Shown one piece after another: positions 1 through 64,000 of a stretch of DNA of 64,000 nucleotides. The notes beneath the pieces were generated by a model. The model was not told where the DNA came from, ran no database searches, and saw nothing but the letters and a program-made list of their open reading frames with translations. Source of the DNA: Cryptosporangium phraense (lineage in GTDB: Bacteria; Actinomycetota; Actinomycetes; Mycobacteriales; Cryptosporangiaceae); the NCBI RefSeq assembly GCF_006912135.1, contig NZ_VIRS01000035.1:1-64000 (forward strand), in the 5' to 3' direction. The translations under genes and the position numbers were made by a program. The first letter of the stretch is position 1; each line of letters starts with the position of its first letter.

Positions 1-210
1 ACGGGCTGCGCCGACGAGGCCGCGGCCGGCCGGCCGGGGCCCGACGACCAGCCCAGCTGCGCCAGCGGCAACGTCGACGGACCGGACTGCGGCGGATACG
101 GCCCGGCCGGCGGGACCCGAGCCGCCCCACTCACCGGCGCCGAAGGGACCCGGGCGGCGCCGGTTGCGCGTTCGGGCCGGCCAGCTCGACCGTCGGAAGG
201 GTTGGGCTGA
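1..210 (+). CDS. C-terminal fragment of an unknown Cys/Gly/Pro-rich protein (5' end outside window)
   Basis: Frame 1 is open from the first base to a TGA at 208-210 and gives 69 residues. The first 40 are rich in Gly, Ala and Asp and carry three Cys (in TGCAD, PSCASG and PDCGGYG); the rest is Ala/Arg/Pro-rich. Third codon positions are mostly G or C over the first 120 bases, as expected for real coding sequence here, and looser afterwards. No family is recognised. It could be the tail of a secreted or low-complexity protein, or a chance opening in GC-rich DNA. Confidence 0.35.
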   Translation, partial: TGCADEAAAGRPGPDDQPSCASGNVDGPDCGGYGPAGGTRAAPLTGAEGTRAAPVARSGRPARPSEGLG

Positions 211-454
211 CCGTTCACGATGCTCCCCGCTTCACCGGCAGGGCACACCGACCACCGTTGCCCCGTCAGGCGCGATCGTAGGCAGCCGACGCCGCACCCA
301 AATCCCGCTTCGAACCCGCAAAAGGGGTCAGAAGTCAGCCCGGCGCTCCGAAACTTTAGGCACTACCTAAGCGGGCGTTAAGAAAGTTCACAGAATCGCG
401 ATTCGGTTCCGACCCTTGGTGGATTGACTAGGAATCATCCCGGTATGCAACCGA
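211..454. other. Intergenic stretch, no gene recognised
   Basis: No ORF with convincing codon bias is seen. A 12-bp perfect palindrome GAATCGCGATTC lies at 393-404, next to a single GTTCAC hexamer at 385-390. The hexamer has no second 11-bp unit, so it is not called a PHO box. The stretch separates a rightward gene tail from the 3' end of a leftward pseudogene, so it is probably a region between convergent genes. Confidence 0.5.
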
Positions 455-1687
455 TCAATTCGTCGATGCCGCCTCTGCCGGTTCCTCCCCAACGTCGTCC
501 CGCTCCGCCGGTGCCGCAGCCGCGACCGGCCGCCGAGGCAAAAACATGAACGCGACGATCGCGCCGAGCCACGCCACCAGCGCCGCCCCCACCGCGGTCA
601 CGTGCATGGCGTCCACGAAAGAGTCCTTGGCCGACTCGACCAGGGCCAGCGCGTCGCGCGGGGCGGAAGCCGCCAACCGACCCGCGGCCTCCAGCGCGCC
701 GCCGATCGACTCCCCGGCGCCGTCGCGGGCGGCCGAAGGCAGCACGTCGACCGCGTCGCCGAGGTTCGTCCGGTAGGACGCCGAGAGCAGCGACCCCATG
801 ATCGCGACGCCGAGCGCCCCACCGACCATCCGCACGGTGTTGTTCACGGCCGAGCCCGCCCCGGCCCGAGCCCGCGGCACCGCGGACATGACCGCCTCGG
901 TGGCCGGCGCCATCGCGTTACCCATCCCGAAGCCGAGCGCGAACACGACGATCTCGATGACCCAGATCGGCGTGTCCCGGCCGACGAACGAGTACGCCCC
1001 CAGCGCGAACCCGACCAGCGTCATCCCGAACGCGACGACGACCCGGGTACCGAATCGGGCCGCCATCTTCGCCGATCGGGGCGCGGCCAGCGCGATCCCC
1101 ACCGCGACCGGCACGACGAGCAGACCGGCCTCCAGCGGCGAGTAGTCACGCACCGCCTGCCAGAAGTAGGCCAGGAAGAACGTGGCGCCCTGCATCGCGA
1201 AGAAGACCAGCCCGATACTGGCCGCCCCGGCCGAGAACGCCGCGTTCTTGAACAGCGTGACGTCCAGCGACGGATGGCTGCTGCGCGCCTCGACGATCAC
1301 GAACAGCGCGACCAACGCGATGCCGCCGAGCACCGGCCCGAGCACGGCCGGCGAGCCCCAGTCGTTCGTTTCGCCGCCGTGGATGATGCCGTAGACCAGC
1401 AGCGACAGGCCGGCGATCGAGAGGAGCACGCCGAACGGGTCGATCCGGCCCGGCGACGGGTCCTTCGACTCCGGCACGATCAGCGCGATCGCGACCACCC
1501 CGACGATCACGAACGGGACGTTGACCAGGAAGACCGAGCCCCACCAGAAGTGCTCCAGCAGCAGCCCGCCGGTCACCGGCCCATCAGCGCCCGGGTGCCG
1601 ATCAGCTGGCCCGGCGTCGAAGCGAACGCCGAGGCAGCCAGCGGCGCCGATGCACGGTCTCTTGGTCCACGGGCGATATTCTTGCAC
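455..1687 (-). pseudogene. Broken DHA2-type MFS drug-efflux transporter (5' truncated, internal deletion)
   Basis: From about 1580 down to 455 the leftward frame encodes roughly helices 5-14 of a 14-helix DHA2 (EmrB/QacA) transporter, starting at GPVTGGLLLEHFWWGSVFLVN, the motif C region. Immediately upstream (about 1583-1653) the preceding family segment, ending STPGQLIGTRALMG, is still readable but in another frame, and the roughly 30-40 residues that normally separate the two are absent. Helices 1-2 are also missing. The open frame itself begins at an ATG at 1687 with unrelated residues (MQEYRPWTKR). This is a remnant of a once complete gene of about 500 codons; a functional short transporter is very unlikely. 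Confidence 0.85.
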
Positions 1688-1718
1688 GCCGCAACTTTTT
1701 AGTTGCGTGAGGCAAAGA

Positions 1719-2210
1719 TCACTCGGGAGCGCCGGCCCAGTCGGAGAAGGCCTCCAGGTTGGCGAGCGACTCGCCGCGCTTCACGCGCCAGGCCCACTCA
1801 CGCCGGATCGCGGTCGGAAACCCGATCTCGAGCATCCGGTTGAAGCTCCCGTCCGAGTACTCCAGCACCGACCCCAGCAGCCGATCCAGCTCGTCTTCGT
1901 TGACCGACGTCAGCGACACCCGGCCGGTGAGGAACACGTCACCGGCCTTGTCGATGCTGAACGCCACCCCGTACATCCGCGCGTTCCTCGTCAAGAGGTA
2001 CGCGTACAGCTCGGCCTGGTTCTCGTCCGGGTGACGCATGACGAACGCCTCGATGCGCAGCGCGTGGTCGCCGATCACCAGGTTCGCCAGCGTCTTCTGC
2101 TTGCGCGTCCCGGGCAGCGTGACGACGAAGTCGCCGCCGGGCGTCCGGTCGTACTCGACGTCCCGCTCCTTCAGGTACGCCTCGACCACCGCGACCAGGT
2201 CGTCCTTCAT
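1719..2210 (-). CDS. YbjN domain-containing protein
   Basis: 163 residues, soluble, no signal peptide. The fold resembles the YbjN/type III secretion chaperone-like family: an N-terminal helix (MKDDLVAVVEAYLKERDVEY), a beta sheet (DFVVTLPGTRKQ), the typical segment HALRIEAFVMRHPDENQAE, and a C-terminal helical part. In actinobacteria such a gene commonly sits next to mshA, as here, where it follows mshA by 9 bp on the same strand and is probably co-transcribed. Molecular role is not established; a link to mycothiol synthesis is only suggested by position. Confidence 0.85.
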   Translation of the reverse strand: MKDDLVAVVEAYLKERDVEYDRTPGGDFVVTLPGTRKQKTLANLVIGDHALRIEAFVMRHPDENQAELYAYLLTRNARMYGVAFSIDKAGDVFLTGRVSLTSVNEDELDRLLGSVLEYSDGSFNRMLEIGFPTAIRREWAWRVKRGESLANLEAFSDWAGAPE

Positions 2211-2219
2211 CAGACCTCC

Positions 2220-3509
2220 TCAGACCGGCGCCAGATGACCCGAGCGGGAACGCATTGCGGCACGGTACCCGTCCAGAAGTCCGTCCGCAGTGTGCTGCCA
2301 GGAGAACCGGGCCGCATGGCGCACGCCACCGCGACCGAGCGCCGCGCGGTAGCGCGGCTCGGCGATCAGTCGGCGCAGGACGGTCGCGTAGTCGGCCGGG
2401 TCGTGCGACGGGACCAGGATGCCGGACCGGCCGTCGGCCACCGCAGTCGGTAAACCGCCGACCGCCGCCGCGACCACCGGCGTTCCGCACGCCTGCGCCT
2501 CGACCGCCACCAGCCCGAACGACTCGTTGTGGCTCGGCACGACCGTGACGTCCGCGGCCCGGTAGAGCTGACCCAGCTCGTCCGGCGGCAGCGGCTTCAG
2601 GAACCGCACCAGGTCGCTGACCCCGAGGACCGAGGCCAGCCGCCGCAGAGCGGCCGGCTCCCCCATCCCGTTCCCGCTCGCCCCACCGCACACGACGACG
2701 GTCAACGAGCGGCGCAGCGCGGGGTCGGCGGCGACCAGGTCGGCGGCCGCGCGAACCAGGATGTCCGGGGCCTTGAGCGGCTGGATCCGCCCGACGAACA
2801 GCAGCACGGTGCCGTCCTCCGGCAGCCCGAACCGGCGCCGGGCGACCCGCCGGTCACCGGGCTGGAACCGCCCGAGATCGACGCCGGGCGACACCGTCGT
2901 CACGCGGGCCGGGTCGGCGCCGTAGAGGTCGACGAGCTGCCCGGCCTCGGCCGGGGTGTTGGCCACCAGCAGGTCGGAGTCGGCGACCACCTGCTCCTCG
3001 CCGAGCACGCGCCCGGCCGGCTCCGGCCTGTCACCAGCCGCCAGCGCGGCGTTCTTCACCTTGGCCAGCGTGTGCGCGGAGTGCACGAGCGGGACGCCCC
3101 AGCGCATCCGGGCCAGGCTGCCGACCTGGCCGGACAGCCAGTAGTGCGAGTGCACGAGGTCGTACCAGCCCGGTTCCTGGTGCGCCTCGGCCTCGAGCAC
3201 GGCCCCGGAGAACGCGCACAGCTGGCCGGGCAGCTCGTCCCGGGGCAGGCCCTCGTACGGACCCGCGGGCACGTGCCGGACCAGCACCCCCGGCGCCATC
3301 TCGACGACCGGCGGCAGGTCGGACGACGTCGCCCGGGTGAAGATCTCGATCTCGACGCCCGCGGCCGCGAGCCGCCGGGACACCTCGGCGACGTAGACGT
3401 TCATCCCGCCCGCGTCGCCGGTTCCTGGTTGGTCTAGCGGAGAGGTATGGAGGGTGATCGTCGCTACCCGACGAGGCAACCGCCCGCGATTGCGGGTCGA
3501 CAACGACAC
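2220..3509 (-). CDS. mshA: D-inositol-3-phosphate glycosyltransferase MshA
   Basis: First step of mycothiol synthesis: transfers GlcNAc from UDP-GlcNAc to 1D-myo-inositol 3-phosphate. A GT4/GT-B glycosyltransferase. Family motifs are clear: [20 protein letters not shown] near the N-terminus, [24 protein letters not shown], the [14 protein letters not shown] loop and the C-terminal nucleotide-binding E-x7-E in [20 protein letters not shown]. The frame is open up to an ATG at 3599, but I choose the GTG at 3509 because GGAGGGGAG lies about 7 bases before it; that gives 429 residues, close to family size. It is divergent from the reductase gene and followed by a YbjN-like gene. mshD is also in this window (42818-43705). 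Confidence 0.94.
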
Positions 3510-3620
3510 CCGTAACTCCCCTCCACGAGGTAGAACCGCCAGGAAAGAACGTCGTCGGTCATCCCCGAACCCGAGCCTACGTAACACTCCCGACTTCAAC
3601 TATCTTCCAGCGAACGCTCG

Positions 3621-3659
3621 GGTCCGAGACATGCGGCGCTCCGGTCCGAGACATGCGGC
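3621..3659. repeat. 17-bp direct repeat in the mshA/SDR divergent region (possible operator)
   Basis: GGTCCGAGACATGCGGC occurs twice without mismatch, at 3621-3637 and 3643-3659, with a 22-bp period (two helical turns). The second copy abuts a -10-like CACTAT at 3659-3664, seven bases before the ATG of the reductase at 3672, which therefore looks leaderless. The arrangement suits a dimeric regulator bound on one face of the DNA. No known consensus is recognised. Confidence 0.6.
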
Positions 3660-3671
3660 ACTATCGGGGGC

Positions 3672-4430
3672 ATGAGCAACCCCCGTCCGGTCGCGGTCGT
3701 CACCGGCGCCAGCAGCGGTATCGGAGCAGCGAGCGCCCGGCGCCTCGCGGCCGAAGGTTTCCAGGTGGTCCTGGGGGCCCGTCGGCGCGACCGGCTCGAC
3801 GAGCTGGCGAAGGAACTCGACGGTGTCGCGGTGACTCTCGACGTCACCGACGAGGCCTCGGTGACCGCGTTCGCGGAGGCCGTCGAGGCCCTCCCCGGAC
3901 CGCTGAAAGTGCTGGTCAACAACGCCGGTGGGGCCCGCGGGCAGGAGCCGATCGAGGTCACCGACCCGGCCGACTGGCAGTGGATGTACGAGGTCAACGT
4001 CATCGGCACGCTGCGCGTCACGAAGGCGCTGCTGCCCGCGCTGAAGGCGGCCGACGACGCGATCGTCGTGCTGATGTCGTCCACCGCCGGGCACGGCGTC
4101 TACGAGGGTGGCGCCGGCTACACCGGGGCCAAGCACGCGATCAACGCGTTCTCCGAGACCCTGCGTCTGGAGCTCAACGGGCTGCCGATTCGGGTGACCG
4201 AAATCGCACCGGGGATGGTGAAGACCGACGAGTTCTCGGTGACCCGGTTCAAGGGCGACCAGGCCCGGGCCGACAAGGTCTACGAGGGCGTGGCCGAGCC
4301 GCTCACCGCCGACGACATCGCCGACATCGTCGGCTGGACCGTCACCCGGCCCAAGCACGTCGACATCGACCTGGTCGTCGTCCGGCCGGTCGCCCAGGCG
4401 TCGAACTACAAGGTCTCCCGGAAGGCATGA
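3672..4430 (+). CDS. SDR family NAD(P)-dependent oxidoreductase (YdfG-like)
   Basis: 252 residues, classical short-chain dehydrogenase. The cofactor motif TGASSGIG is at residues 12-19, NNAGG near 90, the catalytic Ser in LMSSTAG and the YxxxK pair in YTGAKHA. The EIAPGMVKTDEF segment and the C-terminal region resemble the YdfG/3-hydroxy-acid dehydrogenase group, often NADP-dependent; the substrate is unknown. Its stop overlaps the start of the methyltransferase gene (ATGA at 4427-4430), so the two are translationally coupled. Probably leaderless; see the repeat at 3621-3659. Confidence 0.92.
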   Translation: MSNPRPVAVVTGASSGIGAASARRLAAEGFQVVLGARRRDRLDELAKELDGVAVTLDVTDEASVTAFAEAVEALPGPLKVLVNNAGGARGQEPIEVTDPADWQWMYEVNVIGTLRVTKALLPALKAADDAIVVLMSSTAGHGVYEGGAGYTGAKHAINAFSETLRLELNGLPIRVTEIAPGMVKTDEFSVTRFKGDQARADKVYEGVAEPLTADDIADIVGWTVTRPKHVDIDLVVVRPVAQASNYKVSRKA

Positions 4431-5209
4431 GGCTCGCCGCGGGGCGTGCCCGGGCGCTGGGCCTGCCCACCCGCGGCACCACCAACCCCAACCGGCTGCG
4501 CCGGATGGACCGCTGGCTGGTCGACGCGCTGCGGGCCACGCCCCCGGCGCTGGTGGTCGACCTCGGGTACGGCTCGTCGCCGGTCACGACCGTCGAGCTC
4601 TACGCCCGCTTGCGGACGATCGATCCGGACGTCCGGGTGGTGGGCCTGGAACTCGACGCCACCCGGGTGGAGGCGGCCGAGCGTGCCGCCGATCCGCCCG
4701 GGTTGACGTTCCGGCGGGGCGGGTTCGAGCTGGCCGGGCTCCGTCCCGGCGTCGTCCGGGCCGCCAACGTCCTGCGCCAGTACGACGAGAAGGCCGCCGC
4801 GGCCGCCTGGACGACGCTGCGGCAGAACCTCGCACCCGACGGCCTGCTGATCGACGGGACCTGCGACGAGCTCGGCCGGATCGGCGGCTGGGTCGCGGTC
4901 GGCCCGGAAGGGCCGCGCACGCTGACGTTCGCGGTCCGGCTGGCGTCGCTGGACCGGCCCTCCACGCTGGCCGAGCGCCTGCCCAAGGCCCTGATCCACC
5001 GGAACGTGCCGGGCGAGCGCGTGCACGCGCTGCTGACCGCGTTCGACGCGGCCTGGGACGCGGCCGCCCCGCTGGCGCCGTTCGGCCCGCGCCAGCGCTG
5101 GGTCGGGGCGGTGACCCGGCTGCGCGACGAGGGCTGGCCGGTGCTGGGGACGCCTCGGCGGTGGCGACTCGGGGAGATGACGCTCCCGTGGGAGGCGGTA
5201 GCCCCGTAA
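4427..5209 (+). CDS. Class I SAM-dependent methyltransferase-like protein
   Basis: 260 residues. The N-terminal LVVDLGYGSSPVTTVEL resembles the glycine-rich SAM motif I, followed by an acidic residue at the end of strand 2 (VVGLELDATRVEAAERA); LAPDGLLIDGTCDE resembles the post-motif II region. The acceptor is unknown. The start is the ATG overlapping the preceding stop (ATGA). The pairing with an SDR gene suggests a shared pathway that I cannot identify. A 76-bp gap follows before the next gene. Confidence 0.78.
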   Translation: MRLAAGRARALGLPTRGTTNPNRLRRMDRWLVDALRATPPALVVDLGYGSSPVTTVELYARLRTIDPDVRVVGLELDATRVEAAERAADPPGLTFRRGGFELAGLRPGVVRAANVLRQYDEKAAAAAWTTLRQNLAPDGLLIDGTCDELGRIGGWVAVGPEGPRTLTFAVRLASLDRPSTLAERLPKALIHRNVPGERVHALLTAFDAAWDAAAPLAPFGPRQRWVGAVTRLRDEGWPVLGTPRRWRLGEMTLPWEAVAP

Positions 5210-5285
5210 CACTCCGCGCCCCCGAACAGCGGACGCCCTAGGCTTGGGCGCAACGAATCCGATCACCACGGACAGGACGCGACTC

Positions 5286-6050
5286 ATGAGCGAGAGCCGC
5301 CCGGACGCGGAGTTCTGGCTGGACAGCCTGCGGCGCGAAGGCGCCGCCTTCCGCGCGGCGGTGACACCCGAGACGCTGGCGTCGCCGGTCCCCTCCTGTC
5401 CCGGGTGGACGGTGGCGGACCTGGTGGCCCACGTCGGAGCGGTGTACCGGCGGCACGCCGCACACGTGGTCCGCGGGGTGACCACGCAGCCGGAAGGACA
5501 GATCGACCCGGGCGCCGCGCCCGCGGGCCCGGCGGTGATCGAGTGGTGGGACGAGTCGTTCCGGCTCATCCTGGCCGCGTTGGACTCCACCGACCCGGCC
5601 GCGCCGGCCTGGAACTGGTCCATCCAGGAGCAGGTCGCGCGGTTCTGGTTCCGGCGGATGGCCCACGAGACCGCGGTGCACCGCTGGGACGCCCAGCTCG
5701 GCGCCGGCGCCGCCCTGACCGAGCCGATCGACGCCCCGCTGGCCGTCGACGGTATCGACGAGCGGCTCGACACGTACCTGGCCGGCAAGCACGACTGGCC
5801 CGACGACACGCCCCGGGGCGTCATCACGCTGCGCGCCACCGACGCCGACGGCCACTGGGCCGTGCGGATGCGTGGCGTCGGCATCTCGTTGCTCGACACC
5901 GGGACCGTGTTCGACGACGAGCCGCACGCCCAGGCCGCGGTGACCGGCACCGCGAGCGACCTGGAGCTGGCGCTCTGGGGCCGGGTGCCGCTCGCAGTCC
6001 TCACCGTCGAGGGCAACCCGGCCCTCCCCGAGGCCCTGTTCAACGCCTAG
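5286..6050 (+). CDS. Maleylpyruvate isomerase family mycothiol-dependent enzyme
   Basis: 254 residues from the ATG at 5286. The N-terminal half is a DinB-like four-helix bundle of the mycothiol-binding MDMPI_N type: VPSCPGWTVADLVAHVGAVYRRH, later WFRRMAHETAVHRWDAQ, whose His residues resemble the metal-binding set of the family; the C-terminal part is the small alpha/beta MDMPI_C domain. Family members use mycothiol as cofactor for isomerisation or thiol transfer; the real substrate here is open. It fits the presence of mshA and mshD in the window. Its stop overlaps the stop of the convergent SMR gene by 4 bp. Confidence 0.88.
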   Translation: MSESRPDAEFWLDSLRREGAAFRAAVTPETLASPVPSCPGWTVADLVAHVGAVYRRHAAHVVRGVTTQPEGQIDPGAAPAGPAVIEWWDESFRLILAALDSTDPAAPAWNWSIQEQVARFWFRRMAHETAVHRWDAQLGAGAALTEPIDAPLAVDGIDERLDTYLAGKHDWPDDTPRGVITLRATDADGHWAVRMRGVGISLLDTGTVFDDEPHAQAAVTGTASDLELALWGRVPLAVLTVEGNPALPEALFNA

Positions 6051-6382
6051 GACGAGTGGGCGGCGCCGCTCAGGTTGACCAGCACGACGCCGGCGATGAT
6101 CAGCAGGATGCCGGCGATCGCCGGTAGCCCGAGTTTGTCGCCGAACGCCAACCACCCGATGATCGCGATCAGGCCGGTACCCACCCCGGCCCAGACCGCG
6201 TAGGCGGTGCCGATGCCCAGGCCCTGTTTCAGGGCCTGGGAGAGCCCGAAGAACGACCAGCCGTACCCGAGCACGACGACGATGCTCGCCCACAGCACCG
6301 TGAACCCGTGCGACGCCTTGAGCGCGCTGGTCGCGATCACCTCGGCGATGATCGCGGAGCCCAGCCAGATCCAGACGCTCAC
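6047..6382 (-). CDS. Small multidrug resistance (SMR) family transporter
   Basis: 111 residues with four predicted membrane helices, the EmrE/SugE size. The essential helix-1 glutamate is present in WLGSAIIAEVIATSALK; helix 2-3 carries GYGWSFFGLSQALKQ and GIGTAYAVWAGVGT, typical of the quaternary-ammonium or guanidinium branch. The GTG start at 6382 overlaps the stop of alaX (GTGA), so translation is coupled. It is the last gene of an lrp-alaX-SMR operon. Efflux of cationic compounds or guanidinium is the family role; the substrate cannot be told. Confidence 0.92.
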   Translation of the reverse strand: MSVWIWLGSAIIAEVIATSALKASHGFTVLWASIVVVLGYGWSFFGLSQALKQGLGIGTAYAVWAGVGTGLIAIIGWLAFGDKLGLPAIAGILLIIAGVVLVNLSGAAHSS

Positions 6383-7098
6383 GCGAGCCGCAGCCGCACG
6401 CGGCGGAAGCCCTTGCCCTTGTTCTCGATCTTCGCCACCGTGATGTGCCCGATCTGCTTGGTCGACGCCACGTGCGTCCCGCCGTCGGCCTGCGCGTCCA
6501 GGCCGACGATGTCCACCACCCGCACCTCGGTGAGCTCCGGCGGCACCAGGTTCGTCGCGGTGCGGATGATGTCGGGGATCGCGAACGCCTCGTCGCTGGG
6601 CAGCACCCTGACCTCGACCGGGCGGTCGGCGGCCACCTCCAGGTTCACCGCGTCCTCGATCGTCTGCTTGAACCCGGGCGGGACCTCGGGCAGGTTGAAG
6701 TCCATCCGGGCCTCGCCCGGCTCCATGTTGCCGCCGGTGACCAGCGCGCCGAAGTCCCGGAACACGACGCCGCAGAGCACGTGCAGGCCGGAGTGCGTGC
6801 GCATGAGCAGCGTCCGGCGGTCGTCGTCGAGCGCGCCCCGGACCGCGGTGCCGACCGGCGGCACCGGGTCGCCCTCGGCCGGGATCAGGTACAGGTCGTC
6901 GCCCTTCCGGGTACCGGCGATACGGGTCTGGGTGCCGCCCCAGAGCAGCGTCCCGTGGTCCGGCGGCTGGCCTCCGCCGCCCGGGTAGAACGCCGAGCGG
7001 TCGAGGACGATCCCCTGCTCGGGATCGACGTGCAGCACGGTGGCGTCCCACTCGCGGAGCGTCGGATCGAGGAGGTCGAGTCGGTGGGTGTGCGCCAT
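6379..7098 (-). CDS. AlaX-type alanyl-tRNA editing protein
   Basis: 239 residues, a stand-alone homologue of the AlaRS editing domain that hydrolyses mischarged Ser- or Gly-tRNA(Ala). The N-terminal beta domain has FYPGGGGQPPDHG; the zinc-binding first motif is HSGLH (RTHSGLHVL) and the second region is DGGTHVASTKQIG. Only 4 bp separate it from the upstream Lrp-type gene, and it overlaps the SMR gene downstream. The editing role follows from the family; no tRNA specificity can be read from the sequence. Confidence 0.88.
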   Translation of the reverse strand: MAHTHRLDLLDPTLREWDATVLHVDPEQGIVLDRSAFYPGGGGQPPDHGTLLWGGTQTRIAGTRKGDDLYLIPAEGDPVPPVGTAVRGALDDDRRTLLMRTHSGLHVLCGVVFRDFGALVTGGNMEPGEARMDFNLPEVPPGFKQTIEDAVNLEVAADRPVEVRVLPSDEAFAIPDIIRTATNLVPPELTEVRVVDIVGLDAQADGGTHVASTKQIGHITVAKIENKGKGFRRVRLRLA

Positions 7099-7102
7099 GC
7101 CG

Positions 7103-7558
7103 TCACGGTAGTCGTGACACGACGGGGTTCGACGTGTGCTGGTAGATCACCGAGGTGTTGAAGCCGACGACCTCCCGCCGCACGGTGATCCGATCCATCA
7201 GGAACGTGTGCATCGCGTCCACGTCCGGCACCGCGACGTGCAGCAGGATGTCTTGCGGGCCGGTCACCACGTACACCGAGAGCACCTCTGGCAGCCCGGC
7301 CGTGTAGCTCTTGAAGTTCTGGATGACCTCCCGGTTCAGGGGCCTGAGCTGCACCGAGATCAGCGCCTGCACCGTGCGGTTCAGCGCGGCCAGGTCGACG
7401 GCCGCGTGGAAACCGGTGAGCACGCCGGCCGCGCGCAGCGCCCGGACCCGCTCCAAGCACGTGGAGGGCGCGAGGCCGACCGCGGCGGCCAGTTCACGGT
7501 TGGTCTGCCGAGCATCCCGCTGCAGATGCGCCAGGATCGCCGAATCAATGTCGTCCAT
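7103..7558 (-). CDS. Lrp/AsnC family transcriptional regulator
   Basis: 151 residues. The N-terminal winged helix (MDDIDSAILAHLQRDARQTNRELAAAVGLAPSTCLERVRAL region) and the C-terminal RAM effector domain (ISVQLRPL, VYVVTGPQDILLHVAVPD) are both complete. An alternative ATG lies at 7567. It is divergent from an amino-acid dehydrogenase gene and likely controls it, sensing a branched-chain or aromatic amino acid, as is common for such pairs. An inverted repeat lies in the shared upstream region (7581-7595). First gene of an operon with alaX and an SMR transporter. Confidence 0.92.
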   Translation of the reverse strand: MDDIDSAILAHLQRDARQTNRELAAAVGLAPSTCLERVRALRAAGVLTGFHAAVDLAALNRTVQALISVQLRPLNREVIQNFKSYTAGLPEVLSVYVVTGPQDILLHVAVPDVDAMHTFLMDRITVRREVVGFNTSVIYQHTSNPVVSRLP

Positions 7559-7580
7559 GCCCGGCATTCTCGCGCCGCCG

Positions 7581-7595
7581 CCGAATTTCATTCGG
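7581..7595. promoter_or_regulatory. Inverted repeat between lrp-type gene and dehydrogenase (candidate Lrp operator)
   Basis: CCGAAT-TTC-ATTCGG, a perfect 6-bp inverted repeat with a 3-bp AT-rich spacer, within the 78-bp divergent gap. Size and position suit an Lrp/AsnC dimer site that could repress both directions. No experimental consensus is matched. Confidence 0.5.
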
Positions 7596-7636
7596 GTGCG
7601 GCTCATACCAGCCAGAGGAACATCTACTTTCGCGGC

Positions 7637-8644
7637 ATGTTCACGCATGAGGAACTGCACGTCACTGCGGGTCGTCGGTCCGGGGTCCCGATCGCTCTCG
7701 CCATTCACTCGACCGCACTGGGGCAGGCGCTCGGCGGCTGCCGGATCTGGCACTACGCGGACTGGCGGGACGGCGTCGAGGACGCGCTGCGCCTGTCGTC
7801 CGCGATGACCGCCAAGAACGCGCTGGCCGGCCTGGCCAACGGAGGTGGCAAGACGGTGGCCGTGCTGCCGCCGGCCGCGCGTCCGGACCGGCGTGAGCTG
7901 CTGCTCGACGTCGGCGACGCGGTGGCCGCGCTGGGCGGCCGGTACGGCACCGGCCCGGACGTCGGGAGTTCGTCCGACGACATGACCGTGATCGGCGAGC
8001 GCACGTCGCACGTGTTCTGCCGTCCGGTCGCGGACGGGGGCAGCGGCAGCTCGTCCCCCGGCACGGCCGCCGGGGTGATCGCGGCGCTGCGCGCCACGGT
8101 CCCGGACCTCGCGTCCGGCCGGTTCGCCGTCGTCGGCCTCGGCTCGGTCGGCGCCGACGTCGCCCGCCGGCTCGCTGCGGCCGGGGCCCGGTTGACCGTG
8201 TCCGACGTCCGTCCCGACGCCAAAGCCCTGGCCGACGAGTTGGGAGCGGATTGGGCGTCGCCCGACGAAGCTCTGACCGCCGAGGGCGACGTGCTGGTGC
8301 CGGCCGCGCTCGGGGGCGTGCTCACCGCGGACCTGGTGCCGTCGCTGCGGTGCCGGGCGATCGTCGGGCCGGCGAACAACCAGCTCGCGTCGCCGGACGT
8401 GGCGGGGTTGCTGCACGAGCGGGGCATTCGCTGGGCTCCCGATTACGTGGTCAGTGCCGGCGGGATCATCCACGCGGTGGCCACCGAGCTCTACCGCGAG
8501 GCTCCCGAGGTGGTGGAGGCTCGGATCGAGGGCATCGGCGACACGCTCACCCGGGTCTACGACCTGGCCGATGCCCAGCACCTGACCCCGGCGGCCGCCG
8601 CCGAGCAGCTGGTCGCCGAGCGCCTCACCGGAGGAACTCGCTGA
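7637..8644 (+). CDS. Leu/Val/Phe-type amino-acid dehydrogenase
   Basis: 335 residues. Reversible NAD(P)-dependent oxidative deamination of a hydrophobic amino acid. The catalytic Lys lies in NGGGKTV near residue 73, equivalent to the GGGK of Glu/Leu/Phe/Val dehydrogenases; the Rossmann motif is FAVVGLGSVGADVARRL near 160; VGPANNQLAS and DYVVSAGGIIHA are family blocks. Slightly shorter than the usual 350-365 residues. The divergent Lrp-type gene suggests amino-acid-responsive control, pointing to branched-chain amino-acid catabolism. Its 3' end overlaps the convergent hydrolase gene by 20 bp. Confidence 0.9.
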   Translation: MFTHEELHVTAGRRSGVPIALAIHSTALGQALGGCRIWHYADWRDGVEDALRLSSAMTAKNALAGLANGGGKTVAVLPPAARPDRRELLLDVGDAVAALGGRYGTGPDVGSSSDDMTVIGERTSHVFCRPVADGGSGSSSPGTAAGVIAALRATVPDLASGRFAVVGLGSVGADVARRLAAAGARLTVSDVRPDAKALADELGADWASPDEALTAEGDVLVPAALGGVLTADLVPSLRCRAIVGPANNQLASPDVAGLLHERGIRWAPDYVVSAGGIIHAVATELYREAPEVVEARIEGIGDTLTRVYDLADAQHLTPAAAAEQLVAERLTGGTR

Positions 8645-9338
8645 TCCGGCGGCGGAGATCGGACCGTTGGTTCCAGAGGACTCCGGGGGCTCCATAAATG
8701 TGCAACTCGGCGTTCGGCAACGCGTCCGCCAGATGCTCGGCGACCGACTCGGGGTGGAGCGGATCGCCCTGGCAGCCCAGCACCAGGGCCGGCGCTTCGA
8801 CCGCGCGCAGCGCGTCCGGAGAAGGCAGGACGGTCAGCGTGGGCAGGCGGCGGAGCGCCTCGACCAGGCCCGGCCGGCGGAGCGCCTCGACCCGCTGCCG
8901 GACGTAGGCCCGCGCCGCGGGGGTCCCGACGGAGGCCTCCGGGACCTCGAGCGTGACGACGGCGGCCAGCCGGTCGAGGTCGCCGTCGTCGAGCGCGGCG
9001 GCCAGCGCGGCGAACCGGTCGCGGGCGTCGGCCGGCCGGGGGCGGTCGAGGGCCGCGGGCAGGAAGAACACCAGCCGCTCGAAGCGGCCCGGCCGGTCGG
9101 CGACCAGCCGGGTCAGCGCACCCGCGCCGAGGCTGGTGCCGAGCGCCCGGGTGGCCCGGTGCTCATCCGCGACGGTCTCGAGGTCGTCGGCGAGGTCGCG
9201 GTAGGTCCAGCCGGGCGGGAGCGGCTCGGACGCACCGTGGCCGCGGAACGAGAAGAAGACGCGGGTGCCGCGGACGCCCGAGCCGAGCGGCCGGGCATCG
9301 GCGATGCTGCCGCCGAGACCGTGCGCGAACACGGTCAC
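8625..9338 (-). CDS. Alpha/beta hydrolase
   Basis: 237 residues as given from a GTG at 9338. Oxyanion region VFAHGLGGS, nucleophile elbow GTSLGAG (G-x-S-x-G) near residue 70, acid region LVLGCQGDPLHPES and a C-terminal segment where the catalytic His is not certain (ELHIYGAPG). The frame stays open upstream with hydrolase-like residues (LVERLVTGQGEPVT), so the true start may lie a few codons earlier, near a GGAG at about 9375. Substrate unknown. Confidence 0.8.
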   Translation of the reverse strand: MTVFAHGLGGSIADARPLGSGVRGTRVFFSFRGHGASEPLPPGWTYRDLADDLETVADEHRATRALGTSLGAGALTRLVADRPGRFERLVFFLPAALDRPRPADARDRFAALAAALDDGDLDRLAAVVTLEVPEASVGTPAARAYVRQRVEALRRPGLVEALRRLPTLTVLPSPDALRAVEAPALVLGCQGDPLHPESVAEHLADALPNAELHIYGAPGVLWNQRSDLRRRISEFLR

Positions 9339-9367
9339 CGGCTCGCCCTGGCCGGTGACCAGGCGTT

Positions 9368-9670
9368 CTACCAGCTCCTACCGCCGTTGCTGATCTCGCG
9401 GATGCGCGGACGCACGTCGAGCAGGTACACCAGCGCGGCGATCAGCGCGATCATCGCGAACAGCATGCCGAACGCGTAGAACAGCAGCGACGCGAGCATG
9501 GTGCCGCCGATCAGCGCCAGCCAGACGCCCTTCTGCAGCGTCTCGACGGCCGGGAACGCCTCGGCCTTCTGCATCAGGGCATGCACGAACGCCCAGGCCT
9601 CCAGCGCGAGGCTGACGACCAGAACCACCACGTTGATGGCCCCGATGACTTGACCTACCCATCCACCCAC
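9368..9670 (-). CDS. DUF2516 family small membrane protein
   Basis: 100 residues, GTG start. Three hydrophobic segments (about 8-28, 45-68, 68-86) with a charged stretch HALMQKAEAFPAVETLQK between the first two, and a short tail RPRIREISNGGRSW. This layout matches the actinobacterial DUF2516 family, whose function is unknown. The upstream alpha/beta hydrolase gene lies on the same strand and may share the transcript. Confidence 0.8.
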   Translation of the reverse strand: MGGWVGQVIGAINVVVLVVSLALEAWAFVHALMQKAEAFPAVETLQKGVWLALIGGTMLASLLFYAFGMLFAMIALIAALVYLLDVRPRIREISNGGRSW

Positions 9671-9717
9671 GGTTCCAGCCTACGGGAGTGCGCTAGGTAA
9701 GGGGTGATGACCCGGTC

Positions 9718-10563
9718 TCACTTGAGTGAAAACTGCAGTTCGTCGTCCCAGTCGCCGGCCGGGTTCATCTTCAGCGTGGCCGGGACCTGGCCGGTGGCGA
9801 CGTCGAACGCGATGATGCCGGTCGCGGTCTTGCCCTGGTAGATGTTCTCGAACAGGGCCAGGTTGTCGTCCGGGTTGGCCTTGAACGAGAACAGGTCCAT
9901 CAAGTACTCGCCGCCGTTCTCGTCGATCATCTTGATGCTCGACTGGCGGGGCTTGATCGCGGCCTTGCCGACGTTCTCGAACTTCAGGTCGATCAGGCAC
10001 CACTGGCCCTGGCGCGGCTCGTACGTCGTGTAGCCGCTGCCGATCGACTTGACGCCGCACTGCGGCTTCGCGGTGACCGTGATGATGAGGTCGGCCTGCC
10101 GGACCGGCTTGCCGATCGTGCCGCGGTCGCCGGCCGGGACGGTGGAGTCGGCCGAGGGCGCGCTGCTCGCCGGCGCCTCGCCGGTGGTGGCCGACGTCGG
10201 ACCGTCGCTGGAGGCGACCGTCGGGTCGTCGGACGAGCCGCGGTTGGAGACGTAGACGGCCGCGATGACGCCGCCGGCGATCATGACCAGCACCGCGACC
10301 GCGATGATCGCGCCGACGATGAGTCCGACCGGGCGGTTCGGCGGCGGGGTGGGCGGAGCGCCGTAGGAACTCGGGCCGTACTCCGCGGAGGCCCCGTAGC
10401 CGGGGGGCGCGGATTCCGGCGGCGAGCCGTAGGCCGGGGGTGTGGAGTCCGGGGGCGGGCCGTAGGCCGGGCCGCCGTAGCCGGGGCCGCCGTAGCTGGG
10501 AGCGCCGGCGCCGGAGCCGGGGGGCCCGTAGGCGGGAGGTCCGTACCCGGGCGGCTGTGCCAT
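9718..10563 (-). CDS. Membrane-anchored DUF4352 protein with Pro/Gly/Tyr-rich N-terminus
   Basis: 281 residues. Residues 1-78 are low-complexity YGPPAYG-type repeats facing the cytoplasm; one membrane helix follows (LIVGAIIAVAVLVMIAGGVI, about 80-100), then a Ser/Thr/Ala linker and an extracellular DUF4352 immunoglobulin-like domain (about 145-281) with WCLIDLKFENVGKAAI and a Cys pair (PQCGV, QWCLI). Such proteins are common in actinobacteria. Function is unknown; the immunoprotective-like fold suggests binding outside the cell. Confidence 0.82.
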   Translation of the reverse strand: MAQPPGYGPPAYGPPGSGAGAPSYGGPGYGGPAYGPPPDSTPPAYGSPPESAPPGYGASAEYGPSSYGAPPTPPPNRPVGLIVGAIIAVAVLVMIAGGVIAAVYVSNRGSSDDPTVASSDGPTSATTGEAPASSAPSADSTVPAGDRGTIGKPVRQADLIITVTAKPQCGVKSIGSGYTTYEPRQGQWCLIDLKFENVGKAAIKPRQSSIKMIDENGGEYLMDLFSFKANPDDNLALFENIYQGKTATGIIAFDVATGQVPATLKMNPAGDWDDELQFSLK

Positions 10564-10650
10564 TCGAGAAACTCCATCATCGGGCGTTCACACGTGACCG
10601 CAGCATCCAACCACGGTCCCGCCACCCGACGCGGTGGCCTTGAGACTCCG

Positions 10651-12324
10651 TTAAGCCTGGCTGAAGTCGCTGCTCGCGCTGAGCACCGGCCTGCTCGCGT
10701 ACTGCACTCGAACGCCCGGTTCGCCGTGGGTCGCGGCCACCCAGGCGGTGCCGCCGAGCGCGTGCGCATGACGCATCAGCTCGGCCAGCCGCTCGGACAG
10801 CCCGGCCGCGTCGGCCCCGGCGGTGGGCGGGCAGTCCAGCGTCCCGATCGTGAGGTCGACCGGGCGTCCGTACCGGTCTTCCGGACGGGACTCCAGCAGC
10901 GAACGGATCGCCCGCTCGGCCGCCATCCGGTCGGTGAGGAGCACGAACGCCCCCGACCCGAAGTGGCCGAGCCAACTGCCCCCGATGTAGCTCGCGACCC
11001 GGCGCAGCACCGCGGCCGACTCGACGACCAGCGCGTTGCCGGCCAGGAAGCCGTCGGCCTCGAGGACGGCCTGCCGGTCGACCTCGATCCAGCTGATCGC
11101 CGCACCACCCGGCTCGCGGACCCGGCGTCGGACGTTGTCCTCGACGACCTTGCCGCTGGGCAGTTCGGTCAGCGGGTCGAGCGAGATCGCGACGTCGACC
11201 TGGTTGCGCTGCACGGCGGTGAGCAGGTCGGCGACCCGGACGATGCCGACGCACCGGCCGGTGCGGTCGGCCACCACGATGTCGTCGTAGACGCGGCTGC
11301 GCGACCGGGACGTGACCATCCGGATCGCGTCGGAGACCGGGGTGTCGGGACCCATCAACTTCGGCCGGACCGCGTGCTGCAGTACGCCCCGGCGGGCGTG
11401 CAGCGCGTGCCCGAACGGCCCGCTGGCCGCCAGCATGAACGTGCCCCGCGGAATGACGCCCGCGACCTTGCCGGCCTCGTCGATCAGGATGACCGTGAGC
11501 AGGTCCTCGTCCATGCCGAAGAGGTCGCGGATCTCGTCGCCGGACGAGTCGGCGGGCGCGACCATCGCGCGCCGGAGCAGCTCCCGGAGGGTCTGGGCCT
11601 CGCCCGGCTCCTCCTCGTCGGCCGCCTTGAGCGGCTGGTCCTGGGCCAGCAGCGGCGGCACCGAGACGACGTCGCTCCAGGCGCTGTCGGGCTCGCCGAA
11701 GAACGCGCCCTGGCCGTAGCCGACGCCGAGCGAGCGCAAGGTGGACACCGTGGCGGCGCTGTCGACGCCGGCCGCCATCAGCGTCGCGCCGAGCTTGCGG
11801 GCGAACAGCACGACGGCCTCGACCAGCGCCGTCGCCTCGGGGTACTCCCCCACCGCGCTGACGACCGTGCGGTGCAGCTTGATGACTTGCGGGTGGATCG
11901 AGGCCAGCACGGAGAGTGACCCGTGGTAGGCGCCGACCTCGTCGATGCCGATCGCGAACCCGTGCCGGCGGAGCGCGGCGCAGCGGCGGCGCAGGCTGAC
12001 CACGTCGACCATGCAGTCGCGCTCGGCCAGCTGGATCGTCACCGTGTCGGGCGCGCGACGCGTTTCCGCGCACCGCTGGGCGAGCAGGTCCGGTAACCCC
12101 GCATCGCGCAGCAGCGCGCCGGCGTGGAGGGGCAGGTGGAGTGGGGTCGGTAGTCCCGCGGCCAGGTCGAGCAGCCGGAGGGCGCGTAGGGCGTCAGGGT
12201 CGACACCTGGCGCGGCCGGTGGGAGGGAGCCCCATCCCAGCGACACCTCGTGAGCCGGTACGCGTCCGCTGAAGAGGTCGACGATCGGCTGGTAGCCGAT
12301 GTCCGCCAGAGCGTCGGAATGCAT
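10651..12324 (-). CDS. EAL-CBS-GGDEF-type protein with degenerate active sites
   Basis: 557 residues from the ATG at 12324 (GGAAG five bases before). Domains in order: EAL-like (about 8-215), two CBS motifs (about 245-375: LFGMDEDLLTVILIDEAGKVAGV and SRVYDDIVVADRTGRCVGIVRV) and a GGDEF-like domain (about 380-530: DPLTELPSGKVVEDNV, then GHFGSGAFVLL). Catalytic motifs are lost: EAL reads EVSL, DDFG-type metal ligands read IDEVGAYHGS, and GG(D/E)EF reads GSGAF. Likely a sensor or scaffold that binds a nucleotide or a partner instead of making or cleaving c-di-GMP. Cytoplasmic, no membrane segment. The effect of each substitution is inferred from family knowledge. Confidence 0.85.
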   Translation of the reverse strand: MHSDALADIGYQPIVDLFSGRVPAHEVSLGWGSLPPAAPGVDPDALRALRLLDLAAGLPTPLHLPLHAGALLRDAGLPDLLAQRCAETRRAPDTVTIQLAERDCMVDVVSLRRRCAALRRHGFAIGIDEVGAYHGSLSVLASIHPQVIKLHRTVVSAVGEYPEATALVEAVVLFARKLGATLMAAGVDSAATVSTLRSLGVGYGQGAFFGEPDSAWSDVVSVPPLLAQDQPLKAADEEEPGEAQTLRELLRRAMVAPADSSGDEIRDLFGMDEDLLTVILIDEAGKVAGVIPRGTFMLAASGPFGHALHARRGVLQHAVRPKLMGPDTPVSDAIRMVTSRSRSRVYDDIVVADRTGRCVGIVRVADLLTAVQRNQVDVAISLDPLTELPSGKVVEDNVRRRVREPGGAAISWIEVDRQAVLEADGFLAGNALVVESAAVLRRVASYIGGSWLGHFGSGAFVLLTDRMAAERAIRSLLESRPEDRYGRPVDLTIGTLDCPPTAGADAAGLSERLAELMRHAHALGGTAWVAATHGEPGVRVQYASRPVLSASSDFSQA

Positions 12325-12400
12325 GGTTGCTTCCCGCACGCGGTCAAGTATTCAGTCACATCCGCGACTCGGCCATACCCTCTGAGCAGCGGTTAGTGCT

Positions 12401-12422
12401 GTTCACCGGAAGTTCACGACCC
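12401..12422 (+). promoter_or_regulatory. PHO box upstream of the DUF47-PiT operon
   Basis: Two adjacent 11-bp units, GTTCACCGGAA (12401-12411) and GTTCACGACCC (12412-12422), match the actinobacterial PhoP direct-repeat pattern with a conserved GTTCA core. It lies 103 bp before the DUF47 start, a normal distance for activation or repression. It matches the box found before pstS (20414-20435), which supports both. Confidence 0.8.
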
Positions 12423-12524
12423 CCGAATGGGGGTATGTGATCCGGGTCACCGGATTTGGTCGCTCGCACGAGTACACATCAGCATCAACATGTTGCCGAC
12501 ACCTCCCATTCACCAGGGGTTCAC

Positions 12525-13151
12525 GTGCGCTTTCGCCTCCGCCCCACCGAGACCGCGTTCTACGGCTTCTTCAGCCAGGCCGCCGACAATCTGGTCAAGG
12601 GCGCGGACATCCTCGGTGAGCTGAGCCTGTCCGACCCGGACTTCCAGTCGATCTCGGACCGGCTCCAGGACATCGAGCACGCCAACGACGACGTGACGCA
12701 CGCGCTGCTCCGAAAGCTGAACTCGACGTTCGTGACGCCGTTCGACCGGGAGGACATCTACCGCCTCGGGTCGCTGCTCGACGACGTCATGGACCACATG
12801 GAGGGGGCGGGCAACCTCCTGTACCTGTACGGGCTGTCACAGCTGCCCGCGCTGCCCCGCGAGATGCACGAGCTGATCTCGACGCTCGGCCGGGCCGCCG
12901 CGCTGACCGCGGCGGCGATGCCCCGGCTGCAGGCGCTGCAGGACCTCGAGGCGTACTGGATCGAGGCCAACGAGATCGAGAACGAGGGCGACCACGCGTA
13001 CCGGATGCTGCTCGTCCGGCTGTTCAGCGGCGAGTACGACACGTTGACCGTGATGAAGCTCAAGGAGGTCGCGGACGAGCTCGAGGCCGCCGCCGACGCG
13101 TTCGAGCACGTCGCGAACACGGTCGAGACCATCGCGGTCAAGGAGTCCTGA
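12525..13151 (+). CDS. DUF47 family (PhoU-like) phosphate transport regulator
   Basis: 208 residues from the GTG at 12525 (CAGGGG about 6 bases upstream; the frame is open earlier but not family-like). All-helical, with the PhoU/DUF47 features FYGFFSQAADNLVKGADIL, DIEHANDDVTHALL, TPFDREDIYRLGSLLDDVMDHME and EIENEGDHAYRMLL, whose acidic residues suggest metal binding. DUF47 proteins accompany PiT transporters and modulate them. Stop and the PiT start are 3 bp apart, so the pair is one operon under a PHO box. Confidence 0.93.
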   Translation: MRFRLRPTETAFYGFFSQAADNLVKGADILGELSLSDPDFQSISDRLQDIEHANDDVTHALLRKLNSTFVTPFDREDIYRLGSLLDDVMDHMEGAGNLLYLYGLSQLPALPREMHELISTLGRAAALTAAAMPRLQALQDLEAYWIEANEIENEGDHAYRMLLVRLFSGEYDTLTVMKLKEVADELEAAADAFEHVANTVETIAVKES

Positions 13152-13154
13152 CCG

Positions 13155-14150
13155 GTGGATCTGCTCCCGGTCCTGGCGATCATCGCGATCGCGCTGGCGT
13201 TCGACTACACCAACGGCTTCCACGACGCGGCGAACGCGATCGCGACGTCCGTCTCCACCCGGGCCCTGACGCCCCGGGCCGCGCTGATCATGGCCGCGGT
13301 CGCGAACCTGGCCGGTGCGTTGCTGGGCACCGAGGTCGCGAAGACCGTCGGCGAGGGGATCGTGGCGGCGCCGTCCGGTGGGGAGGGGCTGCTGCTGGTG
13401 TTCTGCGCGCTGTTCGGCGCGATCGTGTGGAACCTGATCACCTGGTACTTCGGGCTGCCGTCGTCGTCGTCGCACGCGTTGATCGGCGGGTTGGTCGGGG
13501 CGGCGCTGTCGTCGGACGCGGTCGTGAAGTGGGCGGGCGTGGTCGACAAGGTCGTCATTCCGATGGTGGTGTCGCCGATCGTCGGGTTCGGGCTCGGGTA
13601 CCTGCTGATGCTGGGCCTGCTGTGGGCGTTCCGGCGGGCGCATCCGGCCCGGGTCAGCCGGGGCTTCCGGTACGCGCAGACGGTGTCGGCCGCGGCGATG
13701 GCGCTCGGGCACGGTCTGCAGGATGCCCAGAAGACGATGGGCGTGATCGTGCTGGCGCTGGTCGTCGGGGGGTATCACACCGGGTTCGACGTGCCGCTGT
13801 GGGTGATTCTGGCGGTGGCGCTGGCGCTGGCGGCCGGGACGTACTCGGGCGGGTGGCGGATCATGCGGACGCTCGGCCGGCGGATCATCCACCTCGATCC
13901 GCCGCGGGGTTTCGCGGCCGAGACCGCGGCGGCCGCGGTGCTGTACACGACCGCGTACGTGTTCAAGGTCCCGATCTCGACGACGCACACGATCACGGCG
14001 TCGGTGATGGGGGTGGGGGCGACGAAGCGGTTGTCGGCGGTGCGGTGGGGGGTGGCGACGAACATCGTCACGGCCTGGGTGCTCACCATCCCCGCCGCTG
14101 CCCTGGTAGCCGCCGCCCTGGAGTCGGTCCTCCACGCCTTGATGTTCTAG
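13155..14150 (+). CDS. PiT family low-affinity inorganic phosphate transporter
   Basis: 331 residues, GTG start. About ten membrane helices. The duplicated PiT signature is visible: DYTNGFHDAANAIATSVSTRAL near the N-terminus and FKVPISTTHTITASVMGVG near residue 280; WYFGLPSSSSHALIGGLVG is another conserved block. Cotransports metal-phosphate or phosphate with H+/Na+. Its PHO box indicates phosphate-dependent control, complementing the Pst system downstream. Confidence 0.95.
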   Translation: MDLLPVLAIIAIALAFDYTNGFHDAANAIATSVSTRALTPRAALIMAAVANLAGALLGTEVAKTVGEGIVAAPSGGEGLLLVFCALFGAIVWNLITWYFGLPSSSSHALIGGLVGAALSSDAVVKWAGVVDKVVIPMVVSPIVGFGLGYLLMLGLLWAFRRAHPARVSRGFRYAQTVSAAAMALGHGLQDAQKTMGVIVLALVVGGYHTGFDVPLWVILAVALALAAGTYSGGWRIMRTLGRRIIHLDPPRGFAAETAAAAVLYTTAYVFKVPISTTHTITASVMGVGATKRLSAVRWGVATNIVTAWVLTIPAAALVAAALESVLHALMF

Positions 14151-14221
14151 TACACACGAGTAGACGAGTGGTGTTAACCTAGCGGCGCCGGTTGCTATCG
14201 TGGTCGCGAGGAGGAGTCGAC

Positions 14222-14800
14222 ATGATCGCGCTGCCGTATCACTGGCCCCAGCCGTCGTCCGGCGTCTGGACCCTTCGTGATGTCGAACGCCTCCCCGAAG
14301 GCTCCCGGGTCGAGGTCATCGATGGAGCGCTGACCGTGACTCCAAGCCCCCTCCCCATCCATAACCGGATCATTCGTCACCTGGCCACCATGCTGGGACC
14401 GCAGCTGCCGGTCGAGTGGCAGGTCGAGCAGGAGATCGACGTCCTGCTCGAGCTGGAGCCGCTGGACTACGTCGCGCCCGACATCGTGGTGTTCCGGGCG
14501 GAGGTTCCGCTGACTACCCGGCCCATGCCGGCCGAGCAGATCGCGCTGGTTGCGGAGGTGGTCTCACCGAGTTCTCGGCGCCAGGACCGCGGCGCCAAGC
14601 CAATCGCCTACGCGGACGCCGGTATCCCTCACTACTGGCGAGTCGAGCCCGAGCCACTGACCGTGCACGTTTTCAGCGAGCCCGGAGATGGCGGCTACCA
14701 GGCCGAGCAGGTCTTCACCGGGCGGTTGAACATCGACGCGCCGTTTCCGGTCGAGATCGATCTCGACGAGTTGGGCCGGGCGAAGTTCAAGCGGTACTAG
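14222..14800 (+). CDS. Uma2 family (DUF820) putative restriction endonuclease-like protein
   Basis: 192 residues from the ATG at 14222 with GAGGAGG eight bases upstream. PD-(D/E)XK nuclease fold: YVAPDIVVF gives the Asp, and LVAEVVSPSSRRQDRGAKPIAYADAGIPHYW the E-x-S motif and Lys. VIDGALTVTPSPLPIHNRI is the typical N-terminal block. These genes are abundant in actinobacteria and cyanobacteria; biological role is not settled. Its stop overlaps the stop of the convergent phoU gene (CTAG, 14797-14800). Confidence 0.86.
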   Translation: MIALPYHWPQPSSGVWTLRDVERLPEGSRVEVIDGALTVTPSPLPIHNRIIRHLATMLGPQLPVEWQVEQEIDVLLELEPLDYVAPDIVVFRAEVPLTTRPMPAEQIALVAEVVSPSSRRQDRGAKPIAYADAGIPHYWRVEPEPLTVHVFSEPGDGGYQAEQVFTGRLNIDAPFPVEIDLDELGRAKFKRY

Positions 14801-15447
14801 ATCGGTTCCTTGGGGAGTTCTCCGGTGACCAGGTAGACGACTCCGTCGGCGATGGAGACGGCGTGGTCGGCGAAGCGCTCGTAATAGCGGCCCAGCAGGG
14901 CCACGTCGATGGCGGCTTCGACCCCGTACGGCCACTCGTCGAGCAGGGTACGGAACAGCGTCCGGCGCAGGCCGTCCATCGCGTCGTCGTCGATCGCGAG
15001 CCGCCCGGCGTCGGCGGCGTCAGTGGACTGCAGCACCGCCTCGGCGCCCCGCGCCATCCGCACCGCCATGTCCCCCATCTGCCGGAACAGAGGGAACAGC
15101 TGATCGGGCACCGCGTACCCCGGGTGCCGCCGCACCGCGACCTTCGCGACGTGATGGGCCAGCGACCCCATCCGATCGATGTCCCCACCGACCTTGATCG
15201 CCATCACCATCGTCCGCAGGTCACTGGCGACCGGCTGCTGCAGCGCCAGCACCTCGTACGTCCGGTCCTCGACGGCCCGCCGAGCGCCGTCGAGTTGCGA
15301 CGCCAGCGCGGACACCCCGTCGGCGACGTCGAGGTCGGCACCGAGCAGCGCCACGGTCGCCCGCTCCATCGCGGTCGCCGCGGTGTCGGTCATATCGGCC
15401 AGCGCACCCCGGATTGCGTCCAGCTGGCCGCGAAAGCCCTCGCGCAC
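14797..15447 (-). CDS. PhoU family phosphate signalling regulator (copy 1)
   Basis: 216 residues from the GTG at 15447. Two three-helix PhoU repeats: repeat one with RYEVLALQQPVASDLRTMVMAIKVGGDIDRMGSLA-like features (ALQQPVASDLR, DIDRMGSLAHHVA), repeat two with LGRYYERFADHAVSIADGVVYLVTG, the metal-binding E-R-x-x-D-H set. It connects Pst transport state to the PhoR/PhoP kinase pair. Separated from phoU copy 2 by 84 bp that include a strong hairpin, so it may be transcribed separately. Confidence 0.9.
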   Translation of the reverse strand: MREGFRGQLDAIRGALADMTDTAATAMERATVALLGADLDVADGVSALASQLDGARRAVEDRTYEVLALQQPVASDLRTMVMAIKVGGDIDRMGSLAHHVAKVAVRRHPGYAVPDQLFPLFRQMGDMAVRMARGAEAVLQSTDAADAGRLAIDDDAMDGLRRTLFRTLLDEWPYGVEAAIDVALLGRYYERFADHAVSIADGVVYLVTGELPKEPI

Positions 15448-15480
15448 GTGCTTACCCCTGTCGTTTTGCCGGAACATACC

Positions 15481-15515
15481 CCGAGCCCGGCCCGCTGAAC
15501 GCGGACCGGGCTCGG
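15481..15515 (-). terminator. Strong hairpin between the two phoU genes
   Basis: Arms CCGAGCCCGG (15481-15490) and CCGGGCTCGG (15506-15515) are perfectly complementary, and an inner CCGC/GCGG pair extends the stem. It lies 17 bp after the stop of phoU copy 2 on the leftward strand. No T-run follows, which is common for actinobacterial terminators. Likely end or attenuation point of the pst operon. Confidence 0.65.
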
Positions 15516-15531
15516 TATACCAAAGCAACGA

Positions 15532-16164
15532 CTACTCGGTCGGCACGCCCGTCACCAGGAACACCACGGCCTCGCCGATGGCCACCGCGTGGTCGGCGAA
15601 CCGCTCGTAGTAACGACCGAGCAGGGCCGCGTCGGCCGCGGCCTCGGCGCCGTGCTCCCAGTCGCCGGCGATCTGGCGGAACAGCTCCAGACGGAGCCGG
15701 TCGACCGTGTCGTCGTCGGTGGCCAGGCGCTCGGCGTCGGCCGTGTCCCGGGACCGCAGCACGGCCCCGGCGTCGATCGCCATCTGCTGGGCGACCTCAC
15801 CCATCTGCCGGAAGATCGGCGCCAGCGCCTCGGGGACGCTGGAGCCGCGCTGCGCGGTCTCGGCGATGTGCGCCGCCAGCGAGCCCATCCGCTCGACGTC
15901 GGCGCCCAGCTTGACCACGGTCACCACGACACGCAGGTCCGACGCCACCGGCGCCTGCAGCGCCAGCAGGTCGTAGGCGTTGTTCTCCAGTTCGGACACG
16001 CGCTTGTGCAGGGAGTCGTTCAACTCCTGCGCGCGCTGAGCGGCGGTGACGTCCGCTTCGAGCAGAGCGACGGTGGCCTGCTCGATCGCCCCGGCCGCGG
16101 TGTCCGCTAAATCGGCCAGAGTGGACTCGGCCGACGCCAGGGCCTGGCGGAATTCGGTACGCAC
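15532..16164 (-). CDS. phoU: PhoU family phosphate signalling regulator (copy 2, pst-linked)
   Basis: 210 residues from a GTG at 16164 with GAGGAG seven bases upstream. Contains both PhoU repeats: ALQAPVASDLRVVVTVVKLGADVERMGSLAAHIAE and LLGRYYERFADHAVAIGEAVVFLVTG, with the paired acidic metal-binding residues. It follows pstB by 26 bp and is the natural last gene of the pst operon. It differs from copy 1 in the linker and N-terminus but aligns along the whole length. Mycobacteria also have two (PhoY1/PhoY2). Confidence 0.92.
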   Translation of the reverse strand: MRTEFRQALASAESTLADLADTAAGAIEQATVALLEADVTAAQRAQELNDSLHKRVSELENNAYDLLALQAPVASDLRVVVTVVKLGADVERMGSLAAHIAETAQRGSSVPEALAPIFRQMGEVAQQMAIDAGAVLRSRDTADAERLATDDDTVDRLRLELFRQIAGDWEHGAEAAADAALLGRYYERFADHAVAIGEAVVFLVTGVPTE

Positions 16165-16190
16165 GAAAGTCTCCTCGTCAGACTGCGGGA

Positions 16191-16967
16191 TCAGCCGAAG
16201 CGGCCGGTGATGTAGTCCTCGGTGCGCTTGTCGGAGGGGTTGGTGAAGATCTTCTGGGTGTCGTCCATCTCCACGAGCTTGCCGGGCTTGCCGACCGCGG
16301 AGAGGTTGAAGAACCCGGTCCGCTCGCTGACGCGGGCGGCCTGCTGCATGTTGTGCGTGACGATCACGATCGTGTAGTCGGTCTTCAGCTGCTGGATCAG
16401 GTCCTCGATCGCCAGCGTCGAGATCGGGTCCAGCGCCGAGCACGGCTCGTCCATCAGCAGGACGTCGGGCTCGACCGCGATCGCCCGGGCGATGCACAGA
16501 CGCTGCTGCTGACCACCGGAGAGGCCGGAGCCGGGCTTCTTGAGCCGGTCCTTGACCTCGTTCCACAGGTTCGCGCCCTGGAGCGACTTCTCGACCTTGT
16601 CGTCCAGCTCGCTCTTCTTCTGCCGGCCCTGCAGCTTGAGGCCGGCGATGACGTTGTCGTAGATCGACATCGTCGGGAACGGGTTCGGACGCTGGAACAC
16701 CATGCCGATCGTCCGGCGGACGTTCACCGGGTCGACGGAGTTGCCGTAGATGTCCTCGCCCTCGAGCAGCACCTTGCCCTCGACCCGGGCACCGGGGATG
16801 ACCTCGTGCATGCGGTTGAGCGTGCGGAGCACGGTGGACTTACCGCAGCCCGACGGGCCGATGAACGCGGTGACCGACCGCGGCTCGATCGACATCGACA
16901 CGCCCTCGACCGCGAGGAAGCTGCCGTAGTAAATGTTCAGGTCCTTGACTTCGAGTCCCTTGGACAT
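16191..16967 (-). CDS. pstB: Phosphate ABC transporter ATP-binding protein PstB
   Basis: 258 residues, full length. Walker [10 protein letters not shown] at residues 37-45, Q-loop VFQRPNPFP, signature [16 protein letters not shown], Walker [14 protein letters not shown] and the switch His in [21 protein letters not shown], all as in PstB. Hydrolyses ATP to drive high-affinity phosphate import through PstCA. It follows pstA by 36 bp. Confidence 0.97.
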
Positions 16968-17003
16968 GATTCAGAGCCTTTCGACGAGGGGTGTGTGCGG
17001 GAC

Positions 17004-18095
17004 TCAGCCGCGGGCCCGGGTGAACCGCCCGACGAACCGGGCGAGCAGGTTGAAGATCATGATGATCGCGATCAGCGTGACCGCCGCGCCCCAGGCGCGG
17101 GCGGTGCCCGGCGCGTTCGGGTTACCGGCCGCCGCACCCAGCTGCGAGTAGATGAACGTCGGCAGCGTGGCCATGGGGTTCGCCGCGTCGCCGCTGGAGA
17201 ACGGGTCGAAGTTGATCTTGGCCTGCGTGCCGACGAGCAGCAGGAGCGGCGCGGTCTCACCCATCGCCCGGGCGATGGCCAGCATCACGCCGGTGACGAT
17301 GCCGCTGAACGCGGTCGGCAGGACGATCCGCACGATCGTCTTCCACTTCGGAACGCCGAGCGCGTAGGAGGCCTCGCGCAGCTCCATCGGCACCAGGCGC
17401 AGGATCTCCTCGGTCGACCGGACGATGACCGGCAGCATCAGGATCACCAGCGAGAGCGCGCCGGCGAACCCGGACTTCTGGAAGCCCAGCGTCAAGAGCC
17501 AGAACGTGAAGATGAACAGGCCGGCGACGATCGACGGGATACCGGTCATGACGTCGACGAAGAAGCTGACGATCCGCGCGAACCGCTTCCCGTCGCCGTA
17601 CTCGACCAGGTACACCGCGGTCAGCACGCCGATCGGGATCGCGAAGACCGCGGCGATACCGGTGACGATCAGCGTGCCGATGATCGCGTGGTACGCCCCA
17701 CCGCCGAAGCTGTCCGGGCTGATCGTGAACATCGAGTGGGTGAGGAAGTCACCGTCGATGACGCCGAGGCCCTTGGCCAGCGTGTAGTAGATGATCGAGA
17801 TCAGCGGCGCCATCGCCAGCACGAACGTCGAGTAGACGAACGTCGAGAACAACCGGTCGACGGCCTGACGGCGGCCCTCGACGGCGAAGCTCGCGCCGGT
17901 GAGCAGTACGACGAACAGCAGCGCGGCCAGCACGGCGAACCGGGCCTTGTTGAAGCTGTCACCGGTCAGCGAGAAGATCACCGCGCTGATCACGATCGCG
18001 CCGACGGCGATGGCCCACGGCGACCAGTTGGGCAGCTTCTGCCCGCGGAGGTCGCTCTCGTTCACTTCCGACGGGGAAGCCTGGAGAGTAGCCAT
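17004..18095 (-). CDS. pstA: Phosphate ABC transporter permease PstA
   Basis: 363 residues, ATG at 18095 with AAGGAGG just upstream. About six to eight membrane helices; the EAA-type loop is EASYALGVPKWKTIVRIVLPTAFSGIVTG. An N-terminal extension of about 90 residues contains two additional hydrophobic segments (AIAVGAIVISAVIFSLTG and AVLAALLFVVLLTGASFA), longer than E. coli PstA. Forms the membrane channel with PstC. Two bases separate it from pstC. Confidence 0.95.
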   Translation of the reverse strand: MATLQASPSEVNESDLRGQKLPNWSPWAIAVGAIVISAVIFSLTGDSFNKARFAVLAALLFVVLLTGASFAVEGRRQAVDRLFSTFVYSTFVLAMAPLISIIYYTLAKGLGVIDGDFLTHSMFTISPDSFGGGAYHAIIGTLIVTGIAAVFAIPIGVLTAVYLVEYGDGKRFARIVSFFVDVMTGIPSIVAGLFIFTFWLLTLGFQKSGFAGALSLVILMLPVIVRSTEEILRLVPMELREASYALGVPKWKTIVRIVLPTAFSGIVTGVMLAIARAMGETAPLLLLVGTQAKINFDPFSSGDAANPMATLPTFIYSQLGAAAGNPNAPGTARAWGAAVTLIAIIMIFNLLARFVGRFTRARG

Positions 18096-18097
18096 GA

Positions 18098-19117
18098 TCA
18101 GGCCTCCTTCTTGCGACGCACGATCAGCTGGGAGAGCGAGTTCACGACGAGCGTGATGACGAACAGGCAGAGACCGGACGCGATGAGCGCGCTCGTGCCG
18201 ATGTCACCGGCCTCGTCGTACTTGTTCGCGATGTTCGACGCGAACGTCACGCCGCCGTTCTCCAGGATGTGGAAGTTGATGTTGTAGGCGCTGGCCAGAA
18301 TGATCGTCACGGCCAGCGTCTCGCCGAGCGCGCGGCCCAGGCCCAGGATCGCGGCCGACGTCATGCCGGCGCGGCCGAACGGCAGCACCGAGAGCCGGAT
18401 CATTTCCCAGCGGGTCGCCCCGAGCGCCAGCGCACCCTCCACGTGCGCCGGCGGCACCTGCCGGAAGACCTCGCGGGTGATCGCCGCGATGATCGGCAGG
18501 ATCATCACCGCGAGCACGATGCCGACCGTGAAGTCCGACCGGTTGCCGGGGATGCCGGTCGGCCGGTAGTCGAACAGCGGGATCCAGCCCAGGTACCGGT
18601 CGAGGAAGTCCGACAGCCCGGTCATGTTCGGCACGAGGAAGAACAGACCCCAGAGGCCGTAGACGACCGACGGCACCGCGGCCAGCAGGTCGACCAGGTA
18701 GCCGAGCGTCTGCGACAGCCGGCGCGGGGCGTAGAACGTGATGAAGAGTGCGATGCCGATCGCGACCGGGACCGCGATGATCATCGCGATCAGACCGGTC
18801 ATCAGCGTGTGGAACGTCAGCGCCGCGATACCGAACGACGACGCGCCGCCCGGCTCGCTGGGGTCGGGGTTCCAGTCCTTCGTCGTGAAGAAGTTCGAGT
18901 CGTTGCTGGTGAAGGCGTCGACCGACTTGTAGACCAGGAACACCGCGATCGCGGCCATGATGGCCAGCAGGATCGCGCCGGCGCCGGTCGAGACGAACTT
19001 GAACACCGCGTCGCCACCACGGGTCGACTTCTGTCCACCCAGGCCGGTCGGCTTTTCGGGGGTCGGCCGGTCGGTGGGTCGGGTGACGGTGGCTGGTTGC
19101 GTGGAGGGGTCAGCCAT
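18098..19117 (-). CDS. pstC: Phosphate ABC transporter permease PstC
   Basis: 339 residues from the ATG at 19117 (GGAAG eight bases before). A polar N-terminal tail of about 45 residues, then about six membrane helices; PSVVYGLWGLFFLVPNMTG and the EAA-type loop VEGALALGATRWEMIRLSVLPFGRAGMTSA are PstC features. Partner of PstA. An earlier in-frame ATG at 19144 is possible but gives a non-family leader. Confidence 0.95.
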   Translation of the reverse strand: MADPSTQPATVTRPTDRPTPEKPTGLGGQKSTRGGDAVFKFVSTGAGAILLAIMAAIAVFLVYKSVDAFTSNDSNFFTTKDWNPDPSEPGGASSFGIAALTFHTLMTGLIAMIIAVPVAIGIALFITFYAPRRLSQTLGYLVDLLAAVPSVVYGLWGLFFLVPNMTGLSDFLDRYLGWIPLFDYRPTGIPGNRSDFTVGIVLAVMILPIIAAITREVFRQVPPAHVEGALALGATRWEMIRLSVLPFGRAGMTSAAILGLGRALGETLAVTIILASAYNINFHILENGGVTFASNIANKYDEAGDIGTSALIASGLCLFVITLVVNSLSQLIVRRKKEA

Positions 19118-19166
19118 GACGACTTCCTTGAGACGAAGGAACAAGAAACCCGGTTACATGCCCGAG

Positions 19167-19196
19167 CCGGGCGAGGACACAGAGGTCCTCACCCGG
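19167..19196 (-). terminator. Intercistronic hairpin between pstS and pstC
   Basis: CCGGG-C-GAGGAC (19167-19178), loop ACAGAG, GTCCTC-A-CCCGG (19185-19196): eleven pairs with one C/A mismatch, 15 bp after the pstS stop. Such a stem commonly protects the pstS message or reduces read-through, giving more binding protein than permease. That effect is inferred. Confidence 0.6.
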
Positions 19197-19211
19197 CCCA
19201 GGACTGCGCAA

Positions 19212-20312
19212 TCAGGCGATGGCGGCCGCGGCGGCCTGCGCCTTGGTGAGGACCTCGCTCGGGAGCTTCGAGTAACCGGCGTCCGCGGCAGCGGTCTGGC
19301 CGGCGTCGCTCAGGATGTAGCTGAGGAAGCCCTTGGTCAGCTTGACCTGGTCGGCCGAGAGACCCTTCTCGCAGGTGATCTCGTAGGTGACCAGAACGGC
19401 CGGGTAGGCGCCGGCGTCCTTGAGCCCGTAGTTCAGCTTGAGCTTCAGGTTGTTGCCCTGGAAGTCCTGGGTGGCGGCGGCGATGGCCTTGCCGACGGTG
19501 TCGTCGGAGATCTCGACCGCGCCGTTACCGGTGTCGATACCGGCCGACTTCAGGTTGTTCTTCTTGGCGTCCGGCGCGTCGACGTAGGCGATCGAGCCGT
19601 CCTTGCCGGTCAGCGCCGAGACGACACCGGCCGAGTCGGGGGCACCGGTACCGGTCTTGCCCTTCCAGCCCTTGCCCGTGCCGAGCTTCCAGGTCTCCGG
19701 CGTCTGCGCGTCGAGGAACTTGGTGAAGTTGTCGGTGGTGCCCGAGTCCTTCGACCGGAAGACGACCGAGATCGCGGTCGCCGGGAGCTTCGCGCCCGAG
19801 TTGGTCTTGGCGATCGCCGGGTCGTTCCAGGTGGTGATCTGGCCCTGGAAGATCTTGGAGATCGTCGCCGGGTCGAGCGCCAGCTTGTCGACGCCGTTCA
19901 CGTTGAAGACGATCGCGACGGCGGTCGCGATGCCCGGGATGTTGATGGCCTTGCCGGTCTTGCAGCGCGCGTCAGCGGCGGGCTGCTCGTCGTCCTTCAG
20001 CGAGGAGTCCGAGCCGGCGAAAGCGACCTTGCCCGCGGTGAAGTCCTTGACGCCCGCGCCGGAACCGGTCGGGCTGTAGTTGATCTGAGCGCCACATTCC
20101 TTCGCGTAGGCCGTGGTCCACGCGTTCATGGCGGTACCCTGCGCGGACGAGCCGGACGCCGCGATCTGGCCCTCGGCGCAGTTCGGGTTGGCGCTCGAGC
20201 TCGAGCCGGACGAGCTCGCGGTGTCGTCGGTGTTGTCCGAACCACAGGCCGAAATGGCGAGCAGGCTGGCAAGCGCAATCCCGGCGATGGCGCCAGTGCG
20301 GTGCAGCTTCAC
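19212..20312 (-). CDS. pstS: Phosphate-binding lipoprotein PstS
   Basis: 366 residues. Lipoprotein signal peptide with a lipobox ending ISAC (Cys23), then a Ser/Asp-rich linker. Periplasmic-binding-protein fold with PstS blocks: GSSAQGTAMNAWTTAYAKECG, INYSPTGSGAGVKDFTAGKVAFAGSDSSL, PGIATAVAIVFNV and VFRSKDSGTTDNFTKFL, which hold the phosphate-binding Ser/Thr/Asp residues. Extracellular capture of phosphate for PstCAB. First gene of the pst operon with a PHO box about 100 bp upstream. Confidence 0.96.
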   Translation of the reverse strand: MKLHRTGAIAGIALASLLAISACGSDNTDDTASSSGSSSSANPNCAEGQIAASGSSAQGTAMNAWTTAYAKECGAQINYSPTGSGAGVKDFTAGKVAFAGSDSSLKDDEQPAADARCKTGKAINIPGIATAVAIVFNVNGVDKLALDPATISKIFQGQITTWNDPAIAKTNSGAKLPATAISVVFRSKDSGTTDNFTKFLDAQTPETWKLGTGKGWKGKTGTGAPDSAGVVSALTGKDGSIAYVDAPDAKKNNLKSAGIDTGNGAVEISDDTVGKAIAAATQDFQGNNLKLKLNYGLKDAGAYPAVLVTYEITCEKGLSADQVKLTKGFLSYILSDAGQTAAADAGYSKLPSEVLTKAQAAAAAIA

Positions 20313-20413
20313 GTTGCTAGTCCCTCCAGGGGGTTACTGCCCAGTCCTCTGGGGCCGGCTACTGAGCCGGTCGACTCGGAACGCTAGGTAGCGAAGGTGA
20401 CGCGCTCCCCGGG

Positions 20414-20435
20414 CCCAAATGAACGTGGGGTGAAC
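20414..20435 (-). promoter_or_regulatory. PHO box upstream of pstS (with a possible third half-site)
   Basis: Read leftward: GTTCACCCCAC (20435-20425) then GTTCATTTGGG (20424-20414), two adjacent 11-bp direct repeats of the actinobacterial PhoP-binding type, ending 102 bp before the pstS ATG. A further GTTCACCTAAT unit lies at 20490-20480. The remaining gap between the prepilin peptidase stop (20600) and pstS shows no gene. Confidence 0.85.
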
Positions 20436-20599
20436 TCCACTGGTGATGGAATTAACCGTCTCTGCACAGCTCAGTGGCCATTAGGTGAACGAGATCACGC
20501 CCAGCGATCACGATCCTGTATCGGCCGGATCGAAGTCACGATGAGTAATAATGGACAAATCGCCACCGTCGTGCGCGGGTCGCCGCGATTCGCTGCAGT

Positions 20600-21199
20600 T
20601 TAGCCCCCGAAAAGCACTATTGCGCAAAGGGCCCCCAGTAGCATTGCGGGACCGTGGGGAAGTTGGTCGGTGCGACCTACTTTACGAAGTGCGAGCAGCG
20701 CCACACCGACGATTCCGTTGATGAAGAAGCCCGCCGCGATGCCGAGCATCGTCACGATCCCGCCCCACCAGCCCAGCGTCAGCCCAAGCGAGCCCGCGAG
20801 TTTGACGTCGCCCATGCCCAGACCGGCCGGCGAGGCGAACGCGAGGACGAAGTAGCAGGCGCAGGCCGCGAGCCCGCAGACGACGGCCCAGCCGAGCCGT
20901 CGCCAGTCCCCGGCCGCGGCCAGCAGGACCAGCACGCCGACGACGGCGGCCGCGGTCAACCGGTTCGGCAGCCGCTGCACGGCCAGGTCGACGAAGACCA
21001 GCGCGACGCCGATCAGCACCAGCCACCCGACGGCGAGCAGCGGCCAGCCGCGCAGCACCAGCGCGACGAGGGCGAGCGACGCCGCGGCCAGGGCCTCCAC
21101 CGAGCCGAGCCGCGGCCCCGGCACCCCGTACCGGCGGATCTCCCGGCGCAGCAACGGCGAGGCCAACAGCCCGGCCAGCCCGGCCAGCACGACGATCAA
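20600..21199 (-). CDS. A24 family prepilin peptidase of the Tad system
   Basis: About 199 residues, all membrane, without the N-terminal methylation domain, as in TadV/CpaA. The two catalytic Asp are seen in LVFVDLAVQRLPNRLT and GLGMGDVKLAG. It cleaves the Flp pilin leaders. The start is uncertain: a TTG at 21199 overlaps the tadC stop (TTGA), while a GTG at 21190 would be 3 codons shorter. Last gene of the Tad operon. Confidence 0.88.
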   Translation of the reverse strand: MIVVLAGLAGLLASPLLRREIRRYGVPGPRLGSVEALAAASLALVALVLRGWPLLAVGWLVLIGVALVFVDLAVQRLPNRLTAAAVVGVLVLLAAAGDWRRLGWAVVCGLAACACYFVLAFASPAGLGMGDVKLAGSLGLTLGWWGGIVTMLGIAAGFFINGIVGVALLALRKVGRTDQLPHGPAMLLGALCAIVLFGG

Positions 21200-22116
21200 A
21201 ACGCGCTGAACGTCTTGGCGATGTTCACCGCGGCCGGGCCCATGATGATCATGAACAGCGCCGGGAAGATGCAGAAGACGATCGGCATCAGGATCTTCAC
21301 CGGCACCTTCTGGGCCGCTTCCTCGGCCCGCTGACGGCGCTGCAGCCGCATCTCGTGCGCCTGCTCGCGCAGCACGCCGGCGATCGGGATACCGCGGTCG
21401 CTGGCCTGCACGACGGCCCGGACGAACGTGTGGATCTCGGTGACCGTCGTCCGCGCGGCCAGCGCGCGCAGCGCTTCCGACCGTGACCGGCCCAGCTGCA
21501 ACTCCTGCAGCACCCGGACGATCTCCCGGATGAACGGTCCGCGGCCGTTCTGGGCCACCTGGGCCAGCGCGGCGTCGAACCCGAGCCCGGCCTCGACGCT
21601 GATCACCAGCGTGTCGAGGACGTCGGTCAGCGTCCGCTGCAGGTTCTGCTGGTGCTTCTGGCCGGCGTTGTAGACGAGCAGGTTCGGCAGGAGGAACCCG
21701 CCGACCCCGCCGAGGATCAGGCCGAGCACGGCCCCGCTGCCCCCGCCGAACGCCGATCCGAAGTACAGCCCGACGAAGAGGCCGCCGATCATCGCGCCCC
21801 CCTTCGCGGCGACGATCCGCTCGATCGGCCATTCCGGCGGGTTACCGGCGAACGAGAGCTGCTTGGTCAGCCGGGCCTCGGAGTTCGGCAGCATCAGCGC
21901 CTTGCCGACGACCCCGCACCGACGCCGGGCGACGATCCGGGCCCGCTCGACGAGCGAGCGCTGCCCGACCGGCACCGCGCCCCGGCGGACCATCTCGAAC
22001 GCCTCGAGCGAGCGCAGCAGCTTCTCGCCCGGACGCAGCGTCACGGTCAGCGACCAGGCCATCGTCATGACCGCGGCGAGGATGGCCGCCAGCGACAGGA
22101 TCAGTACGAACGCCAC
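21196..22116 (-). CDS. tadC: Tad pilus assembly membrane protein TadC (type II secretion F domain)
   Basis: 306 residues, GTG at 22116 preceded by GGAGGTG. An N-terminal helix (FVLILSLAAILAAVMTMAWSL), a cytoplasmic part, a hydrophobic pair around residues 105-150, the T2SSF domain with LDTLVISVEAGLGFDAALAQVA, and a C-terminal helix. Inner-membrane platform with TadB for Flp pilus assembly. Two bases separate it from tadB; its stop overlaps the peptidase start. Confidence 0.9.
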   Translation of the reverse strand: MAFVLILSLAAILAAVMTMAWSLTVTLRPGEKLLRSLEAFEMVRRGAVPVGQRSLVERARIVARRRCGVVGKALMLPNSEARLTKQLSFAGNPPEWPIERIVAAKGGAMIGGLFVGLYFGSAFGGGSGAVLGLILGGVGGFLLPNLLVYNAGQKHQQNLQRTLTDVLDTLVISVEAGLGFDAALAQVAQNGRGPFIREIVRVLQELQLGRSRSEALRALAARTTVTEIHTFVRAVVQASDRGIPIAGVLREQAHEMRLQRRQRAEEAAQKVPVKILMPIVFCIFPALFMIIMGPAAVNIAKTFSAF

Positions 22117-22118
22117 GG

Positions 22119-24044
22119 CTACACCTCCACCTTGACCAGTTTCCGGAGCCAGACCGCCCCGAGGATCATGAACACGATGGCGCCGACCAGCAGCCCGATC
22201 CCGATCGACGTCGTGTAGAGCGGCTTCACGTAGGCGCGGCGCACCGCGAACATGAACCCGCCGACGCCGATCGGCAGCGCGAGCAGCACGTACGCCGACA
22301 TCCGTCCCTCGGCCGAGAGCGCCCGGACGTGCCGCTCGAGCCGTCCGCGCTCGCGCATCGTCTCGACGGTCGTCTCGACCACCTCGGCCAGCGAACCGCC
22401 GACGTCGCTCTGGATCCGCAGCGCCATCACCAACCAGAGCACGTCCCGGCTGTTGTTGCGCTCGGCGACCCGCTCCAGGGCCTCCTCGAGGTTGCCGCCG
22501 AGCCGGATCTCGGCCAGCGCGCGCCGGAACTCGGTCGCCACCGGCCCGTCGCCCTCGCTGGCCACCGAGTCGATCGCCTGGTGCAGCGAGAAGCCCGATC
22601 GGAGCGAGCCGACGACGATCCGCAGCGAGTCGGGCAGCTGCTCGGCGAACGCCTTGGCTCGGCGTCCGGCCCGGAAGCGCAGCCAGCCGCCGGTGCCGAA
22701 CGCCCCGACGACGACGCCGAGGATCAGCCCGGGGAGCCCACCGAACGCCAGCATGCCCACCACCACCAGGCCGATCGTGAGCGCGATCCGCAGCGCGACC
22801 CACTGGTCGGGCGTCATCGAGCTGCCCGCGCGCTCGAGCGACAGCTCGATCTTCGCCCGCCTCGCCGGGTTACGGAGCAGGTAGCCGGCCGCGGTGGCGG
22901 CGTGCCCGGACAGCGTGACGACCGAGAACCGCGAGCGGCGCTTCCCGCCCCGCGGGTGCTCCAGGATCCGCTGCAGCCGGGCCAGCGCCCGCCTGCCCTC
23001 GCTGTCGGCCAGCGCCGGGGTCAGCACCCGGACCGCGAACCACACCAGCAGCGCGCTGATCGCGGCCAGCCCGATCAGCAGCGACCAGGCCGTCCCGCCG
23101 GGCACCGCGACCGTGTCCGGCGCCGACGCGATCGCGTTCGGGTCGACGTCCAGCGCCACCCGCTCGGTCGTGGTCAGGCCGCCCGCCGCGGCCTGCAGGT
23201 CGGTGGTGCGTCCGGACAGTTCGTAGGGGACGCGGGCCCGCACCAGGACCGCACCGGCCAGCGCGTCGGCCTGGTCGTCCAGCGCGGCCCGGAGGCCGTC
23301 GGCCGACGCGGCCGTGCTGATCCGGCCGCCACCGGCGGAGACCAGCCGGACGACCGACTCGGTCGCCGGGCCGACGGTCACCGCGTCGACGGTGCGCCCG
23401 CCCGCGGCCATCCGGGCGCCGACGGTCTGCGCGGACGCGACCACCGCGGTGTCCCGCGACGAGACGACGAGTACGCGCCGGCTGCGGTACTGGTCCGCGC
23501 CGGCGCCGCTGACCAGCATCGCGTCGGCCTGGGAGACGGCGCCGGGCAGGTCGGTGGACTCGGCCACGCCGACCTGCTTGAGCGCGGCCAGGAAGTCGTT
23601 GCGGTCGGTCGTCGGCGACAGGACGTTGGTCGGGTGGGCGGCGAGCGTGACGAGCCCCAGCGCCACGCCGTCCGGCGCGGCCACCGCGTACCGGGCCACC
23701 GCGGCCCGCGCGGTCTCGAGACCCGAGCCACCGAGCTGGAGGACCAGGACCACCGCCCGGTTCGGGTCGGAGGCCGACTCCGGGATCTCGCTCACCGTCG
23801 ACGGCAGCTGGGTGCCGCCCGCGGTGACCGTGACCCCGCTGTTCTCCAGGTCGGCCGGACCGTCGAACCCGTCCGGGTGCAGGAAGAACTCGACCTGGCT
23901 GGGCAGCGTCGAGACGCCGGACAGCTGGATCGCCCCGCCTGCGCCGCCGTTCGGCTCGAGCGGGTCGGGCGACGGCGCCGCGGCCGCGGGAGCGGCCGTC
24001 ACCAGGATCAGGGCGACGGCCGCGGCGAGCGGACCCGCTCTCAC
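22119..24044 (-). CDS. tadB: TadB-type platform protein fused to a secreted VWA-like domain
   Basis: 641 residues, about twice the usual TadB. Residues 1-23 form a signal peptide; about 90-245 form a von Willebrand A-like domain (RAVVLVLQLGGSGLETARAAV ... RRVLVVSSRDTAVVASA) whose metal motif D-x-S-x-S is replaced (Q-L-G-G-S). A helix at about 307-327 leads to the T2SSF domain near 470-600 (LPDSLRIVVGSLRSGFSLHQAID). It overlaps tadA by 4 bp (24041-24044). VWA-TadB architecture would put a binding domain outside the membrane. Confidence 0.9.
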   Translation of the reverse strand: MRAGPLAAAVALILVTAAPAAAAPSPDPLEPNGGAGGAIQLSGVSTLPSQVEFFLHPDGFDGPADLENSGVTVTAGGTQLPSTVSEIPESASDPNRAVVLVLQLGGSGLETARAAVARYAVAAPDGVALGLVTLAAHPTNVLSPTTDRNDFLAALKQVGVAESTDLPGAVSQADAMLVSGAGADQYRSRRVLVVSSRDTAVVASAQTVGARMAAGGRTVDAVTVGPATESVVRLVSAGGGRISTAASADGLRAALDDQADALAGAVLVRARVPYELSGRTTDLQAAAGGLTTTERVALDVDPNAIASAPDTVAVPGGTAWSLLIGLAAISALLVWFAVRVLTPALADSEGRRALARLQRILEHPRGGKRRSRFSVVTLSGHAATAAGYLLRNPARRAKIELSLERAGSSMTPDQWVALRIALTIGLVVVGMLAFGGLPGLILGVVVGAFGTGGWLRFRAGRRAKAFAEQLPDSLRIVVGSLRSGFSLHQAIDSVASEGDGPVATEFRRALAEIRLGGNLEEALERVAERNNSRDVLWLVMALRIQSDVGGSLAEVVETTVETMRERGRLERHVRALSAEGRMSAYVLLALPIGVGGFMFAVRRAYVKPLYTTSIGIGLLVGAIVFMILGAVWLRKLVKVEV

Positions 24045-25531
24045 CGCGGGCGCCCGGCCGGCGACGCTCCGAAGACGTCCGGCGGGAGCGACACGCCGTG
24101 CGCGGCCAGCTCGTCCATGAACCCCGGCCGCAGACCGGTCGGCTGCAGCGTCCCCAGGAACCGGCCCTTGCCGTCGGTCCCGGCCTTGTAGTCGAACAGG
24201 AACAGGTCCTGCATCGTCACGATGTCGCCCTCCATGCCGGCGACCTCGGTGATGTGGGTGACCTTCCGGCTGCCGTCGCGCAAGCGGCTGACCTGGATGA
24301 TCAGGTGCACGGCGGAGACGACCTGGTCGCGGATCGCGCGCATCGGCAGGTCCATGCCGGCCATCAGCACCATCGTCTCGAGCCGGGCGATCGCGTCCCG
24401 GGGCGTGTTCGCGTGCAGCGTGGTCAGCGAGCCGTCGTGGCCGGTGTTCATCGCCTGGAGCATGTCGAGCGCGGCGCCGTCCCGGACCTCGCCGACGATG
24501 ATCCGGTCGGGGCGCATCCGGAGCGCGTTCTTGACCAGGTCGCGGGCCGAGATCGTGCCCCGGCCCTCCACGTTGGCCGGCCGGGACTCCAGCCGCACGA
24601 CGTGGTCCTGGTTGAGCTGTAGCTCGGCCGCGTCCTCGACCGTGACGATCCGCTCGTCGTGCGGCACGAAGCTCGACAGCACGTTCAGCATCGTCGTCTT
24701 GCCGGAGCCGGTACCGCCGCTGACCACGATGTTCAGCCGCCCTCGGACGCAGGCCGAGAGCAGGTCGGCGGTCTGCCGGGTCAGCGTGCCGAAGTCGATC
24801 AGCGACTCGATCGTGAGCCGGTCGACCGCGAACTTCCGGATCGTCAGGCTGGACCCGTCCAGCGCGATCGGCGGCACGATCGCGTTCACCCGGCTGCCGT
24901 CGGGGAGCCGGGCGTCCACCATCGGGCTCGACTCGTCGACCCGGCGGCCGACCCGGGAGACGATCCGGTCGATGACCCGGCGCAGGTGCGGCTCGTCGTT
25001 GAACTCCGCGTCGGTCATCTCCAGGCGTCCACGCCGTTCGACGTAGACCCGGTGCGGGCCGTTGACCATCACCTCGCTGACGCTCGGGTCGCGCAGCAGC
25101 GGCTCGATCGGCCCGTGGCCGAGCACCTCGTCGGTGACCTCGCGGATGATCCGGGCCCGGTCGATGCCGGTGAGCGGCGTCTCCTCGCGGGCCAGCAGGT
25201 CACTGACCGTGTCCCGGACCCGCAGGTCGAGGTCTTCCGCGCCCTGCTCGTACAGCTTCGGGCCGAGCATCTCGGCCAGCGTCCGCTGGACCCGGTGGCG
25301 CACCTCGGTGATCGGGTCGGCCAGCTGCCGCCCGGCCTCCCGGTAGCGCGAGGCGGCGTCCTGGCGCCCGTCGGCCGAGGTCGACCGGCGGCTCTTGGCC
25401 GCCAGCCGGCGGCTCTCGATCGGCAGCATGGCCGGCTCGGCCGGCCCCGCCGGTGGCGCCTCGACCTCGGCGTCCTCCTGCTCGACGTCGGCCTGCTTCT
25501 GCTTGGCCAGCAGGCGGTCGGCCAGACCCAT
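24041..25531 (-). CDS. tadA: Tad pilus secretion ATPase TadA/CpaF
   Basis: 496 residues. Walker A GGTGSGKTT near residue 270, Walker B region DRIIVGEVRDGAALDMLQAMNTGHDG, and the His box LTTLHANTPRDAI, typical of CpaF-type VirB11-like secretion ATPases. The N-terminal 70 residues are polar and variable. Powers assembly of Flp pili; the hexamer sits under TadB/TadC. One base separates it from the upstream CpaE gene. Confidence 0.95.
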   Translation of the reverse strand: MGLADRLLAKQKQADVEQEDAEVEAPPAGPAEPAMLPIESRRLAAKSRRSTSADGRQDAASRYREAGRQLADPITEVRHRVQRTLAEMLGPKLYEQGAEDLDLRVRDTVSDLLAREETPLTGIDRARIIREVTDEVLGHGPIEPLLRDPSVSEVMVNGPHRVYVERRGRLEMTDAEFNDEPHLRRVIDRIVSRVGRRVDESSPMVDARLPDGSRVNAIVPPIALDGSSLTIRKFAVDRLTIESLIDFGTLTRQTADLLSACVRGRLNIVVSGGTGSGKTTMLNVLSSFVPHDERIVTVEDAAELQLNQDHVVRLESRPANVEGRGTISARDLVKNALRMRPDRIIVGEVRDGAALDMLQAMNTGHDGSLTTLHANTPRDAIARLETMVLMAGMDLPMRAIRDQVVSAVHLIIQVSRLRDGSRKVTHITEVAGMEGDIVTMQDLFLFDYKAGTDGKGRFLGTLQPTGLRPGFMDELAAHGVSLPPDVFGASPAGRPR

Positions 25532-25532
25532 C

Positions 25533-26708
25533 TCAGCTCCTCCGGCCGAAGAGTGACAACCGGCGCCTGCCCTCGACCGGCGTGGTGGTCTCGTCCACGT
25601 CCGCGCAGCGGTTCGCGAGCTGCCGGATCGCCTGGCTGACCGGGTTCCCCGGGTCGTCCAGCGCGATCGGCACGCCCTTGTTGATCGAGACCGGCACGTC
25701 CCGCGACGACGGCATGTGCACCGCCATCGGGGTTCCGACCGCTTCCTCGACGTCCGCGATCGTCAGACCCACCTGCGAGTTCGCCCGGTTGAGGAGGGCC
25801 AGCCGCCGTTCCCGCGGGTACTCCAGGACGTCGAACATGTCCAACGTCAGGCGGACGCTCTTGAGCGTCGGCAGGTCCGGGGTGACGACCGGGACGTACA
25901 GATCGGAGACGTCGAGCGCGGACAGGACCTGGTCGGAGAAGAACGGCGGGGTGTCGATCACGACGAAGTCGAACAGCGTCTTGGCGACGTTGATGAGCTC
26001 GGTGACGAGGTCCCGGGTGACGTGCTCCCCCTCGGCCGGGCCGGCCGGAGCCAGCGCCACGTCGACGCCCGGGCAGTACCGGGTGAGCAGCGACCGCAGG
26101 CCGGGCTCGTCCAGCCGGCCGGCCATGCCGATCGCGTCGGCGATGCTCCGGACCGGGGTCAGCTGCAGCATGATCGCGACGTCGCCGAACTGCAGGTCCA
26201 GGTCGATCAGGCAGACCCGGCGGCTGCCGCCGGCGGCCAGCGCGACGGCCAGGTTCGTGGCGACCGTGCTCTTCCCGCAGCCGCCCTTGCCGGAGAAGAT
26301 CGTGACGACCTTCCCCTCCGAGCTCGACTCCTTGTTGCTCTGCACCGCGCTGCGCAGGGCCCGCGACACCTCGAGCGCCCGGGTGCATGCGGCCTTGATG
26401 GCGGCCGGATCGTCCAGGTCCGCGACCTCACGGATGCCGGCCCGCATCGCGTCGGCCAGCATCTGCGGGGTCACCTGGCGACGGAGCAGCACCACCCCGA
26501 GGGCGGGGCTGCGGACCCGCTGGTAGGCGGCGAATTCGACCGCCGCGCCGAACTCGACGCCGGCGCCCAGCACGACCAGCAGCGTTCCCGGGTGCCGCTC
26601 CAGGTGGGCGGTGAGCTTCTTCCAGGAGTTGACCAACGTGAAACCGGCGGCCGCGATGTTCGCCGGTGTGTCGATGATGTTCTCCGCGGACGGTTCGAGG
26701 TAGATCAC
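25533..26708 (-). CDS. CpaE/TadZ-like ATPase (pilus localisation)
   Basis: 391 residues. The N-terminal 130 residues resemble a receiver-like domain without phosphorylation site, followed by a MinD/ParA ATPase with the deviant Walker A FSGKGGCGKSTVATNLA (near residue 137), CLIDLDLQFGDVAIML and VVIDTPPFFSDQVL. Members place the Tad machine at a cell site. Part of the tad operon between cpaB and tadA. Confidence 0.9.
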   Translation of the reverse strand: MIYLEPSAENIIDTPANIAAAGFTLVNSWKKLTAHLERHPGTLLVVLGAGVEFGAAVEFAAYQRVRSPALGVVLLRRQVTPQMLADAMRAGIREVADLDDPAAIKAACTRALEVSRALRSAVQSNKESSSEGKVVTIFSGKGGCGKSTVATNLAVALAAGGSRRVCLIDLDLQFGDVAIMLQLTPVRSIADAIGMAGRLDEPGLRSLLTRYCPGVDVALAPAGPAEGEHVTRDLVTELINVAKTLFDFVVIDTPPFFSDQVLSALDVSDLYVPVVTPDLPTLKSVRLTLDMFDVLEYPRERRLALLNRANSQVGLTIADVEEAVGTPMAVHMPSSRDVPVSINKGVPIALDDPGNPVSQAIRQLANRCADVDETTTPVEGRRRLSLFGRRS

Positions 26709-26724
26709 GCCGGGCTCCTGTCGC

Positions 26725-27462
26725 CTACCGGAAGAGGGTGTCGGTGTCGACGCCGCTGCCCGGCTCGACCGTCACCGCGTCGTTGAGGAGGCCGAGCGAG
26801 AGCGTTCCCGTCTGCGAGGCCTGGACCAGCCGTTCGGCGTCGGTCTGCGTCGTCGCCAGCGTGACCGCGATCATGTCGGAGCTGGCCTTCACCGCCCCGG
26901 CCTCGCCGATCGCCAGCACCTGCACGCGGGGCAGCAGGACCCGGGTCGCGGTGACCTTGTCGGCGTCGGTGGTGACGGTTCCGGAGTTGGCTTCGTCGGC
27001 CGTCGGCTTGTAGGTGTAGAACACCGCGACCTCGGACCCCGGCCGGACGTAGCCGGCCACTCGGGACGCGCCGGTCATGTCGACGCTCACCGCGAGCTTC
27101 CCGGCCGGGATCGTCAGGCCGCCGGTGCTGGTCTGTTTGCGTCCGAGTGCCCCGCGCAGGAGCAGCTGGCTCGGCTGGACGTCGGCGGTGAGGGCCAGGT
27201 TGTCGAGGCCGGCCGGGATCGTGCCGAGCGCGTCGGAGGGAACGGTCTCCGCGGGCATCTGGACGGTCTTGAGCTTGCCGCTGTTGCGCAGTTCGGCGCC
27301 GGTCGTGCCGGCCGGGAGAAGCGTGCTGGCGACCAGCACCTCGACCGGCTTCTTGCCCGCGACCGCGCGATCGTCGGCTCCGCCGACGTAGGCGAGGATG
27401 CCCACGCAACCCAGCAGGGCCAGCACGAACGCGAGCGCCAGCGCCAGTAGTCGACGTCTCAT
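26725..27462 (-). CDS. cpaB: Flp pilus assembly protein CpaB/RcpC
   Basis: 245 residues: an N-terminal membrane anchor (LLALALAFVLALLGCVGILAYV), then a SAF-type domain (VEVLVASTLLPAGTTGAELRN) and a C-terminal beta-rich region (SVDMTGASRVAGYVRPGSEVAVFYTY). In gram-positive organisms it may act as a periplasm-side adaptor of the Tad apparatus. It is followed by cpaE 16 bp downstream. Confidence 0.9.
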   Translation of the reverse strand: MRRRLLALALAFVLALLGCVGILAYVGGADDRAVAGKKPVEVLVASTLLPAGTTGAELRNSGKLKTVQMPAETVPSDALGTIPAGLDNLALTADVQPSQLLLRGALGRKQTSTGGLTIPAGKLAVSVDMTGASRVAGYVRPGSEVAVFYTYKPTADEANSGTVTTDADKVTATRVLLPRVQVLAIGEAGAVKASSDMIAVTLATTQTDAERLVQASQTGTLSLGLLNDAVTVEPGSGVDTDTLFR

Positions 27463-27508
27463 CCGGTAGTTGCCATTCTCGCGGAGCGACCGTTTCGCTC
27501 CCTATCGG

Positions 27509-28789
27509 CTACCCGACCCGCGTTATGAGCGAGACGCCGTAGTCGGTGGTGCCGAGGCTGCCCGCGGACGTCGCCGGGGCCGGGATGATCGCCTGGGTGA
27601 AGTACCCGTTGAGGCAGTAGTCGACGAGGATCGTGCACTGTGGCCCGGACGAGGCACCCACCAGCGAGCCGACGGCCTTGAGCGTGCCGTTGAGCAGCCC
27701 GATCTGGAAGCCCTTGACGACGAACGCCGCGTAGCCGGCGATCCGCAGTGTGTAGGTACTGAGGTTGACGACCGGGTTCCACTGGTAGTCGTAGATCGGG
27801 ATGAGGATCGGGCTGCCGGTGTCGACCGCGTTCTGCAGCGGGGTCAGGCAGTTCACCGGGGCGAGCAGGCCGAGATCGGACGCGGTGAGAACATCGCCGA
27901 CGGTCACCGTCTGCAGGCAGTTGGCGTCGGAGTAGGCGCCGACCAGGAAACCGAAGCCGTTGCCGCCGAGCCACGTGGTCGGCGACGCCGGCGAGGTCGG
28001 CGGGTTGGCGTTGCAGGCGGCGTTCGTCGTGGTCTTGCCGAGCGTGTCGTGGATGAACACCAGGTCGCCGACGGCCGGCGGGTTCGCTCCGATCAGGCTG
28101 CCGACCGACGTCCCCACGTTCCCGAGCAGGCCGGTCAGCAGGCCTCCGACGCCGCTGACCAGGTAGTACAGCAGGCCGTTGTTCGTCATCTTCCAGAACT
28201 CGCAGCGGCCGATGCCGATCGCCAGCACGGTGGCGGTGTTCGGGATGCCCCAGGCGACCCGCGAGCAGGCGCTGAGCTTCGTCCCGGTGTTCGAGGCGTC
28301 CAGCAGGCCGGCGAACGTCGGCGCGAGCTTCGTCGACCCGTCGGTCTGCCGGGTCGACGTGCGAACCTCGACGTACTTCGCGGTCGCCGGGGCGGTGCCG
28401 ATGCAGTCCGAGAGCGCCGAGGTCTGGGCCGGGCACGCGGTCAGCCCGGTGCCGCCGCGTCCGCAGATCAGGCTGACGTCGGACACGCCGTCCTTGGAGT
28501 TCGCGTTGGCCAGCGAGCTCGCCAGCGTCTGCTGGCTCGCGCAGGTGGCGGCCGTCGATGCGGTCGCGCAGACCCGGGCGATCGCCCAGGAGGCCGCGTC
28601 GGCCCCGGTCTGCAACTGTTCCCGCTCGTTGTAGAGCTTGCCGACGTCGACGGTGAGCGTCCCCATGCCGAACAGCACGCCGCCGGCCATCAGGGCGGCG
28701 GCGATGATCGCGACCGCACCCCGGTCGCCGGTCGGACGACGTCCGGCGAGACGGTCCCACCAGGGGCGTTTCGCCGTCAGCCGAGGCAC
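27509..28789 (-). CDS. TadG-like pilus-assembly protein
   Basis: 426 residues. N-terminal DRGAVAIIAAALMAGGVLFGMGTLTVDVGKLYNEREQLQTGADAASWA is the TadG/Tad_N block: a positively charged stretch, membrane helix, and a pilin-like helix. The remainder is extracellular with several Cys (CATASTAATCASQ, SLICGRGG, SACSR, QCTILVDYC) likely in disulphides. Putative minor pilin or tip/anchor protein. Overlaps tadE by 13 bp. Confidence 0.85.
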   Translation of the reverse strand: MPRLTAKRPWWDRLAGRRPTGDRGAVAIIAAALMAGGVLFGMGTLTVDVGKLYNEREQLQTGADAASWAIARVCATASTAATCASQQTLASSLANANSKDGVSDVSLICGRGGTGLTACPAQTSALSDCIGTAPATAKYVEVRTSTRQTDGSTKLAPTFAGLLDASNTGTKLSACSRVAWGIPNTATVLAIGIGRCEFWKMTNNGLLYYLVSGVGGLLTGLLGNVGTSVGSLIGANPPAVGDLVFIHDTLGKTTTNAACNANPPTSPASPTTWLGGNGFGFLVGAYSDANCLQTVTVGDVLTASDLGLLAPVNCLTPLQNAVDTGSPILIPIYDYQWNPVVNLSTYTLRIAGYAAFVVKGFQIGLLNGTLKAVGSLVGASSGPQCTILVDYCLNGYFTQAIIPAPATSAGSLGTTDYGVSLITRVG

Positions 28790-29220
28790 GGCATCACACC
28801 GGTCGCGGTGATCGTCTTGGTCGTCCCGGAGCCACCCAGCAGCGTCAGGATCGGGGTGAGGTAGGTGAACGTCTGGCTGACCGTCACGGTCGCGGTCGAC
28901 GCGGCGGTCGACCCGGACGTCGGGCAGGGCACCGAGGCGGTGACCGTCGTCCCGGTGGTGCCGGTGACCTTCTGGGCCCGCAGGGTGGCGTCCTGGTTGA
29001 ACGCGAGCGCGCGGGCGCCCTCGCGGGCCGCGTCGCTCAGCGTGGCCTGGGCGCTGATCAGCCGGCCGAAGTCGATGACGCCGAAGATCATGACCAGCAT
29101 GATCGGCAGGATGATGGCCAGTTCGATGGCGGCGGCGCCGCGGTCGCTCCCCGACGACGACCGCCTGCCGCCCCGGCGGGTGGCCGGGGCGGCAGGCGGT
29201 CGGTCGAGTCGTCCTCTCAT
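28777..29220 (-). CDS. tadE: TadE-type pseudopilin
   Basis: 147 residues. The sequence DRGAAAIELAIILPIMLVMIFGVIDFGRLISAQATLSDAAREGARALAF is the classical TadE domain, with the conserved Glu five residues after the processing Gly. The extracellular part has two Cys (VPCPTSG and VMPCLG) that may pair. The 30-residue N-terminal tail is Arg/Pro-rich and its DNA contains a strong hairpin (29161-29199). Follows flp copy 1 by 10 bp. Confidence 0.88.
   Translation of the reverse strand: MRGRLDRPPAAPATRRGGRRSSSGSDRGAAAIELAIILPIMLVMIFGVIDFGRLISAQATLSDAAREGARALAFNQDATLRAQKVTGTTGTTVTASVPCPTSGSTAASTATVTVSQTFTYLTPILTLLGGSGTTKTITATGVMPCLG
29161..29199 (-). terminator. Perfect 16-bp hairpin inside the 5' end of tadE
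   Basis: CCGCCTGCCGCCCCGG (29161-29176), 7-base loop CGGGTGG, CCGGGGCGGCAGGCGG (29184-29199). It lies 32-70 bases downstream of the flp copy 1 stop. No T-run follows. It may attenuate read-through from the abundant pilin message into tadE and the assembly genes, or shield the tadE start; either is inference. Confidence 0.55.
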
Positions 29221-29230
29221 GGGCGGCCCG

Positions 29231-29422
29231 TCAGGGCAACAGGTCCGTGATCTTCTGGAACGCGGTGTTGATCTTGCCCCCCAGGCTGAGCACCGTCGCG
29301 ACGATCACCGCGGCGATCAGGGCGGCCAGCAGGCCGTACTCGACCGCGGTGGCACCTCGGTCGGCCCGGGCGCGCAGCACTGCGACGCGGGACGTGACCG
29401 CGGTGTAGGCGAACAGGAGCAT
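29231..29422 (-). CDS. Flp-type pilin, copy 1
   Basis: 63 residues from the ATG at 29422 with GGAG five bases upstream. Type IVb pilin: basic leader MLLFAYTAVTSRVAVLRARADRG, cleavage expected after Gly in RG/ATAVEYGLL, the G-x4-EY Flp motif, a hydrophobic helix (AALIAAVIVATVLSLG) and the short tail KINTAFQKITDLLP. The shortest-leader copy; differs more from copies 2 and 3 than they do from each other. Structural subunit of the Flp pilus. Confidence 0.9.
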   Translation of the reverse strand: MLLFAYTAVTSRVAVLRARADRGATAVEYGLLAALIAAVIVATVLSLGGKINTAFQKITDLLP

Positions 29423-29479
29423 CGGTACTCCGCTCAGGAACAGCCGGTCCGTCCGTGGACCGGCCAGCGGGGGTGGTGC

Positions 29480-29513
29480 CTTCGGCGTGCTCCCGAGCGG
29501 GAGCACGCCGAAG
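29480..29513 (-). terminator. Perfect 15-bp hairpin after flp copy 2
   Basis: CTTCGGCGTGCTCCC (29480-29494), loop GAGC, GGGAGCACGCCGAAG (29499-29513), eight bases after the stop of flp copy 2. Very stable; a rho-independent-like terminator or a processing/stability stem that would uncouple pilin from later genes. Confidence 0.75.
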
Positions 29514-29521
29514 ACCGTGGA

Positions 29522-29725
29522 TCAGGGCAGGGTCGAGCTGACCTTGTTGAACGCCGTGTTGATCTTGCCGCCGAGCGCGAGCACGGTCGCGACGATGACG
29601 GCGGCGATGAGGGCGGCCAGCAGGCCGTACTCGACAGCGGTGGCGCCCCGCTCGGAGCGGGCCTTCAGAGCGTCCATGCGAACGGCGGCGCGGGAGACAA
29701 CGGCGGTGTAGGCGTGCAGGAACAT
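29522..29725 (-). CDS. Flp-type pilin, copy 2
   Basis: 67 residues from the ATG at 29725 (AGGA six bases upstream; an alternative ATG 3-4 codons earlier is possible). Leader MFLHAYTAVVSRAAVRMDAL KARSERG, cut site before ATAVEYGLL, helix AALIAAVIVATVLALGG, tail KINTAFNKVSSTLP. Identical to copy 3 over the leader and the first part of the helix, differing by one residue in the helix (A/T) and in the C-terminal tail. Confidence 0.9.
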   Translation of the reverse strand: MFLHAYTAVVSRAAVRMDALKARSERGATAVEYGLLAALIAAVIVATVLALGGKINTAFNKVSSTLP

Positions 29726-29851
29726 CGATCCTCGCTTCATGTCGGTCGGTCCATCCGTGGGCCGGCCAGCAAAACTGCTACCGGACAATCCAGCCATCGG
29801 CAGCCGCGCCGATGGGGATGAGGAAAATCGGGTAAGTATCCAGGCGGCGGA

Positions 29852-30055
29852 TCAGGTCAGGTTCGCGTTGATCTTGCTGAACGCCGTGTTGATCTTGCCG
29901 CCGAGCGCCAGGACGGTCGTCACGATGACCGCGGCGATGAGAGCAGCGAGCAGGCCGTACTCGACCGCGGTGGCGCCACGCTCGGAGCGGGCCTTCAGCG
30001 CGTCCATGCGGACGGCGGCGCGGGAAACGACGGCGGTGTAGGCGTGCAGGAACAT
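29852..30055 (-). CDS. Flp-type pilin, copy 3
   Basis: 67 residues from the ATG at 30055 with a G-rich ribosome site (GGGGGT) upstream. Same leader and processing site as copy 2, tail KINTAFSKINANLT. First gene of the leftward pilus cluster. The nucleotide differences from copy 2 are mostly synonymous, so the duplication is old enough to have drifted but the protein is conserved. A small hairpin (arms 29794-29801 and 29808-29815) separates it from copy 2. Confidence 0.9.
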   Translation of the reverse strand: MFLHAYTAVVSRAAVRMDALKARSERGATAVEYGLLAALIAAVIVTTVLALGGKINTAFSKINANLT

Positions 30056-30125
30056 CTCGGACCCCCTGTTTGTCCGGGGCCCGTTTGCCCCGTGCACCCC
30101 ACACATCGACGGGGGTGACCGGGGG

Positions 30126-30157
30126 TCGAGTGCGGGCGGGTTGTCCTTCGAGTGCGG
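30126..30157. repeat. 10-bp direct repeat with 22-bp period upstream of flp copy 3
   Basis: TCGAGTGCGG at 30126-30135 and again at 30148-30157, in the 116-bp gap between the ggt stop and the first pilin gene, about 70-100 bp before the pilin start. The two-turn spacing suits an activator or repressor of the pilus operon. No regulator is assigned. Confidence 0.4.
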
Positions 30158-30171
30158 TCCGGTTGCCGAAA

Positions 30172-31929
30172 TCAGCGCACGGTGGCGGCGGAGCCGCCGC
30201 CTCGCCTGGTCGGTTCGGCGGCGGCCAGGAGGCGGCCGTTCTTCAGGAATTCGATCCCGGTCGCGGCCCCGATCTCCTTCACCGGGGCGAACGTCCAGCC
30301 CCGTGCCGTCAGCGCACCGGTGTCGAACGCCGGTTCGGCGTCGACGGCCTTCCCGTTCCTGGCCGACGCCCGGGGAGCGGCGATCGCCTGCGGCAGCGTC
30401 AGGCCGCGGTCGAGCCGCCCGAGGAGGATCTGGAGCACGGTCGTGATGATCGTGGCCCCGCCCGGCGACCCGACCGCGAGCAGCGGCCGGCCGTGGCTGA
30501 GCACGATCGTCGGCGCCATCGAGCTGCGCGGACGCTTGCCCGGACCGGGCAGGTTCGGGTCCGGGACACCCGGCGTCACCGGGGTGAAGTTGAAGTCGGT
30601 GAGCTCGTTGTTGAGCAGGAAGCCCCGGCCCGGGACCGTGATCCCGGAACCGCCGGTCTGCTCGATCGTCAGCGTGTAGGCGACGACGTTGCCCCACTTG
30701 TCGGCGACCGTGAGGTGGGTGGTGGACGGGCCTTCGTAGGGCGTCTTGGTATCACTGGCGGCCGGTCGGGCGCAGTCGCCGCCCGGGGTGTGCGGGTCGC
30801 CGGGCGGCTGCGGGGTGGTGAGCGCCTTGTCCGGGTCGATCAGGCAGGCGCGGGTGGCCGCGAACCGGTCCGACAGCAGACTGCTGACCGGCACGCCGGG
30901 GACGTCTCCGACCCAGCGGTTGCGGTCGGCGAACGAGAGCGTGGACGCGGCCAGGTAGCGGTGCAGGTAGTCGGTCGCGTCGAGGCCCTTCAGCCCGGTC
31001 TTCTCGACGATGTTGAGCGCCTCGCCGACCGTGGTGCCGCCGGAGGACGGCGGGGCCATGCCGTAGACGTCGAGGCCCTCGTAGCCGGTCTTGGTCGGGG
31101 TCCGGAACGGGGCCGTGTAGGCGGCCAGGTCGTCGGCGGTGAGCTGGCCCTGGCGCACCGGGGCGCTGGCCGGCGGGTTCTGGGCCGTCTTGACGATGTC
31201 GCGGCCGATCGGGCCCCGGTAGATGGCCTGGACGCCGTCTTGGCCGAGGAGGTCGTACGTCTTCGCGAGATCCGGGTTGCGCAGCGTGGTGCCGACCGCG
31301 GGCGGCTGACCACCGGGGAGGAAAAGGGCCTTGGTGGCCGGGAAGTTGGCGAAGCGTTTCGCGTTGTCGGCGGTCTGGTCGTGGAACGTCTGGTCGACGA
31401 CGAAGCCGTTGCGGGCCAACCGGGTGGCCGGGGCCAACGTCTGCTCGAGGGTTCGGGTGCCCCATGCGTCCAAGGCGTTCTGCCAGGTCAGTGGGGTGCC
31501 TGGCACGCCGATGCTGAGGCCGCTGGTGACCGCGTCGGCGAACGGGATCGGTTTGCCGTTCTCGGTGAAGACCGTGGGAGTGAAGGTCTTCGGGGCGGTC
31601 TCCCGGCCATCGATCGTGTGGACGCGGTGGTGCTTGGCGTCGTAGTAGACGAAGAAACCGCCGCCGCCGACGCCGGCCGAGTAGGGCTCGGTGACGCCGA
31701 GGGCGGCGGCCGTGGCGACGGCGGCGTCTACGGCGTTGCCGCCTCGGCGGAGGACGTCGATGCCGATCGCGGTGGCGTCGGGGTCGACGGTGGCGACAGC
31801 TCCGCCATAGCCAGTTGCGGTCGAGGTCGGTTTTGCCGGAGCCACGGCGCTGGCTGTCGTCGGGGCGGCAGCGAGGGTCAGTGCGGTGACGCCGGATACC
31901 ACTCCGAGGAGCTGACGCAGCTTCGCCAT
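30172..31929 (-). CDS. ggt: Gamma-glutamyltransferase (secreted)
   Basis: 585 residues with a signal peptide (about 1-28). Hydrolyses or transfers the gamma-glutamyl group of glutathione or related peptides outside the cell. Ntn-hydrolase precursor: the autocatalytic and catalytic Thr is Thr403 in PSTTHLTVADKWGNVVAYT; RRGGNAVDAAVATAAALGVTEP and GVGGGGFFVYYD are N-terminal blocks, and GSPGGATIITTVLQ the C-terminal one. Since this organism makes mycothiol, the natural substrate may be another gamma-glutamyl compound. Preceded by the giant surface protein gene (52 bp). Confidence 0.95.
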   Translation of the reverse strand: MAKLRQLLGVVSGVTALTLAAAPTTASAVAPAKPTSTATGYGGAVATVDPDATAIGIDVLRRGGNAVDAAVATAAALGVTEPYSAGVGGGGFFVYYDAKHHRVHTIDGRETAPKTFTPTVFTENGKPIPFADAVTSGLSIGVPGTPLTWQNALDAWGTRTLEQTLAPATRLARNGFVVDQTFHDQTADNAKRFANFPATKALFLPGGQPPAVGTTLRNPDLAKTYDLLGQDGVQAIYRGPIGRDIVKTAQNPPASAPVRQGQLTADDLAAYTAPFRTPTKTGYEGLDVYGMAPPSSGGTTVGEALNIVEKTGLKGLDATDYLHRYLAASTLSFADRNRWVGDVPGVPVSSLLSDRFAATRACLIDPDKALTTPQPPGDPHTPGGDCARPAASDTKTPYEGPSTTHLTVADKWGNVVAYTLTIEQTGGSGITVPGRGFLLNNELTDFNFTPVTPGVPDPNLPGPGKRPRSSMAPTIVLSHGRPLLAVGSPGGATIITTVLQILLGRLDRGLTLPQAIAAPRASARNGKAVDAEPAFDTGALTARGWTFAPVKEIGAATGIEFLKNGRLLAAAEPTRRGGGSAATVR

Positions 31930-31981
31930 GGGGGCCTCCCTATGGCTGGACCCTGTGCCCGCTCCCCGGGGTGATTAATCC

Positions 31982-34900
31982 TCAGTGACCCCGTCGATGC
32001 ATCGCGTGATCCAGGTCGGGGGCCCAGTTCAGGCCGATGACCTGCGGTTCGTACGGCAGCGCGTGCTTGCCCAGACGTCGCAGCGGCGAGCGGGACGGGC
32101 CCCGTCGAACGGCCTGGCGGGCGACGATGCCAGCCACCAGGAGCAGCGCCCCGATCAGGCCGGCGGCGAGGTTGCCCGGGGAGGTCGAGGCGAGCGTCGT
32201 CCGCGGGAGCGTGGTGCTCGCGGAGACCTGACGGGTGTTGCTCGCTACCGCGGCCGACGTGCCCCCGTAGGTGTACTGGCTGGTCGCGACCCCGCTGTTC
32301 GTGATGACGTGGACGACGCTGGTGCCCGCGGTGCACTTCGGGGCGGTGAACGTCAGCGAGGTGCCGGTGCTGTTGACCTGGACCGCACTGGCGTCGACGC
32401 GGGCGCCGCAGATGACGACCGTGGTGTCGGCGCCGCCGAGGTTCGTGCCGGCGATCGTGACCGCGGTGCCGCCGGCGGCCGGACCCCGGGTGGGTGTGAG
32501 GCTCGTGATCGCCGGGTCGGCGTTGGCGATCGCCTTCGGCGCCAGGGCGGTCGCGGAGGCGAGCATCGGCGGGCGGAGGCCGGTGGCCGGGGCTCGGTCG
32601 AAGGCGATCATCGGGGCGGCCAGGGCGGTGACGCCGGTCGGGAGTTTCGAGACCGGGGCGCCGGCCGGGGCGATGAGCAGCGGGTCCGCGGCGGCGAACT
32701 CTTCGGTCTGGTCGGGTTGCTGGATCGGGGCGCTGGCTTTTTCGGCGGACTGGATGGCGGCGGCCCGGTTGGCGAGGACGTTGGCTTGGGCTTGCTGAGC
32801 CGGGGTTTGCTGGGCCGGGTCTTCCTGGGCCGGGTCTTCCTGGGATGCGCCTTCCTGGGCCGGGGTGCCGGATTGGGCTACCCCGGAGGACGGGGCTCCG
32901 GATTGGGCCAGGATCGAGGAGGCCGGGGCGACGGGTTCGGTCCAGTCCGGGACGAGCGGGTCGCTGGAGGCGGCCTCGTCTTCGTCCTGGGGGTTGCCGG
33001 GTTGGTTCATGGCCACCGGGTGGGTGGCCGGGTTTTGCGGGGTGGTGATCGGGCCGGTGGAGATCGGGGTGCCGGTGCCCTTGGTCTGGGCTTCGGTTTC
33101 CGGGGCCGCGTTGGTCGCCGGCATTCCAAGGATGGAGCCGCCCGGCTCGGGCGGAACCGGCGCGGCGGCGCCCGGGGCGGTGACAGGTGCGCCAGAGGCC
33201 GGGGTGGCCGCCCCTGGGGCAGCGGCTGAGCCCGCGGCCAGCGGGGTGGTGGTCGGGTGGGTGGCGGGCGGGGCGGCGCAGGCGGCTTCGGCTAGGCGGA
33301 TGGTGCCCAGGTCGATGGCGGACTCGCTGGCCGTCAGGGTTGCTTCCACGACGGCGCGGGCGCCGTCGGAGTCGGTGTGTTCTTGCTGGTGGATGGCGAC
33401 GCTGACCTGCACGCCGTCGGCGGCGGTCACGGTCGCCGGGCCGGCGCCGACGTCGATCGGCGAGCCGCCGACCCGGAGGCCGGTCACCGAGACGTCGGTG
33501 CGCGGCTCGGAACCGCCGGCCGGCGGGCAGCTGACCTCGGCCCGGACCTGGTCGGCGGCGAGGATCGCGGTGCCCAGCGCGGCGACCTCGAGGCTCCCGA
33601 GCGCGGCGGTGGCGCGCGACTCGCTCGCGCCCCGGACGGCCTTCACCGTCGTAGCGGTGCCGTGCGCCGAGATCGTGCCCGAGTTGGCACTCACCGGGAC
33701 CCCGCTGCGGCTCGCTTCACCCTCGTGCGCCGGGGCGTCGGCGGTGACGCCGCTCCGCGACAGCGCCATGAACCGCACGGTTCCGGCCCCGGAGCTGTCC
33801 GCCTCCACGGAGTCGCTCCCGCCGCCTCCGGCGGCGCGTTTCGCGCTCGCCTTCGGCGCCGATCGGGACACCAGCGCGGGGCGTGCTGCCTCCGAGGCCT
33901 CCTGCCCGGCCGGGTCGGCCGCGGATCCGGTCTTCGCGCCCGAGGCGCGCGCGCCCCGGTCCGCGCTATCCGGGTGCGCGCTATCAGCGACCGCGCCGCC
34001 CGTGCGCGCGCCGCGCGCCCGCGCGCCGTCGGCGGTCGCGCCGCCTGCCTCCGCGCCATCGACGGCCGCGCCGTCCACGCCCGCGCCGTCCACGCCCGCG
34101 CCGTCCACGCTCGCGCCGTCCACGCCCGCGCCGTCCACGCCCGCGCCGTCCACGCCCGCACTGTTCGCGCTCGCGACGTTCGCATTCGCGTTGTCCGCGC
34201 TCGGGCCGTTCGCATTCGCGCCATCGGCACCCGCGGTGTCCGCGCCACCAGCACTCGCGCCATCCGAAGACGCGCCGCTCGCGCTGTCCGCGTCCACCCC
34301 CGTGCCCGCGTCCACCCCCGTGCCCGCGTCCTCCACGGCGTCGGAAGCGGCCCGGCTCAACTCGGCAGAACGAAAGTCGACCGCCAAGACCCCGGCCGAC
34401 GCATCGCCGGCCGCGCGCACCGACGGGTGCGCCAGAGCGCTCGACACCAACGGCGCCGACACCGTGTTCGCGCTCGCCGGACGCTCCGCCACCGCCAACA
34501 CCAGCGCCATCGCACACGGCACCGCGACCAGCACCGCCTTCAGCCCGGTGTACAACCCGCCACTCATCCGAGCCCGAGGCGGCGTGTGCCGCCCCCGCGG
34601 ATAACGCGTGCGACGCATCCTCGCCCCCCTCGGGTAACTCGTGCTCATCCGGACCACCGGCAGCGTGAGCCCCCGCGCACCCCAGACACACCCGGCGCCC
34701 AGCACCAACAGCACGACGCCTCCCAGCGCCAGCCCGTCGATGCCGAACCCCGTCACATCGGTTCCGGTCGTCGGCAGCCAGTTCGAGCCACCGGTGTGAC
34801 GAACCGGCCGCTTCGTCCCGCCGGAATTCCCGCCGTTGTCGCCGGAATCCCCGCCGTTGTCACCGGAGCCCGGCTCCGCGGCCGCCGCGGCGAACGTCAC

Positions 34901-37900
34901 CTCGGCATCGGTGCTGCCGTCCGGCGTGGTCAGCGTCGCGATCTGCTTGCCCGCCGGGCAGGCCGGCGCCACGAACGACGCGCTCGTGCCGTCGGCCGAC
35001 ACCGTGACGTCGGAGGCCGCGATCGTGTGTCCACAGATCACCACGGTGGTCTTGCCCGGGACGAAGTTCTGGCCGATGACCGTGACCTTCCCGCCCGGGT
35101 CGACCTTGGCCGGCTTCACGCTCGTGTCGACCGGCGGCTTGGGCGTCGGCGGCGTCCCGCCGTTGTCGCCCCCGCCGTTGTCCCCACCGCCGTTGTCTCC
35201 ACCGCCCGTGTCTCCGCCGCCGGTGTCCCCGCCGCCGGTGTTCGCGGTGTAGTAGGTGTAGGTCAGCGGCTGCGCAGGCACGTTCCCGGTGGTGACGACC
35301 ACGAAGACGTCACCGGCCGCGTGCGCGGGCGCGTCCGCGGTCAGCGTCTGGGCGTTCGTGACCTTCACGTTGGTGGCCGCGATCCCGTCGAACGTGACCG
35401 TCGTCGTGCTGTCGAAACCGGTACCGGTGATCGTGACGGTCGTCCCGCCGGTCGTCGGACCGGTCGTCGGCGTCATGCCGGTCGCCGACGGGCCGGCCGC
35501 GTACGTGACGTCCTTGGTGGACGCCGCGTCCTGGCCCGGCAGGATCACCTGGACGTCGGCGACGGTGCCGGCCGGGTTCGGCGGCGCCTTCGCGACGACC
35601 TGCGAGTTCGGCGACGTGGCGGCCGCCCGGAGCAGGCCCGCCGTCCGCACCGAGGACGACCCGCTGGTCATCGCCTTGGCCGACACCAGCGTTCCGGCCT
35701 GGCCGTTGAACGTGACCCCGATCGCGTCCTGCAGGTTGACGCCGTTGATCGTCACCAGCGTGCCGCCGGTGATGTTCGCGTACGGCGGCACGACCGAGGT
35801 GATCGCCGGCGGCGTGTACGTGATCGTCCCGGCCTTCTTCGTGCTCCGGTCCGAGAAGACCAGCAGCACGTCCCGAGGGCCCTGCTCGTGCGGCGGCGCG
35901 TTGACGGTCACCCGGGTGTCACTCGCCGAGACGTTGCTGCCCGCGAGGTTGTCGAAGACGACGCCGGTGACGCCGGCCATCCCGGTGCCGGTGATCGTCA
36001 CCAGCGAGCCGCCGTACGTCGGGATCGACGCCGGGCTCAGCGACGTCGGCGTGGCCGCGTCGGACGCCGGCGGGACGGTCGCCGCGACGAACGTGTACCC
36101 GCCGGCCGACTTGGCGTCCGCGCCCGGCAGCGTCACGACGACGTCCACCGGGCCGGCCGGGTGGCTCGGCGTCGTCACGGTGATCGACTTGCCGTCGTTG
36201 GCCACGTTCATGTTCAGGCCGGCGATGCCGTCGAACCGCACCGCGGTCGCCAGCCCGAGCCCGGTACCGGTGACGGTCACGACCGTGCCGCCGTTGACCG
36301 TCCCGGAGTTCGGCGTGATCGCGGTGATCGTCGGCCCGACGTACGTCACCGTGCCGACCTTCTTGTTGCCGGCCGGGAACTCCAGTGTGACGTCGACGTC
36401 GCCGGCGTCCTCAGTGGCCGGGATCTTCGCGGTCAGCGACGTCCCCGCGGTGTTGACCTGGACGTCGGTCGCCGCGACCTTCCCCACGAGCACGCGGGAG
36501 ACGTACTTCAGGCCGGTGCCGAAGATCTGCAGCGTCGTGCCACCGGAGGTGGCCGACGTCTCGGCCGAGAGCGTCGCCGTGGTCGAGCTGCCGTCGGCGA
36601 GGTAGGTGAACTTGGCCGGGGCCGGCGACTGGCCGGGCTCCTCGACCGTGATCGCCGCGTCGCCGACCGTGCCCGGCGGCGTCACGAACGCGATCCGCGT
36701 GCCGTCGTCGCTGGCCGTGAACTGAACCGGCTGACCGTTGATCTTGACGCTGGTCGCCGCGGCCAGGCCGGTACCGGTCAGCGTCACCGCCGTACCGCCC
36801 GACTCGACGCCGGTCTGCGGCGACACCGAGGTGATCGTCGGTGCGTCGTACTTCAGCGCCGGCGCGTCGATGCGGCCGCGCGGGAACACCACGACGACGT
36901 CGGCGGTGCCGTCACTCGACGGCGGCGCGGTGACGACGAGCGTCTTCCCGTCCGGGGAGGCGGACGTGATCGTCCCCGGGACCCCGTCGAACGTCACCTG
37001 GGTGGCGTCGTCGAGGCCGGTGCCGGTCAGCGTGACCGGTCCGCCGGACGCCGGGACCGACGCCGGGCTCAGCCCGGTCACCACGGCGCCGGTTCCGTCG
37101 GCGATGTAGGTGAACGTCTCCTTCGGAGGCGAGTCCCCGGCGTAGCGCAGGACGACGTCCGCGTCACCCGGCGTCCCCGGCGGGGTCGTGAACGTCATCC
37201 GGGTGCCGGCCGCGTTCACGGTCGGCTCGACGACGTTCCCACCGACGATGACGCTCTGGACGCCGCCGAGCGCGAACCCGTCGATCGTGATCTCGGTGCC
37301 GCCGGCGGCCGGACCGCTGTTCGGCGACATGCTCGTGATCGTCGGACCGCTGTAGTAGAAGCCGCGCGGCACCGTGCTCGACACCGAGCCGGTGGCGATC
37401 GAGGTCGTGAGCACGACGTCGGCCGGACCGGAGCCGGAGGCGGTGACGTCCGGGCTCAGCACCGTGAGCGAGGTGTCGGTGCCGCCGCTCAGGATCGTCG
37501 CGGGCTGCCCGCGGAACGTCACCGAGGTGACGTCGCCCAGGTTGGAGCCGGTGATGACGACGGTGGTGCCCCCGGCGACCGGCCCGAAGGCCGGCAGGAT
37601 CGTGTCGACGACCGGCGCGTCGGCCGCGCGGTAGGCGTAGCTGGTCGCGAGCGTGGCGTCCCGTCCGGGCAGCTGGACGGTGACGTCGACGACCGCGGCG
37701 CTGTTCGTGGCCGGCGTCCGGGCGGTCAGCGTGTTACCCGAGCCGCTCACCGAGACGTCGGTGGCCGGCTGGCCGCCGACCAGCACCTTCTGGACGCCGG
37801 TGAAGCCGATGCCGGTGACCGTGATCAGCGTGTTGCCGGCCAGCGGGCCCTGCTGCGGGAAGACGCCGTAGATCGCCGGCGGGTAGTAGGTGATCGTGCC

Positions 37901-40900
37901 GGCCGCGGCCGTGCCGCCCGGGAACCAGATCGTCACCGGCACCGAGCCGGAGTCCTCCATCGGCGGCGCGGTGACCGTGATCTGGGTTCCGTTCGCCGAG
38001 ACGACCAGGTCGGCGCCCTCGCCCGGTCCGACCTCGGGTCCGTCCACCGGCTTCGACCCGACCCCGAACGTCACCGCGGTCGCGCCGTCGAAGTTCGTGC
38101 CCTGCAGGGTCACGGTGTCGCCGGCGGTCGGGATGCGTCCCGGGCTGAGGCTGGTGACCGTGGTGTTGCTGCCGTCCGGCACGTACCGGTACGCGTCCTT
38201 GCGGACGGCGTCCAGGCCCGGCAGCGTCACGGTGACGTCGACCGATCCGGACGCGTGGGCCGGCGCGGTCACCCGCACCGCGGAGCCCGCCGGGTCGGCG
38301 TCGGTGATCGTCGCGGGCTGGCCGTCGAACGTCACCGCGTCGGCGTCGGCCAGGCCGCTACCGAGCACGGCCACGGTGTTCGCGCCCGACACCGAGCCGG
38401 ACGCCGGGCTGAGCGCACGGATCACCGGCGCGACGTACTGCAGCTGAGCGGCCGACAGCGCGGACCCGTTCGGCGTCACGACCGCGACGTCGACCAGTCC
38501 GTCCACCTCGGACGCCGGAACGTTGGCGCGGACCTGGGTCGCGGTCGGCGTACCGACGATCGTCGCGGGCTTGCCGCCGATCGTGACCGAGGTAGCACCG
38601 TCCAGATTGGTGCCGGTGAGCGTGATGACCTCGTCGCCGGCCGTCGGGCTGGACGTCGGCGACATCCCGGTCACGGTCGGCGGCGGCAGCGGCGAGTACG
38701 TGTACCCGCCGACCCGGGTGGCGTCCAGGCCGGGCAGGACGACGACGACGTCCACCGTGCCGGCCGCGTGCGCCGGCACGGTCGCGGTCACGGTGCCGTT
38801 CTGGTCCACCGCGAAGTCCGTGGTGGGCTGGCCGTCGACGGTGACCGCGGTCGCGGCGCCGAGGCCCTTACCGGAGATCCGGATCTGGGTGCCGCCGTCG
38901 ACGTACCCGCGGTCGGGCGCGACCTGGGTGATCGACGGGCCGACGTACACCGCGGTGCCGCCGGGGTAGGTGCCCTTCGGGAACTGGGTGACGACCGGGG
39001 CCGGGCCGGCCGACTCGCGGGCCGGCGCGGTGGCGGTCAGCGTGGTGCCGTCCGCGCTCACCGAGACGTTCGTCCCGGGGGTGCCGCCGAACGTGATCCC
39101 GGTCGCGCCGGTCAGGTTGGTGCCGGTGACCGTCACCTGCCCGCCGGACGTGGCCACCGACGGCGCGACGTTGGTGACGGTCGTGTTGGAGCCGTCGGCC
39201 ACGTACGTGTACGTCAGCGGGTCGGGGTCGGAACCGGCGACGTCGACCTCGACCTTCGCCGGGCCCGCCTTGCCCGCCGGGGTCGTGAACACCAGCGTGG
39301 TGTCGTTGACCTTCTGGAACGTCACCGGGGTACCGCCGACCCGCACCTGGGTCGCGGTGCCCAGCAGCGTGCCCTTGAGCGTCACGCTGGTGCCGCCCGC
39401 GACCACCCCGTTGTCCGGGGTGATCGACGTGAGCTTCGGCCCCTCGTACGTGTAGCCGTTGGGCAGGATGCCGGTGCCGGCCGCCGAGGTGACCGCGATG
39501 TCGGCCGGTCCGGTCTGCTCGGACGGCGGGGTCGTCACGGTCAGGTTCGTGTCCGAGTTGACGGTGAAGTTCTGCGCCGGCGTGCCGTCGAACGTCACCG
39601 CGGTCGTGCCGGTGAAGTTCGCGCCGGTCAGCGTGATCGTCTCGCCGCCCCCGGACGAACCGGTGTCCGGCACCACCGCGCTGACCCGCGGAGCGAGCGG
39701 CTCCACGTACCCGTAGCCGCCGGTCGAGGTCGCGTCGGCGCCGGGCAGCTCCACGACGACGTCGACCAGGCCACCGCTGTGGGCCGGCGAGGTGACGGTC
39801 AGGCCGGTGGACGTGACCTGGAGGTTCGTCGCCTCGATGCCGTCGAACGTGACCCGGGTCGCGGCGCTCAGCCCGGTGCCGGTGATCGTCACCGTGTCAC
39901 CGCCCGCGGTCGGGCCCTGGGCCGGCCGGATCGAGGCGATCTTCGGCGCGGTGTACGTGATCGGGTCGGCGGTGACCTTGCCGGCCGGGAACGTGAGGAC
40001 CACCGGGGCGTCGCCGGGCTTGTCGGTCGGCGGCGCGGTGAACGTGATCGACGTGTCGGTGGCCGAGTACGTGGTGATCGGGACGCCGTTGACCGAGACG
40101 GCGGTGACGTCGCCGAGCCCGGAGCCGGTGATCGTCACCGGTCCGCCGCTGGTCGGCAGCGTGTCCGGGGAGACGTCGGTGATCGTCGCGCCCGAGCCGT
40201 CGTTCTGGTACGTGTAGCCGTTCGTCGAGGTGGCGTCCGCGCCCGGCAGCACGACGACGACGTCGACCGGGCCGGGGGCGTGGGCCGGGACCGTCGCCTG
40301 GATGCCGGTGCCGGCCGTGTTCACGGTAAAGTCGGTGACCGACTTGCCACCGAACGTGACGTCGGTGGCGCCGGTGAAGTTCGTGCCGGTGATCGAGACC
40401 GTGGTGGTGCCCGCGGCCGGGCCGCTCACCGGGTTGATGCCGGTGATCGTCGGCGGCTGGTAGGTGATCTTGCCGGCCTGGGCGGTGCCGAGCGGGTACT
40501 CGATCACGACCGGGACGTCGCCGCCGGTCTCGCGGGCCGGGGCGGTGACCGTGATCGTGGTGCCGGCCGGGTTGATCGTCATTCCGGTGCCGGCGATGCC
40601 GTTGAACAGCACGTCCGAGGCGCCGGTCAGGTTGGTGCCGGTGATCGTCACCTTCTTGCCGGACGTCGGGATCGGGCTCGGGTCGATGCCGCTGACCGTC
40701 GCGGCCGAGCCGTCGTAGAGGTACGTGTAGGTGAGCGGCGCCGGGTCGGCGCCGGTGACCTGCACGGTCACCGGGGCGTCGCCGGGCGTGCCGGCCGGGA
40801 CGTTGAAGACGATGTCGGTGTTGGTGCGGCTGATGATCGTGCCCGCGTTGTCACCGACCTTCACGCTGGTGACCGTGGCCAGACCGGTTCCGGTGAGCGT

Positions 40901-42742
40901 GACGTTCGGGCTGCCCGACTGGGGTCCGGAGCTCGGGTCGACGGCGGTCAGCGTCGGGCCGACGTACGTGAAGCCCTGCGGGAGCGCTCCGGACGTGTTG
41001 TCCGAGGTCTTCAGCGCGATGTCCACCGGCCCGGTCTTCTCCGAGACCGGCGTCCGGACCGTGACCGACGTGGCGGTCGGGCCGCTGACGATCGTCGCCG
41101 GCGTCCCGCCGACCGTGGCCGCGTTGACGTTGCCGAAGTTCGTGCCGGTGATCAGCAGGTCGGTGCCGCCGACCGTCGATCCGCTGGTCGGCGACACGGT
41201 CGACGGCGACGGAGCGCTCGGCGCCTGGTACGAGTAGCCGTTGCTCAGCGTCGCGTCCAGGCCGGGCAGTGAGACCACCACGTCGACGACGCCCGGCGCG
41301 TGGGCCGGCGCGTTCGCGGTGATCGACGTCCCGTCGGCGCTGACCTTGACGTTCGTCGCCGGAGCACCGCCGAACGTGACGCCGTCGGCGCCGGTCAGGC
41401 CCTTGCCCGAGATCGTCACCGCGGTGCCGGCGGTCTCCGGGCCCTGCGACGGCACGACCGCGTCGACGCTTGGCGCGAGGTAGGTGTAGTTGCCCCCGTT
41501 CACGGTGCCGGCCGGGAACACCACGGTGACCGGCACCGCCCCGGCCTTCTCCGAGCTGGGGATCGTCCCGGTGATCTGGGTGCCGTCCGGGCTCACGACG
41601 ACGTTGGTCGCGGCCGTGTCGCCGATCTTCAGGCCGGTGGCGGCGCCGAGCCGGGATCCCGTCACCGTGACCTTCGTCCCGCCGGACGTGTAACCGGACG
41701 ACGGCGACGGCGGGTTGACGGTCGCGTCCGAGCCGTCGGCGAGCGCGGTGAACGTGAGCGGCGGCGAACTGCCGCCGCCGGCCGAGGTGACGACGACGTC
41801 CTGCGGTCCGACGGTCATCTGCGGGGTGGTGAACGTGACCTGGGTGCCGTCGCTGGAGACGTTCGTGACGGTGGCCGGCGTGCCGCCGACCGTCACCGAC
41901 GTGTTGCCCTGGACGAAGCCGGATCCCTTGACCGTGACCGAGGTGCCACCGGACTGCTTGCCCGACGGCGGGTCGAGGCTGGTGGCGACCGTGGCCGGCA
42001 CCGCCGGCTTCTGGCAGGTGGCGGTCGCGATCGCGATCGTGCCGAGGCTGACGTCGATGCCGAGGTCGGCGGTCAGCCTGAGCGCGATCGACAGCGCGGT
42101 CGCGTTCGCGGAACTGGCGGTGGTGTTCTCGACCCGGGAGACGGTCGCGCCGAGCTTGGCGTTGAGCAGACCGGGCACCGAGACCGTGAGGCCGGGGATG
42201 ATCTGGGGCGCGCCGGCCGAGACGTTGACGGTCTTGCCGAGGACGCTCACCCCGGCCAGCGACGTCTTGACGGTCTGGGCCCCGCTGGTCGGGCAGGTCG
42301 CCTCGGCCGAGATCACGCCGTTGGCGCCGGTGTCGAGGATCGACGCGCCCAGACCCTTGATGCTGATGCCGCTGATCTGTGACCTGGCCGACGAGCTCAC
42401 CGTCGAGCGGGTGGCGGTGATCGAGTCGACCTTGGCCCCGATCTGCACCGCCGAGGCCGCGTCGGTGCCCAGGTTGACCGTGGTGTCGGTGGCGGTTCCC
42501 CCGTTGGCCGGTGCGTCGGCCTTACCGAGGACCGTGTTCAGCGTCAGCAGCTGGAGACCGGCGACCTTGGCGCCCAGCCCGACGACGATGCCGCGCGCGG
42601 CCGCATCGCCGGACGCCGCTTCCGCGCGACCGCTCGGCACCTGCCCCAGGACACCGCCGAGCAGAAGGACGGCCATCACCACGCCGAACCAACGCAGTAT
42701 CGAGCCCCGCCCCCACCGACGGGCCGAAATCGCCAGTTGCAT
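31982..42742 (-). CDS. Giant IPT/TIG-repeat surface protein; apparent in-frame fusion of two anchored proteins
   Basis: 3586 residues. Part one: signal peptide (1-42), a choice-of-anchor-P-like domain (about 45-250), 26 IPT/TIG immunoglobulin-like modules of about 86 residues (256-2498), a GGGD/GGGN linker, a Cys-containing IPT-like module (TTVVICGHTI, about 2530-2620), then LPTTG at 2656-2660, a membrane helix (about 2668-2690) and an Arg-rich tail: a complete cell-wall sorting signal. No stop follows. Part two starts at Met2709 or Met2726 with another signal peptide (LKAVLVAVPCAMALVLAV), an Ala/Asp/Gly repeat tract, a second choice-of-anchor-P-like domain, one more Cys-containing IPT (TTVVICGARV), LPRTT at 3512-3516, a helix and a basic tail. 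Likely adhesin. No sortase gene is in the window. Confidence 0.88.
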   Translation of the reverse strand: MQLAISARRWGRGSILRWFGVVMAVLLLGGVLGQVPSGRAEAASGDAAARGIVVGLGAKVAGLQLLTLNTVLGKADAPANGGTATDTTVNLGTDAASAVQIGAKVDSITATRSTVSSSARSQISGISIKGLGASILDTGANGVISAEATCPTSGAQTVKTSLAGVSVLGKTVNVSAGAPQIIPGLTVSVPGLLNAKLGATVSRVENTTASSANATALSIALRLTADLGIDVSLGTIAIATATCQKPAVPATVATSLDPPSGKQSGGTSVTVKGSGFVQGNTSVTVGGTPATVTNVSSDGTQVTFTTPQMTVGPQDVVVTSAGGGSSPPLTFTALADGSDATVNPPSPSSGYTSGGTKVTVTGSRLGAATGLKIGDTAATNVVVSPDGTQITGTIPSSEKAGAVPVTVVFPAGTVNGGNYTYLAPSVDAVVPSQGPETAGTAVTISGKGLTGADGVTFGGAPATNVKVSADGTSITANAPAHAPGVVDVVVSLPGLDATLSNGYSYQAPSAPSPSTVSPTSGSTVGGTDLLITGTNFGNVNAATVGGTPATIVSGPTATSVTVRTPVSEKTGPVDIALKTSDNTSGALPQGFTYVGPTLTAVDPSSGPQSGSPNVTLTGTGLATVTSVKVGDNAGTIISRTNTDIVFNVPAGTPGDAPVTVQVTGADPAPLTYTYLYDGSAATVSGIDPSPIPTSGKKVTITGTNLTGASDVLFNGIAGTGMTINPAGTTITVTAPARETGGDVPVVIEYPLGTAQAGKITYQPPTITGINPVSGPAAGTTTVSITGTNFTGATDVTFGGKSVTDFTVNTAGTGIQATVPAHAPGPVDVVVVLPGADATSTNGYTYQNDGSGATITDVSPDTLPTSGGPVTITGSGLGDVTAVSVNGVPITTYSATDTSITFTAPPTDKPGDAPVVLTFPAGKVTADPITYTAPKIASIRPAQGPTAGGDTVTITGTGLSAATRVTFDGIEATNLQVTSTGLTVTSPAHSGGLVDVVVELPGADATSTGGYGYVEPLAPRVSAVVPDTGSSGGGETITLTGANFTGTTAVTFDGTPAQNFTVNSDTNLTVTTPPSEQTGPADIAVTSAAGTGILPNGYTYEGPKLTSITPDNGVVAGGTSVTLKGTLLGTATQVRVGGTPVTFQKVNDTTLVFTTPAGKAGPAKVEVDVAGSDPDPLTYTYVADGSNTTVTNVAPSVATSGGQVTVTGTNLTGATGITFGGTPGTNVSVSADGTTLTATAPARESAGPAPVVTQFPKGTYPGGTAVYVGPSITQVAPDRGYVDGGTQIRISGKGLGAATAVTVDGQPTTDFAVDQNGTVTATVPAHAAGTVDVVVVLPGLDATRVGGYTYSPLPPPTVTGMSPTSSPTAGDEVITLTGTNLDGATSVTIGGKPATIVGTPTATQVRANVPASEVDGLVDVAVVTPNGSALSAAQLQYVAPVIRALSPASGSVSGANTVAVLGSGLADADAVTFDGQPATITDADPAGSAVRVTAPAHASGSVDVTVTLPGLDAVRKDAYRYVPDGSNTTVTSLSPGRIPTAGDTVTLQGTNFDGATAVTFGVGSKPVDGPEVGPGEGADLVVSANGTQITVTAPPMEDSGSVPVTIWFPGGTAAAGTITYYPPAIYGVFPQQGPLAGNTLITVTGIGFTGVQKVLVGGQPATDVSVSGSGNTLTARTPATNSAAVVDVTVQLPGRDATLATSYAYRAADAPVVDTILPAFGPVAGGTTVVITGSNLGDVTSVTFRGQPATILSGGTDTSLTVLSPDVTASGSGPADVVLTTSIATGSVSSTVPRGFYYSGPTITSMSPNSGPAAGGTEITIDGFALGGVQSVIVGGNVVEPTVNAAGTRMTFTTPPGTPGDADVVLRYAGDSPPKETFTYIADGTGAVVTGLSPASVPASGGPVTLTGTGLDDATQVTFDGVPGTITSASPDGKTLVVTAPPSSDGTADVVVVFPRGRIDAPALKYDAPTITSVSPQTGVESGGTAVTLTGTGLAAATSVKINGQPVQFTASDDGTRIAFVTPPGTVGDAAITVEEPGQSPAPAKFTYLADGSSTTATLSAETSATSGGTTLQIFGTGLKYVSRVLVGKVAATDVQVNTAGTSLTAKIPATEDAGDVDVTLEFPAGNKKVGTVTYVGPTITAITPNSGTVNGGTVVTVTGTGLGLATAVRFDGIAGLNMNVANDGKSITVTTPSHPAGPVDVVVTLPGADAKSAGGYTFVAATVPPASDAATPTSLSPASIPTYGGSLVTITGTGMAGVTGVVFDNLAGSNVSASDTRVTVNAPPHEQGPRDVLLVFSDRSTKKAGTITYTPPAITSVVPPYANITGGTLVTINGVNLQDAIGVTFNGQAGTLVSAKAMTSGSSSVRTAGLLRAAATSPNSQVVAKAPPNPAGTVADVQVILPGQDAASTKDVTYAAGPSATGMTPTTGPTTGGTTVTITGTGFDSTTTVTFDGIAATNVKVTNAQTLTADAPAHAAGDVFVVVTTGNVPAQPLTYTYYTANTGGGDTGGGDTGGGDNGGGDNGGGDNGGTPPTPKPPVDTSVKPAKVDPGGKVTVIGQNFVPGKTTVVICGHTIAASDVTVSADGTSASFVAPACPAGKQIATLTTPDGSTDAEVTFAAAAAEPGSGDNGGDSGDNGGNSGGTKRPVRHTGGSNWLPTTGTDVTGFGIDGLALGGVVLLVLGAGCVWGARGLTLPVVRMSTSYPRGARMRRTRYPRGRHTPPRARMSGGLYTGLKAVLVAVPCAMALVLAVAERPASANTVSAPLVSSALAHPSVRAAGDASAGVLAVDFRSAELSRAASDAVEDAGTGVDAGTGVDADSASGASSDGASAGGADTAGADGANANGPSADNANANVASANSAGVDGAGVDGAGVDGASVDGAGVDGAGVDGAAVDGAEAGGATADGARARGARTGGAVADSAHPDSADRGARASGAKTGSAADPAGQEASEAARPALVSRSAPKASAKRAAGGGGSDSVEADSSGAGTVRFMALSRSGVTADAPAHEGEASRSGVPVSANSGTISAHGTATTVKAVRGASESRATAALGSLEVAALGTAILAADQVRAEVSCPPAGGSEPRTDVSVTGLRVGGSPIDVGAGPATVTAADGVQVSVAIHQQEHTDSDGARAVVEATLTASESAIDLGTIRLAEAACAAPPATHPTTTPLAAGSAAAPGAATPASGAPVTAPGAAAPVPPEPGGSILGMPATNAAPETEAQTKGTGTPISTGPITTPQNPATHPVAMNQPGNPQDEDEAASSDPLVPDWTEPVAPASSILAQSGAPSSGVAQSGTPAQEGASQEDPAQEDPAQQTPAQQAQANVLANRAAAIQSAEKASAPIQQPDQTEEFAAADPLLIAPAGAPVSKLPTGVTALAAPMIAFDRAPATGLRPPMLASATALAPKAIANADPAITSLTPTRGPAAGGTAVTIAGTNLGGADTTVVICGARVDASAVQVNSTGTSLTFTAPKCTAGTSVVHVITNSGVATSQYTYGGTSAAVASNTRQVSASTTLPRTTLASTSPGNLAAGLIGALLLVAGIVARQAVRRGPSRSPLRRLGKHALPYEPQVIGLNWAPDLDHAMHRRGH
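34071..34160 (-). repeat. Six 15-bp tandem repeats
   Basis: Units of CCGTCCACGCCCGCG start at 34071, 34086, 34101, 34116, 34131 and 34146, with single-base differences in units three and six. On the coding strand each unit gives a GVDGA-like pentapeptide (residues about 2861-2890) in the Ala/Asp/Gly tract of the second part of the giant protein. Likely to vary in copy number between strains. Confidence 0.8.
34619..34631 (-). promoter_or_regulatory. Internal ribosome-binding-like site before Met2709 of the giant ORF
   Basis: The leftward strand reads GAGGGGGGCGAGG directly before the ATG at 34618-34616. That ATG (MRRTRYPRG) is followed 17 codons later by another Met and a signal-peptide hydrophobic core, so an independent second product starting here is plausible alongside the fused protein. 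Confidence 0.5.
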
Positions 42743-42817
42743 AAAGGCAACGTACGAAATAAATCAATAGCCCGGTAAGTGAGCAAACGGGTGCAATTCA
42801 GGTGCAGAAATGGTGCG

Positions 42818-43705
42818 TTATCCGCGCGCGTACATCACGTCGGTCGCACACACTTCGAATCCGAGGTTGTAATACAAATTGACGGCCCGCGGATTTGATT
42901 CGTCGACGTAGAGGGTGCCCTCGGTGGCGCCGGCGCGGGCCAGGTACTCCAGGCCGGCGATCGTGAGCGCCTTGCCGAGCTTCAGGCCCTGCGCGTCCGG
43001 GTCGACGCCGACGACGTAGACCTCACCCTCCGGCCCTGGCGTCCCGTCCGCGGTGAGCTCCCGCTTCGTCCAGTGGAACCCGAGCAGGTCCCGCGGGTCG
43101 TCCGCCCGGACCGCGAGCAGGAAACCGGCCGCGTCGAACCACGGCTCGCGCTGGCGCAGCTCGAGGTCGTTCTGCGTCCATTTCCCCTGCTCAGGGTGGG
43201 TGGCGAAGGCTCGCGCGTTCACGCGCAGCCAGGCTGCGTCGTCCGTCCCCACGACGAACGACCTCAGGCGGACGCCGTCCGGCAGCGCATACGGCGGAAG
43301 CGGACGGGTGAGCGGCCGGCACATCTTGAACAGCACCCGGGAACGTTCGAGCCGCAGCGTGCGGGCCAGCGCCTGAGCGGCCGGGTGATCGCCGTGGGCC
43401 CAGATCGCGAGCGGGGTGTCGACCGTGTCGAGAACCGCGTCGACGAGTTGCCGTCCGAGGCCTTTTCCGCGGTAGGCAGGATGTATTACCACTTCGGCCG
43501 ACGCATTCTCGGCCTTGGTGATTTGTGCGTAGCCGACGATTCCGGCGTCGCCCCGGACGAAGAGATGTACGACGTCCGGATAATCGTCGGGATTGCGCAG
43601 CGCCAATTGCGTCTGCTCGGAAAGCGGACCGACGCCGTCCGTCGCGGTGGCCGCGTCGGCCAGCGCGAGAACGGCGTCGGTGTCTTCCGGAGTGTGGTCA
43701 GACAA
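42818..43705 (-). CDS. mshD: Mycothiol synthase MshD
   Basis: 295 residues, two tandem GNAT domains. Acetylates Cys-GlcN-Ins with acetyl-CoA, the last step of mycothiol synthesis. The C-terminal active domain has the acetyl-CoA P-loop [25 protein letters not shown] and [21 protein letters not shown]; the N-terminal domain has [19 protein letters not shown]. Start overlaps the glnR-type stop by 8 bp (43698-43705), so they are co-transcribed, the same pairing as Rv0818-Rv0819. Confidence 0.95.
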
Positions 43706-44414
43706 CAGTGAGGACCGGCTCGTGGTCGGGCAGCGTGCGGGGCGGCGGCGTCACGAACTTGTAGCCGACCTGGCGGACCGTGCCGATCAGCGCCTCGTGC
43801 TCGCTGCCGAGCTTGGCGCGCAGACGTCGTACGTGTACGTCGACCGTGCGCGTACCACCGAAGTAGTCGTAGCCCCAGACCTCGCGCAGCAGCTGGTCGC
43901 GGGTGAACACGCGGCCGGGGTGCTGGGCCAGGAAGCGGAGGAGCTCGAACTCCTTGTACGTGAGGTCGAGCGGGCGGCCCTTGATACGGGCCGAGTACGT
44001 CTGCGGGTCGATGACCAGCTCGCCGGCCCGCACGACACCCGGCTCGTCGTCGGCGGCCTCGTTGCCGTTCTTGCCGGTGGCGAGGCGGAGCCGAGCCTCG
44101 ACCTCAGCCGGACCGGCGGAGGTCAGCAGGATGTCGTCGACGCCCCACTCGGCGTTGAGCGCGACCAGCCCACCCTCGGTGAGCACGGCGAACAGCGGAA
44201 CGGTCAGGCCGGTCGTCCGGAGCAGGCGACAGGTGGAGCGGGCCCCGGCCAGGTCGCCACGGGCGTCCACCATGACGGCGTCGGGGGTCGGGCCCCCGAG
44301 CAGCGCCTTGAGGTCCCGAGGTGCGGTCCGGACGGTGTGTCCCAGAAGATCCAAGGCAGGGAGGACGGTTGCGGCTTCGGCTTCGACGCCTGCCGTCATG
44401 AGGAGGATTTCCAT
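43698..44414 (-). CDS. glnR: GlnR-type OmpR family orphan response regulator
   Basis: 238 residues, ATG preceded by GGAGGTGG. The N-terminal receiver-like domain keeps one Asp ([10 protein letters not shown]) but lacks the usual acidic pocket and switch residues, as in GlnR, which works as a non-phosphorylated dimer. The C-terminal winged helix is strongly conserved: [24 protein letters not shown] and [13 protein letters not shown]. Master regulator of nitrogen assimilation in actinobacteria; next to mshD as in mycobacteria. Divergent from the hydrolase gene at 44508. Confidence 0.85.
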
Positions 44415-44507
44415 GGGCCACCTCCGGGTGATCGGTCCGGTTGGGCGGCGCTGCCCAGGTCAGCCCCGGGATCGAAGGCCCGGAGCGTTACGAGGAGGAT
44501 AACAACA

Positions 44508-45284
44508 GTGGACCTCGGGAAGCCGGTGCTCCTCCTCACAGAGGATCAACTTCATCTGTTCGGATCGTGGTGGTCGGCCGCATCGGCAGGCGATTCGAGC
44601 ACCTTGATCGTTTTCGTCCCGGGTTTCACCGGGCACGCGCGTGTTGCCGCCGTGCGTCGATTGGTGGTCCGGCTCCGACGCCGTGCCGACATCCTGGTCG
44701 TCGAACTGCGCGGCCACGGACGCAGCGAGGGTCGCTCGACGATGGGCACGAGCGAGGTCCTGGACGTGGCCGCGGCGGTCGAGTGGGGACGGCAGCGCGG
44801 CTACCGGCGGGTCGTCACGGTCGGGTTCTCGTTCGGCGCGGCGGTGGCGCTCTGCCACGCGGCCCTGCGCCGGAGCCCGGACGAGCGGGTGGACGCGGTC
44901 GCCGCGGTGAGCACGCCGTCGCGCTCGTTCGTCCGGGACACCCCGTCGATGCGAGCCGTGCACGTGCTGGTCGAGAGCGTCCCCGGGCGGATCGTCGCCC
45001 GCACGATCTTCAAGGTGCGGCTGGGCCCGGTGACGTCCGACGTCCCGCCGCAGCCGCTGGAACTGATGCCGCTGATCGCCCCCACGCCCGTTTTGCTGGT
45101 GCACGGCCTGGCCGATCACTACTTCCCGATCGAGCACCCGCTGGCGCTGGCCGCGGCGGCCGGGGACAACGCGACGGTCTGGCTCGAACCCGGCTTCGCC
45201 CACGCCGAGAACCGCCTGCCAGTGGCGCTCGCCGACCGCCTGGGGTGGTGGCTCTCGGAGGCGGGCGTCCCGACCGCCCGGTGA
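44508..45284 (+). CDS. Alpha/beta hydrolase
   Basis: 258 residues from the GTG at 44508, with GAGGAGG nine bases upstream. Oxyanion region VFVPGFTGHARV, nucleophile elbow VGFSFGAA, acid VLLVHGLADHYFPIE and His in EPGFAHAENRLP, so the catalytic triad is complete. No signal peptide. Substrate unknown; it stands at the head of the rightward run that leads to lmeA and the thioredoxin gene. Confidence 0.88.
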   Translation: MDLGKPVLLLTEDQLHLFGSWWSAASAGDSSTLIVFVPGFTGHARVAAVRRLVVRLRRRADILVVELRGHGRSEGRSTMGTSEVLDVAAAVEWGRQRGYRRVVTVGFSFGAAVALCHAALRRSPDERVDAVAAVSTPSRSFVRDTPSMRAVHVLVESVPGRIVARTIFKVRLGPVTSDVPPQPLELMPLIAPTPVLLVHGLADHYFPIEHPLALAAAAGDNATVWLEPGFAHAENRLPVALADRLGWWLSEAGVPTAR

Positions 45285-45323
45285 TTACGAGGAGTGGAGA
45301 CAGGGTCTGGCACGATCTGGGTC

Positions 45324-46196
45324 GTGCAGCCGCGCCCCAACTCGGAACCTGACGTGGATCAACCGGACGATCTTCCGGCCCTCCCCGTCCGCTCGGGGCG
45401 CGCCAAGGGCCCCGCCGCGGTCGCCGGGCTGACCGCGCTGGTCGCCGGCGCGGTGCTGGCCGGGGCCTCGTTCGCCGGCCCGGTGCCGTACGCGATCGCG
45501 ATCCTGGCCGGGCAGCTCGCGCTGGTCGGCGCCTGGTGCGCGGTCACCCGTCCGCCCGGGTTGGCGGGCACGGCCGTCGTCGGGGCGCTGACCGCGATCG
45601 CCGCCGACGTCGTCGCGCTGGCCACCGGTGAGCGCGGAGCCGGTCCGCTGGTGGCGGTGCTCGCCTGCGCATTCGGCGCCACCACGTTCACCCAGCTCGC
45701 CCGGGGCGCCGCGCGACGCAACGTCACCGAGGCGTTCGGCGGCACGCTGACCGTGGCGGTGGCCGCGATCGCGCTCGCCGCCACCGTGATCCTGCGACGC
45801 GTCGAGGGCGCGGACCTGGTGGCGCTGATCGTGCTGGCCGCCGCGCTCGGCATGGTCGTGGCCCGGGTGACCGACCTGGTGCTGCCGCACCCGGCGGTGC
45901 GCCCGGAGGTCCCGCGCGGGCTGGTCGGGCTCGGGCTGGGCAGCGCGCTCGCGGCCGGCGGCTCGGCGCTGGCCGCCGCGTACTGGCTCGACCTGTCGGT
46001 CGGTGCGGCCACGCTGGTCGGTTGGCTGGTGGGCACCGCGGCCGTGCTGGCCGACCTCGGCGTCGACCTCGCCCGGGCCGGCCGGCTGGCGGCCGGCAGC
46101 CGGGTGACCGGCGGCACCGCCGGGGCCGCTCTCGGCCCGCTGGTGGCCCTCTGCGTGGCCGCGCCGATCGGCTACCTCGTGGGGCTCACGTTGTGA
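45324..46196 (+). CDS. Unrecognised polytopic membrane protein
   Basis: 290 residues from the GTG at 45324; an earlier GTG at 45294 is possible. About 35 polar residues, then roughly eight hydrophobic helices rich in Ala, Gly, Val and Leu, with a short Arg-rich loop (LARGAARRNVTEAF) and a conserved-looking PHPAVRPEVPRGLVG loop. I do not recognise a family. It lies directly upstream of lmeA (48 bp), so a role in envelope lipid or glycolipid handling is possible but only by position. Confidence 0.7.
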   Translation: MQPRPNSEPDVDQPDDLPALPVRSGRAKGPAAVAGLTALVAGAVLAGASFAGPVPYAIAILAGQLALVGAWCAVTRPPGLAGTAVVGALTAIAADVVALATGERGAGPLVAVLACAFGATTFTQLARGAARRNVTEAFGGTLTVAVAAIALAATVILRRVEGADLVALIVLAAALGMVVARVTDLVLPHPAVRPEVPRGLVGLGLGSALAAGGSALAAAYWLDLSVGAATLVGWLVGTAAVLADLGVDLARAGRLAAGSRVTGGTAGAALGPLVALCVAAPIGYLVGLTL

Positions 46197-46244
46197 CCGA
46201 GGTATTACGTCCTACCTACCTACTGAGCACTCCGGAGGAAACAG

Positions 46245-46982
46245 GTGGCCGAGAGGCGACGACGGGCCGTCGGGTGCCTGACGATCCTGCTGGTCCTGGC
46301 CATCATCGTCTGCGGGGTGGGCGTGTTCGCCGACCGCGCGCTGGCCAACGTGGTCGAGAAGCGGCTGAACACCGCGGTCGCCGACAACCTGCGCAACAAC
46401 GGCACGCCGGCCGCGAAGACCGACGTCCAGGTCGTCGGGTTCCCGTTCATCACCCAGCTGCTCTCCGGTGATTTCGACGGCGGCGACGTCCACCTGACCA
46501 CGGTCAAGACCCCCGAGGCGACGATCGACAAGGTCGACCTGAAGCTCCGGGACGTCACGATCCCCCAGGACGTCCTGCGTGGCGCCCAGCCGCACGACAT
46601 CACGGCCAAGACCGTCACCGGCACCGGACAGCTGTCGGTCGGCGAGATCGCCCGCCGCTTCGACCTGAAGGGGCTCAAGCTGCAGAGCGCCGGCTCGGCC
46701 GTCCGGGCCTCGCTGCCGATCGAGGTCCCGGTCGTCGGCACGGTCGACGTCAGCGCCGACGTGACGCCGAAGCTCGACGGCAACCAGCTGACGTTCGACG
46801 TCGCGAACGTCAGCGCGGCCGGCGTCGACGTGCCGAACTCGGTCGTCCGGCAACTGACGAACCAGTTCGCGAAGCCGGTCGAGCTCGCGCTGCCGTTCGC
46901 GGTGAAACTCGACCGGGTCAGCGCGAGCAACGGCACGCTCACGGTCTACGGCAGCGCGGCCGATGTCCCGGTCGTGAAATAG
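46245..46982 (+). CDS. LmeA-like DUF2993 phospholipid-binding protein
   Basis: 245 residues, GTG with GGAGG eight bases upstream. One N-terminal membrane helix (LTILLVLAIIVCGVGVFADRAL) and a periplasmic DUF2993 domain with VGFPFITQLLSGDFDGGDVHLTTVKTPEATIDKVDLKLRDV. In mycobacteria LmeA (Rv0817c) is needed for mannan elongation on lipomannan and sits next to a thioredoxin gene, as here. Likely an envelope lipid-carrier function. Confidence 0.85.
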   Translation: MAERRRRAVGCLTILLVLAIIVCGVGVFADRALANVVEKRLNTAVADNLRNNGTPAAKTDVQVVGFPFITQLLSGDFDGGDVHLTTVKTPEATIDKVDLKLRDVTIPQDVLRGAQPHDITAKTVTGTGQLSVGEIARRFDLKGLKLQSAGSAVRASLPIEVPVVGTVDVSADVTPKLDGNQLTFDVANVSAAGVDVPNSVVRQLTNQFAKPVELALPFAVKLDRVSASNGTLTVYGSAADVPVVK

Positions 46983-47010
46983 GCCGGGCCCCGGCCGGTG
47001 TTGGGCGGTC

Positions 47011-47439
47011 ATGGACCTCGGGGTGCGGGTGCTGGTCTTACTGGCGGTGCTGGTGGTCGCGACCGCCGGTGGCCTCGTCTGGCGCGCCCGCAACGGCCGG
47101 GTCCGCAGCACCGCTGACGAGGGGACGCACATGTGGGAGGAACTGGGCATCCGGCCCGAGGCCGCGGCGGTGACCCTGGTGCAGTTCTCGTCCGCGTTCT
47201 GCGCGCCCTGCCGCGCCACCCGCCGGATCCTGACCGACGTCGCCGGGCGCCTGCCCCAGGTGCAGCACGTCGAGGTCGACGCCGAATCCCACCTGGACGC
47301 CGTGCGCGCGCTGGACGTCCAGAGCACCCCGACGACGCTCCTGGTGGACCGAACCGGGCGGATCGCCGGGCGGGCGGTCGGGCAGCCCCGGCGGGACGAC
47401 GTTCTCAAAGCGATCGGCCCTTTCCTCTCAGACCAGTAG
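47011..47439 (+). CDS. Membrane-anchored thioredoxin-like protein (ThiX type)
   Basis: 142 residues. An N-terminal membrane helix (VLVLLAVLVVATAGGLVW) and a thioredoxin fold with the redox motif CAPC in SAFCAPCRATRRIL and the cis-Pro in STPTTLLVDRTG. Corresponds in position to Rv0816c of M. tuberculosis. Either exported or membrane-tethered; a role in thiol redox control next to sulfurtransferases is expected. 28 bp after lmeA. Confidence 0.9.
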   Translation: MDLGVRVLVLLAVLVVATAGGLVWRARNGRVRSTADEGTHMWEELGIRPEAAAVTLVQFSSAFCAPCRATRRILTDVAGRLPQVQHVEVDAESHLDAVRALDVQSTPTTLLVDRTGRIAGRAVGQPRRDDVLKAIGPFLSDQ

Positions 47440-47521
47440 GAATTGCACGCCGGTGCACTAGTTGTCCCGCACACCAGGAGTAGCATCCCAAATTCCGAGA
47501 CAGCCCAGCTCGGGGGTTTGC

Positions 47522-47534
47522 TACGCTGGCCAGC
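47522..47534 (+). promoter_or_regulatory. Promoter -10 for a leaderless small ORF
   Basis: TACGCT at 47522-47527 is followed by seven bases and then the ATG at 47535, the standard geometry for transcription starting on the A of the start codon. A plausible weak -35 (GACAGC) lies at 47499-47504. No Shine-Dalgarno sequence is present, in agreement with leaderless translation. Confidence 0.7.
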
Positions 47535-47609
47535 ATGAGCTCCCTGCTCACCAAGCGCCGCGCGGTGGACCTGTGCCGCGTCGGTAGCTGCCTGTGTCCC
47601 CCGGCCTGA
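47535..47609 (+). CDS. 24-residue Cys leader peptide (attenuator) of the sulfur operon
   Basis: Reads MSSLLTKRRAVDLCRVGSCL followed by CPPA and TGA. Three Cys codons at positions 14, 19 and 21. Small leaderless peptides of this kind (R-R-x-V-D-L-C-R-V pattern with a Cys cluster) are known upstream of sulfur-assimilation genes in mycobacteria and other actinobacteria, where slow decoding of Cys codons controls the downstream genes. Here it precedes DUF4395, a CysA2-type sulfurtransferase and DUF1416. Too short for standard gene callers. Confidence 0.85.
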   Translation: MSSLLTKRRAVDLCRVGSCLCPPA

Positions 47610-47640
47610 CGCCGGGCGATGCTTCCTGCGTGACCGTCGC

Positions 47641-47669
47641 CCTGACCCCCCGCACGTGGACGTCAGGAG
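47641..47669 (+). promoter_or_regulatory. Hairpin covering the DUF4395 ribosome-binding site
   Basis: CCTGAC (47641-47646) can pair with GTCAGG (47662-47667), whose last bases are part of the SD AGGAG (47665-47669), five bases before the ATG at 47674. This would hide the site unless a ribosome stalled on the leader peptide 30-40 bases upstream changes the fold. Pairing was judged by eye; alternatives such as GGGCGA/TCGCCC (about 47613-47641) exist and could form the competing structure. Confidence 0.55.
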
Positions 47670-47673
47670 AGTC

Positions 47674-48132
47674 ATGTCCCCACCTTTACGGCCGGCTTCG
47701 GTCGACCCGCGCGGCCCGCGTTTCGCCGCCTGGGTGACGACCGTCGTCCTCGCAGTCGTCCTACTCACCGGCAGCGGCTGGCTCCTGGCCGCCCAGACCC
47801 TGGTGTTCGCGCTCGGCGCGTTCGTCGGGCTGGGTGCCGCTCCCTACGCAGTGCTCTACCGGACGCTCGTCGCCCCTCGGCTGGCTCCTCCGGCCGAGCG
47901 CGAGGACGCCACCCCGGTGCAGTTCGCTCAGGGTGTCGGCTTCGCGTTCGCGCTGGTCGGCACCATCGGTTACCTCACCGGCGCCCCGCTGGTCGGTGTC
48001 GTGGCCACCGCAGCCGCCCTGATCGCCGCGTTTCTCAACGCCGCGTTCGGGCTCTGCCTCGGTTGTCTCGCGTACCTTCGCGGTCGACTGCTAATCCACC
48101 ACCTCACCCGCCACACACGAAGGAGTGTCTGA
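47674..48132 (+). CDS. DUF4395 membrane protein
   Basis: 152 residues from the ATG at 47674 (AGGAG upstream). Four hydrophobic segments (WVTTVVLAVVLLTGSGWLL, LVFALGAFVGLGAAPYAVL, FAQGVGFAFALVGTIGYLTG, VVATAAALIAAFLNAAFGLCLGC). The C-x-x-C in GLCLGC near residue 131 is the DUF4395 hallmark and suggests redox or sulfur relay in the membrane. Its stop touches the sulfurtransferase start (TGAATG), so they are coupled. Function not established. Confidence 0.88.
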   Translation: MSPPLRPASVDPRGPRFAAWVTTVVLAVVLLTGSGWLLAAQTLVFALGAFVGLGAAPYAVLYRTLVAPRLAPPAEREDATPVQFAQGVGFAFALVGTIGYLTGAPLVGVVATAAALIAAFLNAAFGLCLGCLAYLRGRLLIHHLTRHTRRSV

Positions 48133-48966
48133 ATGAGCCGCGAGTCCGCGCTCGTCTCGACCGACTGGGCCGAGAAGAACCTCAACGCCGAGAACACGGT
48201 CTTCGTCGAGGTCGACGAAGACACCACGGCGTACGACAACGGGCACATCCCCGGTGCGATCAAGCTCGACTGGAAGACCGATCTCCAGGACCCGGTGCGT
48301 CGCGACTTCGTCAACAAGGAGCAGTTCGAGGCCCTGCTCTCCAGCAAGGGCATCGGCAACGACGACACGGTCGTGCTCTACGGCGGCAACAACAACTGGT
48401 TCGCGGCCTACGCCTACTGGTACTTCAAGCTCTACGGCCACGAGGCCGTGAAGCTGATCGACGGCGGCCGCAAGAAGTGGGAGCTCGACGGGCGCGAGCT
48501 CGTCAAGGACGTGCCCTCGCGGGCCGCCACCTCCTACACCGCCCAGGAGCAGGACACCTCGATTCGGGCGTTCCGCGACGAGGTCGTGTCCGCGATCGGC
48601 GTCCAGAACCTGGTCGACGTCCGGTCGCCCGACGAGTTCTCCGGCAAGCTGCTCGCGCCGGCGCACCTCCCGCAGGAGCAGTCGCAGCGCGGTGGCCACA
48701 TCCCGACCGCGCTCAACGTCCCGTGGAGCAAGGCCGCCAACGAAGACGGAACGTTCAAGTCCGACGACGACCTTCGTAAGCTCTACGGCGAGGTCGGCCT
48801 GGACGACAGCAAGGACACGATCGCGTACTGCCGCATCGGCGAGCGCTCGAGCCACACCTGGTTCGTGCTGCGCGAGCTGCTGGGCCACCAGAACGTCAAG
48901 AACTACGACGGTTCGTGGACCGAGTACGGTTCGCTGATCGGCGTCCCGATCGAGAAGGATGTCTGA
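48133..48966 (+). CDS. Thiosulfate sulfurtransferase (CysA2/SseA type rhodanese)
   Basis: 277 residues, two rhodanese domains. Active domain at the C-terminus with the catalytic Cys in AYCRIGERSSHTW (near residue 234); the N-terminal domain is inactive. Transfers sulfane sulfur from thiosulfate to thiophilic acceptors. Matches the mycobacterial CysA2/CysA3 group including CRIGERS. Followed by DUF1416 two bases after its stop, the conserved cysA-sseC pair. Confidence 0.95.
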   Translation: MSRESALVSTDWAEKNLNAENTVFVEVDEDTTAYDNGHIPGAIKLDWKTDLQDPVRRDFVNKEQFEALLSSKGIGNDDTVVLYGGNNNWFAAYAYWYFKLYGHEAVKLIDGGRKKWELDGRELVKDVPSRAATSYTAQEQDTSIRAFRDEVVSAIGVQNLVDVRSPDEFSGKLLAPAHLPQEQSQRGGHIPTALNVPWSKAANEDGTFKSDDDLRKLYGEVGLDDSKDTIAYCRIGERSSHTWFVLRELLGHQNVKNYDGSWTEYGSLIGVPIEKDV

Positions 48967-48968
48967 GT

Positions 48969-49271
48969 ATGTGCGGAGCACCTGAGCAGGGCAACGACCT
49001 GAGCACCGAGGGCATCGACACCACCAAGGAGACCGTGATCCAGGGTGTCGTGACCGCCGGTGACGGTTCGCCGGTGCCCAGCGCGTTCGTCCGGTTGCTC
49101 GACTCGACCGGCGAGTTCACCGCCGAGGTGGTGTCGTCGGCGACCGGGCAGTTCCGCTTCTTCGCGGCGCCGGGCGAGTGGACGGTGCGAGCACTGCACG
49201 CCAGCGGCAACGGCCAGACCGCCGTCTCCGCCGACAAGGGCGTCAACCAGGCGAGCCTCGTGCTGGTCTGA
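48969..49271 (+). CDS. DUF1416 (SseC) family protein
   Basis: 100 residues from the ATG at 48969, two bases after the upstream stop. The N-terminal MCGAPEQG and a carboxypeptidase-regulatory-like beta sandwich (TVIQGVVTAGDGSPVPSAFVRLLDSTGEFTAEV) are family features. In mycobacteria sseC follows cysA; biochemical role unknown. Last gene of the sulfur operon, before a strong terminator. Confidence 0.92.
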   Translation: MCGAPEQGNDLSTEGIDTTKETVIQGVVTAGDGSPVPSAFVRLLDSTGEFTAEVVSSATGQFRFFAAPGEWTVRALHASGNGQTAVSADKGVNQASLVLV

Positions 49272-49280
49272 GTCAGCAAC

Positions 49281-49315
49281 GAAAGCGCGCCCGGCGGTAC
49301 GCCGGGCGCGCTTTC
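49281..49315. terminator. Bidirectional terminator between the sulfur operon and the TIR-WD40 gene
   Basis: GAAAGCGCGCCCGGCG (49281-49296), loop GTA, CGCCGGGCGCGCTTTC (49300-49315): 16-bp perfect stem lying 10 bp after the DUF1416 stop and 4 bp beyond the stop of the convergent gene. Serves both sides. Confidence 0.88.
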
Positions 49316-49318
49316 GCG

Positions 49319-52300
49319 TCACCGGGGACAAGTCGGACGGTATTCCAGATCCCGGATCGTCTCTTTCCACTCCTGCTCGGAGAACCCCCCGGCCGCGGCC
49401 GCGCACGCCGCCGGTACCACCTGCTCGCCGTACTGGTGCAACTGCCGCCGCACGTTCCAGACCCACGATGTGGTGTCGCGCCCGGTGACCACGACCGTCG
49501 AGCCGTCCAAGCCGAAGGCGACGTCGGTGACGCCGTCCGTCGGACCGCTCAGCGCCACGATCTCCGGCACATCCGCCGGGTTGGTGACGTCATAGAGCTT
49601 CGTCGTCGGGCCATTGCCCACAGCGGCCAGAGTCCGGCTGTCCGGGCTGAACGCGATCTCCGAGATCGGCCCGGCGGGATTCGTGATCGTCCCGATCCGC
49701 TGTGACCACGACGTCCCGCTCCAGAGAATCACCTGGCCGTCGTGCGTCATCGCCAGCAGGCGTCCGTCGGGGCTGAACGCGAGCCGACTCACGTTGCCGT
49801 CGCCGGTCTTCGTGGTACGGATCAGCGTTGGGCGCGCCGGGTCAGAGAGGCGCCAAAGGCGGAACGACTTGTCCTCGCCGAGTGTCGCGAGCGTGCGGCC
49901 GTCTGGGCTGAAGGCGACCGCGCTGGTTCCGAGCCGCTCGTGGGTGGCGCTTCCGGGCAGGACCGCGATGCGGGTGGCGTGGCTGGTGTCGGTCACCCGC
50001 CAGACCAGGACGTGCCCGTCGGCCGCGGCGGCGGCGAGCAGGTCGCCCCGGGCACTCAGCTCGACGTCGTCCCCGCCGGTGAGCCTCGCCGTGTCGACCA
50101 GCGGTAGGAACGCACCCGGCACCGGCGCCGCCGGAGTGCTGGCGTCCCAGAGCACGACTCCGCCCGAGCCGATCGCGGCCAACCGTCGTCCGGATCGATC
50201 GACGGCGAAATCCGCGACCAGGAAGTAGTTCTCGTTCGGGTCCTCCTGGATCGCGCGAAGTCGGGTCGAGCGCAGACCTTCGGCCGTCCAGTAGAAGATC
50301 CGGCGGCCGGATCCCCCGGCTGCGTACACGCCGTCCCGCAGCGCCGCGACCGTGAACAACCCGGTCGACCCGGCGGCTTGGCTTTCGGTCGGCCGGAACA
50401 TCGCGCCGACCGGCGTCGGATCGCGCGGATCCCAGAACAACGTATCGGAACCGCTCGTGGCCAACGTGGTGCCGGCCGGGTTGACGGCGACCTGGAAGAC
50501 CGCGGAGGTACTGCCGCGAAGGACCCCGACCGGGCGGCCGGCCGGGAGCTCCCAGAGCCGCACGGTCTGGTCGAGGCTGCCGGTGGCCATCAGGTCGGAG
50601 TGCGGAACGAAGACGATCGACGCGACCGTGTTGCTGTGCCCTCGCAGCGTCGTGAGCAGCCGGGGGCGGCCCGGCCGCTGAACGTCCCAGATGTCGACGG
50701 TCGAGTCGGCCTTCCCGACCGCCAGCCGCCGGTCGTCGGCGCTGAACTCGACGGCGAAGACCCGGTCGGAGGCGTTGAATTCGCTCGAGGGACCCGGAAA
50801 CCCGCCGAGTCCCCGAGGATGACGGGGATCGGCCAGGTCCCACAGCCGCACGCCGGTCCCGTCCCCACCGACGGCCAGCAGGCGTCCGGAGTGGCTGAAC
50901 TGCACCGCCCCCGTCGCCGTGTAGATCGACTCGACCTTCGCGTCGGAGGGGAGCGTCGCCACCCGGACGGGCGCGGTCGGCTGCGCGATGTCCCACAGCG
51001 TGACGGCTTTGCCGGCGTAAGCAGCGAGATAACGGTCGTCCGGCGAAACTGCCACCCCCTCGATCACGTTGTCCGGGGGGATCGGCACGATGCTCGTCGT
51101 TCGCGGGTGCCGCGGATCGCGGACGTCGATCAGCGCGACCCGGCGTTCGTCGACACCGTGATCGAACCCCAGCGCGATGAACGTCCCGTCGTGGGAAACG
51201 GCGGGCCGCGTCTGCGCCGCGATCGCGAGCGTCGCCAGCAGCGTCGGGCGCCCCGGTCTGCTGACGTCCCAGAGCCGCAGCCCGACCTTCGGGTCGTAGC
51301 TGGTTTCAGCCAGCATCCGGCCGTCCGGACGGTAGGCGACGCCGAGCGAGCCGTTGGGCCCCGCCGCCGGAATCGAGCCGATCAGTGCAGTGCGGCGCAT
51401 CAGGACCGAGAGCGAGACGGCCGACTCGATATCCGGGCTGATCTGGCGCGCCGCGACGCCCAGCTTGAGCGCGGTGACCGGGTCGTACGCCAATGCGGAG
51501 TCGGCCCGGGTGAACAGTTCGCGGGAGACAGCGGCCAGGCGTTGCGACTCGACGATTTGCTGTTGCCGCTGGGCCGCCAGCTGCTGGGTGACCGCGTACC
51601 CGGCCACGACGACGGCGACGACCAGCAGAAGCGAGAGGACGCCGGCGATCCGGCCACGCCGGAACCGCTCGCGCCGCACGCTCGCCGACAGGAATTCGCG
51701 GGTGTCCACGGCGAGCTCCAGCTGGGTCTCCATCCGCCGCCGACCCGTCCGGACGCCCAGGTCGCGCAAGGCGGCCGCCAGCCGGTTGCCGTCCCACAGG
51801 TCGGCGGCCTGGCGATCGTTCCGCCGCCAGATCTGGGCCGCCCGGTCAGCGTTCTGCTGCGCCCGCAGCGCCTGCGCCCGCTCCCGGATCGCCGCGTCCA
51901 GCGGTGGCCAGGCGGTGAACAGCGCCTCGTGGGTCACGCCGTACCAGGTGGCCGGGGTGTCCGATCGATCGACGCTGGTGCTCACCAGCCGGGCGTCCAC
52001 GAAGTGGTCGAGGACCTGGGCCGACTCGGGCGCGAGCACGCTGCGGTCAGCCCGACGGCGGGTGGGCCGGTCCTCCGGATCCAGGTGGACGAGCCGGTCG
52101 ACGAGAATTGCGACGATCTCGTCGCGGCTGCGCCCGGTGATCCCGGTGGCCCGGGCGATCGCGGTCTCCGCTTGATCGCTGAGCGCCCCGCGGACGCCGC
52201 CCATCCGCTCGTACGAGGTGGTCGACAACTCGTCGCCCCGGCTGGTGTCCCGGGCCAGCCGAGCGAGCGTGAAGGCCAGCAGCGGCAGGGCCTCGCCGCT

Positions 52301-53449
52301 GCCGGTGTCGGCCACCAGGCGATCGGTGAGATCGCGGCTGACCCGGAGGCCGGCTCGCTCGGCCGGCTCCTCGATCACCGTGCGCAGCGCCTCGCTGGTG
52401 AGTGGCCTCAAAACGTACGTGCCGAGGTCGACCGAGGCGAACTCGGGACCGGACATCACCGTGGCCAGGTACTCCGCGCGCGCGGTGCCGAGCACCTGCA
52501 CGCGCCCTCCGGCGACCGCCGCCCGGATCGCGGCACCCAGCATGACCCGATCGTCGTGAGGAGTGCGGAGGAGAAGCTCCTCGAGCTGATCGAGCACCAG
52601 CAGCAGGCGCCGGCAGCCGTGCTCGTCCAGCAGGTCGTCGGTCAGGTCGAGTAGGCCGTCCGGCCCGGTGAGACGGGCCAGCAGCTCGCTGGGCTGCACG
52701 TCGGTGAGCGTGGCCAGCGATCGGGCCAGCGCGCGCAGGGCACTCACCCCGCCCTCCGGACCAACGACCGGCGCCACCAGCCAACCCTGTTCGCGGGCCA
52801 GCGCCGGAGCCACCCCGGCCCGTACCAGCGACGACTTACCGCACCCGGACGGCCCGACGACGATCAGGCCCGGCGTCAGCGGAACTGCGCGGAGCCGCTC
52901 GGACACCTCCTTGATCTCGACCGATCGCCCGCAGAAGACCGAGACTCGGCTGCTGTCGAAGGCCGCTAGCCCGGGATATGGCGAAAGGTCGTCCTCCCAG
53001 CCCCAACCGCCGACCGCGTCGAGCCGGGCCAGGGTCGCCGCGAGCCGGATCGCGGCGGGACCGTCGGCTTCGCGGGGAAAGTCCACGTACTGCACGGTCG
53101 ACGGAAGCAGCGGGTGAAGCGCGCCGGCCTCGAGTCGTACCGGAACGACGAGACATCCGCGTGACGCGGCCACCGCGATCTCGGCGGCACACCAGTTGGA
53201 TTCGGTGTACGCGGCCGAAAGCAGCGCGACGACGGCGTCGGCCCGTCGTAACTCCCGGTGGAGCCACGAGACCCAGTCCGCCCCGCCGGGCGTGCCCCCG
53301 ACCGGCTCGTCGGCCAGAAAGACCGTGTAGCCCAACCCGGCCAACCACTCGTGGATGCGGCCGGCCGCATCCCGATCGTCCGACGCGTGACTGACAAAGA
53401 CCCGCAACCCCACCCGAGCGCCCCGATCCCCCAACCGAGCTGTGTCCAC
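49319..53449 (-). CDS. TIR-NTPase-transmembrane-WD40 protein (candidate defence/STAND protein)
   Basis: 1376 residues. Order: TIR domain (about 15-135; FVSHASDD at 18-25, putative NADase Glu90 in SNWCAAEIA), an nSTAND1-like NTPase with Walker [12 protein letters not shown] (about 197-207) and Walker B LLLVLDQLEELL (282-293), a winged-helix-like region, one membrane helix (about 600-622, VLSLLLVVAVVVAGYAV), then about a dozen WD40 repeats (about 690-1345). GTG start, with GATAAT just upstream suggesting leaderless or near-leaderless expression. Known TIR-STAND proteins act in anti-phage or programmed-death signalling; here the function is inferred. The gene sits in an insertion within an otherwise conserved gene block. 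Confidence 0.88.
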   Translation of the reverse strand: MDTARLGDRGARVGLRVFVSHASDDRDAAGRIHEWLAGLGYTVFLADEPVGGTPGGADWVSWLHRELRRADAVVALLSAAYTESNWCAAEIAVAASRGCLVVPVRLEAGALHPLLPSTVQYVDFPREADGPAAIRLAATLARLDAVGGWGWEDDLSPYPGLAAFDSSRVSVFCGRSVEIKEVSERLRAVPLTPGLIVVGPSGCGKSSLVRAGVAPALAREQGWLVAPVVGPEGGVSALRALARSLATLTDVQPSELLARLTGPDGLLDLTDDLLDEHGCRRLLLVLDQLEELLLRTPHDDRVMLGAAIRAAVAGGRVQVLGTARAEYLATVMSGPEFASVDLGTYVLRPLTSEALRTVIEEPAERAGLRVSRDLTDRLVADTGSGEALPLLAFTLARLARDTSRGDELSTTSYERMGGVRGALSDQAETAIARATGITGRSRDEIVAILVDRLVHLDPEDRPTRRRADRSVLAPESAQVLDHFVDARLVSTSVDRSDTPATWYGVTHEALFTAWPPLDAAIRERAQALRAQQNADRAAQIWRRNDRQAADLWDGNRLAAALRDLGVRTGRRRMETQLELAVDTREFLSASVRRERFRRGRIAGVLSLLLVVAVVVAGYAVTQQLAAQRQQQIVESQRLAAVSRELFTRADSALAYDPVTALKLGVAARQISPDIESAVSLSVLMRRTALIGSIPAAGPNGSLGVAYRPDGRMLAETSYDPKVGLRLWDVSRPGRPTLLATLAIAAQTRPAVSHDGTFIALGFDHGVDERRVALIDVRDPRHPRTTSIVPIPPDNVIEGVAVSPDDRYLAAYAGKAVTLWDIAQPTAPVRVATLPSDAKVESIYTATGAVQFSHSGRLLAVGGDGTGVRLWDLADPRHPRGLGGFPGPSSEFNASDRVFAVEFSADDRRLAVGKADSTVDIWDVQRPGRPRLLTTLRGHSNTVASIVFVPHSDLMATGSLDQTVRLWELPAGRPVGVLRGSTSAVFQVAVNPAGTTLATSGSDTLFWDPRDPTPVGAMFRPTESQAAGSTGLFTVAALRDGVYAAGGSGRRIFYWTAEGLRSTRLRAIQEDPNENYFLVADFAVDRSGRRLAAIGSGGVVLWDASTPAAPVPGAFLPLVDTARLTGGDDVELSARGDLLAAAAADGHVLVWRVTDTSHATRIAVLPGSATHERLGTSAVAFSPDGRTLATLGEDKSFRLWRLSDPARPTLIRTTKTGDGNVSRLAFSPDGRLLAMTHDGQVILWSGTSWSQRIGTITNPAGPISEIAFSPDSRTLAAVGNGPTTKLYDVTNPADVPEIVALSGPTDGVTDVAFGLDGSTVVVTGRDTTSWVWNVRRQLHQYGEQVVPAACAAAAGGFSEQEWKETIRDLEYRPTCPR

Positions 53450-53535
53450 TCGGGATTATCGAGCGGCCACGCATGAGCCGGCGATCGGATGTTCATACCT
53501 TCCTTCGGTCGAGACCGACCTCCTACCCTGGTCAC

Positions 53536-54663
53536 ATGACCGGCAGGCGCGACGACGCGCCCCGGGACGACGCCCACCACAGCAGTGCGCCCGCCTATTG
53601 GGACGAACTGGACGAGTCTGGTGAGGCTTCCGTCCCGGGCACCGACGTGCTGAGTACGAGCGTCTGGGAGCAGGCACGGCCTCGCCGGCGGCGTCCGCCT
53701 GAGGAACGTCCGGACGACGAACCGGAAGCCGACGACGATGGCCAGCAACCGGAGACGGAGCAACCGACCTCGGTCGGCCGGCTGGAGGCCTGGGCCCGCG
53801 CCCGGTCGGCCCGCCTGCGCTTGATCGCCGCGGTCGCCGTCGGCCTCCTCCTCGGGGGCGCGGCCATCCACAGCTGGGACGCCGAGCAGGCGGCCGCCGA
53901 GCGTCGGGACCGGATCGTGCTCGGCGCGCGGGTCGCGCAGGACGCGGCCAGCAGCGCGAACTGGACCGGCGCGCGGCAGCCCTGGACGCTGCGGGTGGTG
54001 ATCTCGAACCTCGGGCCGACCGAGGTCCGGATCCGGGCCGCGCGCCTGGACGACTCGCGGTACCGGTCCGGGCTGCGGACGGTCAGCCAGGGCGTGAAGG
54101 TCAGGACCGGCCAGGAGACGTGGATCTCGATGGACGTCTCGCACTCGTGCGCCGGCCCGTTGAACGCACCGCGCAAGATCCTGCTGTCGGTGTCGATCGC
54201 GGGCCGGCCCGAACGGGACGTCGCGGTGACCCTGGCCGACGACAACACGCTGTTCGTGGACACCGCGCGGAACAAGTGCCAGGGGCCGGAGAGCGACTTC
54301 TGGACCAACGCCGAGCTGGCCGGCTCCCCGGCCGAGCTCCGGGACGAGATCGTGATCCCGTTACGGATCCGGCAGGAGAGCGACAGCGGTCTGGCGATCC
54401 GGGAGATCCGGACCGCGACGCCCGGCCTGTCGGTCGTGGCCGCGCCGCTGCCGGCCGGGTTCGTCGAGGACGTCACTCCGCGGATCACGCTGCGCTGGTC
54501 GGTCGCCGACTGCGGGCTGGCTCGGCGCCTCAACTACGCCGAGATCGCGGTCACCGCGACCGTTCAGCTGCGGTCGAGCGGTGAGTCGATCAAACCGACG
54601 GTCGTGCTGGACGCGAACGCCGTGCTGGCGATCGTCCGGTTCATCACCCGCAAGTGCGGCTGA
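53536..54663 (+). CDS. Hypothetical membrane-anchored protein
   Basis: 375 residues from the ATG at 53536, with TACCCT at 53524-53529 six bases upstream, so probably leaderless. A charged N-terminal tail of about 95 residues (Asp, Glu, Arg rich), a membrane helix (LRLIAAVAVGLLLGGAAI, about 95-115), and an extracellular part with beta-sandwich-like segments and four Cys (HSCAG, NKCQG, DCGLA, RKCG). No family recognised. Divergent from the TIR gene, 86 bp apart; partner role possible but unproven. Confidence 0.78.
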   Translation: MTGRRDDAPRDDAHHSSAPAYWDELDESGEASVPGTDVLSTSVWEQARPRRRRPPEERPDDEPEADDDGQQPETEQPTSVGRLEAWARARSARLRLIAAVAVGLLLGGAAIHSWDAEQAAAERRDRIVLGARVAQDAASSANWTGARQPWTLRVVISNLGPTEVRIRAARLDDSRYRSGLRTVSQGVKVRTGQETWISMDVSHSCAGPLNAPRKILLSVSIAGRPERDVAVTLADDNTLFVDTARNKCQGPESDFWTNAELAGSPAELRDEIVIPLRIRQESDSGLAIREIRTATPGLSVVAAPLPAGFVEDVTPRITLRWSVADCGLARRLNYAEIAVTATVQLRSSGESIKPTVVLDANAVLAIVRFITRKCG

Positions 54664-54672
54664 CGAACCGTC

Positions 54673-55035
54673 CTAATAGACCAGGGCCTGGGCGTTGTCG
54701 GCGAGGACCTCCTCGACGAAGACGGCCGCGCCGGCGATGCGGACGCCCGGCAGGACGTCGGCCTCCTCGATCGACCGGCGGGCCGCGCACTGGGTACAGA
54801 GGGTCACCCGACCGGTCGCGAGCAGCCCCGCGAGGAGGTCGGCCAGCGGAGCGGCGTGCGGTAGGTCGAACTCGGCGGCCCGGCCGGGCAGCGCGAACCA
54901 CGACGATTCGCCGGTGAGCCAGAGCGAGACGTCCGCGCCGGACGCGAGCGCGGTCGCGGCCACCGTGAACGCTTGTGCACAGCGTTCGGGAGCCTCGGCT
55001 CCAGCTGTCACCTTGACCACCAGTGAGCGGCTCAT
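54673..55035 (-). CDS. DsrE family protein
   Basis: 120 residues, DsrE/DsrF-like alpha/beta fold: LVVKVTAGAEAPERCAQAFTVAATALASGADVSLWLTGESSW. Cys residues are at TLCTQCAARRSI and ERCAQ; the first pair resembles the sulfur-relay site of family members. Such genes often occur beside the sulfurtransferase-DUF1416 pair, here separated from it by the TIR insert. Possible sulfur carrier. Confidence 0.85.
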   Translation of the reverse strand: MSRSLVVKVTAGAEAPERCAQAFTVAATALASGADVSLWLTGESSWFALPGRAAEFDLPHAAPLADLLAGLLATGRVTLCTQCAARRSIEEADVLPGVRIAGAAVFVEEVLADNAQALVY

Positions 55036-55114
55036 GAGCAGACCTTAGGGCGCGGGAGGAATCCGTGCTGTACCCGACACCGCTGGTACCGGCCGGGCGC
55101 CCTAGACTCGGGGC

Positions 55115-55216
55115 GTGCTCGAGACTTTCTTCCTGGTGCTGCTGATCGCGGCCTTCGCCATCATCGCGTGGTTCGGGGTCTACGTCGTGTACCGCCTCTA
55201 CCAGGGTCAGCGCTGA
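55115..55216 (+). CDS. 33-residue single-helix membrane protein
   Basis: GTG start, reading MLETFFLVLLIAAFAIIAWF then GVYVVYRLYQGQR and TGA. One membrane helix followed by a basic end. TAGACT at 55103-55108 lies six bases before the GTG, so the gene looks leaderless. The stop is two bases before the GTG of the nitrobindin gene, which suggests translational coupling. Too short for normal gene calls; conservation not tested. Confidence 0.6.
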   Translation: MLETFFLVLLIAAFAIIAWFGVYVVYRLYQGQR

Positions 55217-55218
55217 CC

Positions 55219-55758
55219 GTGACGGATCCGGCCGGCTACCCGTACGAGGAGACGCACGATCTCCGCAGCGGACCCAACCTGCACGAGTCGCTGCTCGGGC
55301 TGCTCCCGTACGTCGGGGTGTGGCGTGGCACCGGCAAGGGCGGTTACCCGGGCATCGAGGACTTCGACTACGCCCAGGAGGTGCGATTCAGCCACGACGG
55401 CCGGCCGTTCCTGGCCTACGAGGCGCGGTCCTGGATCATCGACGCCGAGGGGCGGCCGATTCGGCCGGGCGCGCGCGAGACCGGGTGGTGGCGCGTGCAG
55501 TCCGACGAAGACACGGTCGAGGTGCTGCTCGCGCACCCGACGGGGTTCGTCGAGGTGTACGTGGGGTCGATCGACGGGCTGAAGGTGGAGCTGAGCACCG
55601 ATGCCGTGGTGCGGACGGCGACCGCCAAGGAAGTCTCGGCGAATCACCGGTTGTACGGGATCGTCGAGGGCGATCTGCTCTATGCGGTGGACATGGCCGC
55701 GATGGGCCACGATCTGACCCCGCACATGTCCGCGCGACTCAAGCGCATCGCGGGCTGA
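55219..55758 (+). CDS. FABP/nitrobindin family heme-binding protein
   Basis: 179 residues from the GTG at 55219. Beta-barrel with the nitrobindin motif GVWRGTGKGGYP near residue 30 and the C-terminal block LLYAVDMAAMGHDLTPHMSARLKR, whose His is the likely heme ligand. Ferric nitrobindins can isomerise peroxynitrite. Corresponds to Rv0813c of M. tuberculosis and its neighbour order. No signal peptide. Confidence 0.9.
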   Translation: MTDPAGYPYEETHDLRSGPNLHESLLGLLPYVGVWRGTGKGGYPGIEDFDYAQEVRFSHDGRPFLAYEARSWIIDAEGRPIRPGARETGWWRVQSDEDTVEVLLAHPTGFVEVYVGSIDGLKVELSTDAVVRTATAKEVSANHRLYGIVEGDLLYAVDMAAMGHDLTPHMSARLKRIAG

Positions 55759-55791
55759 GTGCTTTCGTTCTGGGCGGGCCGCCCACAGGGC

Positions 55792-55864
55792 AAATAAAAG
55801 CCCCCCGGGCTACTTCTCGCGTATTACCGCGAGGCTGGTCGGACAATGCCAGCAGCCCGAGGGG
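55792..55864 (-). terminator. Branched terminator-like structure with T-run on the left strand
   Basis: Closing stem: 55864-55854 pairs with 55811-55801 (CCCCTCGGGCT with AGCCCGGGGGG, eleven pairs including one G-U), enclosing hairpins CTGG/CCAG (55849-55852 with 55835-55838) and CTCGCG/CGCGAG (55828-55833 with 55816-55821). Leftward, the stem is followed directly by CTTTTATTT (55800-55792). Looks like the end of a structured transcript; see the RNA entry. Confidence 0.7.
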
Positions 55865-56008
55865 TCGGTGGTTACCTTGGTTTGCCTCACCGCCGTCTCA
55901 CGTGCACTAGGCGACGGTTCGGACCGGAGTCCGTTGAGATGCGGCTAGGAAGTAGCCACCTCACGAGTCCGATAAGTATTCAACTTTGGACCACCTCCCC
56001 TCTCGTGT
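55795..56008 (-). ncRNA. Candidate structured small RNA (about 210 nt)
   Basis: No ORF fits. Leftward, TTGCCG (56043-56038), a 17-bp spacer and TAAATT (56020-56015) resemble a -35/-10 promoter, giving a start near 56008. The transcript would contain a hairpin GGCTA-CTTCC-TAGCC, a CGGAC-TCCG-GTCCG hairpin enclosed in a longer CCGC-A-TCTCA/TGAGA-C-GGCGG pairing, and the branched terminator above. An alternative is that it is the long 3' untranslated region of the pabC-like gene. No Rfam family is recognised by eye. Confidence 0.55.
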
Positions 56009-56045
56009 AGCCCAAATTTACGTCGGCTCCCGGAAGTCGGCAACG

Positions 56046-56891
56046 TTATTTAGACGGGAATCCGAGGAGCTCCTGGACGCCCGGGGTGAGGCCCTTCTCG
56101 CCGATGGGCTTGCCGTCGAGCTGGACGATCCGGGCCGCCCCCCGCACGCTCGAACAGAGCCAGGCCTCGTCCGCCGCGTACAGGTCGTCGAGCTGGATGC
56201 GCCGGCGATCGGCGCTGAGCCCCAGCTCGCCGGCCCGGTCGAGCAGGTAGTTCACGGTCGTCCCGGCCAGGATCCCGGTATCGACCGGCACCGTGCACAG
56301 CGCGCCGCCGGCCGCCCAGACGACGGTCGCGGTCGGCGCCTCCAGCACGGACCCCTCGGACGAGACCAGCAGCGCGTCGTCGGCACCGGCCGCGGCCGCG
56401 TGCCGGAGCGCGGCCATGTTCACCGCGTACGAGAGCGTCTTCGCGCCCCCGAGCAGCCAGGGGGCGCCGGCCCGCACGTCGGCCGACACGCCCAGCGTCA
56501 CCGACACGACCGCGATGCCGTCGCGCCGGCCGGCCCGCTGAGCCGGGGAGACGTCGAACATCGTCGCGAAGACGGTCGGCTCGTCCGCGCCCTCGGGACC
56601 GCGGGTGCAGACGACCTTGACCGCGACCTCCTCGTCGTCGTGGGCGTCGGTCAGGACCTGATCGACGAGCTCGGCGAGCGCGGCCGCCGGAGGGAGGTCG
56701 ATGCCCAGGATCCGGGCCGAGCCCTCCATCCGGGCCAGGTGCTCGTCGAGCTGCCAGGGTGTGCCGTAACGGACGTGGATGGTCTCGAACATGCCGTCGC
56801 CGCGGGTGAGGCCGGCGTCGTCAGCACGGGCAATGGGGGTGTCGACCGGGAGTACTCCGCGGCCGAGCACAGCGAGCGCACGGTTAGCCAT
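56046..56891 (-). CDS. Aminodeoxychorismate lyase (PLP class IV aminotransferase fold)
   Basis: 281 residues from the ATG at 56891. PLP fold type IV: catalytic Lys in WLLGGAKTLSYAVNM, cofactor-binding Glu region LLVSSEGSVLEAPTATVVW, and TGILAGTTVNYLLDRAGELG. Converts aminodeoxychorismate to p-aminobenzoate for folate synthesis in PabC-type members; a branched-chain or D-amino-acid aminotransferase is the alternative. Position matches Rv0812. Divergent from fur with only 22 bp between starts. Confidence 0.86.
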   Translation of the reverse strand: MANRALAVLGRGVLPVDTPIARADDAGLTRGDGMFETIHVRYGTPWQLDEHLARMEGSARILGIDLPPAAALAELVDQVLTDAHDDEEVAVKVVCTRGPEGADEPTVFATMFDVSPAQRAGRRDGIAVVSVTLGVSADVRAGAPWLLGGAKTLSYAVNMAALRHAAAAGADDALLVSSEGSVLEAPTATVVWAAGGALCTVPVDTGILAGTTVNYLLDRAGELGLSADRRRIQLDDLYAADEAWLCSSVRGAARIVQLDGKPIGEKGLTPGVQELLGFPSK

Positions 56892-56913
56892 GGCCCTGAA
56901 TACCATGGGGGCC
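56892..56913. promoter_or_regulatory. Overlapping divergent leaderless promoters for pabC-like gene and fur
   Basis: The 22-bp gap holds TATTCA (left strand, 56902-56897) five bases before the lyase ATG and TACCAT (right strand, 56901-56906) seven bases before the fur ATG at 56914. The two -10 hexamers share two bases, so simultaneous use is unlikely. An alternative fur ATG at 56905 would destroy this geometry. Confidence 0.5.
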
Positions 56914-57369
56914 ATGGCGCTTCCGTCCCTGACCGACGCGCTGCGGTCCCGAGGCCTCCGGATGACCGTGCAGCGCCAGCTCGTCATGGAGGCCGTGGAG
57001 AAGCTCGGCCACGCCACCTCCGAGCAGGTCCACGCCGAGGTGACGAAGACCGCCGCCGGCCTGAACCTGACGACGGTCTACCGGACGCTGGAGCTGCTCG
57101 AAGAGATCGGGCTGGTGCGGCACACGCACCTGATCGACACCGCGACCACCTATCACCTCGCCGCCGACCAGCACATCCACCTCGTCTGCCGGAACTGCCG
57201 GACGGTGACCGAGGCCCCGACCGGGATGCTGACCGACCTGGCGACCCGCCTGTCCGACGAGCGCGGCTTCACGATGGACGTGGGGCACGTCGCACTGTTC
57301 GGCATGTGCGGGAATTGCTGCGACGCCGGCACTGCTGCACCTGCTGGAGTCCCCAACCCGGAGGTGTAG
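56914..57369 (+). CDS. Fur family metal- or peroxide-responsive regulator
   Basis: 151 residues from the ATG at 56914. N-terminal winged helix (LRMTVQRQLVMEAVEKLGHATSEQVHAEV, LNLTTVYRTLELLEEIGLV) and C-terminal dimerisation domain with YHLAADQHIHLVCRNCRTVTEA and two CxxC pairs (CRNC, CGNC) for structural zinc. Cannot be assigned to Fur, Zur or PerR from these residues alone. Three bp before the ygfZ-like gene, so they form an operon. Confidence 0.9.
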   Translation: MALPSLTDALRSRGLRMTVQRQLVMEAVEKLGHATSEQVHAEVTKTAAGLNLTTVYRTLELLEEIGLVRHTHLIDTATTYHLAADQHIHLVCRNCRTVTEAPTGMLTDLATRLSDERGFTMDVGHVALFGMCGNCCDAGTAAPAGVPNPEV

Positions 57370-57371
57370 TC

Positions 57372-58355
57372 GTGAGTCTTCGTGCCGGTGCCGTGATGGC
57401 CGACGGGCCCGACGCCGGGGTGGCGGCCCACTACGGCGACCCGTTCCGGGAGCAGCGGCTGCTCAGCGAGGACGTCGGGGTCGTCGACCGGAGCCACCGC
57501 GGGGTCGTCGCGGTGCCGGGGGTCGACCGGCTGAGCTGGCTGCACAGCCTCACGTCGCAGCACGTGTCGGCGCTACCGGCGTGGAGCGGCACCGAGGCGC
57601 TGATCCTGTCGCCGCACGGCCACGTCGAACACCATTTGCAGGTGGCCGACGACGGCGAGACCACCTGGCTGGACGTCGAGCCGGGAACGGCCGACGACCT
57701 GACCACCTACCTGCAGAAGATGGTCTTCATGATGCGGGTCGAGCCGGCCGACGTGTCGGCCGAGTGGGCGGTGTTGTCGGTGGTGGGCCCGAACGCTTCG
57801 GCGGCGGTCGGCCGGCTGGGCGTCGACCTGCCCGCGGAGCCGTACGGGGTGGCCGCGCTGCCCGACGGCGGGCTGGTGCGCCGGACGTCGTTCCCGGGCG
57901 CGGACCTGCTCGTTCCCCGGGCCGCGCTGGACGCGACCGTCGACCGGCTGAACGCTCCGCTGGCCGGCGTGTGGGCGTACGAGGCGCTCCGGGTCGCCGA
58001 TCGGCGTCCGCGGCTGGGGTTCGAGACCGATCACCGGACGATCGTCCAGGAGCCGGAGTGGGTCCCGACCGCCGTGCACCTGGAGAAGGGCTGCTACCGC
58101 GGCCAGGAGACGGTGGCCCGGGTCCACAACCTCGGGCGTCCGCCGCGCCGGATGGTGCTGCTGCACCTCGACGGCGTCAGCGACGAGCTGCCCGCCCAGG
58201 GCACGCCGATCACGCTGGGCGACCGTCCGGTCGGCTTCGTCGGCACCGCGGTGCGTCACTTCGAGTTCGGTAACATCGCGCTGGGCCTGATCAAGCGTTC
58301 GACCGCCGACGACGCCGACCTGCGCATCGGCGAGACCCGCGCAGCGATCGACTGA
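57372..58355 (+). CDS. ygfZ: YgfZ/GcvT family folate-binding Fe-S maintenance protein
   Basis: 327 residues, GTG preceded by GGAGGTG. GcvT-like fold with the YgfZ signature KGCYRGQE near residue 238 (Cys-containing, K-G-C-Y-x-G-Q-E) and LHSLTSQHVSALP at the N-terminus. Helps assemble or repair Fe-S proteins with tetrahydrofolate. Sits where Rv0811c does in M. tuberculosis. Co-transcribed with a Fur regulator, which is consistent with iron or oxidative stress control. Confidence 0.9.
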   Translation: MSLRAGAVMADGPDAGVAAHYGDPFREQRLLSEDVGVVDRSHRGVVAVPGVDRLSWLHSLTSQHVSALPAWSGTEALILSPHGHVEHHLQVADDGETTWLDVEPGTADDLTTYLQKMVFMMRVEPADVSAEWAVLSVVGPNASAAVGRLGVDLPAEPYGVAALPDGGLVRRTSFPGADLLVPRAALDATVDRLNAPLAGVWAYEALRVADRRPRLGFETDHRTIVQEPEWVPTAVHLEKGCYRGQETVARVHNLGRPPRRMVLLHLDGVSDELPAQGTPITLGDRPVGFVGTAVRHFEFGNIALGLIKRSTADDADLRIGETRAAID

Positions 58356-58572
58356 TCACCGTCCCGAAAACGTGAACGTTAGTCTCAAATACCGGCCGCT
58401 CCACAGGAGTTTGTAGCTGGAATGTGACTGTTTCGGCATTGCATCTGTGCCATTTGCCGCTGCAAAGCGCTCCGGATGACACGCCGTCGTGCCAGGATGC
58501 TCCCCAACGCGGTGGGCAACTTCCCCACACTGACTGGCCTGCGAAATCCGCGCCGTGCGAAGGAGCAGAGGC

Positions 58573-59199
58573 ATGACGGATGTCGTACCAGGAGGGAAAC
58601 GGCGGTTGGACCGGGTGCTCGGCCCGGATTATCTCGACGACCTGGCCGACCTCCGGACGTCGGTGGTGCGCCATCGCCGTGACGAGGCGCTGGCCGAGCT
58701 CGACGAGCTGAGCCGGCTCGGGCACCAGCTGGACGAGCGGATCGCGATGGTCACCGCCGAGCAGCGCAGGCGGGCGGCGATCGCGTTCGACGCGGCCGTG
58801 GCCACCGACCCGGGCGAGGGCGGGAGCGTCGGCGTCGAGGTCCCGGCCGAGGACGCCTCCGCCGACGAGCAGCCGTCCGGCGGCCGGCTGGCCCGCGTGT
58901 TCCGGCTCCGGGCCGACTCCGACGGCCCGCCCACCCATCGCCGCCGGAGACGGGTGGAGCGCCTGGTCGCCGATGTCGACCTGGCGGACGTCGGCCGGCG
59001 GACCGATGACGAGCTCTCCCGGGTGCTGCGGACGTTCCGGCACGAGCGCAGGCAGGTCACCGACGTGTCGGGCCGCGTCCGCGCGGTGATCGACCGGTGC
59101 GGCGACGAGTTGGGACGGCGACGGGTGGCGCCGATGGGCGCCCGCCCGGCAGAGGAGCCCGAACCAGCCCCTGATGGCGTCCTCAGGGTACGTCCCTGA
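58573..59199 (+). CDS. RsiG/AmfC-like coiled-coil protein
   Basis: 208 residues from the ATG at 58573 (AAGGAGC upstream). Two long helices of the RsiG type (about 35-75: LAELDELSRLGHQLDERIAMVTAE; about 145-180: HERRQVTDVSGRVRAVID) separated by an acidic/Arg-rich linker. In Streptomyces RsiG, c-di-GMP-bound, holds sigma WhiG inactive; its E-x3-S-x2-R-x3-Q-x3-D motif is not intact in either helix here. Could be an anti-sigma that no longer binds the dinucleotide, or a different helical protein. No sigma WhiG gene is in view. Confidence 0.5.
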   Translation: MTDVVPGGKRRLDRVLGPDYLDDLADLRTSVVRHRRDEALAELDELSRLGHQLDERIAMVTAEQRRRAAIAFDAAVATDPGEGGSVGVEVPAEDASADEQPSGGRLARVFRLRADSDGPPTHRRRRRVERLVADVDLADVGRRTDDELSRVLRTFRHERRQVTDVSGRVRAVIDRCGDELGRRRVAPMGARPAEEPEPAPDGVLRVRP

Positions 59200-59292
59200 A
59201 CTGACCCTGAAGTGCTAGCTGAGCGCTTGCAGGTGCTAGCGCGACCGGCCTACCGTGGGATCACTGGACGTCGTTCTTCGAGAGGACCGGCA

Positions 59293-59727
59293 ATGTCTAC
59301 TCCCACGGGGCCCGAAACTCCGGAAACTCCGGCCGCTGACCAGGGTCCGGCCCACGAGGGTCCGGCGGCGATCGGGCCCGGTAGCCCGGCTGCTGACAAG
59401 CAGTGGCCCGAGGCGCTCTACGCGCTGGCCGGCGTCGGTGACGTCGTCGCCGAGCAGATCCGCAAGCTCGTGAACAACGCCCCCGAGCTGTCCGCGCAGT
59501 TCCAGCGCAACGCCGCTTCGCTCCCCGACGACCTGCGCAGCCTCCCCCGCGAGATCCGCACGTTCGCGGCCGACCTCCCGTCGTACGCGGCCGGGCTGCA
59601 GAGCAAGGCCCGCGACCTCGACGGCGAGGCCGTGAAGCGCAACGCGGCGGCCGCTCAGACCCGCGCCCAGGACGTCTACAAGACGCTCGTCGAGCGCGGC
59701 GAGAACGCCGTCAACCAGGAAAAGTGA
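59293..59727 (+). CDS. HbhA-like helical protein
   Basis: 144 residues. A Pro/Ala-rich N-terminus of about 35 residues, then a helical part with ALYALAGVGDVVAEQIRKLVNN, LPDDLRSLPREIRTF and the C-terminal LVERGENAV, the pattern of heparin-binding haemagglutinin-like proteins. The Lys-rich heparin-binding tail is missing, so adhesion is doubtful. Followed by a strong terminator, so expressed as a single gene or at high level. Confidence 0.55.
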   Translation: MSTPTGPETPETPAADQGPAHEGPAAIGPGSPAADKQWPEALYALAGVGDVVAEQIRKLVNNAPELSAQFQRNAASLPDDLRSLPREIRTFAADLPSYAAGLQSKARDLDGEAVKRNAAAAQTRAQDVYKTLVERGENAVNQEK

Positions 59728-59764
59728 GATTCGGCCCCGCGGTCACGGACCGCGGGGCCGAATC
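59728..59764 (+). terminator. Intrinsic terminator after the HbhA-like gene
   Basis: GATTCGGCCCCGCGGTC (59728-59744), loop ACG, GACCGCGGGGCCGAATC (59748-59764), 17-bp perfect stem directly after the TGA, then GTCTCTCTCC. Prevents read-through into the sigma factor gene 12 bp later. Confidence 0.88.
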
Positions 59765-59775
59765 GTCTCTCTCCC

Positions 59776-60693
59776 ATGGACGACTTCACTCCGCACCGGG
59801 AGCACCTCGTGCGGGTCGCGTACCGCATGCTCGGGAGCCTCGCCGAGGCCGAGGACGCGGTCCAGGAGGCCTGGCTGCGCTGGCAGCGCGCGGATCGCTC
59901 GGACATCGTCGATCCGCGCGCCTGGCTGACCCGGGTCACCGGCCGGATCTGCCTGGACGTGCTGCGCTCGGCCCGGGTCACCCGCGAGGCCTACGTGGGG
60001 CCGTGGCTGCCGGAGCCGCTGGTCGAGCGGCTGCCGTCGGGGCCCGACCCGGCCGAGGTCGCCGCGCTCGACGACTCGGTGCGGATCGCCCTGCTCACGC
60101 TGCTGGAACGGCTGACGCCCGAGCAGCGGGTCGCGTTCGTCCTGCACGACGTGTTCGGGATCCCGTTCTCGGGAATCGCCTCGATCCTGGACTTGAAGGT
60201 CGACACGGCCCGGCAGTTGGCGTCGCGGGCCCGGCGGCTGCTGCACGACAGCCCTCCCCCGCCGCTCAAGCCACTGCCTCAGCAGCAGGCCACGATCGAC
60301 GCGTTCTTCGCCGCCTGCCAGGGCGGCGACCTCGCTGAGCTGACCGCGCTGCTGGCGCCGGACGTCGAGTTCGTCTCGGACGGCGGTGGGGTGGTGCGGG
60401 CGGCGCTCCGGCCGATCGTCGGGCCGGACAAGGTCGCGCGGTTCCTCGTCGGGATCTTCCGCAACCGGGGCCACTGGATCACGCCGGAACCCGTGCTGGC
60501 CAACGGCCAGTACGGGTTCCTGCTGCGCTTCCGGCCGGACGCGGCCGGCGATCCGGCGTTCGAGCAGTGGGCCGACGGGCGTGCGGTGATGGGCGTGGTC
60601 GTGCCCGACCTCTCGCCCGACGGCCGGATCTCGCGCTTCTCGTTCGTCGTCAACCCGGAGAAGCTGAGGCATCTCGAGCCTGTGGACGGGTAG
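59776..60693 (+). CDS. sigJ: ECF41 family sigma factor (SigJ type)
   Basis: 305 residues. Sigma region 2 (YRMLGSLAEAEDAVQEAWLRW) and region 4 (LTPEQRVAFVLHDVFGIPFSGIASILDL) are followed by a SnoaL-like C-terminal domain with the ECF41 marks: GPWLPEPL linker, SDGGG motif near residue 200 and NPEKLRHL at the end. In ECF41 the C-terminal domain takes the place of a separate anti-sigma. The usual COE partner (carboxymuconolactone decarboxylase, oxidoreductase or epimerase) is not adjacent. Confidence 0.93.
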   Translation: MDDFTPHREHLVRVAYRMLGSLAEAEDAVQEAWLRWQRADRSDIVDPRAWLTRVTGRICLDVLRSARVTREAYVGPWLPEPLVERLPSGPDPAEVAALDDSVRIALLTLLERLTPEQRVAFVLHDVFGIPFSGIASILDLKVDTARQLASRARRLLHDSPPPPLKPLPQQQATIDAFFAACQGGDLAELTALLAPDVEFVSDGGGVVRAALRPIVGPDKVARFLVGIFRNRGHWITPEPVLANGQYGFLLRFRPDAAGDPAFEQWADGRAVMGVVVPDLSPDGRISRFSFVVNPEKLRHLEPVDG

Positions 60694-60730
60694 CCCGGAG
60701 CGTCGTACGGAGCGGGTAGCGTTGCCGCCC

Positions 60731-62773
60731 GTGGCCACCGTGACCGAAGCGACCGACGCGGTTGATCTGCGACACACCGACGAACTCCTGGCCGCCGCCA
60801 TCGGTGCGGTTCCGGAGGGGATGGATCGCCCTGGTCAGCGGCGGATGGCGCACGCGGTCACCGAGGCGGTCCACACCGGCGAGCACCTGCTGGTGCAGGC
60901 CGGTACCGGCACCGGCAAGTCGCTGGCCTACCTCGTCCCGGCGCTGGCCACCGGCAAGCGGGTCGTCGTCACCACCGCGACGCTCGCGCTGCAGGCCCAG
61001 CTGGTGAACCACGACCTGCCTCGCCTGGTCGAGGCGGTGGCCCCGGTGCTCGGTCGCACGCCGACGTTCGCGTTGCTCAAGGGCCGCCATCACTACGCCT
61101 GCCTGGCCCGGCTGGAGGGCAGCGACGTCGCCGAGGACGACGGCCTGTTCGAGACCGACACCCAGTGGCTCGGCGCCGCCGGCAAGCTGACCCAGCAGGT
61201 CAACCGGGTCCGCGAGTGGGCGGCCGAGACCGACACCGGTGATCGCGCCGATCTCGACCCGGGTGTGGACGACACGGCCTGGCGGGCGGTCAGCATGCCG
61301 GCCCGGGAGTGCGTCGGGGCGGCCCGGTGCCCGTTCGGCGAAGACTGTTACGCCGAGGCGGCCCGGGCCAAGGCACGCCAGGCCGACATCGTCGTCACGA
61401 ACCACAGCCTGCTCGCCGTCGACCTGCTGTCCGGGCGGCACATCGTCCCCGAGCACGCGCTGCTGGTCGTCGACGAGGCGCACGAGCTCACCGACCGCGT
61501 CACCAGCGCGGCCCAGGCCGAGCTGACCGCCGAGCTGATCAGCCGGGCCGCCCGCCGCCTGCGGGCGTTCGTCGACGACAAGCTGCGCGACGACCTCGAG
61601 GGCGCGGCCGACCTGCTGGAGCGCACGCTCGACGGCGCCCGCCCGGGCCGGCTGGAACGGCTGCCCGAGCCGCTCTACGACGCGCTGTTCCTGCTCGACG
61701 AGAACGCCCGGAACGCGCTCGACGCGCTCGGTGGCGAGGTCAAGCCCGACGAGGCCGACGCGGTCCGGCGCAACCAGGCCAAGCAGGGCCTGACCGGCAT
61801 CGTCGACACCACCCAGCGCCTGCTCGCGCAGGCGAATCACGACGTCGCCTGGGTGGCTCGGGAAGATCGTCGGCCGCCGACGCTGCACGTCGCCCCGCTG
61901 TCGGTGTCGGCCGCGCTGGGCAGCGGGTTGTTCCGCGACCGGGTCGTGGTGGCCGCGTCCGCGACGCTCGCGCTCGGCGGCCGGTTCGACACGGTGGCCC
62001 GCTCACTCGGGCTCGACGTCGAGTTCGGCCGTACTCCCGACACTTCGGACGTTCGTCCGGTCGAGCCTCCCGAGTCCGATGACGACGACGCCGAGCCGGT
62101 CAAGCGGTGGCGCGCCCTGGACGTGGGGTCGCCGTTCGACTACCCGAAGCAGGGGATTCTCTACGTGGCCTCGAAGCTGCCCAGGCCGGGCATGTCGGGG
62201 TTGTCGGAGGGGGCGCAGCGGGAGCTCGTCGAGCTGGTCGAGGCGGCCGGCGGCCGCACGCTGGGCCTGTTCTCTTCGCGCAAGGCCGCGACGGCAGCCG
62301 CCGAAGCGCTCCGGGCCGCCACCGACCTGCCGGTGCTGCTACAGGGCGACGATTCCATTCACCTGCTGGTCAAGCGGTTCCGCGAGGAGCCGGAGACGTG
62401 CCTGCTGGGGGTGGCGTCGCTCTGGCAGGGCGTGGATGTGCCGGGGAACGCGTGCCAGCTTGTGGTGATCGATCGCCTGCCGTTCCCGCGGCCGGACGAG
62501 CCGCTGACCGCGGCGAGGTCGAAGGCCGTGGACGACGGAGGCGGGTCGGGGTTCATGGCCGTGTCGGTGCCGGCGGCGGCGATCCGGCTGGCCCAGGGTG
62601 CGGGCCGGTTGATCCGAGCGGCGGGCGACAGGGGGGTGGTGGCGGTGTTGGATTCGCGCCTGCACAGCGCGAGGTACGGAGAGTTCATCCGACGGACCCT
62701 CCCGCCGTTCTGGTACACGACGTCGGGCGACGTAGCGAGGGGCGCTTTGAAGCGCTTGGGCGGAGCGGGGTAG
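60731..62773 (+). CDS. DinG-type ATP-dependent DNA helicase
   Basis: 680 residues from the GTG at 60731 (a TTG at 60722 is an alternative start). XPD/DinG superfamily 2: Walker A QAGTGTGKSLAYLVPA, helicase box VVDEAHEL, and motif VI AIRLAQGAGRLIRAAGDRGVV. Four Cys for a [4Fe-4S] cluster are present: KGRHHYACLARL, CVGAARCPFGEDCYAEAA. 5'-to-3' helicase linked to repair of stalled forks or R-loops. TAGCGT at 60717-60722 lies eight bases before the GTG. Confidence 0.92.
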   Translation: MATVTEATDAVDLRHTDELLAAAIGAVPEGMDRPGQRRMAHAVTEAVHTGEHLLVQAGTGTGKSLAYLVPALATGKRVVVTTATLALQAQLVNHDLPRLVEAVAPVLGRTPTFALLKGRHHYACLARLEGSDVAEDDGLFETDTQWLGAAGKLTQQVNRVREWAAETDTGDRADLDPGVDDTAWRAVSMPARECVGAARCPFGEDCYAEAARAKARQADIVVTNHSLLAVDLLSGRHIVPEHALLVVDEAHELTDRVTSAAQAELTAELISRAARRLRAFVDDKLRDDLEGAADLLERTLDGARPGRLERLPEPLYDALFLLDENARNALDALGGEVKPDEADAVRRNQAKQGLTGIVDTTQRLLAQANHDVAWVAREDRRPPTLHVAPLSVSAALGSGLFRDRVVVAASATLALGGRFDTVARSLGLDVEFGRTPDTSDVRPVEPPESDDDDAEPVKRWRALDVGSPFDYPKQGILYVASKLPRPGMSGLSEGAQRELVELVEAAGGRTLGLFSSRKAATAAAEALRAATDLPVLLQGDDSIHLLVKRFREEPETCLLGVASLWQGVDVPGNACQLVVIDRLPFPRPDEPLTAARSKAVDDGGGSGFMAVSVPAAAIRLAQGAGRLIRAAGDRGVVAVLDSRLHSARYGEFIRRTLPPFWYTTSGDVARGALKRLGGAG

Positions 62774-62864
62774 GAGCCGGCACGCTTTCCCGGGCGCGGA
62801 GCCGCCGGGCCGGGGCCGGCGGGCCCCGACCGCATGCAGGCGTCAGCCACCCACAACACCCGAT

Positions 62865-64000
62865 CTAAGGAGCGGTGGCCGGGGGCTCCCCAGGACCCGC
62901 CGCCGCGGCCGGCGCAGGTGACCCTGCCGCATCTGCCCCCGGAACCCCCGCGTTCTTCGCCGCCTCGGCCGCGTCGGTCCGCGCCTCCTCGACCGCCGCC
63001 TTGTCGTCATCATGCGGCACCGTCCCAGGAGGAGCGTCCTCCCCACCCGGCGCCGGCCCACCATCCGGCCGCAGCACCAGATACCGCACCGCCGTATTGG
63101 TCACCGCCAACAGCGGAACCGCCACCAACCCTCCGACGATCCCCGCCACGGTGATGCCGATCGCGATCGCCAGGATCACCGACAACGGGTGCAGCGCGAC
63201 CGCCCGGCCCATGATCAGCGGCTGCAGCACGTGCCCCTCGAGCTGCTGCACCGCGATCACGACCGCGAGAATGATCAGCGCCGAGATCGGGCCCTGCGTC
63301 ACCAGCGCCACCGCCACCGCTACGGCGCCGGAGAGCGTCGCACCGATCACCGGGATGAACGCTCCCAGGAAGACCAGCGCGGCCAGCGGCAACGTCAGCG
63401 GCACCTTGAGCACGGCCAGACCGATTCCGATGCCCACCGCGTCGACGAAGGCCACGAACACCGTCGCCCGCACGTAGGACGTCAGCGTGTGCCAGGCGTA
63501 GTGACCGGCCTGCCGGACGGCGGGCCGGGCCGGGCGCGGGAGCAGGCGGGTGAGGAAGCGCCAGATCTGGCTGCCGTCCTTCAGGAAGAAGAACGTCGAG
63601 AACAGGACCAGGAAGAAGCCGGTGACGACCTCGCCGAGCGTCGTGGCCGTCGACAACGCGCCGGACGTCAGCGACGACTGGTTGTCCGACAACCAGGTCT
63701 GCGCCTTGTTCACGTACTGGTCGATCTGGTCCTGCGAGACGTGCAGGGGCCCCGACAGCAGCCAGTCGCGTCCCTCGTTGAGCGCCTGGCTGACCTGATC
63801 GGTGAGGTCGGCGAGACCGTTGATGAACGCCTGCACCACCAGGGCGAGCGTGCCGAACACCAGCAGCAGGCCGAACACCAGGATCGTGGCCGCGGCCAGC
63901 GCCCGGGGCGCACCGCGTTTGCGCAGCCAGCCGGCGGCCGGCTCGAGCAGCGCGGCCAGCAGCAGCGCGACGACGATCGGGATGACGACGACACGCAGCA
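62865..64000 (-). CDS. AI-2E/PerM family transporter (5' end beyond window)
   Basis: At least 378 residues visible, still open at the window edge, so the N-terminus is missing. Eight or so membrane helices: VVIPIVVALLLAALLEPAAGW, LVFGLLLVFGTLALVVQAFI, LGEVVTGFFLVLFSTFFFLKDG, FVAFVDAVGIGIGLAVL, LAALVFLGAFIPVIGATLSG, and VVIAVQQLEGHVLQPLIMGRAVALHPLSVILA, a family block. The C-terminal tail of about 60 residues is low complexity (Ala, Pro, Gly, Glu, Asp). Substrate unknown. Confidence 0.9.
   Translation of the reverse strand, partial: LRVVVIPIVVALLLAALLEPAAGWLRKRGAPRALAAATILVFGLLLVFGTLALVVQAFINGLADLTDQVSQALNEGRDWLLSGPLHVSQDQIDQYVNKAQTWLSDNQSSLTSGALSTATTLGEVVTGFFLVLFSTFFFLKDGSQIWRFLTRLLPRPARPAVRQAGHYAWHTLTSYVRATVFVAFVDAVGIGIGLAVLKVPLTLPLAALVFLGAFIPVIGATLSGAVAVAVALVTQGPISALIILAVVIAVQQLEGHVLQPLIMGRAVALHPLSVILAIAIGITVAGIVGGLVAVPLLAVTNTAVRYLVLRPDGGPAPGGEDAPPGTVPHDDDKAAVEEARTDAAEAAKNAGVPGADAAGSPAPAAAAGPGEPPATAP

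Follow-up and report, generated by a model that had tools for sequence, protein, structure and literature searches.

A Cryptosporangium gene joins two paralogous surface-protein units in one open frame through an internal LPTTG signal and an internal signal peptide-like helix

Sorting signals recognised by sortases are held to act at the C-terminus of proteins. Internal signal peptides that are cut in bacteria are already known from fbcH of Bradyrhizobium, a single gene that gives rise to cytochrome b and cytochrome c1 through a precursor cut by signal peptidase at an internal signal peptide. LPVTG seems to be a motif recognised by SrtE, the class E sortase of Actinoplanes missouriensis, and the LPxTG substrates SspA, CwpA and CwpB of that species are apparently served by a class E sortase; their signals are C-terminal and the portions of the source available describe no fusion (PMC13251363). 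The gene analyzed here resembles these substrates in its first half (part 1), which carries an LPxTG signal, and differs from them in the internal position of that signal and in being fused to a second unit. It resembles fbcH in that two membrane proteins are joined through an internal signal peptide, but fbcH encodes respiratory proteins and contains no sortase signal.

The window analyzed is a stretch of 64,000 nucleotides from Cryptosporangium phraense (genome G000), in which a reading of the open frames revealed one uninterrupted ORF of 3586 codons on the minus strand spanning both units. Its parts follow in the order signal peptide, N-domain, 27 TIG repeats, Cys-TIG module, LPTTG, helix 1, Arg-rich linker, helix 2 followed by an AxA site, and part 2, a paralogous unit of smaller size. 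The features of the gene are as follows.

42743..42810, minus strand: promoter-like leader, read by eye (TT(A)ACA-like, about 18 nt, TACGTT, 6-7 nt, ATG)
31982..42742, minus strand: fused gene, 3586 aa, single open frame (ORF; same fusion in G001)
42617..42742, minus strand: signal peptide of part 1, residues 1-42 (hydrophobic segment 15-33)
41996..42613, minus strand: part 1 N-domain, a paralogue of the domain in part 2 (hhalign and N-domain profile matches)
35141..41995, minus strand: TIG/IPT repeat array of part 1 (Pfam TIG and NF058597 matches)
34826..35140, minus strand: Cys-TIG module of part 1 (VVICG ... PAC) with the following spacer
34763..34777, minus strand: internal LPTTG, residues 2656-2660, kept in G001
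34685..34741, minus strand: helix 1, residues 2668-2686, sorting-signal membrane helix, retained in G003 too
34544..34684, minus strand: linker, residues 2687-2733, strongly basic, free of Asp and Glu, expected to be cytosolic
34624..34630, minus strand: Shine-Dalgarno-like AGGGGGG ahead of the internal ATG
34616..34618, minus strand: internal ATG (M2709), possible second start
34487..34543, minus strand: helix 2, residues 2734-2752, internal signal peptide-like; N-terminal signal peptide in G002
34469..34477, minus strand: signal peptidase-like AxA site, ASA, residues 2756-2758 (ERPASA), invariant in four species
33272..33787, minus strand: part 2 domain, predicted all-beta by the structure model (mean pLDDT 85)
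32243..32527, minus strand: Cys-TIG module of part 2 (VVICG ... PKC)
32195..32209, minus strand: LPRTT, unconserved, not a sorting motif
32120..32176, minus strand: helix 3, residues 3523-3541, preceding a basic tail

The two halves repeat one layout, as the initial annotation had noticed. Their N-domains are homologous (hhalign probability 97%, E 6e-11) and their Cys-TIG modules are alike, each with VVICG and a second Cys. Part 1 is a TIG/IPT repeat protein with 27 matches to Pfam TIG (PF01833) and 26 to NF058597, while part 2 has one Pfam TIG match. The choice-of-anchor-P-like domain proposed earlier was not supported: no NCBIfam model of the choice-of-anchor P family matched at E<=1, and the repeats match NF058597 (choice-of-anchor Z repeat) and Pfam TIG. 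A fold search with both N-domains gave no significant PDB match, the model of the part 1 domain being poor (pLDDT 57). Part 2 also contains a low-complexity region of GVDGA type (33800-34350), which is far shorter in G001 and missing in G002 and G003.

At the end of the first unit, the elements of an LPXTG signal are present inside the ORF as had been claimed: the pentapeptide LPTTG, the helix and the Arg-rich linker. With 931 residues between it and the ORF end, this signal is not C-terminal. At the end of the second unit, the claim of anchoring was borne out for the helix and the basic tail and failed for LPRTT as a sorting signal; this sequence does not fit the LPXTG motif, lacks conservation in G001 and G003 and is missing at that place from the nearest homologues. 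Part 2 is therefore predicted to end in a helix and a basic tail with no demonstrable sorting signal, and a C-terminal stretch, EPQVIGxxWxPDLxxA(xxRRG) at 31982-32100, is common to G000 and G001. The search of the genome for sortases that had been recommended returned a single PF04203 match (E 4.8e-33), located beside an anthranilate/aminodeoxychorismate synthase component and a crgA-like gene, a neighbourhood that we take as typical of class E sortases, and hence the enzyme as class E-type. Other proteins of the same genome end in normal C-terminal LPxTG signals detected by TIGR01167, one of them with LPTTGTN...RRRT-stop, and a pattern search of the genome for LPxTGxD/LAxTGxD found no further C-terminal signals. 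In L074 and L076, LPVTG and LALTG signals with unusually long tails beyond the Arg cluster are other non-standard signals in the genus.

A search with the N-domain profile covered 399 genomes of the order, 24 of which were positive; G000 and G001 alone had two matches within one open frame, and G000 again supplied the sole such frame among 395 genomes sampled across the class. Complete relatives from two other families numbered 23, comprising 20 with complete C-termini and three longer TIG proteins (L139, L140 and L144), and all 23 carry LPxTG or LAxTG 35-41 residues before the stop, in keeping with the earlier remark that such signals normally end a protein. The single-unit TIG proteins among the relatives (for example in L147, L155, L185 and L189-L197) share with part 1 a signal peptide, the same N-domain (37% identity and E 2e-32 for L147), TIG repeats, a VTICG-type Cys-TIG module and LPVTG-helix-Arg; they end at this signal, whereas in the fused gene 931 residues and a second unit come after it. 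In G347, from another family, an unfused tandem pair is present on one strand (L155:2856-5474 and 5578-8286), and both genes end in LPVTG-helix-Arg-stop. This pair is like the fused gene in consisting of adjacent paralogues with the same orientation and architecture, and unlike it in having separate stops and LPVTG kept in both members. Single gene, tandem pair and fused pair thus all occur in present-day genomes. The fused pair need not have descended from a pair like that of G347; in the tree, part 1 and part 2 grouped weakly (support 33). Combined, the homology of the halves, the stop just past the Arg tail in single-unit relatives and the unfused pair in another family agree with the initial proposal of an in-frame fusion of tandem paralogues, and the loss of a stop fits as its history.

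The fusion was followed through the four genomes of the genus that were compared (G000 to G003). In G001, assembled as a single 9.2-Mb contig, the same open fusion encodes 3509 aa (L015:2372-12901, minus strand) and carries SNWLPTTGTDVTGFGIDGLALGG(I/V)VLLVLGAGCVWGARGLT, nearly letter for letter as in G000; when checked for a stop, its junction proved to be open, and it carries the internal LPTTG as well as the second signal peptide. In G003, the TIG body and LPTTG are gone and helix 1, the linker and helix 2 stand in frame with part 2, the gene starting at an ATG placed like the start of the other species relative to the shared promoter-like leader. G002 has part 2 only, and helix 2 serves as an ordinary N-terminal signal peptide. 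The leader is homologous in all four species, even ahead of the reduced genes (with TACCTT in G003), and its spacing of 6-7 nt to the ATG suggests a leaderless mRNA. The join is therefore real, since at least two species have it in their DNA and a third retains it in part. A tree of neighbouring genes paired G002 with G003 (support 99, with weak placement of the root), and the remnant of helix 1 in G003 points to a fused state that predates the split of these species. In another genus of the family (G004), mshD adjoins pstS and leaves no room for the fused gene or the gamma-glutamyltransferase (GGT) gene, so that, among the genomes compared, the insert at the mshD-pstS site is particular to the genus of G000 to G003. 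A search of genome contigs for related loci with part 2 or the junction returned no relatives, those described here having come from a separate genome search; the junction-profile matches in G082 and G186 from the order-wide search were inspected and found to be unrelated.

The DNA of the junction, re-read codon by codon, contains neither a stop nor a change of frame, as had been reported. Over the 42 codons that run from SNWLPTTG to TLP, G001 departs from G000 by 4, 0 and 14 changes at codon positions 1, 2 and 3, and 2 amino acids are altered; from this pattern, the LPTTG-helix block appears to be under strong purifying selection. In the linker the changes are 13, 15 and 13, as for DNA with no coding constraint, and in helix 2 they are 4, 4 and 6. 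These differences indicate that the two signals are preserved while the spacer between them is free. The frame of the linker is nonetheless kept through indels in three species. A stretch of 32-38 codons of such composition is stop-free by chance with a probability of 0.43-0.55 (shuffling), which makes an open linker weak evidence by itself. The second signal peptide claimed initially is present, as helix 2 followed by ERPASA; an internal signal peptide and a cleavage motif thus lie in one open frame, as in the polyprotein encoded by fbcH, and the ASA after helix 2 is identical in four species. The 47 residues that separate helix 1 from helix 2 include 11 Arg or Lys and no Asp or Glu, and the flanks are net acidic.

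The favored reading, which we regard as evenly balanced, is that the product of the gene is a precursor in which two paralogous surface proteins are fused, with sortase cutting at LPTTG and signal peptidase at ASA. What is observed is that related units share one frame and that the sorting signal of the first and the signal peptide of the second are kept inside the ORF in two species. The model is favored by the fusion in G001, the frame kept over indels, the apparent selection on LPTTG-helix, the invariant AxA and the basic linker, as well as by the presence of one sortase with normal LPxTG proteins, the apparent recognition of LPVTG by SrtE and the 23 relatives that end at their signal. Counting against it are the linker without coding constraint, the chance that such a linker stays open, the failure of TIGR01167 to match the internal LPTTG signal even at E<=10, and the persistence of helix 1 in G003 where LPTTG is gone. 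With a basic linker and acidic flanks, the positive-inside rule would place the linker in the cytosol, with helix 1 running out-to-in and helix 2 in-to-out, and such a topology would allow one chain to put both parts outside. The first signal peptide would direct the export of part 1; transfer would halt at helix 1, leaving the Arg-rich linker cytosolic, and helix 2 would restart export, with helix 3 holding part 2 in the membrane. The single class E-type sortase would then cut LPTTG between T and G, attaching the giant TIG protein to the peptidoglycan, and cleavage after ASA would fall to signal peptidase I. One chain would thereby yield two surface proteins in a fixed ratio, one a giant TIG protein anchored to the wall and the other its membrane-anchored partner, possibly with extra part 2 made through internal initiation at M2709.

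Internal initiation may also be the main source of part 2, the fused product being a by-product of the missing stop. The initial annotation had noted a second ATG with a Shine-Dalgarno-like site and had offered a regulated pair of products, fused and internally started, as an alternative; the site was verified, and such a pair is a plausible candidate, the Shine-Dalgarno-like site and the ATG being kept in two species. M2709, with its ATG at 34618 and AGGGGGG ahead, outranks all other in-frame ATGs of the G000 gene (21 scored) in anti-Shine-Dalgarno pairing (-11.3 kcal/mol), and the homologous ATG of G001 ranks third among 18. Two of the four AGG Arg codons of the gene fall within a few codons ahead of M2709, and AGGGG, 7 nt and ATGCGT are kept by G000 and G001 as an exception within the otherwise free linker. 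However, in a gene with no stop each ribosome that completes part 1 must enter part 2, the Shine-Dalgarno sequence is missing in G003, and the signal was noticed post hoc in two genomes only; on balance we lean against this reading while taking it seriously. A scan of the junction, poorly suited to GC-rich actinobacteria, found no sigma-70-like promoter or terminator. If LPTTG and AxA were not processed at all, the product would be a giant membrane protein with three helices, its two domains exposed and a helical hairpin between them. Helix 1 is unusually conserved for the helix of a sorting signal and persists in G003, which has neither LPTTG nor the rest of part 1 (6, 3 and 19 changes by codon position), so that it may have a role apart from sortase; an unprocessed protein is nevertheless unlikely given that LPTTG is exact in G000 and G001, that AxA is found in all four species and that the genome has a sortase and normal LPxTG proteins. 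A functionless join left by the chance loss of a stop would account for the unconstrained linker and for the loss or reduction of the fused unit in G002 and G003, but is quite improbable in view of the constraint on both junction signals and the frame kept in three species despite indels. The welding of two genes by an assembly or sequencing error, for which no supporting evidence turned up, can be set aside, because the independent single-contig assembly of G001 has the same fusion and G003 keeps the junction in frame.

The upstream neighbour of the gene is an mshD-like acetyltransferase, and downstream, outside the fused gene, lie the following.

30172..31929, minus strand: gamma-glutamyltransferase (GGT), downstream neighbour in all four species
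20600..30055, minus strand: Tad/Flp pilus cluster (Flp pilins, TadE, TadE/G-like, RcpC/CpaB, CpaE, CpaF/T2SSE, T2SSF)

The Tad/Flp cluster, with several copies of the Flp pilin, sits between GGT and pstS (also L063). Among the four species compared it is found only in G000 and G001, the two that have part 1, and its CpaE had no close match genome-wide in G002 or G003, which are devoid of part 1. This suggests that the giant TIG protein and the Tad/Flp pili belong together, although with four species the co-occurrence could reflect a single joint loss or gain. A surface polyprotein that is cut by sortase and signal peptidase, gives equal amounts of both products and is functionally tied to Tad pili is a tentative reading, which we place a little short of even balance.

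The fusion of tandem surface-protein genes is, as an event, of a known kind. The relatives sampled showed no conserved internal sortase signal with an internal signal peptide behind it, and a literature search, with most subscription journals outside its coverage, turned up no account of an internal LPXTG that precedes such a peptide. Annotation rules that seek LPXTG only at the C-terminus would overlook such proteins. Single gene, unfused tandem pair, fused pair and reduced remnant form a natural series in present-day genomes, and the conserved natural internal signal offers a ready test case for whether a sortase can process a mid-chain signal in a polytopic protein.
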